A stretch of DNA of 64,000 nt from Suttonella sp. R2A3 (lineage in GTDB: Bacteria; Pseudomonadota; Gammaproteobacteria; Cardiobacteriales; Cardiobacteriaceae), in assembly GCF_021513215.1 (NCBI RefSeq), contig NZ_CP090975.1, positions 861,501 through 925,500 on the forward strand. Reading direction: 5' to 3'. The position numbers and the translations under genes were made by a program. Each line of letters opens with the position of its first letter. Within the stretch, counting starts at the first letter, position 1. Below the pieces are notes generated by a model. It was not told the origin of the DNA. It was given only the letters and a program-made list of their open reading frames with translations, and searched no databases. Positions 1-64,000 of this stretch are shown piece by piece.

Positions 1-105
1 TTCATTTAAGTATTTTTTTTCATTGCCCATGAAGCGTGGCTCATGCAGCGGAATAAAGTCTTGTTGCGCAAATGCTTCACGGATAAAATCAATAAGAGGC
101 TGCAT
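1..105 (-). CDS. LegC-like DegT/DnrJ aminotransferase, N-terminal fragment
   Basis: Only the first 35 codons are inside the window; the rest lies beyond the left edge. The visible segment contains PLHEPRFMGNEKKY. This matches the start of the LegC-type PLP-dependent sugar aminotransferases, which open with a P-L-x-x-P-x-x-x-G-N-E-x-K-Y pattern. Such enzymes aminate the 4-keto sugar made by a 4,6-dehydratase, and a LegB-like dehydratase lies immediately upstream, 2 bases away in the same direction. The pair therefore probably makes a 4-amino-4,6-dideoxy-GlcNAc nucleotide sugar, the entry to legionaminic acid or bacillosamine-type sugars. The family call rests on a short stretch plus context, because the active-site lysine is not visible. 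Confidence 0.6.
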   Translation of the reverse strand, partial: MQPLIDFIREAFAQQDFIPLHEPRFMGNEKKYLNE

Positions 106-107
106 CG

Positions 108-1289
108 TTACATCTTCCCGTCGAGATATTTTCCGGTTTCTTTATGGCCAAAATCAGGAATCATCTCGAAGAACAATTGTACTATTTCTTCTTTGCTCCA
201 TTTTTTTTGCTGCAGCATATTCTCGATGCTACTTTCAAAATATTTAAGTAGCTCTGTGTTGTAATTTACCTCATTTTTGATGACACCAAGGTTAACAAAT
301 CGTTCCATATCAAGCGTTTCTTGGTCAGTGAAAAATTCTTCGAAATCTTTTTCGCCAGTAGTGTCACTACTAGTAAACAGACAAGGCCATTTCTTTTCTG
401 CAGGCAAGCTTTTTGCAAGCTCTCGTGCTTCGTCTTCCGATGCACACAAATGCGGCTCATAACCTAATCTTTCTAAGTATTTTTTGGCTATATCAGCAAA
501 AGTGATTAAGTGTAGGTTTTCACTCAGTTTGGGGAAGAAAATATCTCTGTTTTCACCGAATATACAGCTCATTAAGCAGAGCTCGCCAGACTCTTGTGGT
601 GTAACGAAATAACGCTTTATATCATTTGGAGCGACGATAGGTTGCTGCTTTTTTATGCGCTGGTCAAAACCGTGTAATAGAGAACCGTCACTAAAAGCCA
701 CATTAGCAAAGCGAGCCATAGAGACCTTTATTTGTTCAGACTTACGCATGACAAACATTTCCATAATGCGCTTGCTAGCCCCCATCATGTTAACTGGGTT
801 AGCCGCTTTGTCTGTACTCACACAAAAATATTTTTTAACGCCTTTATCGATGGACTGTTGTAGGGTTTTATCGGTATTTAAAATATTGGTTTCGATCATG
901 CGCATCAAGGTAAACGGGTCTTTCTCACTGCGTACATGCTTAAGCGCTGAAAGATTAAGCACATAGTCGTACTCACCATCTTGTGCGATAAAGGCATCGT
1001 ACTCACGGCTACTAATATCAAGCGCAAAGGTCTGAAAATCGCCATCAATATAGCCAAATGAACTTCTGATATCACGAACCAACTCAACCATATTATTTTC
1101 ACTAAGATCAACAACGTGGAGGGTTTTAGGGTTGCGTTTAAAAATCTCTTTGGTAACTGCCTGACCGATAGAGCCTGCACCGCCTAGCACGAGAAAGCGA
1201 GATTGGTGCACTACTTGGTCTAGGTCACCATGGTGGACGAAAAGATCATCATTAAATAAAGCCTGACTACGACCGATCAAATTAAGCAT
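108..1289 (-). CDS. UDP-N-acetylglucosamine 4,6-dehydratase, LegB-like
   Basis: This extended short-chain dehydrogenase has 393 residues. The N-terminal Rossmann motif GGAGSIG lies near residue 37. STDKAANPVNMMGASKR carries the catalytic Ser/Thr-Asp-Lys and a Met-x-x-x-Lys in place of the usual Tyr-x-x-x-Lys, as in WbpM/PglF-type dehydratases. The enzyme would convert UDP-GlcNAc to the 4-keto-6-deoxy sugar in the cytoplasm. It lacks the N-terminal membrane domain of WbpM/PglF, so it resembles the soluble LegB class. The start overlaps the end of the flippase gene by 8 bases, and a LegC-like aminotransferase follows directly. Which final sugar is made cannot be read from this window. Confidence 0.85.
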   Translation of the reverse strand: MLNLIGRSQALFNDDLFVHHGDLDQVVHQSRFLVLGGAGSIGQAVTKEIFKRNPKTLHVVDLSENNMVELVRDIRSSFGYIDGDFQTFALDISSREYDAFIAQDGEYDYVLNLSALKHVRSEKDPFTLMRMIETNILNTDKTLQQSIDKGVKKYFCVSTDKAANPVNMMGASKRIMEMFVMRKSEQIKVSMARFANVAFSDGSLLHGFDQRIKKQQPIVAPNDIKRYFVTPQESGELCLMSCIFGENRDIFFPKLSENLHLITFADIAKKYLERLGYEPHLCASEDEARELAKSLPAEKKWPCLFTSSDTTGEKDFEEFFTDQETLDMERFVNLGVIKNEVNYNTELLKYFESSIENMLQQKKWSKEEIVQLFFEMIPDFGHKETGKYLDGKM

Positions 1290-2559
1290 TCTGTTTTACC
1301 TTTAAGAATGTCAACCAAGGCATGGGAAGTACCTTGTTAGAAAGAAACCAAGTTGCTAAAAAAAATAAAATTTGCGCAATTAAAAATGCTAACGCAGCAC
1401 CTTCAATTCCATATATCCTAACCAAAAAATAGGTAAGAGGAATATTTATAATAGCTACAGAAAAAGTGATGATAGCTAGCACTTTCGTTTTCTCAGCATA
1501 AAAAATATAATTACCCACTATATTATATAGTGCTGTAAATGCATGAGCCAAACACATATAAATAATTACTGACTTTGCAGCCATAAACCTTTCCCCAACT
1601 ATGTAGGGCAATCCGATCATGGCTACCAATCCCCAAAGTAAACCCACAACGAGGAAAGCTATCATCATGATATAAGAGTTTTTAACCAGTTTTTCCTTGT
1701 TAATTTCAGGGTTTGATAAGTTTTTCATTATCCAGGGTGCATAAACTTTGTTGAATGAATCAGCTAAGAGACTCATAGCTTGGCCAAGTTGTAAACCAAC
1801 CATGTATATTCCTACTACAGTAATATCTAGCATATTAGCCAGCATAACTCGGTCAGTGCTGACCATTAAAAAACCACCTATAGCATGTGGGATCAAAGGC
1901 AGACCAAATAACAAAGCATTTTTAATATCAGACTTGGTATTTTGAGGCTTCACCAAGTAACCTGATCGGGTTACCAATATAAATGCGAGAATCCCAAAAG
2001 CCACTGCAGCAACCACTTGCCCTAGTAAACGCCCCTCCCAGAGCAGGCCTATGCTAAAAATAAAGAATAAAGAAAGTCCTGCGTTAACAAAAGTCCTCGA
2101 GACTTGTAGGGAGCCGTACTCTTTTGCGGCTCCGGTTACAACCCAGATTGAAAGACGTATTGTGATTAAAAACTGAAAAAATGAGACTGTAACACCGATT
2201 AGCATCCACTTGTAAGGTATGCCCACAACGCTTTCAAAATACGAGCCCAGCAATAAAACTGTTAAAAAAACTAAGCTAGCGCTAATTAATAAGAGTATTA
2301 AGCAGTTAGTAACGTATTCTGAAAATCGCTTTTGTTCTAACTTGAAGTATTGAACGTTGATAGCACCATGTACACTCAGACCGACAAAAGTATTAGCAAA
2401 AGATAGAAAAATGGCGAACATAGCCACTATTCCATAATCTTCGGGTGTTAGGACACGGGTCAGAATGGGCAGCATAAAAAAAGGGATTGCTGCATTTAAA
2501 ATGTTGGCAAAAAGGAATATGCCTCCTTTTCCTAATAATTTTTTGTTAATAGCAAGCAT
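1282..2559 (-). CDS. wzx: Wzx-type O-unit flippase, polysaccharide biosynthesis family
   Basis: A 425-residue, very hydrophobic protein with about 12 predicted membrane segments. It opens with LLGKGGIFLFANILNAAIPF and the L-T-P-E-D-Y-G pattern near residue 40, both typical of the MATE-like Wzx/RfbX family. It should flip undecaprenyl-linked repeat units across the inner membrane. The start codon overlaps the wbpE stop codon by one base (TAATG), so the genes are probably translationally coupled. The position between nucleotide-sugar genes supports the role. No Wzy polymerase or glycosyltransferase of the cluster is visible here; those probably lie beyond the left edge. Confidence 0.88.
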   Translation of the reverse strand: MLAINKKLLGKGGIFLFANILNAAIPFFMLPILTRVLTPEDYGIVAMFAIFLSFANTFVGLSVHGAINVQYFKLEQKRFSEYVTNCLILLLISASLVFLTVLLLGSYFESVVGIPYKWMLIGVTVSFFQFLITIRLSIWVVTGAAKEYGSLQVSRTFVNAGLSLFFIFSIGLLWEGRLLGQVVAAVAFGILAFILVTRSGYLVKPQNTKSDIKNALLFGLPLIPHAIGGFLMVSTDRVMLANMLDITVVGIYMVGLQLGQAMSLLADSFNKVYAPWIMKNLSNPEINKEKLVKNSYIMMIAFLVVGLLWGLVAMIGLPYIVGERFMAAKSVIIYMCLAHAFTALYNIVGNYIFYAEKTKVLAIITFSVAIINIPLTYFLVRIYGIEGAALAFLIAQILFFLATWFLSNKVLPMPWLTFLKVKQNA

Positions 2560-3665
2560 TAGCTGTTAGCAGCCTTGGTGACTTTCATACGCTGTTCTTC
2601 ATCCATATACGGATGCATTGGCAAGCTGAATACCGTTTTGGCGAGTTGTTCTGCTACTGGGAAATCACCTTGCTTATAACCCAAGTCTTTAAAAGCGGTT
2701 TGTTGGTGCATGCAGGTGCCGTAGTACACCATACTGGGCACACCTTTTTCTTTTAGTTTGGCCATGTGGTGGTCACGATTTTCTGCCACTAGGGTATATT
2801 GTGCCCAAGAGCTTACATAGCCTGTTGGCACTAGGGGCGTGTTAAATCTTTCACTTAGGTATTTTTGATAAAAATCAGCTAGGGCATTGCGATTTTTTAG
2901 CTCTTGCGGGAAGGCGGCTAGTTTTTCTAACAGGATGGCAGCTTGAATGGTATCTAAACGGCTGTTTACACCAATGCGTACATTGTCGTATTTATCTTGG
3001 CCTTTGCCATGTACACGGTAAGACTTGATTAGTTCGGCGTAGTGGTCGTTATTGGTAAATACCGCGCCGCCGTCGCCATAGCAGCCTAGGGTTTTGGCTG
3101 GAAAGAAGCTCGTACTAGCAATATCACCAAAGCTGCCGGCACGCTGGCCGTTAATCTCGCCGCCAAAGCCTTGTGCAGAATCGGCAATAATTTTTAGGTC
3201 GTATTTATCGGCAATTTCTTGAATGGCTGGGTAGTTAGCGGGTAACCCAAATAGATCAACCGCCATAATAGCTTTAAGCGTTAGTCTGCCTTTTGCCTGT
3301 ACTGCTTGAATGCGCTTTTCTAAATCGACTGGGCAGATGTTAAAAGTATTAGGGTCTGAATCTACAAACACTGGGGTAGCATTGGCAAAAGCCACAGTTT
3401 CTGCAGAAGCGAAGAAGGTAAAGGTAGGTACTAATACTGCATCGCCTTTCCCTATATTTAGTGCCATTAGGGCGAGCGTAAGTGCATCGGTTCCGTTAGC
3501 GCATGTGATGGCGTGCTTAACGCCTACGTAGTCGGCAAGCTGCGCCTCTAACTCGGTTACTTCAGGGCCCATGATGTATTGACCATGGTTCAGTACAGCC
3601 TGGATGCGTTGGTCTATTTTTGATTTAAGGTGCTGGTACTGAGCAGCTAGGTCGATAAATTGCAT
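2559..3665 (-). CDS. wbpE: UDP-2-acetamido-3-keto-glucuronate aminotransferase (WbpE type)
   Basis: A DegT/DnrJ/EryC1/StrS family PLP enzyme of 368 residues, the usual length. ADSAQGFGG carries the cofactor-binding Asp region, and FFPAKTLGCYGDGG contains the Schiff-base lysine near residue 185. It should transfer an amino group to C3 of the 3-keto uronic acid made by the WbpB homologue next door. The 3-amino product would then be acetylated by the WbpD homologue, whose gene ends 2 bases upstream of this start. The complete wbpA-B-D-E order makes the WbpE assignment more secure than for an isolated DegT protein. Confidence 0.9.
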   Translation of the reverse strand: MQFIDLAAQYQHLKSKIDQRIQAVLNHGQYIMGPEVTELEAQLADYVGVKHAITCANGTDALTLALMALNIGKGDAVLVPTFTFFASAETVAFANATPVFVDSDPNTFNICPVDLEKRIQAVQAKGRLTLKAIMAVDLFGLPANYPAIQEIADKYDLKIIADSAQGFGGEINGQRAGSFGDIASTSFFPAKTLGCYGDGGAVFTNNDHYAELIKSYRVHGKGQDKYDNVRIGVNSRLDTIQAAILLEKLAAFPQELKNRNALADFYQKYLSERFNTPLVPTGYVSSWAQYTLVAENRDHHMAKLKEKGVPSMVYYGTCMHQQTAFKDLGYKQGDFPVAEQLAKTVFSLPMHPYMDEEQRMKVTKAANS

Positions 3666-3667
3666 GG

Positions 3668-5223
<1,556 letters not shown>

Positions 5224-6528
5224 TTATGCCGGGACAACATTGTCATATGAACCACGGTATATACCACGCGAGTCTATGATCAACGGCGCATGTTTTAGGA
5301 TGAGTTCATAGTCGAATTTATTATGATCGGTCGCAAGCACCACTGCGTCATAGCGCTCAATCGTTGTAGCATCTAGCGCAACGCTAGATAGTTCAAAGCT
5401 GTGCTCTCGCATTTTAGGGAACACTGGCACATGCGGATCGCTGTAGGCGACGATCCCGCCCCTTGCTTCTATAAGCTCCATGATTTCAACCGAGGGTGAC
5501 TCACGCATGTCGTCAACGTTTTTCTTATACGCTATGCCTAACACCAGTATATTAGAGCCTTTTACCGATTTACCAGCCGCATTGAGCCCCTCGATTAACT
5601 TAGAGACCACATATTCTGGCATTCCTCGATTCACTTCACCAGAAAGCTCAATAAAGCGTGTATGCAGGCCATACTCTCTGGCCTTCCATGTGAGGTAGAA
5701 AGGATCGATGGGTATGCAGTGTCCTCCGAGTCCTGGGCCGGGATAGTATGGCGTAAAACCAAATGGCTTGGTCGCTGCCGCATCAATCACTTCAAAGATA
5801 TCAATACCCATTTTATCGGCAACAATTTTCATCTCATTAACGAGGCCGATATTCACTGCTCGGTGGATATTTTCAAGCAGCTTAGTCATTTCGGCTACTT
5901 TCGTTGAGCTCACCGGCACAACTTTATCAATTACTCCTTCATATAAAGCAACGCCAACCTCTAGACATGCTGGCGCATACCCACCAACCACTTTAGGGAT
6001 CGTGCGCGTTTCAAAATTTGGGTTGCCCGGATCTTCGCGCTCGGGCGAATACACCAAGAACACGTCTTCACCGACTTTGAAACCACTTTCCTGCATGCGT
6101 GGCAACAGTTCTTCTTCTGTAGTGCCCGGATAGGTGGTACTTTCTAAAGATAACACCTGCCCTTTTCGTAGATAGGGTTTAACCATATCTGTGGTGTTAA
6201 TCACAAAGCTCATATCAGGTTCGCGATATTTATTCAGTGGCGTCGGCACGCATAGAATAATCGCATCACATTCTTCAATGCGCGAAAAGTCTGTAGTCGC
6301 TTCAAAGCCACTAGAAGATGCCGCTTTAACCTTATCCGCAGGAATGTGCTCGATATAGCTTTCGCCTTGATTGAGCTTATTCACTTTAAAATCATCAATG
6401 TCAAAACCAATCACTTTAAAGCCCATGCCGTTATAGCGCAGCATCAAAGGAAGCCCAACATAGCCTAGGCCGACGATCGCAATAACTGCAGATTTATCAG
6501 AAAATCTTTGGATAAGGTTTTTATTCAT
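5224..6528 (-). CDS. wbpA: UDP-N-acetylglucosamine 6-dehydrogenase (WbpA type)
   Basis: A UDP-glucose/GDP-mannose dehydrogenase family protein of 434 residues. It has the NAD-binding GLGYVGLPL near residue 20 and the catalytic cysteine (Cys271) in [14 protein letters not shown]. It performs the two-step oxidation of UDP-GlcNAc to UDP-GlcNAcA and is the first enzyme of the diacetamido-uronic acid branch. It is the first intact gene of the minus-strand polysaccharide run; a 300-base spacer with a Wzz remnant lies upstream. The three partner genes following it separate this assignment from a plain UDP-ManNAc or UDP-Glc dehydrogenase. Confidence 0.9.
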
Positions 6529-6585
6529 AAAGCATCTCGATCAATTAGTCACTATTTTTTCATAATTATTGAAAGCCATTATAAG

Positions 6586-6720
6586 CTATACAATCACCGT
6601 ACTCAGAATCCCACCCAACAAAACCGCGATAATCGCTATCAACTTACGATTAGGTGCAGCTGTGTTAAAGGGGGGATAACTAGGTGATGAAAGATACTGA
6701 TAGGCTTGGATAGCATCCAT
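6586..6720 (-). pseudogene. Wzz chain-length determinant, C-terminal remnant
   Basis: A 44-codon reading frame ends in a proline-rich stretch followed by NRKLIAIIAVLLGGILSTVI. The proline-rich linker plus final transmembrane helix is characteristic of the C-terminus of Wzz proteins, which set O-antigen chain length. The rest of the protein (N-terminal helix and periplasmic domain) is absent. A TAA lies directly before the ATG in the same frame. The spacer from about 6722 to 6857 upstream contains nothing recognisable. This is most simply a decayed or truncated wzz at the edge of the polysaccharide cluster. A functional small membrane peptide cannot be excluded. Confidence 0.6.
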
Positions 6721-6857
6721 TTACTCTACTTTTTTGAGTAACTTGTTCATCATTATTGTACGTTTTTTCGGCGACTAATGCGACAAAACGGCTGCAATAC
6801 GTTTAACGGATTGATACTAGGGGTGGCATCAACATCTCAATGTCTGAACTGCATCCT

Positions 6858-7562
6858 TCAAGGCCGAACCACATACCGTTTACCGACCACATCGACTTCT
6901 GGCGGAATGTGCGTACGCTCAAAAATGTCATAGCCTGGGCGGAGCATTTGCCAAAACGAACTCGCTGGATGTCGGCGATGTTTCTCTAAGTTTTCCTGGG
7001 TCAGGCGAAAAGGAAACGCATGCACGCGTACAAAAGGCTGCCCATGCTGCAGCGCTGAGCTCACCAAGGTATAGATCTCTTCGATTTGTCGGTTTCCCAT
7101 CGCATAACACCCTACAGAAACGCATTCACCATGTACCATCAAATAATCACCGGTATAGCCATGCGCGCGGTCATAGGCGTTTGGATAGTTCAAATTAAAA
7201 GAAAGGTGATACTGGCTATTCGGGTTTAAGTGTCGCGAGCTAAAGGCGTAAAATCCTTCTGGGGATTGCTTATCGCCTTGGCGCTTTTTGGGCCCTAAAT
7301 CACCAGAAAACGTACAGATTGGATATTGCTGAAACAGTTCAAATCGCTCCCCTTCACCTTTGATCCACACCTCAAGCAGCGCTTCTTCTTTAAAAATGCG
7401 TACAAACACAGGCGAGCCCCAGCGAAATCCGCGTGCTTCCATTTTTTGCTTGGTGTTGTAATCAAACACATAGTTCCCTGCGGGCAAAGCACCTTCATCA
7501 CGCAAACTGTCGCCACAAGCCACCAGCAACAACGCCAGTAACATCAACCCAAATCGCTTCAC
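6858..7562 (-). CDS. dpaA: DpaA/YafK-type L,D-transpeptidase-fold lipoprotein
   Basis: A 234-residue protein with a lipoprotein signal (LLLVACGDS, cysteine near residue 16). The YkuD catalytic motif MVHGECVSVGCYAMGN has its histidine and cysteine in place. Further blocks such as KRQGDKQSPEGFYAFSSRHL, NYPNAYDRAHGY and RPGYDIFE match E. coli YafK (DpaA) closely. DpaA cleaves the bond between Braun's lipoprotein and peptidoglycan in the periplasm. The start overlaps the dacB stop by 4 bases, so two cell-wall hydrolases appear co-translated. I see no Lpp gene in the window, so the native substrate in this organism is inferred. Confidence 0.85.
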   Translation of the reverse strand: MKRFGLMLLALLLVACGDSLRDEGALPAGNYVFDYNTKQKMEARGFRWGSPVFVRIFKEEALLEVWIKGEGERFELFQQYPICTFSGDLGPKKRQGDKQSPEGFYAFSSRHLNPNSQYHLSFNLNYPNAYDRAHGYTGDYLMVHGECVSVGCYAMGNRQIEEIYTLVSSALQHGQPFVRVHAFPFRLTQENLEKHRRHPASSFWQMLRPGYDIFERTHIPPEVDVVGKRYVVRP

Positions 7563-8965
7563 TGCTCATCCACCCAACGAATCAAATCATCCTGCATATA
7601 GCGACTCGGTAGCGCCGCACGGCCATTACCAATAATCACCACCACATAATCGCGCCCACTACGCGCCCGCACATAGCCAGCAAACGCGCGCACCCTATCG
7701 AGCGTTCCCGTTTTGCCGATCACCCGCCCTTGCAAAGACTCACCACGGAAACGGCGTTTGAGGGTACCATTCTCGCCAGCCACCGACAGCGAATCCATAA
7801 ACACCTCACCTTTGCCGGAATAATATAAGCTACGCAGCAACATCACCAACTGCGCCGCTGTGGTGCGCGTGACGCGTGATAGCCCCGCGCCATTATCGAT
7901 AATCATCCCTTCAGTCGGCACACCAAACACACTCAGCGTATCAACCACGGCGTCGCGTCCTTTTTGTAACGAACCCGGCGCGCCATACACTTCAGCGCCT
8001 AAGGTCAGCATCAATTGCCGCGTCATCACATTATTACTCAGCTGATTCATTTTGGTGATTTGCTCACTAAGCGGCAGCGACTCGCCGCTATAAAACAGCT
8101 TGGCAGACGCTGGTCGCTGAGCAATCGCGCCCGTGCCATCGAGCTGCCCACCGTTTTGATACCATAATTCGCGGAAGAGATAATAAAACTGCTCGCTCGC
8201 CTCACCCATCACCACAGTCAACTCGCGCTCACCACACGCCACGCTATAGCGCCCTTTAAGCACCACAGTCGCATAGCCGCCTTCGCGCTCAATCGCCACC
8301 GATGGTGCGTAATTTTTACTACACGCACCGCTGTTCACGCTCATCTGGTTCTCAACTTGCCAATTGGCCATCGTTGGCCAAACATCGAACACCACATTAT
8401 TGCCTTGTGGGCGCATGGTGATTTTAACCGTGCGGAAATTCACCATTAACGGACTCGGCACAGCGTTATACGCCGCCCATGGATTGCCATCAAACGACTC
8501 ACGGTCGCGAGCCTGCGCATCTAAAACATACAGCGATTCATCAAGGACAATATTGCCGGTAATGCGTTTAATGCCCTTCGCCTGCAAATCACGGATTATT
8601 TGCTCTAAACGTTCCTCGACCAAAAACGGATCACCACCGCCCACAACGTATAAATTCCCGTGCAGCACACCTTGCGCATCGGGCATCTGATCGACATAAA
8701 AACGCGTTTGCCAACGATAATCCTCGCCCAAACGGATTAACCCAGCGGAAGTAGTGAGCAGCTTAGCCACAGAAGCGGGATTGCGCTGTGCGTAGCCATT
8801 GAGCTCAACCAATGGATCACTGCCATCAACGGCCTGTACCCACACGCTCACCTCATCGCGCGGCACATTATATTCGTTAAGCAGATTATTGACCGCGGCC
8901 GGCAGCGTTTCCGCGCGCCCGACCAGCATCACAAACCACAGCATTATTGCAAAAAACCAACGCAT
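7559..8965 (-). CDS. dacB: D-alanyl-D-alanine carboxypeptidase/endopeptidase (PBP4)
   Basis: An S13-family penicillin-binding protein of 468 residues. All three active-site motifs are present: SVAK near residue 64, SNN in MNQLSNNVM, and KTG in VIGKTGTLDR near the C-terminus. I chose the start at 8965 (MRWFFAIMLWF) rather than an upstream in-frame ATG. It gives a proper Sec signal peptide and has a GGAGAGG-like ribosome-binding site, while the upstream extension is basic and unlike the family. It acts in the periplasm, trimming D-Ala and cutting peptide cross-links. It is divergent from darP and coupled to the dpaA homologue. Confidence 0.92.
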   Translation of the reverse strand: MRWFFAIMLWFVMLVGRAETLPAAVNNLLNEYNVPRDEVSVWVQAVDGSDPLVELNGYAQRNPASVAKLLTTSAGLIRLGEDYRWQTRFYVDQMPDAQGVLHGNLYVVGGGDPFLVEERLEQIIRDLQAKGIKRITGNIVLDESLYVLDAQARDRESFDGNPWAAYNAVPSPLMVNFRTVKITMRPQGNNVVFDVWPTMANWQVENQMSVNSGACSKNYAPSVAIEREGGYATVVLKGRYSVACGERELTVVMGEASEQFYYLFRELWYQNGGQLDGTGAIAQRPASAKLFYSGESLPLSEQITKMNQLSNNVMTRQLMLTLGAEVYGAPGSLQKGRDAVVDTLSVFGVPTEGMIIDNGAGLSRVTRTTAAQLVMLLRSLYYSGKGEVFMDSLSVAGENGTLKRRFRGESLQGRVIGKTGTLDRVRAFAGYVRARSGRDYVVVIIGNGRAALPSRYMQDDLIRWVDEQ

Positions 8966-9041
8966 ACCGACTTGGCCTCTCCCACGCACAAAAAGGCTGT
9001 TATTATAACGCGTGAATTTGTAACAAACATGAACATCATCA

Positions 9042-9602
9042 ATGAATGACGCAGAAAAAGAATACGACGAATTTGGCCGGGTAATCCGTGTTAACCGCAG
9101 TGAAGAAAAACGCCGCCGTGACGCGATCAAAACCTTCGCCCAGGAGCTACTCACCCTACCAAGCGCGCAATACGCCCTGCTGCCAATTTCGCACACCTTA
9201 CAGGCAGCGCTCGCTGAAGGTAAACGCTTAACTGGTAACGCACTGAAGCGGCACTTAAATTACCTCACCAGATTACTCGATGAGCATGATTTCGAGGCCG
9301 TGCAACAGGCGCATCAGCATGTGAACCATCCCTTTTTGAATACGGGGGCGAAAATTCAACGCATTCAAAACGAAATCGAGCGTTTAGTGGCCGAAGACGA
9401 TGAGATTATCGGTGAACTGTTTGCGCGCTACGCTGACCTAGACATCCAACACATTCGCCAATTAACTCGTGGGGTGCAAAAATACCGCGCTGAACAAGCA
9501 GCCCTTGCCGAAGAGGCGCGCGACAGAAGCCCGGGGAAACACTACCGTCAACTGCAAAAATACTTCCAGAACCTCGCCTTGATTAACCCTGAGGACGAAT
9601 GA
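9042..9602 (+). CDS. darP: Ribosome biogenesis factor DarP (YjgA, DUF615)
   Basis: A 186-residue, highly charged, helical protein with no signal peptide. It begins with YDEFGRVIRVNRSEEKRRRD and ends with KYFQNL, the standard boundaries of the DUF615/YjgA family that associates with late 50S ribosomal precursors. The usual family length is about 180 residues. The stop overlaps the hemW start by 4 bases, so the two are likely co-transcribed. The promoter should lie in the short 76-base gap shared with divergent dacB. Confidence 0.9.
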   Translation: MNDAEKEYDEFGRVIRVNRSEEKRRRDAIKTFAQELLTLPSAQYALLPISHTLQAALAEGKRLTGNALKRHLNYLTRLLDEHDFEAVQQAHQHVNHPFLNTGAKIQRIQNEIERLVAEDDEIIGELFARYADLDIQHIRQLTRGVQKYRAEQAALAEEARDRSPGKHYRQLQKYFQNLALINPEDE

Positions 9603-10735
9603 CGATCCCGCTTAGTCTGTATGTGCACATCCCGTGGTGTGTACAGAAATGTCCATATTGTGATTTCAATTCGCACGCGATCAAAGAAGACCCCAACGAA
9701 CACGCGTATGTGACGCACCTATTGCGCGATTTAGACCATGATGCTGACCCACGACCGCTGGAAAGTATCTTTATCGGCGGTGGTACGCCGAGCGTATTTT
9801 CAGCACAGGCGATTGGCGCACTGCTAGATGGAATTGTCGCGCGTATGAATTTAGCTGAGGATTGCGAAATTACCCTCGAAGCCAACCCGGGTACGTTCGA
9901 ACAAGCGAAATTCCGCGACTACCGCGCAGCGGGCATTAACCGCCTATCGATTGGCGTACAAAGCTTTAACCCTGAACATCTACAGCGCCTAGGGCGTATT
10001 CACAGCGGCGACGAGGCTGAACGCGCGGTGCGTATCGCCCAACAAGCGGGATTTACGCGCATTAATACCGATATTATGTTTGCCCTGCCGCAGCAAAGCA
10101 TTGATCAGGCGCTAGCTGATTTACGCCAAGCGATTGCACTAAACGCCGAGCACCTAAGCTGGTATCAGCTGACCATTGAGCCGAACACCGCGTTTTACGC
10201 CAACCCACCGACCTTACCCAGCGAAGACCGGCAAATTGAGATTTACGAACGCGGCGGTGAATTATTGCGCGAACACGGCTTTGAGCAATACGAAACCAGC
10301 GCCTGGACACGCGGCGCGCCCAGCCGACACAACCTCAACTACTGGCAGTTTGGGGATTATCTCGGCATTGGTGCTGGCGCACACGGCAAACGCACCCTCG
10401 CTGACCGACGCATCCTGCGCAACAGCAAATACCGCGCACCGACGATCTACCAGACAGCAAGAGGCACGAGCAGCAACCCCTACCAGGATCAACAACACAT
10501 TATCGAACCGGCCGAGCAGCCGTTTGAGTTGATGATGAATGCGCTGCGTTTACGCGACGGCATCCCGTCAGAATATGTCGCCGAGCGCAGCCAGCTCACA
10601 CTTGATGATTTACGCCCAACACTCAAACCACTCATTACCCAAGGCTTAATTGAAGCCGATATTGAGCACCGCCTGTGCACCACACCACGTGGCTTTGCAC
10701 TGCTCAATAATGTGCTCGAAGCGTTTTTACCCTAA
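9599..10735 (+). CDS. hemW: Radical SAM heme chaperone HemW
   Basis: A 378-residue radical SAM protein. The iron-sulfur cluster motif CVQKCPYC has the CxxxCxxC spacing, followed by D-F-N-S-H. IFIGGGTPSVF and the C-terminal HemN-like winged domain follow. It lacks the extra N-terminal region of true HemN coproporphyrinogen dehydrogenases, and the x-x-C-D-F-N-S-H ending is typical of HemW, which inserts heme into cytoplasmic or membrane targets. It is translationally coupled to darP. Its 3' end converges on yicC, with only 4 bases between the stops. Confidence 0.92.
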   Translation: MTIPLSLYVHIPWCVQKCPYCDFNSHAIKEDPNEHAYVTHLLRDLDHDADPRPLESIFIGGGTPSVFSAQAIGALLDGIVARMNLAEDCEITLEANPGTFEQAKFRDYRAAGINRLSIGVQSFNPEHLQRLGRIHSGDEAERAVRIAQQAGFTRINTDIMFALPQQSIDQALADLRQAIALNAEHLSWYQLTIEPNTAFYANPPTLPSEDRQIEIYERGGELLREHGFEQYETSAWTRGAPSRHNLNYWQFGDYLGIGAGAHGKRTLADRRILRNSKYRAPTIYQTARGTSSNPYQDQQHIIEPAEQPFELMMNALRLRDGIPSEYVAERSQLTLDDLRPTLKPLITQGLIEADIEHRLCTTPRGFALLNNVLEAFLP

Positions 10736-10739
10736 GGTA

Positions 10740-11597
10740 TTACTCGATATTTTGTACTTGCTCGCGCATTTGCTCAATCAAGACTTTGAGATTCACCGCA
10801 GCACGACTAAACACCGCATCTGCCGATTTTGATCCGAGCGTATTCGCCTCGCGGTTAAACTCCTGCATGAGAAAATCCAGGCGTCGGCCGACTGCACCCG
10901 ATTGTGCAAGCGCCTCTCTCGTTTGTTGGATATGAAAATCCAAGCGATCGAGCTCTTCATCGACATCCGCTTTAGCCAATAAAAAGACCAACTCTTGCTC
11001 AAAGCGCTGACTATCCACCTCCACAGTGAGCGCATCGAACTTTGTCCGCATATCCGCTTCAATACCGGCTTTAACGCTCGGATAATGCGCGCGCAGCGCA
11101 GCAACCTCTTCGCCAACCGCTTGCAAACGCGCGTTGATCACCGCAGCCATCGCCTCACCTTCCGCAGCGCGTTGCTCGCGTAATTGGCCAAGCACTTCGT
11201 CAAACACCGCCAGAACGGCTTGCTCTGAAGGCAGATCATCATCGCTTGCGCTATCTAACACGCCTGGCAATCTGAGCAGCACCGCCCAATCGGGTTGTCC
11301 CAGGCTTGTGTAGTGCTCAGAATTTAAGCGTTCAAGCCAGGTGTGCAACGCTTGCGTATTGAGCTCAGGGATGCGCTGACCTTCGATCGGCTCAACGTAG
11401 ATCCAGCAATCCACCTTGCCGCGCTTGAGCTGTTTACCCAATCGCTCACGCAACTTCGGCTCCAGTCCTCGCCAAGCCTCCCCCAAACGCGGTGAGAATT
11501 CTAAGTAGCGGTGATTCACCGAGCGCATCTCAATTTGCACGCGATAGTCCCCAATCTCGCGAATCACGCGCGCAAATGCTGTCATACCGTGGCGCAT
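10740..11597 (-). CDS. yicC: YicC-family endoribonuclease
   Basis: The mature frame of 285 residues begins [11 protein letters not shown], equivalent to the M-I-x-S-M-T-x-F-A/G-R start of YicC proteins, and ends [18 protein letters not shown], the typical C-terminus. I prefer the start at 11597 because AAAAGG lies 6 bases upstream. An in-frame extension to 11699 would run into the rph promoter and adds nonfamily sequence. YicC proteins are cytoplasmic and E. coli YicC has been reported to act as an endoribonuclease. The gene is divergent from rph, a common gammaproteobacterial arrangement. Confidence 0.9.
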
Positions 11598-11663
11598 AAG
11601 CATCCTTTTGTTGATAAAGCGCATTATCTTAGCATTTTCGCCGAGCCTAGGCCGATGGTTTGT

Positions 11664-11669
11664 TATAAT
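11664..11669 (+). promoter_or_regulatory. Probable -10 box of rph
   Basis: A perfect TATAAT sits 28 bases upstream of the rph ATG, within the spacer that separates divergent yicC and rph. No strong -35 is visible at 17 bases; the sequence there is poor, so the promoter may rely on an extended -10 or an activator. A GAGGA ribosome-binding site follows about 8 bases before the start. Confidence 0.55.
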
Positions 11670-11697
11670 ACACACGTTTTTGGCTGAGGAAAATTTC

Positions 11698-12420
11698 ATG
11701 CGACCTTCTCAACGCGCCCATGATGCGCTTCGCCCGTTAACCATCGAATGCAATGTTAATAAATATGCCGAAGGTTCGGCGCTGATTACCTGTGGGGATA
11801 CAAAAGTTTTGTGCACCGCGAGCGTCGAAGAGCGGGTACCGCCCTTTCTGCGCGGCAAACAGCAAGGCTGGGTGACCGCTGAATACAGTATGCTGCCTCG
11901 CGCCACCCACGATCGTACAGTTCGCGAATCAGCACGCGGCAAGCAACAAGGCCGCACGATCGAAATCCAACGCTTGATCGGTCGATCACTGCGTGCAGTG
12001 GTCGATTTACGCGCCTTAGGTGAGCGCGCAATCACCATCGATTGCGATGTGCTACAAGCCGATGGTGGCACGCGTACTGCAGCCATTTCTGGCTCTTTTG
12101 TCGCGCTCGCGATCGCAGTGCGCACGCTGATGAAGCAAGGCAAAATCAAGCAGAACCCTCTGCACGGTCAGCTCGCAGCGATTTCTGTGGGGATTTATCG
12201 CGGTGAGGCGGTGCTTGATCTGGAATACGCCGAAGACAGCGAAGCCGAAACCGATATGAACGTGGTGATGAACGACGCTGGTGCGTTTATCGAAATCCAA
12301 GGCACTGCTGAAGGTCATGCTTTCCGGCGTGAAGAGATGGACGCGATGCTCGATTTAGCGGCCAAAGGCGTGCAGGATATTATGGCCGAGCAGCGCCGCG
12401 TGCTGGGGTTAAACCCCTAA
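11698..12420 (+). CDS. rph: Ribonuclease PH
   Basis: A 240-residue phosphorolytic 3'-5' exoribonuclease that trims tRNA 3' ends. The start [17 protein letters not shown] at 11698 has a GAGGA site in front and matches the family exactly; an upstream in-frame ATG at 11608 would overlap the promoter and yicC. Signature motifs include [35 protein letters not shown] and the catalytic AETDMNVVM. The length is complete, unlike the frameshifted rph of E. coli K-12. The stop overlaps the rdgB start (TAATG), so both are translated from one message. Confidence 0.95.
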
Positions 12421-13013
12421 TGAAAAACTGTGTACTAGCGAGCAATAATCGCAAGAAAATTGCTGAATTGCGCGCGATCCTTGAATCGCTTAACATCCGC
12501 GTACACCCACAAAGCGAGTGGGACATCACAGACGCTGAGGAAACCGGCACAACGTTTATCGAAAACGCGATCATTAAGGCACGCCATGCCGCACGTATCA
12601 GTGGGCTCGCGGCGATTGCCGATGATTCAGGGATTTGTGTGCCCGCGCTGGCTGGCGCACCGGGCGTTTATTCAGCGCGCTACGCGGGTGAACCCAGCGA
12701 TGATGGCGCGAATAACGCCAAGCTGTTACGCGAATTGAGCAATCAGTCTGACCGCTCGGCCTATTATGTGTGCGCGATTGTCTATCTACGCCACGCCGAT
12801 GATCCGCTGCCTTTGATTGCGCAAGGGCTGTGGCATGGTGAGGTACTAAAAAAAGCGTGTGGCGAAGGTGGCTTTGGCTATGATCCACTGTTTTATTTAC
12901 CTGATCTTGGCTGTAGCGCTGCCGAGCTAGCCAGTGACGACAAAAACCGCATCAGTCACCGCGCACAAGCCTTAGAGCAACTCGCCACACTACTCGCTAA
13001 CGAGCACTCATAA
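12420..13013 (+). CDS. rdgB: XTP/dITP pyrophosphatase (RdgB/HAM1)
   Basis: A 197-residue house-cleaning nucleotidase. The N-terminal ASNNRKKIAEL holds the S/T-x-N-x-x-K nucleotide-binding motif, IADDSGI holds the metal-binding aspartates near residue 67, and GFGYDPLF is also present. It removes non-canonical purine triphosphates such as dITP and XTP from the cytoplasmic pool. It is coupled to rph, as in many proteobacteria. A hairpin just downstream separates it from the convergent T1SS operon. Confidence 0.95.
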   Translation: MKNCVLASNNRKKIAELRAILESLNIRVHPQSEWDITDAEETGTTFIENAIIKARHAARISGLAAIADDSGICVPALAGAPGVYSARYAGEPSDDGANNAKLLRELSNQSDRSAYYVCAIVYLRHADDPLPLIAQGLWHGEVLKKACGEGGFGYDPLFYLPDLGCSAAELASDDKNRISHRAQALEQLATLLANEHS

Positions 13014-13028
13014 ACAATCATCTAATCA

Positions 13029-13058
13029 ATAAAAAAGCGCTGCGAGATGGCAGCGCTT
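13029..13058 (-). terminator. Intrinsic terminator of the T1SS operon
   Basis: The inverted repeat AGCGCTGC / GCAGCGCT has a 6-base loop. On the minus strand it is followed by a run of six T, so it should stop transcription coming from the lapC-like gene. On the plus strand the tail is short of T, so it would be a weak terminator for rdgB. Confidence 0.8.
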
Positions 13059-13083
13059 GGATGTTAAGCAGTCGTGATAAGTC

Positions 13084-14310
13084 TTACCGCTCACGCAGTG
13101 CTTGTTTCATCCGCGTGAGTGGCTTGGTGAGATATTGAAACACGGTTTTCTCACCGGTTTTAATATCCACAGAAGCCACCATACCCGGGATAATCGGCAA
13201 TTCTTCACCATTTTTATCGGTGAGCACGCTGTCTTTAGTCTCAATCAACACGCGATAATACGATTCACCAGCATCCAAATTAAGCTCGCTAGGACGGCGT
13301 TCATCACTAAGCGTATCCGGACTGATTAAAATTACCTCGCCATCAAGGCCACCATAGATCGCAAAATCATAGGCGGTGAGCTTCACCACCGCTTCTTGCT
13401 CTGGGTGAATAAAGGCCACATCCTGCGGGCGGATATAGGCTTGCACGAGCAATTTACCACCTACCGGGGTAATTTCCATAATATCTTGCCCGGCGTTAAC
13501 CACCCCACCAACGGTATTGATTTTGATGTTATTGACAATCCCACGTACTGGAGAACGAATCTCAGCGCGCGCAACCGGATCAGCGCGCATCGCGAGGTTT
13601 TCTCTAGCCTGCGCTAATTCGGCTTCGGTACGCACCAGTTCATTGTTCGCATCGGTGAGATACTGATTCTGACGGTCGTTAATTTTCAGCGCCAAATCCG
13701 CGGATTCACGCTGCATGCGTAGTAATTCAATCTCTGAAGACACGCCACGCTGCACCATTTCGCGGGTGCGCGAAATTTGCTCGTCCAAAATGCGCTTAGA
13801 CGCCTGCAAACCAGAAACCGACTCATCAAGCGATTTCTTACGCGCGCTGTAAGCGCTGCGTTCACGATTGCGCAGCTCAAGCGGCACATCTTCAGGGAAA
13901 TCGATTGGCCCACCATGCGCTTCGGCACGATAGCGCGCCAACATCGCTTCAAGGTTGATCACTTTGGCTTTGGTTTCGCGCAATACGGCTGAGCTACGCG
14001 TATCATCCAAGGTCACCAATAAATCGCCTTTTTCAACCAGCTGCCCTTCTTCAACGTGTAAGGTTTCGATAATCCCAGGGTCCAGGCTTTGAATCATCTG
14101 CTGGCGCGAGCTCGGGATAATGGAGCCTTGCCCACGGGTCACTTCTTCTAGCACACTGAAATATGACCAAACGACAAATACCACCAAAAAGGCGGCCAGC
14201 AGCAACACACTCCACCATAATCCACGATGTTTTTCTTGTTGCATCGCGGCATTAAGGTCGCTCACCAATTTAAGGTCTTTTTTCGACATCGAACGGTTCT
14301 TTGCCATCAA
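13084..14310 (-). CDS. T1SS periplasmic adaptor, HlyD/LapC family
   Basis: A 408-residue membrane fusion protein. A short cytoplasmic N-terminus is followed by one transmembrane helix near residues 33-52, a biotinyl-lipoyl-like segment (EEGQLVEKGDLLVTLDD), a coiled-coil hairpin from about 110 to 240, and the C-terminal IIPGMVASVDIKTGEKTV block typical of HlyD-type adaptors. It would bridge the inner-membrane ABC exporter and the TolC-like channel. Its start overlaps the ABC gene stop by 4 bases. It is the last gene of the exporter operon and probably serves the adhesins encoded 10-45 kb further on; that substrate link is inferred. Confidence 0.9.
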   Translation of the reverse strand: MMAKNRSMSKKDLKLVSDLNAAMQQEKHRGLWWSVLLLAAFLVVFVVWSYFSVLEEVTRGQGSIIPSSRQQMIQSLDPGIIETLHVEEGQLVEKGDLLVTLDDTRSSAVLRETKAKVINLEAMLARYRAEAHGGPIDFPEDVPLELRNRERSAYSARKKSLDESVSGLQASKRILDEQISRTREMVQRGVSSEIELLRMQRESADLALKINDRQNQYLTDANNELVRTEAELAQARENLAMRADPVARAEIRSPVRGIVNNIKINTVGGVVNAGQDIMEITPVGGKLLVQAYIRPQDVAFIHPEQEAVVKLTAYDFAIYGGLDGEVILISPDTLSDERRPSELNLDAGESYYRVLIETKDSVLTDKNGEELPIIPGMVASVDIKTGEKTVFQYLTKPLTRMKQALRER

Positions 14311-16517
14311 GGCTTCCCTGTATTTTGATTTTGTTTGACTTGTGGCGCCACACTCGTTGGCGCGCTAGATGCCGTTTTTTTAGCCTGCGCACCGCTGCTG
14401 CCCTGTGGCGCATTTTCATTGCCGGCCAAACGATCGAGCACTTGTTTCTTCGGCCCATCCATCACCACACGACCTTGCTCCATCACAATAATCCGGTCAA
14501 CCAAGCTAAGCAGTTGCGGACGGTGGGTGACGACCACCAATGTGCGGTGACGCAGCCATGAACGTAGCGCACTCAGCACCATCTGTTCGGTATTCTGATC
14601 TAAACCGCTGGTTGGTTCATCAAGGAGCACTACTGAAGGATCTTTCAAGGTGAGGCGCGCTAAGGAAACAATCTGCTGCTGCCCACCAGATAGGCCAGTA
14701 CCACCCTCGCCAATCGGCATATCCAAGCCTTTTGGATGCTGCTGGATAATTTGCGCCACCCCAAAGCGATTAAGCGCCTCAAGCAACACATCATCGCGGA
14801 AAAAGCCATCGCTGCGCGCCATATCAAGGTTGTCACGTAACGTACCTAAAAACAGACGCGGATTTTGCCCAAGCAAAGCGACTTGTTTGCGTAAATAATA
14901 CGGATCAATTTGTCGGATATCGACGCCATCGAAACTAATCAAGCCTTTTTGCTGTTCATAAAGCGCGGCAATCATTTTAAGCAGCGTAGATTTACCGCTA
15001 CCAATCCGCCCGATAATCGCGACCTTTTCACCGGCATTAATCGTCAGCGAGACTTTATTAATCGCCATTTGTCCGCTGTCGTCATAGGCAAAGGTACAAT
15101 CATCAAAAACCACCGCGCCTTTGGGCTTGTCCAAAGCGATATATTTACGATCGATATTGTATTCAATCGGACGTTCGGCTACTTCGTTAACCCCGGTGAG
15201 CGCGACTTTCGCCTGCTGATAACGCACCGCCAGCCCAGCGATTTGCCCAACGGGGGCGAGCGCTCGGCCCGATAGAATCACACACGCAATCAACGCACCC
15301 ATGGTAATGCGCGTCGGTGCATCTTCAGCATGGATGAGATACGTGCCAAAGAGTACCAAAACAACGGTATTGAGTTGTTGCATCATTGTGGAGAAATTCA
15401 TCACCATATTGCTGATGTCTTTGGTTTTAATACTCGATGCAGCAGCTTTAGCGGTGTAGTGATCCCAGCGCTTTTGCACCCAGTTATACGCATTATTCGC
15501 TTTCAGCGTTTCGATCCCATCGACCGCTTCTACCGCCAAACCTTGACGCTGCGATGATTCACGCATCGATTCGTTAATCGAGCGCGCTAATGGTACCTGC
15601 GCCAGCAAACCAACCAGTAAGACGATTGGGATAATCATCAGCGGCACCAGCGCCAGTTTGCCAGCCACCAGATACATCACGCCAATAAAGAGCAGAAAAA
15701 ACGGCATATCGACCAGCGCCAATAAGCTTGCTGAGGTCATAAACTCACGCACCGATTCAAAATCGCGCAGGTTATTAGCATAAGAGCCCGCCGAAACCGG
15801 TTTATTTTCCATCTTAATCTGCATTACGCGGCGAAATAGCGCGGAAGAGATAATCAAATCGGCTTTCTTACCCGCAATATCGGTTAAGTGACCACGGATC
15901 ATCTTAGCAATAAACTCAAATGAGATCGCGATAAATACGCCAATACTCAGCACCCAGAGGGTGTCATACGATTTATTTGGGATGACGCGATCATACACGT
16001 TCATCACATACAACGAGCTGACCAAGGCAAGGGTGTTGATCATAAACGTGGCGACGATCACTTGGTAATAATAGCGACGGAAGCGCCAAATCACCCGCCA
16101 GAACCACCCTTTCGACAGGCGATATTCTGGGAGTTCCGAGCGAATATCGGCAGCCACCTTCGGCTTCACAAACCAAACATAGCCAAGGTATTGTTTGTTT
16201 AAATCTTCTAGGGTGACTTCCTGCTCACCAACACCTGAGATCTCAATCTGCGCCTTACCCTGCTCGATCTTTTTGAGCACAGCTGACTGGCCATCATGAA
16301 ACAGCAGCACCGCTGGCAAGGCTAACGGCGGAATGCTGTTTAGATCGCGCTGCTGCAGATGATTCTCAAAGCCTTGATGCGTGAGCACATCGCCGAGCGC
16401 ACGGTAATCAACATCACCAACCTGATCGCGCGGTGTGAGCGTCGCAAGCGTCGCATAAGAGACCGGATGCTGCAGCAGGCGAGTGAGTAAGCTGATGTTT
16501 TCGAGTAAAAATTGCAT
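14307..16517 (-). CDS. T1SS ABC transporter/permease, LapB-like
   Basis: A 736-residue fused exporter. The first ~130 residues form a C39-peptidase-like domain; the usual catalytic cysteine motif is not evident, as expected for exporters of large adhesins without leader cleavage. A six-helix membrane domain follows (about 160-440), then the nucleotide-binding domain with Walker A GRIGSGKST near residue 500, signature LSGGQQQ near 610 and Walker B VVLLDEPTSG. The last ~40 residues are Gln/Ala/Ser-rich. It should power one-step secretion of the BapA-prefix and RTX-like proteins. No second T1SS is present in the window. Confidence 0.92.
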   Translation of the reverse strand: MQFLLENISLLTRLLQHPVSYATLATLTPRDQVGDVDYRALGDVLTHQGFENHLQQRDLNSIPPLALPAVLLFHDGQSAVLKKIEQGKAQIEISGVGEQEVTLEDLNKQYLGYVWFVKPKVAADIRSELPEYRLSKGWFWRVIWRFRRYYYQVIVATFMINTLALVSSLYVMNVYDRVIPNKSYDTLWVLSIGVFIAISFEFIAKMIRGHLTDIAGKKADLIISSALFRRVMQIKMENKPVSAGSYANNLRDFESVREFMTSASLLALVDMPFFLLFIGVMYLVAGKLALVPLMIIPIVLLVGLLAQVPLARSINESMRESSQRQGLAVEAVDGIETLKANNAYNWVQKRWDHYTAKAAASSIKTKDISNMVMNFSTMMQQLNTVVLVLFGTYLIHAEDAPTRITMGALIACVILSGRALAPVGQIAGLAVRYQQAKVALTGVNEVAERPIEYNIDRKYIALDKPKGAVVFDDCTFAYDDSGQMAINKVSLTINAGEKVAIIGRIGSGKSTLLKMIAALYEQQKGLISFDGVDIRQIDPYYLRKQVALLGQNPRLFLGTLRDNLDMARSDGFFRDDVLLEALNRFGVAQIIQQHPKGLDMPIGEGGTGLSGGQQQIVSLARLTLKDPSVVLLDEPTSGLDQNTEQMVLSALRSWLRHRTLVVVTHRPQLLSLVDRIIVMEQGRVVMDGPKKQVLDRLAGNENAPQGSSGAQAKKTASSAPTSVAPQVKQNQNTGKP

Positions 16518-16537
16518 AATGTCTTAATCCATAGTCA

Positions 16538-18883
16538 TTACAGTGCGGCAGGCTGCGCAACCAATATCAATTCACCCTGCTCATTGGTTTGCACATACGA
16601 TTGTGAGGCGTCAGCACTAATCGTAGCCTCACGCACATCCGGTGAATTTACCACTGCGGCAGCGTTTGCACGCACTGGTTGAGTCGGCAGCTGACTCGCC
16701 TGTGTCTTAACTTGCTGCGCAGGCTTTGGCGCGCTGGGTTTCGGACCCGTCGGGATACGATCATCACCTTTTAAGAAAATGCTACCGATCGCATTGTTCG
16801 ATGGCTTAGGCAAGGTGCGTTGTGTTCTTACTGCTGAAGTCGTTGTGACCGATTCTGTCGGTGTCTTGGCCGCTACCGATGCTGTGCTTGGTGCTGGTGC
16901 AGACGCTACAGTAACTGGCTCTGGCTTCACTTGTGGACGTTGTACTGATTTACCAGAATCGCTTGTCACTGCTGACGTTGCTGGTTTCGCTGCGACTAAC
17001 TCGACATCCGCGCTTGCTTTGCTCTCTACCTTACCAGTAGACGGCTCTGTACGCGAATTATTGTCATCAGCATCACCAGATGTTGCCTGTGATTCTGGTT
17101 TCACCAACGCCACTTCTGCAGCATGGCTTTCCAGCTTGATTGTTTCAGTCTTAGCCATAATTGGCGCTTCTTCGCGCGTTGCTTCAACTATAGGCTCAGG
17201 GATTAGCTCTGGCTCTGCTTCAACCACATCACGCGCTTTTTCTGTTGCAGCGCTGTTCCAAGCAATAGGTGTCATCGTTGCCTCAGCCCATTGGAAGCCA
17301 TCAACAAACGTCGGCTCTGGTTGCGCGGCAAGCGCTGTTTGTGCGGCAAGCTCATCCTGCTGCTTCTCAACCGGGATAATCACCAATTCCGGTACAGAGA
17401 CGGCATAATCTGCGCTAAATTCTGGCTCAACAGGTAGCGTAGCCTCAACAAATTGCGCATCGTCACTACGGTTACTTTTCGCTTCTGATAGAGCCATCAT
17501 TGAGCGTTTCACCTCAACCATCTCAATATCATCAGCACGCTTATCGACTGACGCACCTTCTGCTTGGCCCGCTAATGAGACGACTTGTCCACCGCTACGA
17601 GAGACAGCGTTTTCGTCAATCCCCGCCCAAATACGCAGCGCACCGACCGATGACAGGTAATCGAGCTTAGCGAGCATCAAATCATAGGTCGCTTGCACTT
17701 TCAGTTGCTCAATGCCGGCCAGTTCGCTATACGCGTTCACCACATCGAGCAGGCTGCGCTGCGCAATCGAAAATTGGTCTTCGTAATCTCGAGTGACTTG
17801 TTTCAGCGCTCTAATTTGGCTATCGGCAATATCAATCCGCGATTGATCCTCACGCATTTTCAGCTCAGCCAATTGTCCACGCTCGCTTAAATTGCGCAAA
17901 ATATCGTCTAAACGCGCTCGAGCCGCGATAATCTGGCCTTCTTTTTCTTCGATACCTGGTGCGGTTGCACGGTTAAACACGTCAACATCCATATTTAAAT
18001 AGATCGACGAATCATCGTCTGAAGCTTGTCCGACCAAATTAAGTTTTGGCCAACGATCGCGTTCAGCAACGCGTAGCTCTGCTTCAATACTATCAAGCTC
18101 TTTTTTCTGCGCAATAAAGCTCGGATGTGTAGCGAGGTCTTCTTCGCTGGTATTGTACTGAGAGATCAACGCCTCGACGCTATTTTTGGTGAACGGATCA
18201 TTCAATTCGTTTTCGCTTACCGCAGGCTGAACATAGCGCGACAGACGCAGCAAAACGAGCCCTAGCGTGCGGTTATAATTCATAATGCTGTCTTCAACTT
18301 GCAGCAAACGCCCTTCTGCCTGGGTCAACTCTGAACGGCGCCCCGGATCATACGAAACAATCACTTTAAGCTTGTTAACGATATCGCGGTGGCGCTGTAA
18401 GTTACCTTGTGCAACATCCAGCGAGAGTTTGGCACGCAATGCTTCGAGATAAAATCCGGATAATTCGTAAATCAGCTCTTCAGCGGCTTCTTCGGTTTTG
18501 TACGCGTAATAGTCGGTTTTAAGCGTGTCGCGCTCGATTTGCGCGGCACGGCGACCAAAATCATAAACCGTCCATTTTGCTTCAAGCACTGGTTTGAAGC
18601 TATTTGATGAATCTCGGCTATTTGCAATCGGCTGCCTTGCTTTTGCGCCTAACGTTGGCCACCATTGCGCCTCACTTTGTGCAAGCCGACTATCGGCGAT
18701 ACGCTCATTAGCCCGCGCTTCTGCAAGCCCTGGGTCATTCGCCAGCCCGTCTTGTAAGATTTCCGGGAGTGTGCGGCCTTGCGCCCATGAGGCAACGATT
18801 AATCCCACCCCGAGGCAGGCGATTTTCCATGATTGTCCGTTAAATAATGTCACACCAAATCCATGTTGTTTTGCATTACCCAT
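16538..18883 (-). CDS. TolC-family outer membrane channel with long C-terminal tail
   Basis: 781 residues, far longer than the usual ~450. A signal-like segment (about residues 15-35) is followed by the TolC fold with its two repeats to about residue 420, ending near YLSSVGALRIWAGID. The remaining ~360 residues are Ala/Val/Glu/Pro/Thr/Ser-rich and low in complexity (for example VKPEPVTVASAPAPSTASVA), with no recognised domain. In TolC topology this tail would hang in the periplasm. The gene leads the T1SS operon, 20 bases ahead of the ABC gene. The tail is one open frame with normal codon use, so a frameshift artefact is unlikely. Confidence 0.88.
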   Translation of the reverse strand: MGNAKQHGFGVTLFNGQSWKIACLGVGLIVASWAQGRTLPEILQDGLANDPGLAEARANERIADSRLAQSEAQWWPTLGAKARQPIANSRDSSNSFKPVLEAKWTVYDFGRRAAQIERDTLKTDYYAYKTEEAAEELIYELSGFYLEALRAKLSLDVAQGNLQRHRDIVNKLKVIVSYDPGRRSELTQAEGRLLQVEDSIMNYNRTLGLVLLRLSRYVQPAVSENELNDPFTKNSVEALISQYNTSEEDLATHPSFIAQKKELDSIEAELRVAERDRWPKLNLVGQASDDDSSIYLNMDVDVFNRATAPGIEEKEGQIIAARARLDDILRNLSERGQLAELKMREDQSRIDIADSQIRALKQVTRDYEDQFSIAQRSLLDVVNAYSELAGIEQLKVQATYDLMLAKLDYLSSVGALRIWAGIDENAVSRSGGQVVSLAGQAEGASVDKRADDIEMVEVKRSMMALSEAKSNRSDDAQFVEATLPVEPEFSADYAVSVPELVIIPVEKQQDELAAQTALAAQPEPTFVDGFQWAEATMTPIAWNSAATEKARDVVEAEPELIPEPIVEATREEAPIMAKTETIKLESHAAEVALVKPESQATSGDADDNNSRTEPSTGKVESKASADVELVAAKPATSAVTSDSGKSVQRPQVKPEPVTVASAPAPSTASVAAKTPTESVTTTSAVRTQRTLPKPSNNAIGSIFLKGDDRIPTGPKPSAPKPAQQVKTQASQLPTQPVRANAAAVVNSPDVREATISADASQSYVQTNEQGELILVAQPAAL

Positions 18884-18971
18884 CCTAACTGCGTTATTAA
18901 TCGCATTTTTGCCGCAAAATATACGTAAATGATACGTTATTATTAACTTTTTGAAAACAATAATTACGTGA

Positions 18972-19277
18972 TTATTTCACTTTATTAAGTACTTGCAGCG
19001 CCTTTAATACATTAACTGCTTCCTCAAGTTGTTCGCTCAGTTTGGCGCATTGCTTCGCGGCAAGTGCTTTTTCTTGAGCGCTCAAATCATCCCACTGATC
19101 TCGCGCTTTCGTCACTTCGCGATCAAACTTCGCCAATTCATCAGCCAACGCCGGGGTTTCTTCCCCAACTTCACGAATTTTCTTGACCAAAGCCTCACAT
19201 TCAGGCGCAAAATCATCCGCCAACGCCACAGGCGCAAACATCCAGCTTATAAGCCCTAGCAATAGTAGTTTTTTCAT
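18972..19277 (-). CDS. Small periplasmic protein, DUF5339-like
   Basis: 101 residues with a clear Sec signal (MKKLLLLGLISWMFAPVALA, cleavage after ALA). The mature part is charged and helical, with two cysteines (C28 and C78) that could form a disulfide. Composition and pattern resemble small periplasmic proteins annotated as DUF5339, but I cannot confirm this without a profile search. It follows pepP by 25 bases on the same strand and may be the last gene of the antiporter-pepP unit. The function is unknown. Confidence 0.65.
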   Translation of the reverse strand: MKKLLLLGLISWMFAPVALADDFAPECEALVKKIREVGEETPALADELAKFDREVTKARDQWDDLSAQEKALAAKQCAKLSEQLEEAVNVLKALQVLNKVK

Positions 19278-19302
19278 CCAAGCCTCCCGTAAGAACTCTT
19301 CT

Positions 19303-20637
19303 CTATGAACAACGCTTGTCGCACGTTTTTAATAATGCTTCGATCTCGGCAACCGTTTTTGGCACATCCGCTGTGGTGACATCTGGCGCACTATTAGTGA
19401 TGATTACATCATCTTCAATACGAATCCCTATACCGCGCCAACGCACATCAACGCTGGTATCATCGGGTTGAATATACAACCCCGGCTCAATAGTCACCAC
19501 CATCCCCGGACGATATTCACGCGACTGCCCTTCAGGTTTATACACCCCAACATCATGCACATCAAGCCCCAGCCAATGCCCGGTGCCGTGCATGAAAAAT
19601 TGCATGAAGCGGTTCTCTTCGAGCCAATAATCCAAGCTGCCGCTGATAATCCCTTCATCGATCATTCCTTGCATCAGATAGCGCCGGGTTTGCGTGTGGA
19701 GCTCAAGGTGACGAATCCCGGGACGTGCGGCGTCAATTGCCGCGGTTTGCGCGGCAAGCACAATCTCATACAGCGCTTGCTGATCGCGAGTAAAGCGGCC
19801 ATTAATCGGATGGGTACGGCTGATATCGCCCGCATAACCGGCGTATTCTGCCCCAGCATCTACCATCAGCAACTCGCCATCATTGAGTGGCGCTTGATTG
19901 GTGGTGTAATGCAAACAGCAGGCATTCGCCCCGCCGGCGACAATCGTGTTAAACGACCAGTGACACGCCTGACGACGAAACTCGCCTTCTAATGCGGCTT
20001 GCACTTCGTATTCATACGCTCCAGGGCGAGAAGCGAGCATCGCCGCGCGGTGACCAGCAGCGCTAATCTGCCCCGCGCGATGCAAAAGTTTTTGTTCTTC
20101 AGCGCTTTTAATCATCCGCTGTTCATCAACAATACGCCGCAGATCGGCAACCGCGTCAATCGGCGCCCCACCACGCCCGGTTTTCTGGTGAATATCGCGC
20201 AACAGCGCGGTAATGCGCTGATCATGCTTCTCGTGCACGCCTAAAACGGTATAAATCCGACTACAGTCAGCGAGCATGTCGCTAATCTTGTCTGCCTCGT
20301 CGATCGAATACGCTTCATCAGCGCCATAGCGATCGATTGCCCCTTGTTGACCGATGATTTTCCCTTCCCAGATTTCTTTATCTGGGTTACGTGGGGCGCT
20401 GAATAAGGTGTAGTGCACCTTGCTGTTTTTGCGTGTTAACACCGCGATCGCTGAGCCTTCAGGAAATCCAGTGAGATACCAGAAATAGCTGTCCTGGCGG
20501 TACGGGTAGTACACATCATTATTGCGCAGCGCTGGCTCGGCCGCATAAAGTGCCACCGCAGCCCCTTCCGGTAATTGTTCAAATAATTGGGTGCGTCGGG
20601 CAGCGAAAACAGATTGAGCTAAAACTTCGTGCATCAT
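19303..20637 (-). CDS. pepP: Xaa-Pro aminopeptidase (PepP)
   Basis: A 444-residue M24B metallopeptidase, the usual length for PepP. The N-terminal creatinase-like domain is followed by the catalytic domain, whose dinuclear metal ligands are all visible: the two Asp in LLMVDAGAEYAGYAGDISRT, His in HGTGHWLGLDVHD, Glu in VTIEPGLY and Glu in IRIEDDVII. It removes an N-terminal residue that precedes proline, in the cytoplasm. The start overlaps the antiporter stop by 4 bases. Confidence 0.94.
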   Translation of the reverse strand: MMHEVLAQSVFAARRTQLFEQLPEGAAVALYAAEPALRNNDVYYPYRQDSYFWYLTGFPEGSAIAVLTRKNSKVHYTLFSAPRNPDKEIWEGKIIGQQGAIDRYGADEAYSIDEADKISDMLADCSRIYTVLGVHEKHDQRITALLRDIHQKTGRGGAPIDAVADLRRIVDEQRMIKSAEEQKLLHRAGQISAAGHRAAMLASRPGAYEYEVQAALEGEFRRQACHWSFNTIVAGGANACCLHYTTNQAPLNDGELLMVDAGAEYAGYAGDISRTHPINGRFTRDQQALYEIVLAAQTAAIDAARPGIRHLELHTQTRRYLMQGMIDEGIISGSLDYWLEENRFMQFFMHGTGHWLGLDVHDVGVYKPEGQSREYRPGMVVTIEPGLYIQPDDTSVDVRWRGIGIRIEDDVIITNSAPDVTTADVPKTVAEIEALLKTCDKRCS

Positions 20638-21923
20638 TCTTCCTTCTCAGCAGTAACTTCATATAAGCGTGGGTCACGGTATTCGTTACCAAGCGTTTGG
20701 CGCTTGCCGGCGAGTTTACCAACCGTGGTACCTTGAATCAGGATGGAGAATACAACCACCGCATAAGTCATTAATAATATATATTCTTTATATGTGCTAT
20801 CAGGCAAAGTCAGCGCCATAGCAATCGACAGCCCACCGCGCAATCCACCCCATGTGAGGATGCGCACCGAGCGTGGCGAGAAATAAAACCAGCGCCGCAT
20901 CACACTCACCGGAATCACCACGCTCACCCAGCGACCGAATAAAACAATCAGAATCGCAAAAACGCCTAGGAACAAGCGGTGGGTATCAAATGGCACCAAG
21001 AGCAGCACCACACCCAACATCACAAATAGCACGGTGTTCAAAATTTCATCGATCACTTCCCAAAAGGTATAGAGCGAGGCGCGACTTTTCTCACCCATAT
21101 TTTTGTGGAATAAATGACCAAACACCAAACCCACAATCACCACCGTAATCGCGGCCGATACACCAATGAGTTCTGCAAACTGGAAACTGCCAAACACCAG
21201 CGCCAAGCTGAGCAATATCTCGATATGATAATCGGTGGTGGTGCGCATCAACAGATAGACGATGTAACTCGACACCACACCCAGAATAATCGCCCCACCC
21301 ACATTTTGCGCAAAAAAGATCGACACCTCGGCAGCACTCATCGTTTCCGCGTTCACCGTCAAAGCAACAAAAAAGGTAAAGACTACCAAACCGATACCAT
21401 CGTTAAACAGCGACTCGCCGCACACGTCCATATCCAAGCCTTTTGAGACACCAATCGAGCGCAAAATGGCGAGTACAGCGATCGGATCGGTTGGTGAAAT
21501 CAACGCAGCAAAGGTAAAGCAATACAGCAGCGGCAGTTCGATGCTGCTCAGCAGGTGGATGGCGTAATACATCAAATAGCCGACGATCACTGTGGAGGTC
21601 AGTACACCGACAATCGCTAACACAGTAATCGGAATCAAGCGCGGTTTTAAATCTTCAGCGCGGATATGGATCGCCCCGGCAAAGAGCAAAGCACCGAGCA
21701 TCCCTTGAATCAACGTTTCACCAAAACGCGCCTGCTCAATCATCTTCGTCATCAGATCATCATGAATCAGGCCGAGCCATTTTGCGGCCAAAATCATCAA
21801 CGACATCACCAGCGCAATCAACATCACACCAATCGTGCGATGCAGCTTAATGAAGCGGTCATTGATCACCGCGAACACCGCCGTAACCACCAACACCAAG
21901 GCGATAATATTAAATGCAGACAT
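20634..21923 (-). CDS. CPA1-family Na+/H+ antiporter (NhaP-like)
   Basis: A 429-residue membrane protein with about 12 segments. The core motif GESLFNDGIGLVVF carries the Asn-Asp pair typical of electroneutral CPA1 antiporters; ISPTDPIAVLAIL and TWGGLRGGLSIAMAL are further family blocks. It probably exchanges Na+ or K+ for protons across the inner membrane. The C-terminal cytoplasmic tail is short. The gene heads a small minus-strand unit with pepP. Confidence 0.88.
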   Translation of the reverse strand: MSAFNIIALVLVVTAVFAVINDRFIKLHRTIGVMLIALVMSLMILAAKWLGLIHDDLMTKMIEQARFGETLIQGMLGALLFAGAIHIRAEDLKPRLIPITVLAIVGVLTSTVIVGYLMYYAIHLLSSIELPLLYCFTFAALISPTDPIAVLAILRSIGVSKGLDMDVCGESLFNDGIGLVVFTFFVALTVNAETMSAAEVSIFFAQNVGGAIILGVVSSYIVYLLMRTTTDYHIEILLSLALVFGSFQFAELIGVSAAITVVIVGLVFGHLFHKNMGEKSRASLYTFWEVIDEILNTVLFVMLGVVLLLVPFDTHRLFLGVFAILIVLFGRWVSVVIPVSVMRRWFYFSPRSVRILTWGGLRGGLSIAMALTLPDSTYKEYILLMTYAVVVFSILIQGTTVGKLAGKRQTLGNEYRDPRLYEVTAEKEE

Positions 21924-21999
21924 AATCGTTTAAAGCCAACACAAAAGGCGTCATTATAGAGTAATCACAGCGTAAACACAGGGCTCAAGCAAATTAAAC

Positions 22000-22028
22000 T
22001 TGCATCACCTGGCAATCCAACCTATAAT
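22000..22028 (+). promoter_or_regulatory. Sigma-70 promoter of tRNA-Val
   Basis: TTGCAT and a perfect TATAAT are separated by exactly 17 bases. The -10 ends 20 bases before the tRNA 5' end. The spacer and position fit a strong constitutive stable-RNA promoter. Confidence 0.8.
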
Positions 22029-22048
22029 CGCGCGCCTTAGAGTGTAAT

Positions 22049-22125
22049 AGACGCGTAGCTCAGTTGGTTAGAGCACCACCTTGACATGGTGGGGGTCGTT
22101 GGTTCGAATCCAATCGCGTCTACCA
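22049..22125 (+). tRNA. tRNA-Val(GAC)
   Basis: A 77-base cloverleaf. Acceptor stem AGACGCG / CGCGTCT, D arm GCTC/GAGC, anticodon stem CCACC/GGTGG with loop TTGACAT (anticodon GAC, valine), T arm GTTGG-TTCGAAT-CCAAT, discriminator A and an encoded CCA. Every stem pairs, with one G-T in the T arm. No integrase or repeated 3' end is seen nearby, so it is not marking an inserted element here. Confidence 0.96.
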
Positions 22126-22130
22126 GTTTT

Positions 22131-22168
22131 TAAAAACCGCTAGTCCTCGGGATTTAGCGGTTTTTTTT
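22131..22168 (+). terminator. Intrinsic terminator after tRNA-Val
   Basis: The inverted repeat AAAACCGCTA / TAGCGGTTTT ends in a run of eight T on the plus strand. The minus-strand reading also ends in a T-rich tail, so it may serve the convergent glycosylase gene as well. Confidence 0.85.
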
Positions 22169-22176
22169 CATCTGTC

Positions 22177-22761
22177 TTAACCCGATAACACACCGACTTC
22201 TCGAAAGAACTTGGCATAAATAGCCGCTTTTTCAGCGAGTGGTTTGGGGTAGGCGCGTGAAGTTGATGGTAGTCGGTATAGGTTGAGCTTGCGGTTATTA
22301 ACTTGCGTTTGTCCCGGTTTTTGCAAGGTCGGCTTGCGGGTATTTTCTGGCAATAGCTCGCATAGCGTATCCGTGGCTTTGCCGCCTGTGGTCATGATGC
22401 TGTGGCAATGCGGCACTTTAGCCAGCAGCGCCGAAAGATCTACCGTTTCAACGATGCGTAAAAACTGATCGGAAGCATTACCTTTTAAGCGCTCGACCTT
22501 ATACGCCACACCGGCAATCGCGATACCCTTTTCGCTTAAAAATGCACGGATTTTTGCCGCATCCCCACCACTGCTATCGGCATTCAGAAAATGGTTTTTA
22601 TCGTCAAAAAACGCCAAGCCATAAATCCGCCACATATCGTTTTGTGGGTTAGGGTAAAAAAAGTCCATACCCCAGCGCGCTTTAGGTGGCGGGAAGCTGC
22701 CGACCATGAGTAGCTTCGCTTTTTCAGGGATAAATGGCGCAAATGGGTGGGTTTCCATCAT
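22177..22761 (-). CDS. Uracil-DNA glycosylase superfamily protein
   Basis: 194 residues. The N-terminal LLMVGSFPPPKARWGMDFFY and NPQNDMWRI segments match the G-S/E-x-P-x2-x-G and Asn/aromatic pocket region of the uracil-DNA glycosylase superfamily. The later STSRAYPKPLAEK region would hold the second loop. It probably excises a deaminated or mismatched base; which base is not clear from sequence alone. The start overlaps the tex stop by 4 bases, so it is co-translated with tex. Confidence 0.75.
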   Translation of the reverse strand: MMETHPFAPFIPEKAKLLMVGSFPPPKARWGMDFFYPNPQNDMWRIYGLAFFDDKNHFLNADSSGGDAAKIRAFLSEKGIAIAGVAYKVERLKGNASDQFLRIVETVDLSALLAKVPHCHSIMTTGGKATDTLCELLPENTRKPTLQKPGQTQVNNRKLNLYRLPSTSRAYPKPLAEKAAIYAKFFREVGVLSG

Positions 22762-25046
22762 GATTTTTTCAGCCCAGCAAACGCTTCTGCCATCGCAGTT
22801 TGTGGCTTTTGGCAGTCTGGTACGCTTTTTCGTTGCTCCGCAGAATTTTTAGCAGGTTTTTGTGCAGTATGCTTGGTTTTTGTGGCCTCTTCTCGCATCG
22901 ATAAACTAATACGTTTGCGTTTAACGTCCACTTCTAGCACGCGCACTTTCACCACATCACCAGCTTTTACGATGTCACGCGGATCAGCAACATAACGATC
23001 AGCAAGCTGCGAGATATGCACCAAACCATCTTGGTGAACACCAACATCGACAAACGCGCCAAAGTTCGCGACATTACTGACTACACCCTCAAGTAGCATA
23101 CCTTCGTACAAATCGGTGATTTGCTGTACACCTTCGGCAAAATTGGCGGTTTGAAATTCGCCACGCGGATCACGCCCGGGCTTATCTAATTCAGCAAGGA
23201 TGTCATTAATAGTCGGCAGGCCAAACTGCTCATTGGTAAACGTCTGCGCGTCTAGGCGCGAGAGCGCCTCTCGATTGCCAATCAACGCACGCGCATCGAG
23301 CCTGAGTTTGTCACACATCGCGCGCACCACCCCATACGCCTCTGGATGTACCGCCGATCCATCAAGCGGCTCATCACCATCATGAATGCGCAAAAAACCA
23401 GCGGCTTGTTCATACGTTTTCGCACCCAAACGCGGTACATCAAGCAACGCTTTCCGGCTAGCAAATGCGCCATGTTCATCGCGGTAAGCAACAATATTAT
23501 CCGCCAATGTGCTGTGCAACCCGGCGATACGCGCAAGCAATGCCGGCGAAGCAATATTCACATCCACGCCCACCGCGTTCACGCAATCTTCCACCACCCC
23601 ATCAAGACTATGAGCTAAAGCCACTTGATCAACATCATGCTGATATTGCCCAACGCCAATCGATTTAGGGTCAATTTTGACCAATTCCGCTAACGGATCT
23701 TGCAAGCGCCGCGCAATCGACACCGCACCACGTAATGACACATCCATATTCGGCAGCTCATTGGCCGCCAATGCTGAAGCAGAATACACCGACGCACCGG
23801 CCTCACTGACCATCAACTTATCCACACGAGCCAGTTCGCGGCTGCGACACGCTTGTAATAGCTCGCTAACCAGCTGATCGGTCTCACGACTCGCTGTGCC
23901 ATTACCTATGGCAATCAAACGCACATCATAACGTTCAATCAACGCGAGCAACGTCGTTAAGCTGCCCTGCCAATCTTTGCGCGGCGGGTGTGGGTAAATC
24001 GTATCAGTGGTGACCACTTTACCGGTATCATCAACCACCGCGACCTTAACTCCGGTGCGCAAACCAGGATCCAAACCCATGGTTGGCAGCCGACCAGCCG
24101 GAGATGCAAGCAAAACATCTTTAACGTTGCTCGCAAACACTGCAATCGCATCTTGATCAGCTTGTTGTTTTAAGCGTGCAAACGCTTGTGTGGTGAGCGA
24201 CACCAAGAGCTTACCGCGCCAAGCAAGACGCACCGTATCGTGTAGCCACTGACAATCAGCGCCTAGCGCTAAATGCTGTGCCATTAACACTTCGTAGTCG
24301 CTAACCGCACGGCTTGACAATTGTGCTGCTTGCGCGCGCAGCTGAACCTGCAATACGCCTTCGTTACGTCCACGCAGCAGCGCTAGCGCACGATGCGCGG
24401 GGATTTTATGAATGGCCTCTTCATAAGCAAAATAATCGTTAAATTTACTACCGATCTCTTCTTGTCCGGCAACAACTTCGGCAACGACTACTGCCTCACG
24501 CCATAATTTATCGCGCAATACAGCCAGCAGCGCGGCATCCTCACCGAGCTCTTCAATAATAATCGCACGTGCACCATCTAGCGCCGCTTGGGCATCTGTT
24601 ATCCCATCATCGACGCTAATATAGCCTTGAGCGAACGCTGATGGATCGCTTGATTGCTCGTCGAGTATTTGTTTGGCGAGTGGTGCTAGCCCTGCTTCAC
24701 GAGCGATCTGTGCTTTTGTACGCCGTTTGGGTTTATACGGCAAATACAAATCTTCCAGCGTTGTTTTATCGCGTGCGGCTTCTATGTTTTGTCGCAGGAC
24801 ATCGGTCAGCTTTCCTTGCTCAGCAATCGAAGACAAAATCGTTTCACGACGTGCATCGAGTGCGCGGCAATAGCCAAGCTGGTCGTGTAACAATCGTAGC
24901 TGCGTATCGTCTAGTCCACCGGTTGCCTCTTTGCGATAGCGTGCGATAAACGGCACGGTCGCACCATCATCGAGTAGCGCTATCGCAGCCTTCACCTTAT
25001 GGACTGGCGTACTGAGTTTTTCAGCAATATGTTGGGCAATATCCAT
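22758..25046 (-). CDS. tex: Tex family RNA-binding transcription accessory protein
   Basis: A 762-residue cytoplasmic protein with the full Tex architecture. The helical N-terminal region is followed by the YqgF/RNase H-like domain (GLDPGLRTGVKVAVVDDTGK near residue 325), two HhH modules (about 490-560), and a C-terminal S1 domain (EGVVSNVANFGAFVDVGVHQ near residue 655). The Lys/Gln-rich end is typical. It is known as a nucleic-acid-binding factor affecting transcription and toxin expression in other genera. It leads a two-gene unit with the glycosylase gene. Confidence 0.95.
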   Translation of the reverse strand: MDIAQHIAEKLSTPVHKVKAAIALLDDGATVPFIARYRKEATGGLDDTQLRLLHDQLGYCRALDARRETILSSIAEQGKLTDVLRQNIEAARDKTTLEDLYLPYKPKRRTKAQIAREAGLAPLAKQILDEQSSDPSAFAQGYISVDDGITDAQAALDGARAIIIEELGEDAALLAVLRDKLWREAVVVAEVVAGQEEIGSKFNDYFAYEEAIHKIPAHRALALLRGRNEGVLQVQLRAQAAQLSSRAVSDYEVLMAQHLALGADCQWLHDTVRLAWRGKLLVSLTTQAFARLKQQADQDAIAVFASNVKDVLLASPAGRLPTMGLDPGLRTGVKVAVVDDTGKVVTTDTIYPHPPRKDWQGSLTTLLALIERYDVRLIAIGNGTASRETDQLVSELLQACRSRELARVDKLMVSEAGASVYSASALAANELPNMDVSLRGAVSIARRLQDPLAELVKIDPKSIGVGQYQHDVDQVALAHSLDGVVEDCVNAVGVDVNIASPALLARIAGLHSTLADNIVAYRDEHGAFASRKALLDVPRLGAKTYEQAAGFLRIHDGDEPLDGSAVHPEAYGVVRAMCDKLRLDARALIGNREALSRLDAQTFTNEQFGLPTINDILAELDKPGRDPRGEFQTANFAEGVQQITDLYEGMLLEGVVSNVANFGAFVDVGVHQDGLVHISQLADRYVADPRDIVKAGDVVKVRVLEVDVKRKRISLSMREEATKTKHTAQKPAKNSAEQRKSVPDCQKPQTAMAEAFAGLKKS

Positions 25047-25104
25047 AGATATCCTGCTCGTAAAACGCTCTAGTGTACCGTAATGCGCTTTTAACAGGCC
25101 ATAA

Positions 25105-25141
25105 AAAACCCAAACCCGGCGAACCGAGTTTGGGTTTTTTT
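25105..25141. terminator. Bidirectional intrinsic terminator between tex and the adhesin island
   Basis: The inverted repeat AAAAAACCCAAAC / GTTTGGGTTTTTTT is flanked by A and T runs on both sides of a 12-base loop. On the minus strand it would end the transcript of the 1803-residue adhesin gene just before tex. Confidence 0.85.
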
Positions 25142-25160
25142 GCTTAAGTGTAGTGAACGA

Positions 25161-28100
25161 TTAGATCACAGTAATACCCTGCTGGATATACACATCATCA
25201 TTAGTGTTTGTGCCAGCACTGCTGTGATGGTAAACGTCGTAGGTTATGCCACCGACATTTTCGCTACCAACTTTAGCCCAAGAACCACCACCTGCATCGC
25301 GTAAGTTCATATCGCGATCCGAGTTCCAGTCCGTGCTACCAAGATCCACTTTACTGCGAATATCGTCGCTTTGGACAAACAAAGCACCGTCGCGTGTGGT
25401 GTCTTGCAGGAGATCCTTATAACGGATATCCAACGCATTAGGGCCATTGAGCTTGATAATTTCGAAGCCATCAATGTCGGAAGTTGAGATGTTTGTCACA
25501 TGCTTCCAAGCACTAATGCCAGTAACCATGTTAGTACCACCATTGTAATCCAACACCAAGGTATCTTGGCCTTCACCACCATGCAGCTTGCCATCAACCG
25601 TCTTACCAGTAAATATCAATGTGTCATCACCGAAGCCCATGTCAATGTGCGATCCAGCAAGCATCGCTTTACCGAAGGACAAGGTGTCGTTACCATCGCC
25701 CATCTCGATTCGGGTATTAATGCCAACGTAGCCATCGATAGTCATAGAATCATCACCTGAACCCATGTCAATCATGCTACCTGCGAGCATATTACCGCCG
25801 ATATGTAAGCTGTCGTCTCCGTCGCCAGCAAAGACCTTAGCGCCAGCCAAGATGTTACGGCCAATAGAGATGGTGTCATTACCACCTTCAGTAGAAATGA
25901 CCGTGCCAGATAACACATCTGAACCGATGATCACCTTGTCATTACCTTCACCAGAGTTGATCAGGTTGTTTGTGCCGACAAAGCCATCGATATAAATTTC
26001 ATCATTACCTGAACCGGCTTTAATAACCCCGTTATTCACCATATTCTTATGTAATTTGAAACTATTATCGCCATCGCCTAAGAGGACTTTTGACCAACCC
26101 AACATACTGCCGTTAACTTCCAGTGTGTCGTTGCCAGAACCCATATCGACTTTGGTGTTGGTTCCGAGGAATCCACCAGCGCGCATGACATCATCACCTG
26201 AGCCCATATCAACGATCGCATCGTTGACCATGCTACCCTTGAGGTTAAAGGTGTCATTACCTGTGCCCATATCAACCTTGGTATAAGCAAACATGCTGCC
26301 ACAGCCACCTTTATCAGGTGCTAAGCCCCACCATGCCTGGTGACCCGGAACGCCAGTATCAATCCGGTCATCACCACCACCGGTGGAAATAACAGCCCAA
26401 CCATGCCATGGGGCTTTGTTCCAGATATTACCCTGTGTACCCCAAGTCCAGCAGTTCTTAGATCCATTGCCAATTTCGATCCAATCATCGCCTTCGGTTA
26501 GCTTGTATGAGCCATAATCAACAGGGCCATGATCGCTGTTCCAGCTTGACGCTACAGTGAACACTTTATAGTGCTTACCAATTTCCTTGATGCTGCCATC
26601 ATCATTGGTATTGCCGCTGTTACCAGCTACGTCTGTAACGGTTGCAGTCGCGGTGTAGCCACCAACTGGAATTGGCTGAGTTGGTGTGACTTCATACGTT
26701 CCATCCGCAGCAACGGTTGTTACTAAAGTTTCTAACAGGTTACCATTAGGATCAGTCACAGCAACACTCACCGTTGCTCCAGCTTCTGCGCCCTGACCTG
26801 TGATGGTCGGGGTTGTATCCGTGGTTTGATCTGGTGCATCAATAGTGCCCACATCAATGGTTACATCAACGCCATAGGCCTTATCAGCAACCACTGTACC
26901 TGTGTTACCCGCAACATCTGTTGGGAAGAAAGTCACATCAATAACCTGATCAGCATCATTGACTAAGCCTGCGCCAGCAACATCGATACTGAATCGACCG
27001 TTGCTATCCACTGTACCTTCATAGTCAACGCTATCGATGGTTAGAACGACCTTATCGCCATCCTGGAATTCACCAGTCGCAACACCAGTAATCGCAACAT
27101 CAGCAGCACTTTCTGCCGCATTAATCACGTTATCAGCAGTGACATCATCAACTGCGATTTGTGTTGTGCTAGAATCTGGCGCACTGATATCAATCAATGC
27201 CTCAGCATAGCCTTTATCCGACACGTTACCTGCTGGGTCAACAACAACCGCAGTCACTTTAACAGTCTCACCATCATTTGGTGCAGTAACTGCTACAGCA
27301 ACACTACCGTTTTGAATGTGATTAACAGTCAAGGTGATTTCTTGGCTTACACCATCTTGGTCGGTGACTACCAAGGTATCACCAGCAACCGCATCACTTG
27401 GCAGATTAACGATCGCATCCACGTCACCCTGAAGCTCACTTTGATTAATAATACCGTCGCCATTCGTGTCTTCGGTAATCTTAACTGTCGGCGCTTCTGT
27501 GGCATTGGTGTCTAAGGTCGCACTGTCTGTGCCAGTCTTAGATTTATTGCCCGCCGGGTCAATTACATACGCACTAGCTACTGCGTCAGAACCTTCAGCT
27601 GGAGACGTAATCTCTGCTTCAATGTAGCCGTTAGCTTTGTCGCTAGCTGTCAGAACAAAGGTTTGTTGTGCGCCACTTTGGTCAGTTAATACAACCGTGT
27701 CGTCAACTTCGACGTGCGCTAAGCCGCTGATGTCGACTTTGACCTTGATCTTGCCACCATCTGCGTCAAGCTCTGTTTTGTTGATGCTGCCGCTGTTATC
27801 ACCGTCTGTGGTAATAGTAACTTCTGGTGCTTTGTCTGAAGTACCGTCGTCATCTTGATCGCCAGGTACACCGGTGTCAACTGTCACACTGTCGCTGCCT
27901 TCTGGGCTGGTGTTGCCCGCTTTGTCAGTGACGGTTGCCGTCACGGTCAATGGACCATCGGCTGCCGGTGCAGGGACAGTGGTGTTAATCGAACCGTTAG
28001 TGATGTCTGTAGCAGTTAAGACGATGTCTTTAGTGTTGCCGTTGCTGTCAGTCACAGTCACAGTGTCGCCATCTTTAGCGCCTGCTGGTAAGCCGATGGT

Positions 28101-30572
28101 CACATCAACCTCACCTTCAAGCTCTTCTGCATTAACAAAGCCGTCGTCATTGACGTCTTCGGTAATCTTAACTGTCGGCGCTTCTGTGGCATTGGTGTCT
28201 AAGGTCGCACTGTCTGTGCCAGTCTTAGATTTATTGCCCGCCGGGTCAATTACATACGCACTAGCTACTGCGTCAGAACCTTCAGCTGGAGACGTAATCT
28301 CTGCTTCAATGTAGCCGTTAGCTTTGTCGCTAGCTGTCAGAACAAAGGTTTGTTGTGCGCCACTTTGGTCAGTTAATACAACCGTGTCGTCAACTTCGAC
28401 GTGCGCTAAGCCGCTGATGTCGACTTTGACCTTGATCTTGCCACCATCTGCGTCAAGCTCTGTTTTGTTGATGCTGCCGCTGTTATCACCGTCTGTGGTA
28501 ATAGTAACTTCTGGTGCTTTGTCTGAAGTACCGTCGTCATCTTGATCGCCAGGTACACCGGTGTCAACTGTCACACTGTCGCTGCCTTCTGGGCTGGTGT
28601 TGCCCGCTTTGTCAGTGACGGTTGCCGTCACGGTCAATGGACCATCGGCTGCCGGTGCAGGGACAGTGGTGTTAATCGAACCGTTAGTGATGTCTGTAGC
28701 AGTTAAGACGATGTCTTTAGTGTTGCCGTTGCTGTCAGTCACAGTCACAGTGTCGCCATCTTTAGCGCCTGCTGGTAAGCCGATGGTCACATCAACCTCA
28801 CCTTCAAGCTCTTCTGCATTAACAAAGCCGTCGTCATTGACGTCTTCGGTAATCTTAACTGTCGGCGCTTCTGTGGCATTGGTGTCTAAGGTCGCACTGT
28901 CTGTGCCAGTCTTAGATTTATTGCCCGCCGGGTCAATTACATACGCACTAGCTACTGCGTCAGAACCTTCAGCTGGAGACGTAATCTCTGCTTCAATGTA
29001 GCCGTTAGCTTTGTCGCTAGCTGTCAGAACAAAGGTTTGTTGTGCGCCACTTTGGTCAGTTAATACAACCGTGTCGTCAACTTCGACGTGCGCTAAGCCG
29101 CTGATGTCGACTTTGACCTTGATCTTGCCACCATCTGCGTCAAGCTCTGTTTTGTTGATGCTGCCGCTGTTATCACCGTCTGTGGTAATAGTAACTTCTG
29201 GTGCTTTGTCTGAAGTACCGTCGTCATCTTGATCGCCAGGTACACCGGTGTCAACTGTCACACTGTCGCTGCCTTCTGGGCTGGTGTTGCCCGCTTTGTC
29301 AGTGACGGTTGCCGTCACGGTCAATGGACCATCGGCTGCCGGTGCAGGGACAGTGGTGTTAATCGAACCGTTAGTGATGTCTGTAGCAGTTAAGACGATG
29401 TCTTTAGTGTTGCCGTTGCTGTCAGTCACAGTCACAGTGTCGCCATCTTTAGCGCCTGCTGGTAAGCCGATGGTCACATCAACCTCACCTTCAAGCTCTT
29501 CTGCATTAACAAAGCCGTCGTCATTGACGTCTTCGGTAATGGTTACCGTCGGTGCGCTAGGGGCTGTGGTGTCTGTACTGTATTCTTTTGAGCCCTCAGT
29601 AGTGAACTCGTTACCAAATGGATCTTTTGAGACGACCGAAGCGTACACTTCCGGTTGACCGTTACCATCGCTATCCTGGGTGTTAGCGAATAATTCGCTA
29701 CCTGGGACATTAATTGAAAATTGATTATTTGCGTCCAATTCACCAGCGTAGGTTGTGCCGTTAATGGTTAGCTTAATTTCATCGCCAGGCTTCATCCATG
29801 CGCCTTGCGCCTTACCAGTGATCGTCACTGTGCCTTCTGATTCAACGGCATTAATCACGTTATCTTCGGTGATCGGGTCAATAACAATCTCGCTATCACT
29901 ATTAACGAACGATTGATCGCTGCCATTAAGTGAAGTGCTACCGTTTTGACCAAACCATTTAGCGGTTAAATCAGCAACACTGCCAGACTCTCCTGACAAA
30001 CGGACGGTAAATGCGCCTGCTGAAATATCTGCAGCTTCTAAGGTGACCGTCACAACTTCGCTCGTACCATTATCGAGCTGAATCGTATCGCCTGCTTGGG
30101 CGTAGCTTGGAATCTTAACCGAAACAGCAACGGTTTTATCTAGCGATGTACTCGCATCCACACCTGGTCCATAATGTACTGAACCTGTGTTAGTTTGATT
30201 CGCTGAACCAGACAATTCAGCAGCGGTAATCATCCCGTCATTATCTGCATCAGCAACAATAGTTACTTCAGGAGCAGCCACACTCTCCGCCTTCTGGATA
30301 CCTCTAGCTGAAATATTACCACGTGAATTAATGTACATGAATTGATACACATACTCTGTGCCATAAGCCTCGGCATCGGCACCATTTATTAGAATATTGT
30401 ATTCAAATAGGGTTTGATTGGTATTCGTACCTAGTGGTACAAGTTCTACTTTCTTAATTGGATTAACCGTATCACCAGATTCATAAATATAAACCCAAAC
30501 ACTCTCATTTATCGCTGGTGGTCGTGTAACGTCACTAAAGGCGTGAATTGTTGCATTGGTTGTTAAAGTCAT
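25161..30572 (-). CDS. Giant Ig-repeat, RTX-like T1SS adhesin (1803 residues)
   Basis: Unlike its neighbours this protein lacks the BapA-type prefix; its first ~95 residues are a distinct beta-rich segment. Ig-like domains follow to about residue 1320, each ending in D-x-A-G-N-x-S/T. They include three identical 229-residue copies (about residues 345-1035). EF-hand-like loops such as DVNDDGFVNAEEL and DGDNSGSINKTEL open many domains. Residues ~1425-1655 are RTX-like, with repeated M-G-S-G-D-D and G-D-G-D-D turns expected to bind calcium. The last ~100 residues end DDVYIQQGITVI, a hydrophobic C-terminus like that of the other putative T1SS substrates here. Probably a secreted surface or biofilm adhesin. 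It is transcribed after the 614-residue adhesin gene, with 65 bases between them. Confidence 0.85.
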   Translation of the reverse strand: MTLTTNATIHAFSDVTRPPAINESVWVYIYESGDTVNPIKKVELVPLGTNTNQTLFEYNILINGADAEAYGTEYVYQFMYINSRGNISARGIQKAESVAAPEVTIVADADNDGMITAAELSGSANQTNTGSVHYGPGVDASTSLDKTVAVSVKIPSYAQAGDTIQLDNGTSEVVTVTLEAADISAGAFTVRLSGESGSVADLTAKWFGQNGSTSLNGSDQSFVNSDSEIVIDPITEDNVINAVESEGTVTITGKAQGAWMKPGDEIKLTINGTTYAGELDANNQFSINVPGSELFANTQDSDGNGQPEVYASVVSKDPFGNEFTTEGSKEYSTDTTAPSAPTVTITEDVNDDGFVNAEELEGEVDVTIGLPAGAKDGDTVTVTDSNGNTKDIVLTATDITNGSINTTVPAPAADGPLTVTATVTDKAGNTSPEGSDSVTVDTGVPGDQDDDGTSDKAPEVTITTDGDNSGSINKTELDADGGKIKVKVDISGLAHVEVDDTVVLTDQSGAQQTFVLTASDKANGYIEAEITSPAEGSDAVASAYVIDPAGNKSKTGTDSATLDTNATEAPTVKITEDVNDDGFVNAEELEGEVDVTIGLPAGAKDGDTVTVTDSNGNTKDIVLTATDITNGSINTTVPAPAADGPLTVTATVTDKAGNTSPEGSDSVTVDTGVPGDQDDDGTSDKAPEVTITTDGDNSGSINKTELDADGGKIKVKVDISGLAHVEVDDTVVLTDQSGAQQTFVLTASDKANGYIEAEITSPAEGSDAVASAYVIDPAGNKSKTGTDSATLDTNATEAPTVKITEDVNDDGFVNAEELEGEVDVTIGLPAGAKDGDTVTVTDSNGNTKDIVLTATDITNGSINTTVPAPAADGPLTVTATVTDKAGNTSPEGSDSVTVDTGVPGDQDDDGTSDKAPEVTITTDGDNSGSINKTELDADGGKIKVKVDISGLAHVEVDDTVVLTDQSGAQQTFVLTASDKANGYIEAEITSPAEGSDAVASAYVIDPAGNKSKTGTDSATLDTNATEAPTVKITEDTNGDGIINQSELQGDVDAIVNLPSDAVAGDTLVVTDQDGVSQEITLTVNHIQNGSVAVAVTAPNDGETVKVTAVVVDPAGNVSDKGYAEALIDISAPDSSTTQIAVDDVTADNVINAAESAADVAITGVATGEFQDGDKVVLTIDSVDYEGTVDSNGRFSIDVAGAGLVNDADQVIDVTFFPTDVAGNTGTVVADKAYGVDVTIDVGTIDAPDQTTDTTPTITGQGAEAGATVSVAVTDPNGNLLETLVTTVAADGTYEVTPTQPIPVGGYTATATVTDVAGNSGNTNDDGSIKEIGKHYKVFTVASSWNSDHGPVDYGSYKLTEGDDWIEIGNGSKNCWTWGTQGNIWNKAPWHGWAVISTGGGDDRIDTGVPGHQAWWGLAPDKGGCGSMFAYTKVDMGTGNDTFNLKGSMVNDAIVDMGSGDDVMRAGGFLGTNTKVDMGSGNDTLEVNGSMLGWSKVLLGDGDNSFKLHKNMVNNGVIKAGSGNDEIYIDGFVGTNNLINSGEGNDKVIIGSDVLSGTVISTEGGNDTISIGRNILAGAKVFAGDGDDSLHIGGNMLAGSMIDMGSGDDSMTIDGYVGINTRIEMGDGNDTLSFGKAMLAGSHIDMGFGDDTLIFTGKTVDGKLHGGEGQDTLVLDYNGGTNMVTGISAWKHVTNISTSDIDGFEIIKLNGPNALDIRYKDLLQDTTRDGALFVQSDDIRSKVDLGSTDWNSDRDMNLRDAGGGSWAKVGSENVGGITYDVYHHSSAGTNTNDDVYIQQGITVI
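27468..29540. repeat. Three tandem 687-bp repeats inside the 1803-residue adhesin gene
   Basis: The period is 687 bases (229 codons). Three full copies plus 12 bases are present, and I found no differences between copies in the stretches compared. Each unit encodes two Ig-like domains, one starting with an ITEDVNDDGF loop and one with a TTDGDNSGS loop. The perfect identity points to recent expansion or gene conversion and makes the locus prone to slippage. Confidence 0.92.
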
Positions 30573-30637
30573 AATTAATCCTCCTGATTAATCTTAAAAT
30601 CATACTTAGTAGTGTAAAGCAAAAAGCATGCCGAATA

Positions 30638-32482
30638 CTAAATAATCGTTATGCCGTCTTGAACTAGAATTTGGATGTAGTTACTACCGTCATAGTTTTG
30701 TAATACATGATAGCTGTCACCACCTAAAGACGCCATACCGGTTTCAATCCAACCCTTCTCGTCTAAACCGATATCGAGCACATCACCAAAGTCACCTTGA
30801 AATTGCAGCACATCCGCTGGCGTTACACTTGCCAAATCCAGATACTCTTCAGCACCAACTAAGCTAGTATTAACCTCCACTGTACGACCTGTAGCATTCT
30901 CAGCAACCGTGACTGAAAATCCATTACTCTCTGAACCCGGAATAACCGCTAGTGAGCTAGTTGCATCACCATAAACAGCCTTAACCTGAAAATTATGTTT
31001 ACTGCCTGGTACATACTTATCAGGTGCATCAACGCCATCATAGTCAAACGTCCATGTACCATTAGGATCCCCACTAGTGACTATCACAGCAGCATTCCCA
31101 ATATAGTTACCGTTATCATAAACCAGAATGTGCACTTTATCTGGATCCATCCCATCGGTTGCCACTGTCAGGTTATTGATATCTATAGTTCCAGAAAGTG
31201 ATAATGCCAAATCACTTGTCGATGGACCTCCAGAAGTCAATGAAACAGCACTCCCCGAAGAATCATCTTCTACTGCAGTAATCTTAAGTGTATAGTCGGG
31301 CAGTATAGCCCCACCTGAAAGCACCACACCCGTATTAATATTAAGGTGTTGACTGGAAACATTTCCTGCAGTATCGATGGTACGAATAACAAACGTATGA
31401 CCAACTTCAACTTGCGGGTCTATATTATCTAAATACCAGCCAGTGGTAGAAGGAGAATCCTGCGCAGGAACAAAAGCCAATTCCTCACCTTTGCTACTAT
31501 AAACATAGAATCCTTCTGTATCTTCTGGCACCTCAACGTAAAAAGAGTCTCCTTTCCCATCACTATCAGTATCATTGAATGCACCAGCGTTGGTTACACC
31601 TACATTGCTTAAGTCTATGGTTATGGTGTATGAACCAGATTCTCGACCTTCGTTACCTGCTGCGTCAACAACTTTCGCAGTGTAAACGACTTTATCTGTA
31701 TCAGCGTAGCCGGTTTCATCCTGATAACTCCAGTCTGTGCCGTTAACCGTTGCATTTCCTAACTCAACAGGCGCTGCACCATTAACTGAAGCATAAATGA
31801 CCAAGTTTTCAGCCGTTACACCCGATTGGCTACCATCTGCCAGCGCTGCATCAAGTGTTCCTTTAAGCAGTGGCGTCTTGTCGTTGGTAACACCACCATC
31901 AGCTACGTCCACTTCACCAGTCGAACCACCAGGCTGTGGCATCTGATCATCAACAACCGTGGTAATCGTTGCTTTTTGGGTTGGCGCTGATGTATCTCCT
32001 GATTCTACAACAGGACTGGTATCGTCATCATCGACAAACAAGAACGCCAAGGGTAGTAGCAGTAGTGGCCATAATGGAATACCTTGGAATAAGGCGTCAC
32101 CACCCAAGGCCTGGCCTGAAGGCATTTGTTCTGCGAGCTGGGTCACGACGTTAACGTCTGCACCAGCTTCCGGGACATAGGCGTAGTATTGCCCGTCTTC
32201 GTTGAGACCAATCAGTGGGTTGTCTTTGGATTGTTGGTAATAGTCTTCAATGATCAGGTCTGGCTCATTAATGAGTGAGCCTTCAAAGGCAATCAGCAGG
32301 TCATCACCTTGACGGAGTACAGTAAGGTTTTCCGGAGCAAATTGGGTGGCGGCGTCGATGAGTTCGTAGTTGACGCCATTTTGTGCAGCAATGCGTACGG
32401 CTTCGCTGCCTGCAGTGTTAATTTGCAGGGTTTCAACGGTATTCTTACCGCTATTAATGTTTAATATGATTACTTTACTCAT
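30638..32482 (-). CDS. BapA-prefix adhesin, 614 residues
   Basis: The first ~115 residues form the BapA-type prefix (APENLTVLRQGDDLLIAFEG, then DLIIEDYY). A hydrophobic segment LWPLLLLPLAFLF near residue 140 and a short acidic stretch follow. Two or three Ig-like domains come next, then a C-terminal module (DVLQFQGDFGDVLDIGL ... YIQILVQDGITII). The same C-terminal module recurs in the 254-residue protein and in the remnant near 34 kb. It is predicted to be exported by the T1SS at 13-19 kb. Compared with the giants it carries few Ig domains, so it may be a short-reach adhesin. The start has a GGATAGGACGGT leader, similar to that of A0. Confidence 0.82.
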   Translation of the reverse strand: MSKVIILNINSGKNTVETLQINTAGSEAVRIAAQNGVNYELIDAATQFAPENLTVLRQGDDLLIAFEGSLINEPDLIIEDYYQQSKDNPLIGLNEDGQYYAYVPEAGADVNVVTQLAEQMPSGQALGGDALFQGIPLWPLLLLPLAFLFVDDDDTSPVVESGDTSAPTQKATITTVVDDQMPQPGGSTGEVDVADGGVTNDKTPLLKGTLDAALADGSQSGVTAENLVIYASVNGAAPVELGNATVNGTDWSYQDETGYADTDKVVYTAKVVDAAGNEGRESGSYTITIDLSNVGVTNAGAFNDTDSDGKGDSFYVEVPEDTEGFYVYSSKGEELAFVPAQDSPSTTGWYLDNIDPQVEVGHTFVIRTIDTAGNVSSQHLNINTGVVLSGGAILPDYTLKITAVEDDSSGSAVSLTSGGPSTSDLALSLSGTIDINNLTVATDGMDPDKVHILVYDNGNYIGNAAVIVTSGDPNGTWTFDYDGVDAPDKYVPGSKHNFQVKAVYGDATSSLAVIPGSESNGFSVTVAENATGRTVEVNTSLVGAEEYLDLASVTPADVLQFQGDFGDVLDIGLDEKGWIETGMASLGGDSYHVLQNYDGSNYIQILVQDGITII

Positions 32483-32535
32483 ACCGTCCTATCCTTGTTC
32501 AGCTGTTACTTTACGTCCTTGTGTGTTTTTTTGCG

Positions 32536-33438
32536 TTAGCGTGTCCTCACGATAACTTCAACACGACGGTTTACTTCATTACATGCTCGTTGTGCTTCGC
32601 GATCTCCTGGGAACTGGGCAAAGCAGTCATCAACGATGAGTTTGCTTTCACCAAAGCCTTGGACTTCGATGATTGAGGCATTAACGCCACCGGCGATCAT
32701 CAGTTCACGGATCGATGCGGCGCGTTTTTCTGAGAGGGTTTGGTTGTAAGCGTCTGTGCCGGTTGGGTCGGTGTGACCATGAACAGCGACAGAGTCTAAA
32801 CGCTGATTATCGATGCTTTGTGCGAGCGCGATGGTGTCTTCACGCCCTGGCGGTAAGATAGAATCAACGCTGCTTTGATCGAATGGGAACAGCACATCGC
32901 TGTTGAGTACGTGTACTTCTTCTTTGACCGGACCACAGTTGTTTTGGTTGTTCACGCGTGGGCGGGTGTAGGTGTGTAAGGTGGTTTGTGCAAGCTCTTC
33001 TTTAGCAACATCTGCCGGCACTTCCATCAACAGCGGTAATCCTTCTGGTTGATGGACGATTTGGATATAGAAGATTTCGCCTTGTTTGGGTTGCGCTTGT
33101 GGGCCTTGGCGCTCAGCTTTCATCAGATAACCGGCGTCTTGACCTGTGTAAGCGACAGTGATTGGTTGTACGCGGTTAGCGCATACGGCTACTGGTGAGT
33201 ATTCACCAGGCAGTAGTGAGGTCAGGTATTCACCATCAATGGAGATCACCACAGCCTTAGGGAAGGCATCATCGGCGTCGCGGAAAAAGACAAAGCCACC
33301 TTGTTCAGCATTCATTTGCACGATGCCGTCTGTTGTATCGCCAGTATCGAGTGCTTGATCTTGTCCTTGTAAAGTACCACAGCCTGCCAAAAACAGGGCC
33401 AATGCCGATAAACCAATACTCAGTGCGTTCTTTTTCAT
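32536..33438 (-). CDS. OmpA-family outer-membrane lipoprotein
   Basis: 300 residues with a lipobox (ALFLAGCGT, cysteine near residue 20). The middle ~150 residues have no recognised domain. The C-terminal ~110 residues are an OmpA-like peptidoglycan-binding domain: FPFDQSSVDSILPPG, then VAVHGHTDPTG, LSEKRAASIRELM and the closing NRRVEVIV. It would anchor the outer membrane to peptidoglycan. Its place just upstream of the 614-residue adhesin gene, 53 bases away on the same strand, suggests a joint transcript and a possible role in presenting or retaining adhesins; that role is inferred. Confidence 0.85.
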   Translation of the reverse strand: MKKNALSIGLSALALFLAGCGTLQGQDQALDTGDTTDGIVQMNAEQGGFVFFRDADDAFPKAVVISIDGEYLTSLLPGEYSPVAVCANRVQPITVAYTGQDAGYLMKAERQGPQAQPKQGEIFYIQIVHQPEGLPLLMEVPADVAKEELAQTTLHTYTRPRVNNQNNCGPVKEEVHVLNSDVLFPFDQSSVDSILPPGREDTIALAQSIDNQRLDSVAVHGHTDPTGTDAYNQTLSEKRAASIRELMIAGGVNASIIEVQGFGESKLIVDDCFAQFPGDREAQRACNEVNRRVEVIVRTR

Positions 33439-33740
33439 CCTTAAAGCCTTATGTTAAAAATTGATTTAGCACATCCGCTTACTCATTAATGTCTAAAACT
33501 GTGTTTTAGTAACATTCTCAAGATTTACTAGCCGATCGTGCCCATGCTTTCTTAAATACTTGAGTCTTAGTCAGATAAGTGAATATTACTTAAATATTGT
33601 ATATGCTGTGATGATATGCTTCCTAAACATTACCCTGACAAAAAATAATATAAGTAAATCCTATACTTAACAACACCCAAAATCTAAAATAAATTATTTC
33701 CCAATTTACCCTAGAAAAGCATTCTTTGCAAATTTTTTTA
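33439..33740. other. AT-rich spacer upstream of the OmpA-like lipoprotein gene
   Basis: No gene, hairpin terminator or convincing operator is visible. It must contain the minus-strand promoter for the lipoprotein-adhesin genes. Several AT-rich hexamers could serve as a -10, but none stands out. Confidence 0.5.
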
Positions 33741-33913
33741 TACCCGCGCAAGGCTTTGCTGCGCGGCTTGCTTTGTTTCATTTGCAACAAAATGACGTTT
33801 TTTTACACCAAGATATTGATGAAGAAGAATAGCGCCTCAGGCAGCTATCCCGCCAGGAGCTCGCTACCCATTACCGCCAAGCTCCTATCAAAATCATTTT
33901 AGCTGACCAATAA
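33741..33913 (+). pseudogene. C-terminal remnant of an unidentified plus-strand gene
   Basis: One plus-strand frame reads like protein through ARLALFHLQQNDVFLHQDID. It meets an in-frame TAG at 33830 and continues as RLRQLSRQELATHYRQAPIK to a TAA at 33911. A single change from CAG or GAG to TAG would explain the stop. No start or recognisable domain remains. It points at the remnant of an adhesin C-terminus beyond 33938, the same convergent arrangement as glycosyltransferase and adhesin in the intact modules. It may be the end of the partner gene of a lost module. Confidence 0.4.
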
Positions 33914-33937
33914 TGCCACCTTGACTACCTAATTACG

Positions 33938-34115
33938 TTAGATAATAACCATGCCACCTTGTACCATGATTTACACATAAGGATCACTATCCGGGCTACC
34001 AGTGTAGTGCTGCAAGACATGGTAGGTGCTGCTATCAACAGCAAAACCTGAGGCTGTGCCCGTTTCGATCCAGCCATTAGCGCCTAAGCCGATATCGAGC
34101 ACATCGTCCTCATTA
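33938..34115 (-). pseudogene. C-terminal remnant of a lost BapA-prefix-type adhesin
   Basis: The minus strand encodes DVLDIGLGANGWIETGTASG, then YHVLQHYTGS and DSDPYV, a TAA stop, and IMVQGGMVII followed by a second stop. This aligns with the C-terminus of the 614-residue adhesin (DVLDIGL, GWIETG, YHVLQNY, YIQILVQDGITII). The premature TAA sits exactly where that protein has Gln, so CAA to TAA is the likely lesion. Similarity stops abruptly at about 34110, so the body of the gene was deleted. Confidence 0.75.
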
Positions 34116-34167
34116 ATTCTATAGTTTGTGCAGCAAGATTTATACCAAGCAAGAAATACACTTACAT

Positions 34168-34278
34168 TTACTTCGCATGAGCTTCAATCATAGCCGGTGT
34201 ATTACTTAATATGTTGTGTACAGCAGTAGCAATAACCTCATGAAATTTATCATAGAAAGGCACTTTCTTAACACCCTT
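34168..34278 (-). other. Possible short coding remnant downstream of A0
   Basis: Directly after the A0 stop codon, the same frame stays open for 36 codons (with VKKVPFYDKFHEVIATAVHN) before a TAA. The codon pattern looks protein-like but there is no start and I recognise no family. It could be a decayed gene end or chance. Confidence 0.2.
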
Positions 34279-35043
34279 CTAGATAACGACAATACCATCC
34301 TGCACCAAGATTTGTGTATAAGCGCCATCAACACTGTTGTAATGTTCCCAAATGGAGTAATTATTATCACCCACCGTAGTGGTACCAGCTTTAGCCCAAT
34401 CACCAGCAGTTAAATTAATTTCAAGCCGATCACCTAAATCTCCATCAAACTGCAATACATCACCAGCAGTAATCTTCGACACATCCAGCTTTAATTGGGT
34501 TTGATCACCAACCAATTCCGTATTTTGAACTATAGCCTCTGGATCTATAAAATTCGTTTTTTCTGTGCTTCCAGAGGAATCATCAACAACAAGGAAGGCT
34601 AATGGCACCAGCGCTATTGGCCATAACGGAATCCCCTGGATCCCCTGGGCTACAGCATCACCACTCAGAGCTTGGCCTGAGGGCATTTGTTCTGCGAGCA
34701 TGGTGAGCGCGTTAACGTCTGCACCAGCTTCTGGAACATAGGCGTAGTATTGGCCGTCTTCGTTGAGACCAATCAGTGGGTTGTCTTTGGATTGCTGGTA
34801 ATAGTCTTCAATGATCAGGTCTGGCTCATTAATGAGTGAGCCTTCAAAGGCAATCAGCAGGTCATCACCTTGACGGAGTACAGTAAGGTTTTCCGGAGCA
34901 AATTGGGTGGCGGCGTCGATGAGTTCGTAGTTGACGCCATTTTGTGCAGCAATGCGTACGGCTTCGCTGCCTGCAGTGTTAATTTGCAGGGTTTCAACGG
35001 TATTCTCACCGCTATTAATGTTTAATGTGATCACTTTACTCAT
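34279..35043 (-). CDS. A0: minimal BapA-prefix secreted protein, 254 residues
   Basis: The N-terminal ~115 residues are almost identical to the prefix of the giant adhesins. A hydrophobic LWPIALVPLAFLVV follows near residue 143, then directly the C-terminal module (DVLQFDGDLGDRLEI ... YTQILVQDGIVVI). No Ig domain lies between. The protein therefore has both ends expected of a T1SS substrate and no stalk. It may be functional as a small surface factor, or it may be a deletion derivative of a longer gene; the frame is intact. Its 5' flank and first codons reappear in front of A1 and A2, which makes it the donor of their upstream ends. AAGGA lies 10 bases before the start. Confidence 0.8.
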   Translation of the reverse strand: MSKVITLNINSGENTVETLQINTAGSEAVRIAAQNGVNYELIDAATQFAPENLTVLRQGDDLLIAFEGSLINEPDLIIEDYYQQSKDNPLIGLNEDGQYYAYVPEAGADVNALTMLAEQMPSGQALSGDAVAQGIQGIPLWPIALVPLAFLVVDDSSGSTEKTNFIDPEAIVQNTELVGDQTQLKLDVSKITAGDVLQFDGDLGDRLEINLTAGDWAKAGTTTVGDNNYSIWEHYNSVDGAYTQILVQDGIVVI

Positions 35044-35241
35044 TACCGTCTAATCCTTTTATAGCAATTATTTAAGCCCATATAGAGGCTTTAATTTAGC
35101 GTGCGCCAACGACACAGAAACCAATACTTAATCTATCACATTCATACTTTTTTGTAATTATCCTTGCACTAAAAAATACTCATCAATGCTTGTTTAACCA
35201 AATACAAACCATCTATTTGGGGAAATGCGTGGCCGCGACTT

Positions 35242-36330
35242 TTAAACGCCATCAAGCGCCATATCACCTTGAACAATCCAACCGCGACGACTCATCCACG
35301 CACGCATTAATCCAGCAATCAGTGCGGGTAAGATAAACATCAATAACACAATAGCCATCCAGATCGTCATGACGGATAAAACACCTGCGTTGGCATCAAT
35401 AACCGCGAACACGCCCACCAGACCAGCTGTTCCCATGCCGCTACCAAGCGCACTGCATTGCAGCGCAAAGACAACTGTTGCTAATGGGCCAACGATGGCG
35501 CTTGCCACAATCGCTGGCAACATGATGATCGGTTTGCGCATCACATTAGGAATTTGCAGCATACTGGTGCCTAGCCCTTGGGAAATCAGACCGCTGATCC
35601 CATTTTCACGAAAGCTCGCAACAGCAAAGCCCACCATATGCGCTGCACAACCCACCACCGCCGCCCCACCGGCCAAACCGTCCAAACCAATAGCAATACA
35701 CATCGCCGCACTACTGGTTGGTAGCGTGAGTAATATACCCACCACCACGCTAATCACAACCCCCATCAAAAAGGGTTGTAGTGAGGTGGCATAATGAATC
35801 GCCTGGCCAAGCGCGTTAATCGCCGCGACTACCGGCGGGCACAACGTCCAGCAAATCAACAGCGCCATGCTAAACATCGCGAGCGGAAGTAATAAGATAT
35901 CAAGCCGTGTTTTGCCATGCAGCCAAGCGCCTAAACGGTAAGAAAATACGGCAGTGAGGTAGGCGCCAATCGGATTGCCCGGCAGCGCCCTTAGCATCGG
36001 GGGCAGGTTTTCCAAATCACGCACAAAAAGCGTACCACCGACCAGTAATTCGCTGTGTGCGCCCATCATGCCGGTAACTAAACAACACAAAGCAACCAGC
36101 GGTGGCGCGCCTAAATAGACAGCGATGCCGACGCCAATCCCCGCCCCCATCATCACACCGGCCCATTTGCCAATTAATACAAATAGCTCCCAGCCAAACC
36201 AAGCGCCAATTTGGCTCATGATTAAGCCGGCAATCAAGGTAACAAACAACCCTGCCGCCATACCGCTAAGCGCGGTGATAAAGTATTTATGGAGAAATGC
36301 CTTAGTTTGAATCGCCATCGTCTTTACCAT
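35242..36330 (-). CDS. PTS EIIC-like membrane protein, copy 1
   Basis: 362 residues with about nine hydrophobic segments, matching the stand-alone PTS_EIIC_2 type (Pfam PF13303) in the N-terminal ALSGMAAGLFVTLIAGLI and the Gly/Ala-rich core. No EIIA or EIIB domain is attached, and no EI, HPr or partner EII gene is in the window, so the substrate and even phosphotransfer coupling are unknown. It lies 198 bases upstream of A0 on the same strand, so the two may share a transcript. The spacer to the divergent glycosyltransferase-like gene should hold both promoters. Its direct pairing with adhesin genes is unusual. Confidence 0.8.
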   Translation of the reverse strand: MVKTMAIQTKAFLHKYFITALSGMAAGLFVTLIAGLIMSQIGAWFGWELFVLIGKWAGVMMGAGIGVGIAVYLGAPPLVALCCLVTGMMGAHSELLVGGTLFVRDLENLPPMLRALPGNPIGAYLTAVFSYRLGAWLHGKTRLDILLLPLAMFSMALLICWTLCPPVVAAINALGQAIHYATSLQPFLMGVVISVVVGILLTLPTSSAAMCIAIGLDGLAGGAAVVGCAAHMVGFAVASFRENGISGLISQGLGTSMLQIPNVMRKPIIMLPAIVASAIVGPLATVVFALQCSALGSGMGTAGLVGVFAVIDANAGVLSVMTIWMAIVLLMFILPALIAGLMRAWMSRRGWIVQGDMALDGV

Positions 36331-36650
36331 GCAAAATGAGCACTATAACACATGAACAATTATTCATATTCACTATTGCACCCACCACCACTGCTACAAA
36401 ACAGTTAGCCTTAAGAGGACAACGCGGTTAAAACGATAGTTCATCGAGTAACAATTAATACCTACTGCTTCACGCATAGCTTATAGTCACATTCAACTGT
36501 ATTTACCATTTAATAGCATGCAAAACATGGCCATCTGTCGAAATGTCACATAAAACCTTTTATCATTGATGAAAATCGTTTGGATGCGTACGCTAACCCA
36601 TTACCACGACAGCCTCAACCTTTTATAACCCCTGACTCTTAAACCTTTTT
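36331..36650. promoter_or_regulatory. Divergent promoter region between PTS-like and glycosyltransferase-like genes
   Basis: 320 bases, AT-rich, with no open frame. It must contain the start signals for both divergent genes. A minus-strand -10-like TATAGTG sits close to the PTS-like gene. I see no clear operator or paired repeat. The plus-strand gene has no obvious ribosome-binding site. The same spacer is repeated at 44557 and 52783. Confidence 0.45.
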
Positions 36651-37934
36651 ATGCAAAAAACGGCAATCAACTCAATAGATAGTAAAACACTGAAGCAAAT
36701 CATAGACGAGTTTATGGTACTAGCCAATAACGCTGATTTCACAGCTGGTAAAGCCTTACTGTTACAAGCCGCTAAACACTACCCTAATGAACCATTGGTT
36801 TTTATGAATCTTGGACTGTGCCACTTAAGACTAAAAGAGCTACAAGCGGCTTACGATGCTTATCAAAAAACACTGGCGCTATTCCGTGACGAAACACCAA
36901 ACACCAACCTCTATGACGGTCTAGCAGAGGCCTGCTTTTTTCTTGATAAACCTGAAGAGACAAAAAAATATGGCAGATTAGCGCTAGAAACCAAACTGTC
37001 ACAAATCAAAAAAATTGAGCCTTTGCCATTTGCCAGCAAACACCCACCCGCTTTTAACGACAAAAACCCTAGCGAAAATATCATTTCATTTTCACTCTTT
37101 GGCGATAACCCAAGGTATTGTGAAACTGCCCTACTCAACATTTACTGGGCAAAAAAAGTGTTGCCAAACTGGACTTGCCGCTTTTACCTTGATGACAGTG
37201 TGCCAACCCATGTCAAAAACCGACTTCAAAAACATGGTGGGCAGATTGTTGAAGTATCTACGGAAATAAAACAACGGATGTCGGGGCTGTTCTGGCGCTT
37301 TTTAGTGATAGACGACCCCAGCGCAAAACGCTTTTTAATTCGTGATGCAGATTCGCTGGTTTCTTTTAAAGAACGTGTTGCCATCAATGCATGGCTAAGA
37401 AGCGATAAATGGTTTCATACGATGCGCGATTTTTGCTCACACACCGAGCTGATTTTGGCGGGCATGTGGGGCGGTTGCCATGGTGCCATTGACAACATCC
37501 AAGAGAAAATAAATACTTTTCATAACCTGCAAGCAAAAGGGACACAGCGGTTTTGGGATCAACATTTCCTGCGTTACCAGATCTACCCAATCCTCTCACA
37601 AAGCCTGCTTGCTCACGACAGCCAAGACATACAAGCGGGTGCGCTGCCCTTTCCTGAAACCAAAGCAAAAACAGACCACGAACGCCATGAAAACTTTCAT
37701 ATAGGACGTAACATGGCAACAGGTCGGGTTCTGATCAATACTGCAAATACCGAACATACCCACGTAAGCTGGCAGCTGGTTAATACAAAATCCCCTGATG
37801 TCATTTATGGATATACCCAGCCTATCAACGGACAAGAACAGGTGGCCATTCACTTACCCGATGAGCATATAAAAAAGCTGCAGCAGAAAATATTTGGCAT
37901 TAAAACACAATTTTTTACGCCGAATGATCGTTAG
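36651..37934 (+). CDS. TPR plus glycosyltransferase-like protein, copy 1
   Basis: 427 residues, no signal peptide. Residues ~10-120 contain TPR-type helices (NEPLVFMNLGLCHLRLKELQ, AAYDAYQKTLALF). From ~130 a GT-A-like domain follows: SFSLFGDNPRYCETALLN, RFYLDDSVP, then RDADSLVSFKERVAINAWL with a DxD-type motif, HTMRDF and AGMWGG. The R-D-x-D-S / M-R-D / G-M-W-G set marks a widespread family of putative glycosyltransferases. It probably acts in the cytoplasm on a protein or sugar acceptor; the TPRs suggest a protein partner. It converges on the adhesin gene A1 with a shared terminator. That A1 is its substrate is only a hypothesis. Confidence 0.78.
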   Translation: MQKTAINSIDSKTLKQIIDEFMVLANNADFTAGKALLLQAAKHYPNEPLVFMNLGLCHLRLKELQAAYDAYQKTLALFRDETPNTNLYDGLAEACFFLDKPEETKKYGRLALETKLSQIKKIEPLPFASKHPPAFNDKNPSENIISFSLFGDNPRYCETALLNIYWAKKVLPNWTCRFYLDDSVPTHVKNRLQKHGGQIVEVSTEIKQRMSGLFWRFLVIDDPSAKRFLIRDADSLVSFKERVAINAWLRSDKWFHTMRDFCSHTELILAGMWGGCHGAIDNIQEKINTFHNLQAKGTQRFWDQHFLRYQIYPILSQSLLAHDSQDIQAGALPFPETKAKTDHERHENFHIGRNMATGRVLINTANTEHTHVSWQLVNTKSPDVIYGYTQPINGQEQVAIHLPDEHIKKLQQKIFGIKTQFFTPNDR

Positions 37935-37943
37935 ATAATCGAT

Positions 37944-37971
37944 AAAAAAGCCTCCAGATGGAGGCTTTTTT
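37944..37971. terminator. Bidirectional terminator between glycosyltransferase-like gene 1 and A1
   Basis: AAAAAAGCCTCC / GGAGGCTTTTTT with a 4-base loop. Symmetrical A and T runs let it stop the plus-strand transcript and the converging A1 transcript. Confidence 0.92.
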
Positions 37972-37995
37972 GCAAGGAACATCCGTGCTCTCAGG

Positions 37996-40900
37996 TTAAA
38001 TGATCTGAATACCTGAATGACTTAGCACCAAGAGATCATTCGTCCCATCGCTATAAATATCATAAGAAACACCGCCAAAAGTCGTTGTTCCTGTAGCGGT
38101 TGTACTACCATAGAAATCCACGCTATCTCCCGCATTGCCTTTCACCATCATTGCCGAGTTATAGGTATTACCATTATCGTCGGTAAACGTTCCTGAGTTA
38201 CGGGTAAATGCCCCAGCATCCTCAATAATCAAACGATTATCACCACCGCCTGTGATATCAAATATCTCAAACCCGGTCAGATCATTGTTGTCTTGAAGGT
38301 ATTCAAAAAGTCCTGAGACGCCATCATCAAATTTATAGGTGTCAATACCCTCACCACCATCAGCAACACTACCTTCAGCATAGCGTTTGGTATTGATGAT
38401 CAACGTATCATTACCCGTCCCCATATATAGGTCGGCACCTGCCTCTAAATAGTCTAATGATTCACGTGTAAACCTTGCCGTATCATCACCAGCACCCATA
38501 TCAATAATGGTTCCACCCGTGGTAGCAATATTTGCCTGGAAATAGTCATCGCCATCGCCCATGAATATTCTCGAATCACCATCCAATGTATTGGACACAT
38601 ACATCGAGTCATCGCCACCATTGAAGTTGTATGTTCCAGCACTTACATTGCCTTTTACTAAGACAACTTCGCTAAAGTCACTCAAGTTATGAACTCGAAC
38701 CGCTGCAGAACCAGTTTGAGTACTACCTTCAAGCCAGTCAAAGCCATTTAGCAGCCAAGTAAAGTAATACAAATTGCCAAATTCACCCACATCTGTCTCA
38801 TTGCCCGCCTTATCAATAATCCCAAGCCGTGCCTGAATCTTGTCATAAGGTTCGGATGCTAATGCGTTGTAAATGGGATCTGTCAGAGGTTTTTTTAAAG
38901 CGAGTGAGAAAGTTCCATCACTAGAGGCAGTCGTATTAGCTTCACCGACATCAAACTTACCATTGTTATTTTCATCATCATAAACAAAGGCATCTGCTTC
39001 GGCGATACCTAAAAGTGTATTTGTATCACTATCATACCCATTAACGACTACATCACGTATTTTCTGATCCAACGTCATGTCCAGCGTGCCCGTAGTAACC
39101 GCAGGATCATAATCAGGAGAGGTTAATCGCGCTTCTAAGTGGTACGCCTTACCCTCCCAGCCATCGTAACCTGGCAGCTTAAATGATCTCCCAGAGCCAG
39201 TTTTCCAGCCCGAACCATCATTTAAGTTATACTCCCATGAAGCACCCCGTGGTATCCCCTCTACATGCACAGTGGGCTTCCTGGTGTAGTTATCGGTATT
39301 GCTACCAATATTTGGCGATACTTGACTACCAAATGTGTCATCAGCATCCAAAATATTAAGAACCAATGCGTCGTCGTTAATAATGGTCCCTTTTGCCGTC
39401 GATGTGCCGATTGTCATATCACCACTAGGATCACTCAATGTCACTGTAAAGGTCTCGCTGAGCTCAATCTTTGACTCTTGATTTGTGGCAATGGTGATGG
39501 TTTTACTGGTTTCATCTGCAGCAAAATTGAGTGTACCTGATGCTGCAACAATATCACTTGCATCAGCAGTATCATCACTTGCAAAACCAGTCGTATAATT
39601 AACACTGGCAGCCTGTGACGTATCGCCATTTCGTGTGACTGTGAAGGTTAAACTCTCCCCTTCTGTTGCGCTGGCATCAGTAATACTAAATTCACCAAGA
39701 TCCACGTTTGTTACAGCGCCTGAAACGGTTTGACTTGAACGATTACCAGCTACATCGGTTGCCACTACCTCAAACTCATAACGGTTTTTTGGCGCCTCAT
39801 AATCAAATGCGACCGTTTGCGTCACCTCACCTGTGGCAGAGTCAATGCTGAAATTAGCCGCGTCCGCACCGGTTAAACTATAGGTATAAGTATGCTTATC
39901 AGTAACTGCCGCGGTATAAACCACATCACCTGTCGTACTCTCTTTTACATCAGCGCCCGTTTGACTGCTAGTAAACACAGGTGCTGCGCTATCTACAGTA
40001 AAGCTTTCAATAGAGGTGTTTGACCCTAATGTTTTATTACCAGCGGCATCGGTCGCAGTGACTTTTATCGTTGCACCGTCGATACTATAGTCACCATCAG
40101 CAAGCATGGTTGGCGCTACCGACCATGTGCCATCACCAGCTACCGTAGTCGTTAACGTTTCACCACTAATTTCAACCCTGATACTATCACCAGCATCCCC
40201 TGTACCCATAAGCTTAGGGGCTGTATTGTTGGTTATATTATCTGTAACATCTGACCCCGTGTCGTTGGTGGCATCTTCAGGCAGTTTCATGGTTGGCACA
40301 GCTGGTGGCGTTAAATCAACTATTGCCGAATCTGTGACTTGGTCAGGATCTGTGATTGGGTTGCCAGAAGCATCCTTAGTAATACTCGCAGAAACATTCA
40401 GCGTTTTAACATCAGTTAGTACAGACACACCAGTCAAGGTGACATACCCCTTGGCATAGTCAGCCTCTGTAATCTTATACTCCCGAACCACACTACCGTT
40501 AACACTGAGTGAAATTGTTTCTCCCGCCAGCTCTGTACCCAAATCTATGGTGACTGAAGTTTCATTAGAAATATACTCACTCTTACTAATATAGCCATCA
40601 TCATTAATGTCCATATTAATAGTGATTTCTTCTAAGTGTGTATTTGCGCCAGCAACCCCCGTAGCTTCCTCACTATCATTACCCGATTTATCAATAGCAA
40701 CAGCTTTTACCGTCGAACCATCCTTTACAGAGGCTTGCGGGATGGTGATGCTACCATCTGCTTTTGGCGTAATACTTGGGTCATCCGATAACCAAGAACC
40801 ATCAGGTTGCTTGATTACGGTGATATTTTGTTCACTATCCGATTCATCCACATAAGTCACTGTATATGACGCCAAGTCAGGATCTGCTGGTGGCGCAACA

Positions 40901-43269
40901 GCAACGGATCCATTCTCACTATTTGGTGTTACCTTAGGTGCATTAGGTGGCGTAGTGTCATTAGCCACATCCGTTGCTGGGCCTGATTTGTTACCTGCTG
41001 CATCGGTGGCGGTTGCTGTGGCTGTTTCACCATTGATTAAGGGATCACCTAAGATAGCGATGGTGTATTCACCCTCACTATCTGCGGTAGTGCTGTAGTC
41101 AGGAACACCATCACCATCGGTATCAATCTTAACCGTCGAGCCAGGTTCTGCTTTACCTGAGATAGATTTACCGTTATCAGCAATGTTGATGGTCGGTGTA
41201 TCAGGAGCCGTGGTATCAGGTGCAGTGTCTGATGCCGGGTCTGATTTGTTACCTGCCGCATCGGTGGCGGTTGCTGTAGCTGTTTCACCATTGATTAAGG
41301 GATGACCTGAGGTGTCTACGGTGTAGTTACCCTCGCTATCTGCGGTAGTGCTGTAGTCAGGAACACCATCACCATCGGTATCAATCTTAACCGTCGAGCC
41401 TGGCTCTGCGGTACCTGAGATAGATTTACCGTTATCAGTAACGTGAATGGTTGGCTTATCCGGTGCTGTGGTGTCATTAGCGACATCCGTTGCTGGGCCT
41501 GATTTGTTACCTGCTGCATCGGTGGCGGTTGCTGTGGCTGTTTCGCCATTAGTTAAGGGATCACCTAAGATAGCGATGGTGTATTCACCCTCACTATCTG
41601 CGGTAGTGCTGTAGTCAGGAACACCATCACCATCGGTATCAATCTTAACCGTCGAGCCAGGTTCTGCTTTACCTGAGATAGATTTACCGTTATCAGCAAT
41701 GTTGATGGTCGGTGTATCAGGAGCCGTGGTATCAGGTGCAGTGTCTGATGCCGGGTCTGATTTGTTACCTGCCGCATCGGTGGCGGTTGCTGTGGCTGTT
41801 TCACCATTGATTAAGGGATCACCTGAGATAGCAACGGTGTAGTTACCCTCGCTATCTGCAGTAGTGCTGTAGTCAGGAACACCATCACCATCGGTATCAA
41901 TCTTAACCGTCGAGCCAGGTTCTGCTTTACCTGAGATAGATTTACCGTTATCAGCAATGTTGATGGTCGGTGTATCAGGAGCCGTGGTATCAGGTGCAGT
42001 GTCTGATGCCGGGTCTGATTTGTTACCTGCCGCATCGGTGGCGGTTGCTGTAGCTGTTTCACCATTGATTAAGGGATGACCTGAGGTGTCTACGGTGTAG
42101 TTACCCTCGCTATCTGCGGTAGTGCTGTAGTCAGGAACACCATCACCATCGGTATCAATCTTAACCGTCGAGCCTGGCTCTGCGGTACCTGAGATAGATT
42201 TACCGTTATCAGTAACGTGAATGGTTGGCTTATCCGGTGCTGTGGTGTCATTAGCGACATCCGTTGCTGGGCCTGATTTGTTACCTGCTGCATCGGTGGC
42301 GGTTGCTGTGGCTGTTTCGCCATTAGTTAAGGGATCACCTAAGATAGCGATGGTGTATTCACCCTCACTATCTGCGGTAGTGCTGTAGTCAGGAACACCA
42401 TCACCATCGGTATCAATCTTAACCGTCGAGCCAGGTTCTGCTTTACCTGAGATAGATTTACCGTTATCAGCAATGTTGATGGTCGGTGTATCAGGAGCCG
42501 TGGTATCAGGTGCAGTGTCTGATGCCGGGTCTGATTTGTTACCTGCTGCATCGGTGGCGGTTGCTGTGGCTGTCTCACCATTGATTAAGGGATGACCCGA
42601 GGTATTGACGGTGTAGTTACCCTCGCTATCTGCGGTAGTGCTGTAGTCAGGAACACCATCACCATTGGTATCAATCTTAACCGTTGAGCCTGGCTCTGCG
42701 GTACCTGAAATAGACTTGCCATCATCAGCAACGTGAATGGTTGGCTTATCAGGCGCAATGGTATCAGAGGTCGTATCTGTGTTAGTGGTGTTTACGTCTG
42801 TATCGCGATCATCGTCAAAATAAAGAAAGAAGGCTAATGGCACTAGCACCAGTGGCCATAATGGGGTGCCTTGGAATAAGGCGTCACCACCCAAGGCCTG
42901 GCCTGAGGGTATTTGTTCTGCGAGCATGGTGAGCGCGTTAACGTCTGCACCAGCTTCTGGAACATAGGCGTAGTATTGGCCGTCTTCGTTGAGACCAATC
43001 AGTGGGTTGTCTTTGGATTGCTGGTAATAGTCTTCAATGATCAGGTCTGGCTCATTAATGAGTGAGCCTTCAAAGGCAATCAGCAGGTCATCACCTTGAC
43101 GGAGTACAGTAAGGTTTTCCGGAGCAAATTGGGTGGCGGCGTCGATGAGTTCGTAGTTGACGCCATTTTGTGCAGCAATGCGTACGGCTTCGCTGCCTGC
43201 AGTGTTAATTTGCAGGGTTTCAACGGTATTCTCACCGCTATTAATGTTTAATGTGATCACTTTACTCAT
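37996..43269 (-). CDS. A1: giant BapA-prefix Ig-repeat adhesin, 1757 residues
   Basis: Order: BapA-type prefix (1-115), hydrophobic LWPLVLVPLAFFLYF (137-151), and seven 86-residue Big_6-like Ig repeats (about 171-772) with AEPGSTVKIDTDGDGVPDYS cores. Then come an FN3-like domain (~775-870), two further Ig-like domains to ~1085 (one with an EF-hand-like DINDDGYISKSEY), a cadherin-like domain (~1090-1185), a Calx-beta domain (~1190-1300), an RTX-like stretch (~1550-1640, GDGDD, GAGDD, GTGND) and a C-terminal secretion region ending LLVLSHSGIQII. This is the typical plan of a calcium-stiffened biofilm adhesin exported by a LapBCE-type T1SS. The 5' end is A0-like and the body A3-like (see findings). 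PTS-like gene 2 lies 198 bases upstream. Confidence 0.88.
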   Translation of the reverse strand: MSKVITLNINSGENTVETLQINTAGSEAVRIAAQNGVNYELIDAATQFAPENLTVLRQGDDLLIAFEGSLINEPDLIIEDYYQQSKDNPLIGLNEDGQYYAYVPEAGADVNALTMLAEQIPSGQALGGDALFQGTPLWPLVLVPLAFFLYFDDDRDTDVNTTNTDTTSDTIAPDKPTIHVADDGKSISGTAEPGSTVKIDTNGDGVPDYSTTADSEGNYTVNTSGHPLINGETATATATDAAGNKSDPASDTAPDTTAPDTPTINIADNGKSISGKAEPGSTVKIDTDGDGVPDYSTTADSEGEYTIAILGDPLTNGETATATATDAAGNKSGPATDVANDTTAPDKPTIHVTDNGKSISGTAEPGSTVKIDTDGDGVPDYSTTADSEGNYTVDTSGHPLINGETATATATDAAGNKSDPASDTAPDTTAPDTPTINIADNGKSISGKAEPGSTVKIDTDGDGVPDYSTTADSEGNYTVAISGDPLINGETATATATDAAGNKSDPASDTAPDTTAPDTPTINIADNGKSISGKAEPGSTVKIDTDGDGVPDYSTTADSEGEYTIAILGDPLTNGETATATATDAAGNKSGPATDVANDTTAPDKPTIHVTDNGKSISGTAEPGSTVKIDTDGDGVPDYSTTADSEGNYTVDTSGHPLINGETATATATDAAGNKSDPASDTAPDTTAPDTPTINIADNGKSISGKAEPGSTVKIDTDGDGVPDYSTTADSEGEYTIAILGDPLINGETATATATDAAGNKSGPATDVANDTTPPNAPKVTPNSENGSVAVAPPADPDLASYTVTYVDESDSEQNITVIKQPDGSWLSDDPSITPKADGSITIPQASVKDGSTVKAVAIDKSGNDSEEATGVAGANTHLEEITINMDINDDGYISKSEYISNETSVTIDLGTELAGETISLSVNGSVVREYKITEADYAKGYVTLTGVSVLTDVKTLNVSASITKDASGNPITDPDQVTDSAIVDLTPPAVPTMKLPEDATNDTGSDVTDNITNNTAPKLMGTGDAGDSIRVEISGETLTTTVAGDGTWSVAPTMLADGDYSIDGATIKVTATDAAGNKTLGSNTSIESFTVDSAAPVFTSSQTGADVKESTTGDVVYTAAVTDKHTYTYSLTGADAANFSIDSATGEVTQTVAFDYEAPKNRYEFEVVATDVAGNRSSQTVSGAVTNVDLGEFSITDASATEGESLTFTVTRNGDTSQAASVNYTTGFASDDTADASDIVAASGTLNFAADETSKTITIATNQESKIELSETFTVTLSDPSGDMTIGTSTAKGTIINDDALVLNILDADDTFGSQVSPNIGSNTDNYTRKPTVHVEGIPRGASWEYNLNDGSGWKTGSGRSFKLPGYDGWEGKAYHLEARLTSPDYDPAVTTGTLDMTLDQKIRDVVVNGYDSDTNTLLGIAEADAFVYDDENNNGKFDVGEANTTASSDGTFSLALKKPLTDPIYNALASEPYDKIQARLGIIDKAGNETDVGEFGNLYYFTWLLNGFDWLEGSTQTGSAAVRVHNLSDFSEVVLVKGNVSAGTYNFNGGDDSMYVSNTLDGDSRIFMGDGDDYFQANIATTGGTIIDMGAGDDTARFTRESLDYLEAGADLYMGTGNDTLIINTKRYAEGSVADGGEGIDTYKFDDGVSGLFEYLQDNNDLTGFEIFDITGGGDNRLIIEDAGAFTRNSGTFTDDNGNTYNSAMMVKGNAGDSVDFYGSTTATGTTTFGGVSYDIYSDGTNDLLVLSHSGIQII
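40954..42759. repeat. Seven 258-bp Ig repeats within A1
   Basis: The period is 258 bases (86 codons). Two sub-types alternate, one with PTINIADNGKSISGKAEP and one with PTIHVTDNGKSISGTAEP, so longer blocks of two to three repeats are also nearly identical. This nested similarity favours loss or gain of single repeats. Confidence 0.88.
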
Positions 43270-43467
43270 TACCGTCTAATCCTTTTATAGCAATTATTTA
43301 AGCCCATATAGAGGCTTTAATTTAGCGTGCGCCAACGACACAGAAACCAATACTTAATCTATCACATTCATACTTTTTTGTAATTATCCTTGCACTAAAA
43401 AATACTCATCAATGCTTGTTTAACCAAATACAAACCATCTATTTGGGGAAATGCGTGGCCGCGACTT

Positions 43468-44556
43468 TTAAACGCCATCAAGCGCCATATCACCTTGAAC
43501 AATCCAACCGCGACGACTCATCCACGCACGCATTAATCCAGCAATCAGTGCGGGTAAGATAAACATCAATAACACAATAGCCATCCAGATCGTCATGACG
43601 GATAAAACACCTGCGTTGGCATCAATAACCGCGAACACGCCCACCAGACCAGCTGTTCCCATGCCGCTACCAAGCGCACTGCATTGCAGCGCAAAGACAA
43701 CTGTTGCTAATGGGCCAACGATGGCGCTTGCCACAATCGCTGGCAACATGATGATCGGTTTGCGCATCACATTAGGAATTTGCAGCATACTGGTGCCTAG
43801 CCCTTGGGAAATCAGACCGCTGATCCCATTTTCACGAAAGCTCGCAACAGCAAAGCCCACCATATGCGCTGCACAACCCACCACCGCCGCCCCACCGGCC
43901 AAACCGTCCAAACCAATAGCAATACACATCGCCGCACTACTGGTTGGTAGCGTGAGTAATATACCCACCACCACGCTAATCACAACCCCCATCAAAAAGG
44001 GTTGTAGTGAGGTGGCATAATGAATCGCCTGGCCAAGCGCGTTAATCGCCGCGACTACCGGCGGGCACAACGTCCAGCAAATCAACAGCGCCATGCTAAA
44101 CATCGCGAGCGGAAGTAATAAGATATCAAGCCGTGTTTTGCCATGCAGCCAAGCGCCTAAACGGTAAGAAAATACGGCAGTGAGGTAGGCGCCAATCGGA
44201 TTGCCCGGCAGCGCCCTTAGCATCGGGGGCAGGTTTTCCAAATCACGCACAAAAAGCGTACCACCGACCAGTAATTCGCTGTGTGCGCCCATCATGCCGG
44301 TAACTAAACAACACAAAGCAACCAGCGGTGGCGCGCCTAAATAGACAGCGATGCCGACGCCAATCCCCGCCCCCATCATCACACCGGCCCATTTGCCAAT
44401 TAATACAAATAGCTCCCAGCCAAACCAAGCGCCAATTTGGCTCATGATTAAGCCGGCAATCAAGGTAACAAACAACCCTGCCGCCATACCGCTAAGCGCG
44501 GTGATAAAGTATTTATGGAGAAATGCCTTAGTTTGAATCGCCATCGTCTTTACCAT
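43468..44556 (-). CDS. PTS EIIC-like membrane protein, copy 2
   Basis: Residue-for-residue identical to copy 1. Here it is the upstream neighbour of A1 (198-base spacer, same strand), so the functional pairing in the middle of the array is PTS-like protein with a giant adhesin rather than with the short A0. No sign of decay or divergence in this copy. Confidence 0.8.
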   Translation of the reverse strand: MVKTMAIQTKAFLHKYFITALSGMAAGLFVTLIAGLIMSQIGAWFGWELFVLIGKWAGVMMGAGIGVGIAVYLGAPPLVALCCLVTGMMGAHSELLVGGTLFVRDLENLPPMLRALPGNPIGAYLTAVFSYRLGAWLHGKTRLDILLLPLAMFSMALLICWTLCPPVVAAINALGQAIHYATSLQPFLMGVVISVVVGILLTLPTSSAAMCIAIGLDGLAGGAAVVGCAAHMVGFAVASFRENGISGLISQGLGTSMLQIPNVMRKPIIMLPAIVASAIVGPLATVVFALQCSALGSGMGTAGLVGVFAVIDANAGVLSVMTIWMAIVLLMFILPALIAGLMRAWMSRRGWIVQGDMALDGV

Positions 44557-44876
44557 GCAAAATGAGCACTATAACACATGAACAATTATTCATATTCACT
44601 ATTGCACCCACCACCACTGCTACAAAACAGTTAGCCTTAAGAGGACAACGCGGTTAAAACGATAGTTCATCGAGTAACAATTAATACCTACTGCTTCACG
44701 CATAGCTTATAGTCACATTCAACTGTATTTACCATTTAATAGCATGCAAAACATGGCCATCTGTCGAAATGTCACATAAAACCTTTTATCATTGATGAAA
44801 ATCGTTTGGATGCGTACGCTAACCCATTACCACGACAGCCTCAACCTTTTATAACCCCTGACTCTTAAACCTTTTT

Positions 44877-46160
44877 ATGCAAAAAACGGCAATCAACTCA
44901 ATAGATAGTAAAACACTGAAGCAAATCATAGACGAGTTTATGGTACTAGCCAATAACGCTGATTTCACAGCTGGTAAAGCCTTACTGTTACAAGCCGCTA
45001 AACACTACCCTAATGAACCATTGGTTTTTATGAATCTTGGACTGTGCCACTTAAGACTAAAAGAGCTACAAGCGGCTTACGATGCTTATCAAAAAACACT
45101 GGCGCTATTCCGTGACGAAACACCAAACACCAACCTCTATGACGGTCTAGCAGAGGCCTGCTTTTTTCTTGATAAACCTGAAGAGACAAAAAAATATGGC
45201 AGATTAGCGCTAGAAACCAAACTGTCACAAATCAAAAAAATTGAGCCTTTGCCATTTGCCAGCAAACACCCACCCGCTTTTAACGACAAAAACCCTAGCG
45301 AAAATATCATTTCATTTTCACTCTTTGGCGATAACCCAAGGTATTGTGAAACTGCCCTACTCAACATTTACTGGGCAAAAAAAGTGTTGCCAAACTGGAC
45401 TTGCCGCTTTTACCTTGATGACAGTGTGCCAACCCATGTCAAAAACCGACTTCAAAAACATGGTGGGCAGATTGTTGAAGTATCTACGGAAATAAAACAA
45501 CGGATGTCGGGGCTGTTCTGGCGCTTTTTAGTGATAGACGACCCCAGCGCAAAACGCTTTTTAATTCGTGATGCAGATTCGCTGGTTTCTTTTAAAGAAC
45601 GTGTTGCCATCAATGCATGGCTAAGAAGCGATAAATGGTTTCATACGATGCGCGATTTTTGCTCACACACCGAGCTGATTTTGGCGGGCATGTGGGGCGG
45701 TTGCCATGGTGCCATTGACAACATCCAAGAGAAAATAAATACTTTTCATAACCTGCAAGCAAAAGGGACACAGCGGTTTTGGGATCAACATTTCCTGCGT
45801 TACCAGATCTACCCAATCCTCTCACAAAGCCTGCTTGCTCACGACAGCCAAGACATACAAGCGGGTGCGCTGCCCTTTCCTGAAACCAAAGCAAAAACAG
45901 ACCACGAACGCCATGAAAACTTTCATATAGGACGTAACATGGCAACAGGTCGGGTTCTGATCAATACTGCAAATACCGAACATACCCACGTAAGCTGGCA
46001 GCTGGTTAATACAAAATCCCCTGATGTCATTTATGGATATACCCAGCCTATCAACGGACAAGAACAGGTGGCCATTCACTTACCCGATGAGCATATAAAA
46101 AAGCTGCAGCAGAAAATATTTGGCATTAAAACACAATTTTTTACGCCGAATGATCGTTAG
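44877..46160 (+). CDS. TPR plus glycosyltransferase-like protein, copy 2
   Basis: Identical to copy 1, with TPR helices and the RDADS, MRDF and GMWGG motifs intact. It converges on A2. Because the 5' spacer is also duplicated exactly, this copy should be expressed like the others, giving a threefold gene dose. Confidence 0.78.
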   Translation: MQKTAINSIDSKTLKQIIDEFMVLANNADFTAGKALLLQAAKHYPNEPLVFMNLGLCHLRLKELQAAYDAYQKTLALFRDETPNTNLYDGLAEACFFLDKPEETKKYGRLALETKLSQIKKIEPLPFASKHPPAFNDKNPSENIISFSLFGDNPRYCETALLNIYWAKKVLPNWTCRFYLDDSVPTHVKNRLQKHGGQIVEVSTEIKQRMSGLFWRFLVIDDPSAKRFLIRDADSLVSFKERVAINAWLRSDKWFHTMRDFCSHTELILAGMWGGCHGAIDNIQEKINTFHNLQAKGTQRFWDQHFLRYQIYPILSQSLLAHDSQDIQAGALPFPETKAKTDHERHENFHIGRNMATGRVLINTANTEHTHVSWQLVNTKSPDVIYGYTQPINGQEQVAIHLPDEHIKKLQQKIFGIKTQFFTPNDR

Positions 46161-46169
46161 ATAATCGAT

Positions 46170-46197
46170 AAAAAAGCCTCCAGATGGAGGCTTTTTT
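46170..46197. terminator. Bidirectional terminator between glycosyltransferase-like gene 2 and A2
   Basis: Same GCCTCC/GGAGGC hairpin with A and T flanks as in unit 1. Confidence 0.92.
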
Positions 46198-46221
46198 GCA
46201 AGGAACATCCGTGCTCTCAGG

Positions 46222-49200
46222 TTAAATGATCTGAATACCTGAATGACTTAGCACCAAGAGATCATTCGTCCCATCGCTATAAATATCATAAGAAACACCG
46301 CCAAAAGTCGTTGTTCCTGTAGCGGTTGTACTACCATAGAAATCCACGCTATCTCCCGCATTGCCTTTCACCATCATTGCCGAGTTATAGGTATTACCAT
46401 TATCGTCGGTAAACGTTCCTGAGTTACGGGTAAATGCCCCAGCATCCTCAATAATCAAACGATTATCACCACCGCCTGTGATATCAAATATCTCAAACCC
46501 GGTCAGATCATTGTTGTCTTGAAGGTATTCAAAAAGTCCTGAGACGCCATCATCAAATTTATAGGTGTCAATACCCTCACCACCATCAGCAACACTACCT
46601 TCAGCATAGCGTTTGGTATTGATGATCAACGTATCATTACCCGTCCCCATATATAGGTCGGCACCTGCCTCTAAATAGTCTAATGATTCACGTGTAAACC
46701 TTGCCGTATCATCACCAGCACCCATATCAATAATGGTTCCACCCGTGGTAGCAATATTTGCCTGGAAATAGTCATCGCCATCGCCCATGAATATTCTCGA
46801 ATCACCATCCAATGTATTGGACACATACATCGAGTCATCGCCACCATTGAAGTTGTATGTTCCAGCACTTACATTGCCTTTTACTAAGACAACTTCGCTA
46901 AAGTCACTCAAGTTATGAACTCGAACCGCTGCAGAACCAGTTTGAGTACTACCTTCAAGCCAGTCAAAGCCATTTAGCAGCCAAGTAAAGTAATACAAAT
47001 TGCCAAATTCACCCACATCTGTCTCATTGCCCGCCTTATCAATAATCCCAAGCCGTGCCTGAATCTTGTCATAAGGTTCGGATGCTAATGCGTTGTAAAT
47101 GGGATCTGTCAGAGGTTTTTTTAAAGCGAGTGAGAAAGTTCCATCACTAGAGGCAGTCGTATTAGCTTCACCGACATCAAACTTACCATTGTTATTTTCA
47201 TCATCATAAACAAAGGCATCTGCTTCGGCGATACCTAAAAGTGTATTTGTATCACTATCATACCCATTAACGACTACATCACGTATTTTCTGATCCAACG
47301 TCATGTCTAGCGTGCCCGTAGTAACCGCAGGATCATAATCAGGAGAGGTTAATCGCGCTTCTAAGTGGTACGCCTTACCCTCCCAGCCATCGTAACCTGG
47401 CAGCTTAAATGATCTCCCAGAGCCAGTTTTCCAGCCCGAACCATCATTTAAGTTATACTCCCATGAAGCACCCCGTGGTATCCCCTCTACATGCACAGTG
47501 GGCTTCCTGGTGTAGTTATCGGTATTGCTACCAATATTTGGCGATACTTGACTACCAAATGTGTCATCAGCATCCAAAATATTAAGAACCAATGCGTCGT
47601 CGTTAATAATGGTCCCTTTTGCCGTCGATGTGCCGATTGTCATATCACCACTAGGATCACTCAATGTCACTGTAAAGGTCTCGCTGAGCTCAATCTTTGA
47701 CTCTTGATTTGTGGCAATGGTGATGGTTTTACTGGTTTCATCTGCAGCAAAATTGAGTGTACCTGATGCTGCAACAATATCACTTGCATCAGCAGTATCA
47801 TCACTTGCAAAACCAGTCGTATAATTAACACTGGCAGCCTGTGACGTATCGCCATTTCGTGTGACTGTGAAGGTTAAACTCTCCCCTTCTGTTGCGCTGG
47901 CATCAGTAATACTAAATTCACCAAGATCCACGTTTGTTACAGCGCCTGAAACGGTTTGACTTGAACGATTACCAGCTACATCGGTTGCCACTACCTCAAA
48001 CTCATAACGGTTTTTTGGCGCCTCATAATCAAATGCGACCGTTTGCGTCACCTCACCTGTGGCAGAGTCAATGCTGAAATTAGCCGCGTCCGCACCGGTT
48101 AAACTATAGGTATAAGTATGCTTATCAGTAACTGCCGCGGTATAAACCACATCACCTGTCGTACTCTCTTTTACATCAGCGCCCGTTTGACTGCTAGTAA
48201 ACACAGGTGCTGCGCTATCTACAGTAAAGCTTTCAATAGAGGTGTTTGACCCTAATGTTTTATTACCAGCGGCATCGGTCGCAGTGACTTTTATCGTTGC
48301 ACCGTCGATACTATAGTCACCATCAGCAAGCATGGTTGGCGCTACCGACCATGTGCCATCACCAGCTACCGTAGTCGTTAACGTTTCACCACTAATTTCA
48401 ACCCTGATACTATCACCAGCATCCCCTGTACCCATAAGCTTAGGGGCTGTATTGTTGGTTATATTATCTGTAACATCTGACCCCGTGTCGTTGGTGGCAT
48501 CTTCAGGCAGTTTCATGGTTGGCACAGCTGGTGGCGTTAAATCAACTATTGCCGAATCTGTGACTTGGTCAGGATCTGTGATTGGGTTGCCAGAAGCATC
48601 CTTAGTAATACTCGCAGAAACATTCAGCGTTTTAACATCAGTTAGTACAGACACACCAGTCAAGGTGACATACCCCTTGGCATAGTCAGCCTCTGTAATC
48701 TTATACTCCCGAACCACACTACCGTTAACACTGAGTGAAATTGTTTCTCCCGCCAGCTCTGTACCCAAATCTATGGTGACTGAAGTTTCATTAGAAATAT
48801 ACTCACTCTTACTAATATAGCCATCATCATTAATGTCCATATTAATAGTGATTTCTTCTAAGTGTGTATTTGCGCCAGCAACCCCCGTAGCTTCCTCACT
48901 ATCATTACCCGATTTATCAATAGCAACAGCTTTTACCGTCGAACCATCCTTTACAGAGGCTTGCGGGATGGTGATGCTACCATCTGCTTTTGGCGTAATA
49001 CTTGGGTCATCCGATAACCAAGAACCATCAGGTTGCTTGATTACGGTGATATTTTGTTCACTATCCGATTCATCCACATAAGTCACTGTATATGACGCCA
49101 AGTCAGGATCTGCTGGTGGCGCAACAGCAACGGATCCATTCTCACTATTTGGTGTTACCTTAGGTGCATTAGGTGGCGTAGTGTCATTAGCCACATCCGT

Positions 49201-51495
49201 TGCTGGGCCTGATTTGTTACCTGCTGCATCGGTGGCGGTTGCTGTGGCTGTTTCACCATTGATTAAGGGATCACCTAAGATAGCGATGGTGTATTCACCC
49301 TCACTATCTGCGGTAGTGCTGTAGTCAGGAACACCATCACCATCGGTATCAATCTTAACCGTCGAGCCAGGTTCTGCTTTACCTGAGATAGATTTACCGT
49401 TATCAGCAATGTTGATGGTCGGTGTATCAGGAGCCGTGGTATCAGGTGCAGTGTCTGATGCCGGGTCTGATTTGTTACCTGCCGCATCGGTGGCGGTTGC
49501 TGTAGCTGTTTCACCATTGATTAAGGGATGACCTGAGGTGTCTACGGTGTAGTTACCCTCGCTATCTGCGGTAGTGCTGTAGTCAGGAACACCATCACCA
49601 TCGGTATCAATCTTAACCGTCGAGCCTGGCTCTGCGGTACCTGAGATAGATTTACCGTTATCAGTAACGTGAATGGTTGGCTTATCCGGTGCTGTGGTGT
49701 CATTAGCGACATCCGTTGCTGGGCCTGATTTGTTACCTGCTGCATCGGTGGCGGTTGCTGTGGCTGTTTCGCCATTAGTTAAGGGATCACCTAAGATAGC
49801 GATGGTGTATTCACCCTCACTATCTGCGGTAGTGCTGTAGTCAGGAACACCATCACCATCGGTATCAATCTTAACCGTCGAGCCAGGTTCTGCTTTACCT
49901 GAGATAGATTTACCGTTATCAGCAATGTTGATGGTCGGTGTATCAGGAGCCGTGGTATCAGGTGCAGTGTCTGATGCCGGGTCTGATTTGTTACCTGCCG
50001 CATCGGTGGCGGTTGCTGTGGCTGTTTCACCATTGATTAAGGGATCACCTGAGATAGCAACGGTGTAGTTACCCTCGCTATCTGCAGTAGTGCTGTAGTC
50101 AGGAACACCATCACCATCGGTATCAATCTTAACCGTCGAGCCAGGTTCTGCTTTACCTGAGATAGATTTACCGTTATCAGCAATGTTGATGGTCGGTGTA
50201 TCAGGAGCCGTGGTATCAGGTGCAGTGTCTGATGCCGGGTCTGATTTGTTACCTGCCGCATCGGTGGCGGTTGCTGTAGCTGTTTCACCATTGATTAAGG
50301 GATGACCTGAGGTGTCTACGGTGTAGTTACCCTCGCTATCTGCGGTAGTGCTGTAGTCAGGAACACCATCACCATCGGTATCAATCTTAACCGTCGAGCC
50401 TGGCTCTGCGGTACCTGAGATAGATTTACCGTTATCAGTAACGTGAATGGTTGGCTTATCCGGTGCTGTGGTGTCATTAGCGACATCCGTTGCTGGGCCT
50501 GATTTGTTACCTGCTGCATCGGTGGCGGTTGCTGTGGCTGTTTCGCCATTAGTTAAGGGATCACCTAAGATAGCGATGGTGTATTCACCCTCACTATCTG
50601 CGGTAGTGCTGTAGTCAGGAACACCATCACCATCGGTATCAATCTTAACCGTCGAGCCAGGTTCTGCTTTACCTGAGATAGATTTACCGTTATCAGCAAT
50701 GTTGATGGTCGGTGTATCAGGAGCCGTGGTATCAGGTGCAGTGTCTGATGCCGGGTCTGATTTGTTACCTGCTGCATCGGTGGCGGTTGCTGTGGCTGTC
50801 TCACCATTGATTAAGGGATGACCCGAGGTATTGACGGTGTAGTTACCCTCGCTATCTGCGGTAGTGCTGTAGTCAGGAACACCATCACCATTGGTATCAA
50901 TCTTAACCGTTGAGCCTGGCTCTGCGGTACCTGAAATAGACTTGCCATCATCAGCAACGTGAATGGTTGGCTTATCAGGCGCAATGGTATCAGAGGTCGT
51001 ATCTGTGTTAGTGGTGTTTACGTCTGTATCGCGATCATCGTCAAAATAAAGAAAGAAGGCTAATGGCACTAGCACCAGTGGCCATAATGGGGTGCCTTGG
51101 AATAAGGCGTCACCACCCAAGGCCTGGCCTGAGGGTATTTGTTCTGCGAGCATGGTGAGCGCGTTAACGTCTGCACCAGCTTCTGGAACATAGGCGTAGT
51201 ATTGGCCGTCTTCGTTGAGACCAATCAGTGGGTTGTCTTTGGATTGCTGGTAATAGTCTTCAATGATCAGGTCTGGCTCATTAATGAGTGAGCCTTCAAA
51301 GGCAATCAGCAGGTCATCACCTTGACGGAGTACAGTAAGGTTTTCCGGAGCAAATTGGGTGGCGGCGTCGATGAGTTCGTAGTTGACGCCATTTTGTGCA
51401 GCAATGCGTACGGCTTCGCTGCCTGCAGTGTTAATTTGCAGGGTTTCAACGGTATTCTCACCGCTATTAATGTTTAATGTGATCACTTTACTCAT
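46222..51495 (-). CDS. A2: giant BapA-prefix Ig-repeat adhesin, 1757 residues
   Basis: The protein is identical to A1 in every domain, including the order of the seven Ig repeats. The gene differs from A1 by a single synonymous base that I could find (T at 47308). The 5' flank is again the A0-type leader, preceded by PTS-like gene 3. Two intact identical giant genes in direct orientation are unstable by RecA recombination, so their retention suggests either a very recent event or selection for dosage. Confidence 0.88.
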   Translation of the reverse strand: MSKVITLNINSGENTVETLQINTAGSEAVRIAAQNGVNYELIDAATQFAPENLTVLRQGDDLLIAFEGSLINEPDLIIEDYYQQSKDNPLIGLNEDGQYYAYVPEAGADVNALTMLAEQIPSGQALGGDALFQGTPLWPLVLVPLAFFLYFDDDRDTDVNTTNTDTTSDTIAPDKPTIHVADDGKSISGTAEPGSTVKIDTNGDGVPDYSTTADSEGNYTVNTSGHPLINGETATATATDAAGNKSDPASDTAPDTTAPDTPTINIADNGKSISGKAEPGSTVKIDTDGDGVPDYSTTADSEGEYTIAILGDPLTNGETATATATDAAGNKSGPATDVANDTTAPDKPTIHVTDNGKSISGTAEPGSTVKIDTDGDGVPDYSTTADSEGNYTVDTSGHPLINGETATATATDAAGNKSDPASDTAPDTTAPDTPTINIADNGKSISGKAEPGSTVKIDTDGDGVPDYSTTADSEGNYTVAISGDPLINGETATATATDAAGNKSDPASDTAPDTTAPDTPTINIADNGKSISGKAEPGSTVKIDTDGDGVPDYSTTADSEGEYTIAILGDPLTNGETATATATDAAGNKSGPATDVANDTTAPDKPTIHVTDNGKSISGTAEPGSTVKIDTDGDGVPDYSTTADSEGNYTVDTSGHPLINGETATATATDAAGNKSDPASDTAPDTTAPDTPTINIADNGKSISGKAEPGSTVKIDTDGDGVPDYSTTADSEGEYTIAILGDPLINGETATATATDAAGNKSGPATDVANDTTPPNAPKVTPNSENGSVAVAPPADPDLASYTVTYVDESDSEQNITVIKQPDGSWLSDDPSITPKADGSITIPQASVKDGSTVKAVAIDKSGNDSEEATGVAGANTHLEEITINMDINDDGYISKSEYISNETSVTIDLGTELAGETISLSVNGSVVREYKITEADYAKGYVTLTGVSVLTDVKTLNVSASITKDASGNPITDPDQVTDSAIVDLTPPAVPTMKLPEDATNDTGSDVTDNITNNTAPKLMGTGDAGDSIRVEISGETLTTTVAGDGTWSVAPTMLADGDYSIDGATIKVTATDAAGNKTLGSNTSIESFTVDSAAPVFTSSQTGADVKESTTGDVVYTAAVTDKHTYTYSLTGADAANFSIDSATGEVTQTVAFDYEAPKNRYEFEVVATDVAGNRSSQTVSGAVTNVDLGEFSITDASATEGESLTFTVTRNGDTSQAASVNYTTGFASDDTADASDIVAASGTLNFAADETSKTITIATNQESKIELSETFTVTLSDPSGDMTIGTSTAKGTIINDDALVLNILDADDTFGSQVSPNIGSNTDNYTRKPTVHVEGIPRGASWEYNLNDGSGWKTGSGRSFKLPGYDGWEGKAYHLEARLTSPDYDPAVTTGTLDMTLDQKIRDVVVNGYDSDTNTLLGIAEADAFVYDDENNNGKFDVGEANTTASSDGTFSLALKKPLTDPIYNALASEPYDKIQARLGIIDKAGNETDVGEFGNLYYFTWLLNGFDWLEGSTQTGSAAVRVHNLSDFSEVVLVKGNVSAGTYNFNGGDDSMYVSNTLDGDSRIFMGDGDDYFQANIATTGGTIIDMGAGDDTARFTRESLDYLEAGADLYMGTGNDTLIINTKRYAEGSVADGGEGIDTYKFDDGVSGLFEYLQDNNDLTGFEIFDITGGGDNRLIIEDAGAFTRNSGTFTDDNGNTYNSAMMVKGNAGDSVDFYGSTTATGTTTFGGVSYDIYSDGTNDLLVLSHSGIQII
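49180..50985. repeat. Seven 258-bp Ig repeats within A2
   Basis: Same number, order and sub-types as in A1. Confidence 0.88.
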
Positions 51496-51693
51496 TACCG
51501 TCTAATCCTTTTATAGCAATTATTTAAGCCCATATAGAGGCTTTAATTTAGCGTGCGCCAACGACACAGAAACCAATACTTAATCTATCACATTCATACT
51601 TTTTTGTAATTATCCTTGCACTAAAAAATACTCATCAATGCTTGTTTAACCAAATACAAACCATCTATTTGGGGAAATGCGTGGCCGCGACTT

Positions 51694-52782
51694 TTAAACG
51701 CCATCAAGCGCCATATCACCTTGAACAATCCAACCGCGACGACTCATCCACGCACGCATTAATCCAGCAATCAGTGCGGGTAAGATAAACATCAATAACA
51801 CAATAGCCATCCAGATCGTCATGACGGATAAAACACCTGCGTTGGCATCAATAACCGCGAACACGCCCACCAGACCAGCTGTTCCCATGCCGCTACCAAG
51901 CGCACTGCATTGCAGCGCAAAGACAACTGTTGCTAATGGGCCAACGATGGCGCTTGCCACAATCGCTGGCAACATGATGATCGGTTTGCGCATCACATTA
52001 GGAATTTGCAGCATACTGGTGCCTAGCCCTTGGGAAATCAGACCGCTGATCCCATTTTCACGAAAGCTCGCAACAGCAAAGCCCACCATATGCGCTGCAC
52101 AACCCACCACCGCCGCCCCACCGGCCAAACCGTCCAAACCAATAGCAATACACATCGCCGCACTACTGGTTGGTAGCGTGAGTAATATACCCACCACCAC
52201 GCTAATCACAACCCCCATCAAAAAGGGTTGTAGTGAGGTGGCATAATGAATCGCCTGGCCAAGCGCGTTAATCGCCGCGACTACCGGCGGGCACAACGTC
52301 CAGCAAATCAACAGCGCCATGCTAAACATCGCGAGCGGAAGTAATAAGATATCAAGCCGTGTTTTGCCATGCAGCCAAGCGCCTAAACGGTAAGAAAATA
52401 CGGCAGTGAGGTAGGCGCCAATCGGATTGCCCGGCAGCGCCCTTAGCATCGGGGGCAGGTTTTCCAAATCACGCACAAAAAGCGTACCACCGACCAGTAA
52501 TTCGCTGTGTGCGCCCATCATGCCGGTAACTAAACAACACAAAGCAACCAGCGGTGGCGCGCCTAAATAGACAGCGATGCCGACGCCAATCCCCGCCCCC
52601 ATCATCACACCGGCCCATTTGCCAATTAATACAAATAGCTCCCAGCCAAACCAAGCGCCAATTTGGCTCATGATTAAGCCGGCAATCAAGGTAACAAACA
52701 ACCCTGCCGCCATACCGCTAAGCGCGGTGATAAAGTATTTATGGAGAAATGCCTTAGTTTGAATCGCCATCGTCTTTACCAT
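51694..52782 (-). CDS. PTS EIIC-like membrane protein, copy 3
   Basis: Identical to copies 1 and 2; lies 198 bases upstream of A2. A3 has no PTS-like gene upstream, so the array holds three PTS-like genes, one before each of A0, A1 and A2. Confidence 0.8.
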   Translation of the reverse strand: MVKTMAIQTKAFLHKYFITALSGMAAGLFVTLIAGLIMSQIGAWFGWELFVLIGKWAGVMMGAGIGVGIAVYLGAPPLVALCCLVTGMMGAHSELLVGGTLFVRDLENLPPMLRALPGNPIGAYLTAVFSYRLGAWLHGKTRLDILLLPLAMFSMALLICWTLCPPVVAAINALGQAIHYATSLQPFLMGVVISVVVGILLTLPTSSAAMCIAIGLDGLAGGAAVVGCAAHMVGFAVASFRENGISGLISQGLGTSMLQIPNVMRKPIIMLPAIVASAIVGPLATVVFALQCSALGSGMGTAGLVGVFAVIDANAGVLSVMTIWMAIVLLMFILPALIAGLMRAWMSRRGWIVQGDMALDGV

Positions 52783-53102
52783 GCAAAATGAGCACTATAA
52801 CACATGAACAATTATTCATATTCACTATTGCACCCACCACCACTGCTACAAAACAGTTAGCCTTAAGAGGACAACGCGGTTAAAACGATAGTTCATCGAG
52901 TAACAATTAATACCTACTGCTTCACGCATAGCTTATAGTCACATTCAACTGTATTTACCATTTAATAGCATGCAAAACATGGCCATCTGTCGAAATGTCA
53001 CATAAAACCTTTTATCATTGATGAAAATCGTTTGGATGCGTACGCTAACCCATTACCACGACAGCCTCAACCTTTTATAACCCCTGACTCTTAAACCTTT
53101 TT

Positions 53103-54386
53103 ATGCAAAAAACGGCAATCAACTCAATAGATAGTAAAACACTGAAGCAAATCATAGACGAGTTTATGGTACTAGCCAATAACGCTGATTTCACAGCTGG
53201 TAAAGCCTTACTGTTACAAGCCGCTAAACACTACCCTAATGAACCATTGGTTTTTATGAATCTTGGACTGTGCCACTTAAGACTAAAAGAGCTACAAGCG
53301 GCTTACGATGCTTATCAAAAAACACTGGCGCTATTCCGTGACGAAACACCAAACACCAACCTCTATGACGGTCTAGCAGAGGCCTGCTTTTTTCTTGATA
53401 AACCTGAAGAGACAAAAAAATATGGCAGATTAGCGCTAGAAACCAAACTGTCACAAATCAAAAAAATTGAGCCTTTGCCATTTGCCAGCAAACACCCACC
53501 CGCTTTTAACGACAAAAACCCTAGCGAAAATATCATTTCATTTTCACTCTTTGGCGATAACCCAAGGTATTGTGAAACTGCCCTACTCAACATTTACTGG
53601 GCAAAAAAAGTGTTGCCAAACTGGACTTGCCGCTTTTACCTTGATGACAGTGTGCCAACCCATGTCAAAAACCGACTTCAAAAACATGGTGGGCAGATTG
53701 TTGAAGTATCTACGGAAATAAAACAACGGATGTCGGGGCTGTTCTGGCGCTTTTTAGTGATAGACGACCCCAGCGCAAAACGCTTTTTAATTCGTGATGC
53801 AGATTCGCTGGTTTCTTTTAAAGAACGTGTTGCCATCAATGCATGGCTAAGAAGCGATAAATGGTTTCATACGATGCGCGATTTTTGCTCACACACCGAG
53901 CTGATTTTGGCGGGCATGTGGGGCGGTTGCCATGGTGCCATTGACAACATCCAAGAGAAAATAAATACTTTTCATAACCTGCAAGCAAAAGGGACACAGC
54001 GGTTTTGGGATCAACATTTCCTGCGTTACCAGATCTACCCAATCCTCTCACAAAGCCTGCTTGCTCACGACAGCCAAGACATACAAGCGGGTGCGCTGCC
54101 CTTTCCTGAAACCAAAGCAAAAACAGACCACGAACGCCATGAAAACTTTCATATAGGACGTAACATGGCAACAGGTCGGGTTCTGATCAATACTGCAAAT
54201 ACCGAACATACCCACGTAAGCTGGCAGCTGGTTAATACAAAATCCCCTGATGTCATTTATGGATATACCCAGCCTATCAACGGACAAGAACAGGTGGCCA
54301 TTCACTTACCCGATGAGCATATAAAAAAGCTGCAGCAGAAAATATTTGGCATTAAAACACAATTTTTTACGCCGAATGATCGTTAG
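53103..54386 (+). CDS. TPR plus glycosyltransferase-like protein, copy 3
   Basis: Identical to copies 1 and 2 and convergent on A3. This is probably the ancestral position of the gene, since A3 carries the non-hybrid version of the adhesin. Confidence 0.78.
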   Translation: MQKTAINSIDSKTLKQIIDEFMVLANNADFTAGKALLLQAAKHYPNEPLVFMNLGLCHLRLKELQAAYDAYQKTLALFRDETPNTNLYDGLAEACFFLDKPEETKKYGRLALETKLSQIKKIEPLPFASKHPPAFNDKNPSENIISFSLFGDNPRYCETALLNIYWAKKVLPNWTCRFYLDDSVPTHVKNRLQKHGGQIVEVSTEIKQRMSGLFWRFLVIDDPSAKRFLIRDADSLVSFKERVAINAWLRSDKWFHTMRDFCSHTELILAGMWGGCHGAIDNIQEKINTFHNLQAKGTQRFWDQHFLRYQIYPILSQSLLAHDSQDIQAGALPFPETKAKTDHERHENFHIGRNMATGRVLINTANTEHTHVSWQLVNTKSPDVIYGYTQPINGQEQVAIHLPDEHIKKLQQKIFGIKTQFFTPNDR

Positions 54387-54395
54387 ATAATCGAT

Positions 54396-54423
54396 AAAAA
54401 AGCCTCCAGATGGAGGCTTTTTT
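54396..54423. terminator. Bidirectional terminator between glycosyltransferase-like gene 3 and A3
   Basis: Same hairpin as in units 1 and 2. Confidence 0.92.
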
Positions 54424-54447
54424 GCAAGGAACATCCGTGCTCTCAGG

Positions 54448-57400
54448 TTAAATGATCTGAATACCTGAATGACTTAGCACCAAGAGATCATTCGTCCCAT
54501 CGCTATAAATATCATAAGAAACACCGCCAAAAGTCGTTGTTCCTGTAGCGGTTGTACTACCATAGAAATCCACGCTATCTCCCGCATTGCCTTTCACCAT
54601 CATTGCCGAGTTATAGGTATTACCATTATCGTCGGTAAACGTTCCTGAGTTACGGGTAAATGCCCCAGCATCCTCAATAATCAAACGATTATCACCACCG
54701 CCTGTGATATCAAATATCTCAAACCCGGTCAGATCATTGTTGTCTTGAAGGTATTCAAAAAGTCCTGAGACGCCATCATCAAATTTATAGGTGTCAATAC
54801 CCTCACCACCATCAGCAACACTACCTTCAGCATAGCGTTTGGTATTGATGATCAACGTATCATTACCCGTCCCCATATATAGGTCGGCACCTGCCTCTAA
54901 ATAGTCTAATGATTCACGTGTAAACCTTGCCGTATCATCACCAGCACCCATATCAATAATGGTTCCACCCGTGGTAGCAATATTTGCCTGGAAATAGTCA
55001 TCGCCATCGCCCATGAATATTCTCGAATCACCATCCAATGTATTGGACACATACATCGAGTCATCGCCACCATTGAAGTTGTATGTTCCAGCACTTACAT
55101 TGCCTTTTACTAAGACAACTTCGCTAAAGTCACTCAAGTTATGAACTCGAACCGCTGCAGAACCAGTTTGAGTACTACCTTCAAGCCAGTCAAAGCCATT
55201 TAGCAGCCAAGTAAAGTAATACAAATTGCCAAATTCACCCACATCTGTCTCATTGCCCGCCTTATCAATAATCCCAAGCCGTGCCTGAATCTTGTCATAA
55301 GGTTCGGATGCTAATGCGTTGTAAATGGGATCTGTCAGAGGTTTTTTTAAAGCGAGTGAGAAAGTTCCATCACTAGAGGCAGTCGTATTAGCTTCACCGA
55401 CATCAAACTTACCATTGTTATTTTCATCATCATAAACAAAGGCATCTGCTTCGGCGATACCTAAAAGTGTATTTGTATCACTATCATACCCATTAACGAC
55501 TACATCACGTATTTTCTGATCCAACGTCATGTCTAGCGTGCCCGTAGTAACCGCAGGATCATAATCAGGAGAGGTTAATCGCGCTTCTAAGTGGTACGCC
55601 TTACCCTCCCAGCCATCGTAACCTGGCAGCTTAAATGATCTCCCAGAGCCAGTTTTCCAGCCCGAACCATCATTTAAGTTATACTCCCATGAAGCACCCC
55701 GTGGTATCCCCTCTACATGCACAGTGGGCTTCCTGGTGTAGTTATCGGTATTGCTACCAATATTTGGCGATACTTGACTACCAAATGTGTCATCAGCATC
55801 CAAAATATTAAGAACCAATGCGTCGTCGTTAATAATGGTCCCTTTTGCCGTCGATGTGCCGATTGTCATATCACCACTAGGATCACTCAATGTCACTGTA
55901 AAGGTCTCGCTGAGCTCAATCTTTGACTCTTGATTTGTGGCAATGGTGATGGTTTTACTGGTTTCATCTGCAGCAAAATTGAGTGTACCTGATGCTGCAA
56001 CAATATCACTTGCATCAGCAGTATCATCACTTGCAAAACCAGTCGTATAATTAACACTGGCAGCCTGTGACGTATCGCCATTTCGTGTGACTGTGAAGGT
56101 TAAACTCTCCCCTTCTGTTGCGCTGGCATCAGTAATACTAAATTCACCAAGATCCACGTTTGTTACAGCGCCTGAAACGGTTTGACTTGAACGATTACCA
56201 GCTACATCGGTTGCCACTACCTCAAACTCATAACGGTTTTTTGGCGCCTCATAATCAAATGCGACCGTTTGCGTCACCTCACCTGTGGCAGAGTCAATGC
56301 TGAAATTAGCCGCGTCCGCACCGGTTAAACTATAGGTATAAGTATGCTTATCAGTAACTGCCGCGGTATAAACCACATCACCTGTCGTACTCTCTTTTAC
56401 ATCAGCGCCCGTTTGACTGCTAGTAAACACAGGTGCTGCGCTATCTACAGTAAAGCTTTCAATAGAGGTGTTTGACCCTAATGTTTTATTACCAGCGGCA
56501 TCGGTCGCAGTGACTTTTATCGTTGCACCGTCGATACTATAGTCACCATCAGCAAGCATGGTTGGCGCTACCGACCATGTGCCATCACCAGCTACCGTAG
56601 TCGTTAACGTTTCACCACTAATTTCAACCCTGATACTATCACCAGCATCCCCTGTACCCATAAGCTTAGGGGCTGTATTGTTGGTTATATTATCTGTAAC
56701 ATCTGACCCCGTGTCGTTGGTGGCATCTTCAGGCAGTTTCATGGTTGGCACAGCTGGTGGCGTTAAATCAACTATTGCCGAATCTGTGACTTGGTCAGGA
56801 TCTGTGATTGGGTTGCCAGAAGCATCCTTAGTAATACTCGCAGAAACATTCAGCGTTTTAACATCAGTTAGTACAGACACACCAGTCAAGGTGACATACC
56901 CCTTGGCATAGTCAGCCTCTGTAATCTTATACTCCCGAACCACACTACCGTTAACACTGAGTGAAATTGTTTCTCCCGCCAGCTCTGTACCCAAATCTAT
57001 GGTGACTGAAGTTTCATTAGAAATATACTCACTCTTACTAATATAGCCATCATCATTAATGTCCATATTAATAGTGATTTCTTCTAAGTGTGTATTTGCG
57101 CCAGCAACCCCCGTAGCTTCCTCACTATCATTACCCGATTTATCAATAGCAACAGCTTTTACCGTCGAACCATCCTTTACAGAGGCTTGCGGGATGGTGA
57201 TGCTACCATCTGCTTTTGGCGTAATACTTGGGTCATCCGATAACCAAGAACCATCAGGTTGCTTGATTACGGTGATATTTTGTTCACTATCCGATTCATC
57301 CACATAAGTCACTGTATATGACGCCAAGTCAGGATCTGCTGGTGGCGCAACAGCAACGGATCCATTCTCACTATTTGGTGTTACCTTAGGTGCATTAGGT

Positions 57401-59472
57401 GGCGTAGTGTCATTAGCCACATCCGTTGCTGGGCCTGATTTGTTACCTGCTGCATCGGTGGCGGTTGCTGTGGCTGTTTCACCATTGATTAAGGGATCAC
57501 CTAAGATAGCGATGGTGTATTCACCCTCACTATCTGCGGTAGTGCTGTAGTCAGGAACACCATCACCATCGGTATCAATCTTAACCGTCGAGCCAGGTTC
57601 TGCTTTACCTGAGATAGATTTACCGTTATCAGCAATGTTGATGGTCGGTGTATCAGGAGCCGTGGTATCAGGTGCAGTGTCTGATGCCGGGTCTGATTTG
57701 TTACCTGCCGCATCGGTGGCGGTTGCTGTAGCTGTTTCACCATTGATTAAGGGATGACCTGAGGTGTCTACGGTGTAGTTACCCTCGCTATCTGCGGTAG
57801 TGCTGTAGTCAGGAACACCATCACCATCGGTATCAATCTTAACCGTCGAGCCTGGCTCTGCGGTACCTGAGATAGATTTACCGTTATCAGTAACGTGAAT
57901 GGTTGGCTTATCCGGTGCTGTGGTGTCATTAGCGACATCCGTTGCTGGGCCTGATTTGTTACCTGCTGCATCGGTGGCGGTTGCTGTGGCTGTTTCGCCA
58001 TTAGTTAAGGGATCACCTAAGATAGCGATGGTGTATTCACCCTCACTATCTGCGGTAGTGCTGTAGTCAGGAACACCATCACCATCGGTATCAATCTTAA
58101 CCGTCGAGCCAGGTTCTGCTTTACCTGAGATAGATTTACCGTTATCAGCAATGTTGATGGTCGGTGTATCAGGAGCCGTGGTATCAGGTGCAGTGTCTGA
58201 TGCCGGGTCTGATTTGTTACCTGCCGCATCGGTGGCGGTTGCTGTGGCTGTCTCACCATTGATTAAGGGATGACCCGAGGTATTGACGGTGTAGTTACCC
58301 TCGCTATCTGCGGTAGTGCTGTAGTCAGGAACACCATCACCATCGGTATCAATCTTAACCGTTGAGCCTGGCTCTGCGGTACCTAAGATAAGCTTACCAT
58401 CATCAGCAATGTGAATGGTTGGCTTATCCGGTGCTGTGGTGTCATTAGCCACATCCGTTGCTGGGCCTGATTTGTTACCTGCTGCATCAGTTGCCGTTGC
58501 ACTGACTGTTTCACCATTGGTTAAGGGGTGATTTGAGGTATTTACGGTGTAGTTACCCTTGCTATCTGCGGTAGTGGTGTATTCAGGTGTGCCGTCGTTA
58601 TCCACATCAATGGTCACGGTTGAGCCAGGTTCTGCTTTACCTGAGATAGATTTACCGTTATCAGCAATGTTGATGGTCGGTGCATCAGGAGCCGTGATAT
58701 CAGGCGCAGTGTCTGATGCCGGGTCTGATTTATTACCTGCTGCATCGGTGGCGGTTGCTGTGGCTGTTTCACCATTGATTAAGCGATCACCTGAGATAGC
58801 AACGGTGTAGTTACCCTCGCTATCTGCAGTAGTGCTGTAGTCAGGAACACCATCACCATTGGTATCAATCTTAACCGTTGAGCCTGGCTCTGCGGTACCT
58901 GAAATAGACTTGCCATCATCAGCAACGTGAATGGTTGGCTTATCAGGCGCAATGGTATCAGAGGTCGTATCTGTGTTAGTGGTGTTTACGTCTGTATCGC
59001 GATCATCGTCAAAATAAAGAAAGAAGGCTAATGGCACTAGCACCAGTGGCCATAATGGGGTGCCTTGGAATAAGGCGTCACCACCCAAGGCCTGGCCTGA
59101 GGGTATTTGTTCTGCGAGCATGGTGAGCGCGTTAACGTCTGCACCAGCTTCTGGAACATAGGCGTAGTATTGGCCGTCTTCGTTGAGACCAATCAGTGGG
59201 TTGTCTTTGGATTGCTGGTAATAGTCTTCAATGATCAGATCTGGCTCATTAATGAGTGAGCCCTCAAAGGCAATCAGCAGGTCATCACCTTGACGGAGTA
59301 CGGTAAGGTTTTCCGGAGCAAATTGGGTGGCGGCGTCGATGAGTTCGTAGTTGACGCCGTTTTGTGCAGCAATGCGTACGGCTTCGCTGCCTGCAGTGTT
59401 GATTTGCAAGGTTTCTAGAGTATTCTTACCCCTATTAATGTTTAATGTGATTATTTTATTCATACCATTCAA
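54448..59472 (-). CDS. A3: giant BapA-prefix Ig-repeat adhesin, 1674 residues
   Basis: Shares domain order and an identical C-terminal ~985 residues with A1/A2, but differs at the front. It starts MNGMNKIITLNINRGKNTLE (three residues longer), has its own silent base changes in the prefix, and carries six rather than seven 86-residue Ig repeats. Two of these are distinctive (VTIDVDNDGTPEYTTTADSK; IADDGKLILGTAEP). The length difference of 83 equals one repeat minus the three extra residues. Its 5' flank is unrelated to that of A0-A2, so it should have its own promoter and possibly different regulation. It is most likely the ancestral giant gene of the array. Confidence 0.88.
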   Translation of the reverse strand: MNGMNKIITLNINRGKNTLETLQINTAGSEAVRIAAQNGVNYELIDAATQFAPENLTVLRQGDDLLIAFEGSLINEPDLIIEDYYQQSKDNPLIGLNEDGQYYAYVPEAGADVNALTMLAEQIPSGQALGGDALFQGTPLWPLVLVPLAFFLYFDDDRDTDVNTTNTDTTSDTIAPDKPTIHVADDGKSISGTAEPGSTVKIDTNGDGVPDYSTTADSEGNYTVAISGDRLINGETATATATDAAGNKSDPASDTAPDITAPDAPTINIADNGKSISGKAEPGSTVTIDVDNDGTPEYTTTADSKGNYTVNTSNHPLTNGETVSATATDAAGNKSGPATDVANDTTAPDKPTIHIADDGKLILGTAEPGSTVKIDTDGDGVPDYSTTADSEGNYTVNTSGHPLINGETATATATDAAGNKSDPASDTAPDTTAPDTPTINIADNGKSISGKAEPGSTVKIDTDGDGVPDYSTTADSEGEYTIAILGDPLTNGETATATATDAAGNKSGPATDVANDTTAPDKPTIHVTDNGKSISGTAEPGSTVKIDTDGDGVPDYSTTADSEGNYTVDTSGHPLINGETATATATDAAGNKSDPASDTAPDTTAPDTPTINIADNGKSISGKAEPGSTVKIDTDGDGVPDYSTTADSEGEYTIAILGDPLINGETATATATDAAGNKSGPATDVANDTTPPNAPKVTPNSENGSVAVAPPADPDLASYTVTYVDESDSEQNITVIKQPDGSWLSDDPSITPKADGSITIPQASVKDGSTVKAVAIDKSGNDSEEATGVAGANTHLEEITINMDINDDGYISKSEYISNETSVTIDLGTELAGETISLSVNGSVVREYKITEADYAKGYVTLTGVSVLTDVKTLNVSASITKDASGNPITDPDQVTDSAIVDLTPPAVPTMKLPEDATNDTGSDVTDNITNNTAPKLMGTGDAGDSIRVEISGETLTTTVAGDGTWSVAPTMLADGDYSIDGATIKVTATDAAGNKTLGSNTSIESFTVDSAAPVFTSSQTGADVKESTTGDVVYTAAVTDKHTYTYSLTGADAANFSIDSATGEVTQTVAFDYEAPKNRYEFEVVATDVAGNRSSQTVSGAVTNVDLGEFSITDASATEGESLTFTVTRNGDTSQAASVNYTTGFASDDTADASDIVAASGTLNFAADETSKTITIATNQESKIELSETFTVTLSDPSGDMTIGTSTAKGTIINDDALVLNILDADDTFGSQVSPNIGSNTDNYTRKPTVHVEGIPRGASWEYNLNDGSGWKTGSGRSFKLPGYDGWEGKAYHLEARLTSPDYDPAVTTGTLDMTLDQKIRDVVVNGYDSDTNTLLGIAEADAFVYDDENNNGKFDVGEANTTASSDGTFSLALKKPLTDPIYNALASEPYDKIQARLGIIDKAGNETDVGEFGNLYYFTWLLNGFDWLEGSTQTGSAAVRVHNLSDFSEVVLVKGNVSAGTYNFNGGDDSMYVSNTLDGDSRIFMGDGDDYFQANIATTGGTIIDMGAGDDTARFTRESLDYLEAGADLYMGTGNDTLIINTKRYAEGSVADGGEGIDTYKFDDGVSGLFEYLQDNNDLTGFEIFDITGGGDNRLIIEDAGAFTRNSGTFTDDNGNTYNSAMMVKGNAGDSVDFYGSTTATGTTTFGGVSYDIYSDGTNDLLVLSHSGIQII
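57406..58953. repeat. Six 258-bp Ig repeats within A3
   Basis: Same 86-codon period. Repeats 2 and 3 are more diverged than any in A1/A2, which suggests that the A1/A2 tract was homogenised or re-expanded from the conserved repeats. Confidence 0.88.
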
Positions 59473-59852
59473 TCTGTTATAAATATTACTTTAAATCTTT
59501 TTTGCTTTGAGTTGGCGTTTTCACGCTTCACCTTATGATTTTCATGCTTCGCAATTCCCTTAGCAAAACAGACATGAACGATAAGTTACTCTCATCAATA
59601 TTTACTTTTTGATATAAAGCATTAACCATGCCAAGACACTACTATTTATTATGACCGTTTGTTTCATTACAAAACTCATAGCCTACTTGGCTGATTTTGA
59701 TGAGAGTATCTTGGGTAGGCGTTTGGTATAGGTTGTTATCGTCTTTATTACCAAAACCAGTAACATACTGTAACAGTAATTATTCTTATTGAATGTTACA
59801 CCTATGAAAGGCAGCCGCCAGCAGCCTTTAAGAATTAACTGAACTTTATGGG
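59473..59852. other. Spacer upstream of A3
   Basis: 380 bases between A3 and pqiC. It must hold the A3 promoter on the minus strand. Apart from the short possible coding remnant listed separately I see no gene, terminator or repeat, and no similarity to the leader in front of A0, A1 and A2. Confidence 0.5.
59642..59779 (-). pseudogene. Possible C-terminal coding remnant upstream of A3
   Basis: A 45-codon open stretch without a start reads QYVTGFGNKDDNNLYQTPTQ, then DTLIKISQVGYEFCNETNG, to a TAG. The composition looks like protein and two stops close it upstream. I recognise no family. It may be the tail of a gene displaced when the adhesin island formed, or chance. Confidence 0.25.
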
Positions 59853-60419
59853 TTAGAGGGCTTCCGCAATCGCTTGACTGAGCGCAAGCAGCGCCTTTTG
59901 ATGTGCCGCAACAATGGCGTTGATGTCACCACTCTCGAGCGGATAACGCTGATTAAAGCGGTAACTCATCGGGTTACGCTCGCCAGCATTTGATATCTGC
60001 CAGTCCGCGCGTATTTTGAGATCACGCTCGGCAGTATCAGCAATCAGTTCTTTGATCTGCACATCAATAATCACATCCGGGCGAATATTATAGGCTAGAG
60101 GATATTGATAAAAAGCAGCTTTTCCACTGATATCTTGAATTTGCTGCGACAAGACATCTCGCACATTATCGCTTAATGGTTCTGCCCAACGGTGATCTTT
60201 TTCAAGCGTAAGTTGGTGATCGGCTTGCCAATAGGCGATGATTGTATCGCTCAAATAGTTTGGCAGATCAAGATGACGTAAGGCATAAATCGATTGCTCA
60301 TTGGCCATCACCTGCGCAGCAGGCTCGCTTTGCGCACGCAGTAAATGATATTGCGTAGGTACAGACGCACAACCACCAAGCAGCACCACACTAAAAAATA
60401 TTCCGGCTAAACGTGTCAT
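59853..60419 (-). CDS. pqiC: PqiC outer-membrane lipoprotein (ABC auxiliary family)
   Basis: 188 residues from the start at 60419 (MTRLAGIFFSVVLLGGCASV), which gives a correct lipobox; a longer in-frame start would bury it. VPTQYHLL after the cysteine and VDVQIKEL-like strands match the PqiC/YmbA family. PqiC forms a ring in the outer membrane that docks on the PqiB needle and is thought to allow lipid transfer. The start lies one base after the pqiB stop. Confidence 0.88.
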   Translation of the reverse strand: MTRLAGIFFSVVLLGGCASVPTQYHLLRAQSEPAAQVMANEQSIYALRHLDLPNYLSDTIIAYWQADHQLTLEKDHRWAEPLSDNVRDVLSQQIQDISGKAAFYQYPLAYNIRPDVIIDVQIKELIADTAERDLKIRADWQISNAGERNPMSYRFNQRYPLESGDINAIVAAHQKALLALSQAIAEAL

Positions 60420-60420
60420 A

Positions 60421-62052
60421 TTAATCCCCAAAAAGTAGCGCGTTGGGTTTATCATTAAGCTTGTTGGCAATTCGATCAACAGAACGTGCGGTTTTTTGCA
60501 ACGCATCGAGGGTTTCTTGCAGCGTATAGTATAACGACGATTCTGGGCTGATACCGTACAGGGTATCCTCAAATTGACCGATCACTTGATTGAGCTGCTG
60601 ATTGAGTCCGTCCAAAGTCACCGCTGCATTATCGCCAACCGTACGTATACTGCGCATGGTTTGGTTAAACCCGCTAAGGGTGTCTGTAATAGTGCGGCCT
60701 AAATTGGCCATCTCTACCGAACTGACGATGTTATTCACCCCATTAACGGTTTCTTTAGCGTCACTAAGCAATTCGTCAAACGGCAAATTTTTCACTTTGT
60801 CGATGATTTCATTAACCCCATCGGTTATCCGCGCAAAACCGGTGCTTCGCGATGGCATTACCTCATACGCACTGTAGTCATCTTTAGCAAAGTCACGAAT
60901 ATCGTTAGGATAAATGGCGAGTTTGATAAATTTTGCGCCCGTAAGCAGACTATCGGTTTCCATCGAGGCTTGCAGCCCTTGCGCCACCAATGAGGCGATA
61001 ATATTCTCCGGCGTATCATCACCACGGTTGACCACATCAATACGCTGCGGTTCTAACTCAATCAACACAGGAATCGCCGCTTTTTTGATCTTATCGTCGT
61101 AAATCAAACGAATATCAATTACTTGCCCGACATTAATCCCGTTAAAGGCAACCGGTGCACCTGTCTCTAAGCCACGGATGCTGTCTTCAAAATACAAGAC
61201 ATAATAATATTTATCATACGATGGCGACTGAATGGTTTGGCTTTCAGATTTATATAGGGTAAAAACCGTATTATCACTGACCTGCCCCAGCTTGGTATTA
61301 AATCCGGTAGGGGTACTAAAGGTGATTCCACCAAGCAGCAGCGTCTCGATCGAATCCATCTCAACCATCGCACCATTGAGCCCTACATCGAAGCTAACCC
61401 CGCTGATATTCCAGAATTTAGTATTGATACTGATCAGCTCGTCATAAGGCTCACGAATAAATACATCAATCGACACCCGATCGGTATCTTCTTGATATTT
61501 AATTCGCCCGACCTGGCCAACTTTAATCCCGCGATAATAAATCGGGCTCCCGATATTGATTCCACTGGCGTTATTTGCTTCAAGCTTCAGGCGCAAGCCC
61601 TGCTCAAAAGACTGCACCATCGGCGGCTCTTCTGGACCAGTAAAAGCGTATTCGCGCTGCTCACCATTGCCCGGATCAACCGCGATATAGCTACCAGAGA
61701 TCAGCGTGGACAGTCCACTCACCCCTGCCGCAGAAATTTTCGGACGAACCACCCAGAACTGACTGTTGGTAGTGAGTAGCGGTGAGGCATTGGCGATCAT
61801 TTGCGCCTCGACAATGACTTCACTTAAATCCTCTGAAAACGCCACACTCGTGACTGTGCCAACATCAAGATCTTTATAGAGAATTTTTGTTTTGCCCTCG
61901 ATGATCCCCTCGCCTGTTTCAAAGGTGATGGTGATTGTTGGCCCTGTAGAGACAATATGCTGATACGCCATCCATAACACGAGCGCCAAAGCGGCTAGTG
62001 GAATCAGCCACAAAAAGGAAATGTTACTGTATTTTACTTCTGCTTCTTGCAT
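60421..62052 (-). CDS. pqiB: PqiB, MCE-domain transport protein
   Basis: 543 residues. One N-terminal transmembrane helix (SFLWLIPLAALALVLWM, about residues 12-28) is followed by three MCE domains, recognisable by GSPIYYRGIKVGQVG near 165 and APVAFNGINVGQVIDIRL near 300, with the first at about 40-130. A C-terminal coiled coil (~400-540) forms the needle tip in known PqiB. It spans the periplasm between the inner membrane and PqiC. The start overlaps the preceding pqiA-like gene by 19 bases. Confidence 0.93.
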   Translation of the reverse strand: MQEAEVKYSNISFLWLIPLAALALVLWMAYQHIVSTGPTITITFETGEGIIEGKTKILYKDLDVGTVTSVAFSEDLSEVIVEAQMIANASPLLTTNSQFWVVRPKISAAGVSGLSTLISGSYIAVDPGNGEQREYAFTGPEEPPMVQSFEQGLRLKLEANNASGINIGSPIYYRGIKVGQVGRIKYQEDTDRVSIDVFIREPYDELISINTKFWNISGVSFDVGLNGAMVEMDSIETLLLGGITFSTPTGFNTKLGQVSDNTVFTLYKSESQTIQSPSYDKYYYVLYFEDSIRGLETGAPVAFNGINVGQVIDIRLIYDDKIKKAAIPVLIELEPQRIDVVNRGDDTPENIIASLVAQGLQASMETDSLLTGAKFIKLAIYPNDIRDFAKDDYSAYEVMPSRSTGFARITDGVNEIIDKVKNLPFDELLSDAKETVNGVNNIVSSVEMANLGRTITDTLSGFNQTMRSIRTVGDNAAVTLDGLNQQLNQVIGQFEDTLYGISPESSLYYTLQETLDALQKTARSVDRIANKLNDKPNALLFGD

Positions 62053-62696
62053 AAATGTTCTCGATAATTATCCCAAAGTAGGCGGGTATCAAAATGCTCG
62101 GTGGCAAACATGGTTAACATCACTACCGCAGCGAAGGCAAAAATCCCTGTCCCAGGGGTAATGGTTGCAAAATTGCCTTGCACCAAAGCGCCTAACAGCG
62201 CCACCACAAACACATCAATCATCGACCATCTGCCCACAAAATGAATAAATTTATACAGCTTGGTTTGTAGAACAGGCGCTTTTCGCGGCGACTGGTGGGT
62301 GAGTAAGTATAACAATACGGCGATTTTGAAAAAAGGCGTGACAATACTGGCTAAGAAAATAATCGCCGCCACTACATACGACCCATGATGCCATAAAAAC
62401 AAGATACTGCTTAAAATAGTATCGACTTGTGTCGGCTGACCCAAGCTGTTTGTGTAGGTGATCGGCAATAAGTTTGCCGGGAAAAACAACAAAATAGCGG
62501 TGATCAAATACACCCATGTTTTCTGTAGTGAACGCGGTTTGCGACTATAGAGCGCTGCGCGGCAACGTGAGCAATTATCAGCCTCCAACACATCCTCTAG
62601 CACTACCCCACACTTCAGGCAGTGACACAAACCTTGATTGCGTGCGGTTTCAAGCGTCAGATTATGGCGATGGGTCATACGCTTTAAATACCTCAT
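62034..62696 (-). CDS. PqiA-like membrane protein, second-half gene
   Basis: 220 residues carrying one PqiA domain: two CxxC pairs (CHCLKC and CSRC), then four transmembrane helices with FFPANLLPITYTNSLG and GRWSMIDVFVVALLGALV. It corresponds to the second half of E. coli PqiA. An alternative start at 62678 (MTHRHNLTLE) reduces the overlap with the upstream gene from 35 to 17 bases; I cannot decide from the ribosome-binding sites. It probably pairs with the first-half protein to form the inner-membrane part of the Pqi system. Confidence 0.85.
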   Translation of the reverse strand: MRYLKRMTHRHNLTLETARNQGLCHCLKCGVVLEDVLEADNCSRCRAALYSRKPRSLQKTWVYLITAILLFFPANLLPITYTNSLGQPTQVDTILSSILFLWHHGSYVVAAIIFLASIVTPFFKIAVLLYLLTHQSPRKAPVLQTKLYKFIHFVGRWSMIDVFVVALLGALVQGNFATITPGTGIFAFAAVVMLTMFATEHFDTRLLWDNYREHLCKKQK

Positions 62697-63273
62697 CGCT
62701 TAAATGAAAATACGCAGTGGTCATAATCGAGGCGATCATCAAGCCACAAAATGCCCAAAACCCAGCATTAAATTCAACCTCGGCAATCTGCATGATTTTG
62801 ACCAGCGTCACCACCACAGCGACCAAATACACTTCTAGCATATTCCAAGGCGATAAATTGACCATCCAATGCAAGAAATGCCGTGAGAGACGAGGGAACA
62901 ATCGATAGCGAAAACTAATCACCACCCAAAGCACACCGAGTAAATACCAAAGTGGTGTGACGATAATCAGGAAAAAGACAATCACCGCAAGGATGGGCAA
63001 GCGGTTTTCAAATAGTGTACCGATCGCTGAAAGAATCGAGATAGTGTTGCTATCGCCACCGAGGGTGATGGTGATAAACGGAGAACTGTGGGCAAGAATG
63101 AATAATAAGATCGCGCTAAGCGCAAAAATAAACGCTTTACGAAAGTCGGCTAAGCCGCGATCAATCGTACTATGGCAAGTGGTGCATGTGAGTTTCTGCC
63201 CGCTGGCAAGCGGCGTCCGTTGGTATAAGCTGTCACAGTATGGGCAGGCAATTAATTCATCATGCTCAGTCAT
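62662..63273 (-). CDS. PqiA-like membrane protein, first-half gene
   Basis: 203 residues with one PqiA domain. CPYCDSLYQ and CTTCHS form the N-terminal zinc-ribbon-like pair, followed by four transmembrane segments and LSPWNMLEVYLVAVVVTLVK. It matches the first half of E. coli PqiA (about 417 residues in one chain). The two halves here sum to a similar length and are in different frames with overlap. All functional motifs of both halves are present, so this is a split gene rather than decay. Confidence 0.85.
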   Translation of the reverse strand: MTEHDELIACPYCDSLYQRTPLASGQKLTCTTCHSTIDRGLADFRKAFIFALSAILLFILAHSSPFITITLGGDSNTISILSAIGTLFENRLPILAVIVFFLIIVTPLWYLLGVLWVVISFRYRLFPRLSRHFLHWMVNLSPWNMLEVYLVAVVVTLVKIMQIAEVEFNAGFWAFCGLMIASIMTTAYFHLSDEVFKAYDPSP

Positions 63274-63275
63274 AA

Positions 63276-63306
63276 TTAAAAACCGGACGGCATCAAACCG
63301 CCCGGT
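63276..63306 (-). terminator. Intrinsic terminator of the Bax-inhibitor-1 family gene
   Basis: On the minus strand ACCGGGCGG pairs with CCGTCCGGT (one G-T) around a 7-base loop, followed by TTTTTAATT. It sits just before the pqi gene start and insulates the two units. Confidence 0.75.
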
Positions 63307-63324
63307 CGGTAAAACGCTGTTGTG

Positions 63325-63996
63325 TTAGTCGCCGCTGAATGCACCGATTAAATTCAACAAGCTTAAGAAAATGTTGAAGATATTCATAAACAAATTCAGC
63401 GTAGCCACGATATAGTTCGTTTCATGGCCGTGGACGATATTGCTGGTGTCATAGAGCACATAGCCTGAGAAAATCAGCAGGAATGCGCCTGAAACAACCA
63501 GACTTAATGCGGTCATACCAAACACCATCGCGCCGATACCAGCCAGTAACGCCACCATCACGCCAACAAATAAGAAGCCACCTAGGAAGGTAAAGTTCTT
63601 ACCTGTGGTTAACACATAAGCCGATAGGCCAAAGAAAATAATGCCAGTGCCGACTAAAGCCTTCACAACGACGCTACCTGCGCCCATTGAAAAGAACATG
63701 CTAAGGATGTTCGAGGTATAAACCCCTAAGAAACCAGTTAACGCGAAGAGCAGAACAATGCCCAAGCCGCTGTTACGGTTAGCACTAATCCCCATGGACA
63801 GGCCAATTAAAGCGATCATCGCAACAAACCAAGGAATTTGCCCGATACCCATTTGCATACCCACAAAAGCACATACAGCGCTAAAGAGCACATTCGCACC
63901 GAGCAAGATATAAGTCTGACGCAATACCTTATTACGCGCAATGATACTATCACCAGAAGCGGTCTGAACCGTTTGGTTATTCATCGTATTCATCAT
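63325..63996 (-). CDS. Bax inhibitor-1/YccA family membrane protein
   Basis: 223 residues with seven hydrophobic segments, the usual size. The N-terminus (NKVLRQTYILLGANVLFSAV) and the C-terminal YDTSNIVHGHETNYIVATLN, with the Y-D-T motif followed by LFMNIFNIFLSLLNLIGAFS, are hallmarks of the BI-1/YccA family. E. coli YccA modulates the FtsH protease; other members leak calcium. The start is only 4 bases from the window edge, so the upstream signals are not visible. Confidence 0.9.
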   Translation of the reverse strand: MMNTMNNQTVQTASGDSIIARNKVLRQTYILLGANVLFSAVCAFVGMQMGIGQIPWFVAMIALIGLSMGISANRNSGLGIVLLFALTGFLGVYTSNILSMFFSMGAGSVVVKALVGTGIIFFGLSAYVLTTGKNFTFLGGFLFVGVMVALLAGIGAMVFGMTALSLVVSGAFLLIFSGYVLYDTSNIVHGHETNYIVATLNLFMNIFNIFLSLLNLIGAFSGD

Positions 63997-64000
63997 AATC

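Follow-up and report, generated by a model that had tools for sequence, protein, structure and literature searches.

Gene duplication-amplification is known for the sdrCDE and csa1 surface-protein arrays of S. aureus, which have been described as 'gene accordions' (PMC7360770). Within a single surface-protein gene the number of repeats can vary as well, as is the case for SasG (PMC7360770). In Acinetobacter baylyi, tandem amplification occurs by unequal recombination between long repeats, which are 12-290 kb in size and were selected in the laboratory (PMC9997567). Here we describe an adhesin gene array in Suttonella sp. R2A3 in which two hybrid genes lie between their two parents, and compare it with these systems.

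Organization of the adhesin locus

The analysis covered a window of 64,000 nucleotides from the Suttonella sp. R2A3 genome, which is assembled as one closed contig of 1,989,117 bases. Five genes on the minus strand (A-1, A0, A1, A2 and A3) begin with near-identical prefixes of about 120 residues, and these five were the only prefix matches genome-wide, all inside the array locus. The gene A0 (34279..35043) is short and consists of the prefix and a short C-terminal tail. A1 (37996..43269), its copy A2 (46222..51495, one silent base different) and A3 (54448..59463) encode large Ig-repeat adhesins with matches to Ca_tandemer and Big_6 models. For A1 the matches were to NF033510 (E 1e-86) and PF17936 (E 3.1e-112), which mark repeated Ca2+-stabilized Ig-like domains. 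A-1 (30638..32482) represents a fourth type among the prefix genes, with a prefix that is a mosaic between A0-like and A3-like sequence. Directly downstream of A-1 a 1803-aa Ig-repeat adhesin is encoded (25161-30572) with a C-terminal end like that of the others, the prefix being absent.

The prefix may resemble the BapA/LapF prefix-like N-terminal domain. Assignment to that domain by a curated family model failed, as the prefix gave no Pfam match even at E 10; A0 gave no NCBIfam match at E 0.001. Near the adhesin genes (span 13084-18883) lie the genes of a type I secretion set, which would be the predicted exporter of these adhesins: HlyD, the membrane-fusion partner (13084-14310), an ABC transporter (14307-16517) and the outer-membrane partner OEP (16538-18883).

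A0, A1 and A2 are each preceded by a PTS EIIC-like gene (PF13303) and a 198-bp leader. The first PTS gene (35242..36330, minus strand) is one of three identical copies, the others being located at 43468-44556 and 51694-52782. In the four family relatives that possess such a gene it is single-copy, and its dosage rises with the array. The A0 leader (35044..35241, minus strand) runs from the PTS stop to the A0 start and is copied before A1 and A2; A3 is located behind pqi genes and has a leader of its own.

The remaining gene of the array, here called GT, is present in three identical copies on the plus strand, the first at 36651..37934. Its original naming as a glycosyltransferase was not confirmed, since TPR models were the only matches and a PDB sequence search returned no credible relative. 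The gene encodes a TPR protein, and a search of 31 further genomes of the order did not find it. Only distant matches were found in the class, in scattered gammaproteobacteria including Acinetobacter. A contig scan gave two distant relatives of GT, neither of which adjoins a prefix adhesin or PTS gene. The GT gene may have been acquired horizontally.

The hybrid joint

Base-by-base alignment of the prefix-coding DNA revealed a stretch of exactly 134 bp without any difference between A0 and A3, comprising codons 76-119 and two bases of codon 120. On the minus strand this interval corresponds to 34685..34818 in A0 and 59105..59238 in A3, and the same 134-bp sequence forms the joint in A1 (42911..43044) and A2 (51137..51270). 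It is bounded on one side by 34684, the last A0/A1 mismatch, where the coding strand has G in A0 and A in A1-A3, giving ATG (Met) vs ATA (Ile) at codon 120. The other bound is 59239, the first A3-specific base, which is equivalent to 34819 in A0.

On the 5' side of the interval A1 and A2 are identical to A0 at 14 out of 14 coding sites that separate A0 from A3. The leader, PTS and GT DNA upstream of A1 and A2 is 100% of the A0 type, and A0-type sequence continues unbroken from codon 119 across the whole unit. On the 3' side both genes follow A3 at every substitution or indel of the aligned region, down to 42635. From 43044 down to 42635, a span of 410 bp, A1 and A3 do not differ; below 42635 A1 and A2 depart from A3 in the Ig-repeat tract, after which some 3.8 kb of the body is identical again. 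With a single perfect switch and more than 40 separating sites, a mosaic produced by chance is excluded. The hybrid nature of A1 and A2, the A0/A3 identity over residues 76-119 with both its bounds, and the Met/Ile difference at codon 120 had been put forward in the original prediction and were all borne out at the level of single bases.

No other exact match between the left and right flanks of the array is as long as the 134-bp run, the runner-up being 56 bp. Joining A0 and A3 in silico within this run gave the A1 prefix in three tests; the single mismatch in one of the three arose because the comparison ran on beyond 42635, into the diverging part of the Ig tract. The hybrid is thus found at the inner joint and the two parents at the array ends, with the joint inside the 134 bp of homology common to both parents, which is the arrangement expected from unequal crossing-over.

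The tandem units

The array has a tandem period of 8226 bp. Unit 1 (34685..42910) and unit 2 (42911..51136) differ at one base in 8226 bp, at position 39082 in unit 1, where the change is silent (CTG/CTA, Leu1396). The third unit (51137..59238) matches unit 2 without a difference as far as 58251 (ca. 7.1 kb), after which it has the six-repeat tract of A3. Measured to the same homologous point, it is 258 bp shorter in all. As the units hardly differ across more than 7 kb, either the event is recent or the units are homogenized by recombination. Both unit boundaries fall at one homologous spot, 34684/34685 and 59238/59239. Since the unit ends and the switch coincide at this spot, the layout is as unequal crossing-over predicts.

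Ig-repeat tracts

The number of Big_6 repeats, each of 86 residues, is seven in A1 and A2 and six in A3. A unit with the present body of A3 would measure 7968 bp, which is 258 bp, or one repeat, below the observed length. Because of this difference in repeat number between the bodies, one crossover is not sufficient. The original claim that unequal crossing-over would create exactly this array is thus supported for the core crossover but does not hold as worded, since the repeat number must also have changed and the unit must have been duplicated a second time.

The direction of the repeat change was examined by painting one tract from the other. The A1 tract could be painted from A3 alone at a cost of 30, with 3 jumps and 2 mismatches over 2060 bp. 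Painting the A3 tract from A1 cost 165, with 39 mismatches, and the second repeat of A3 holds sequence that is absent from A1. The Ig tract of A1 and A2 (40950-42750) is a rearranged derivative of the six repeats of A3 (57398-58987). Such one-way painting identifies the A3 body as the source. It is independent support for A3 carrying the older body, and so for the polarity in which A0 and A3 gave rise to the hybrid. The rearranged tract is also evidence for a probable second level of unequal exchange, at domain repeats, beside the exchange at the gene level.

Relatives and other prefix regions

A single-copy A0-PTS-GT-A3 order was not found in any genome examined. The only genome of the same genus among these (G001) lacks both the prefix and the GT gene; a PTS gene is present on contig C1 without the neighbors seen in the window, and the pqi operon is on C2. 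In three other members of the family the PTS gene likewise is without these neighbors. As a single-unit relative was not found, the ancestral order is deduced from the sequence of Suttonella sp. R2A3 alone.

The prefix of A-1 is identical to that of A0 over 211 bp on the 5' side, then diverges, and is closer to A3 on the 3' side. At four-fold degenerate sites in codons 20-75 none of 29 differ between A-1 and A0, so their likeness is at the DNA level and goes beyond protein constraint alone. A-1 was considered as 5' donor of A1 and ruled out, because codons 4 and 13 differ between the two genes, as do several positions within the 134 bp. The mosaicism of A-1 may be the result of events like gene conversion, and part of the identity over the 134 bp may have arisen with or after the crossover.

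Other family members have prefixes at 34-51% identity, which start open reading frames of up to 3690 aa. In a genome of another genus of the family (G004), two distant adhesin genes, L063 (G004:C1:1661821-1663144) and L064 (G004:C1:2309905-2310905), share 93% DNA identity by BLAST over 531 bp around the prefix. This pair may represent another instance of prefix exchange and hints that exchange of prefix DNA could be wider than Suttonella sp. R2A3. Adhesin gene pairs that are 6-24 kb apart, L065/L066 in G004 and L070/L071 in G009, have prefix regions that are 98% or 93% identical, which suggests local duplications. Our literature searches turned up no directly comparable case of recombination in the prefix of an adhesin.

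Proposed history of the array

We consider the best explanation, with a probability of about 0.85, to be that A0 and A3 underwent unequal homologous crossing-over and that the 8226-bp unit was then amplified. What the sequence shows directly is the mosaic pattern, the joint, the boundaries of the near-identical units and the fact that the repeats can be derived in one direction only. The ancestor would have had the order A0, PTS, GT, A3 in this window. Sister chromosomes would have mispaired through the prefix-coding DNA common to A0 and A3 and recombined within the 134 bp, which would double the PTS-GT block of about 8 kb and fuse the A0 leader and its first 119 or so codons to the body of A3. 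In the resulting hybrid, an out-of-register exchange between Ig repeats, with a net gain of one, would then have led to seven repeats. The changed unit, now 8226 bp, would have been doubled again via these extended perfect repeats to produce A1 and A2, and one silent change would have followed in unit 1. The repeat reshuffling is thus placed after the first crossover and before the duplication into A1 and A2. Both the exchange between sister chromosomes and the order of the later events are what we infer from the array, and dependence on RecA would be expected by analogy with what is known of comparable arrays (PMC7360770; PMC9997567).

Tandem duplication by another route, for example short-homology joining or a larger duplication with later deletions, could in principle have been followed by gene conversion from A0 onto the 5' ends of extra A3-like genes. 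The conversion-like mosaicism of A-1 shows that prefix DNA elsewhere in the locus has a pattern of this kind. The conversion tract would nevertheless have to span the entire leader-PTS-GT block and stop precisely at the boundary of the unit, and more events would be required, which makes this route improbable. Reversing the polarity would make an A1-like gene ancestral, with A0 arising by body replacement and A3 by leader replacement. Although no outgroup fixes the order of events, the A1 tract is wholly contained in that of A3, which itself has sequence missing in A1. In addition, A0 continues beyond the prefix as a diverged gene end of its own, and the donor would need a fourth combination, A3 leader with A0 body, that is missing. 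We regard the reversed order as very improbable.

Somewhat less improbable, though still unlikely, is that the array is partly an assembly artefact, with near-identical units miscounted and a true number other than three. Two hybrids and three units are the counts as assembled in the one closed contig. With one difference in 8226 bp between units 1 and 2 and none over 7.1 kb between units 2 and 3, the count can be fixed only by reads longer than one unit. At least one hybrid must nevertheless exist, because the joint between A0 leader and A3 body is unlike both parents and lies in a single closed contig, and base 39082 sets unit 1 apart.

The giant adhesins A1 and A2 were indeed found behind the A0 leader, as had been predicted, which is a statement about sequence. 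It is plausible that the leader swap changes the expression of A1 and A2; counts of promoter-like sites and terminators were near chance level, and promoter-like sites were no commoner than expected by chance, so that these counts do not enter into the argument. A broader proposal is that the prefix DNA acts as a standing exchange cassette, kept alike by recombination, through which leaders and bodies are reshuffled, while the array expands and contracts as a device for dosage or antigen variation that puts giant adhesins under a second control region. We consider this proposal tentative and rather doubtful.

Comparison with known systems

The mechanism is textbook gene duplication-amplification, the ordinary bacterial route to amplify or reshuffle surface genes. 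What makes the Suttonella array of interest is that its history is preserved so completely: the two parental genes, the joint of the hybrid and subsequent changes in the number of domains are found side by side, an unusually legible record of amplification in which exchange occurred at two levels, gene and domain. Through a shared N-terminal module a giant adhesin can apparently acquire another leader and be multiplied in a single step, and continuing variation in copy number is predicted.

As in sdrCDE and csa1, neighboring surface-protein genes would have recombined at a common conserved segment with a change of copy number, repeats acting as the substrate. The proteins are different, being Gram-negative Ig-repeat adhesins encoded beside a type I secretion set, and the site of exchange is the N-terminal prefix here vs the C-terminal stalk in sdrCDE and csa1. 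The Suttonella unit furthermore carries two unrelated genes, and the array is known from one genome sequence. The likeness to SasG is in the out-of-register exchange between domain repeats that alters gene length, from six repeats in A3 to seven in A1 and A2; unlike in SasG, the change is layered on a gene-level hybrid and involves 86-residue Big_6 repeats. With A. baylyi the array shares a first duplication followed by expansion or collapse via long identical repeats, whereas the Suttonella units are 8.2 kb long and occur in one natural genome.
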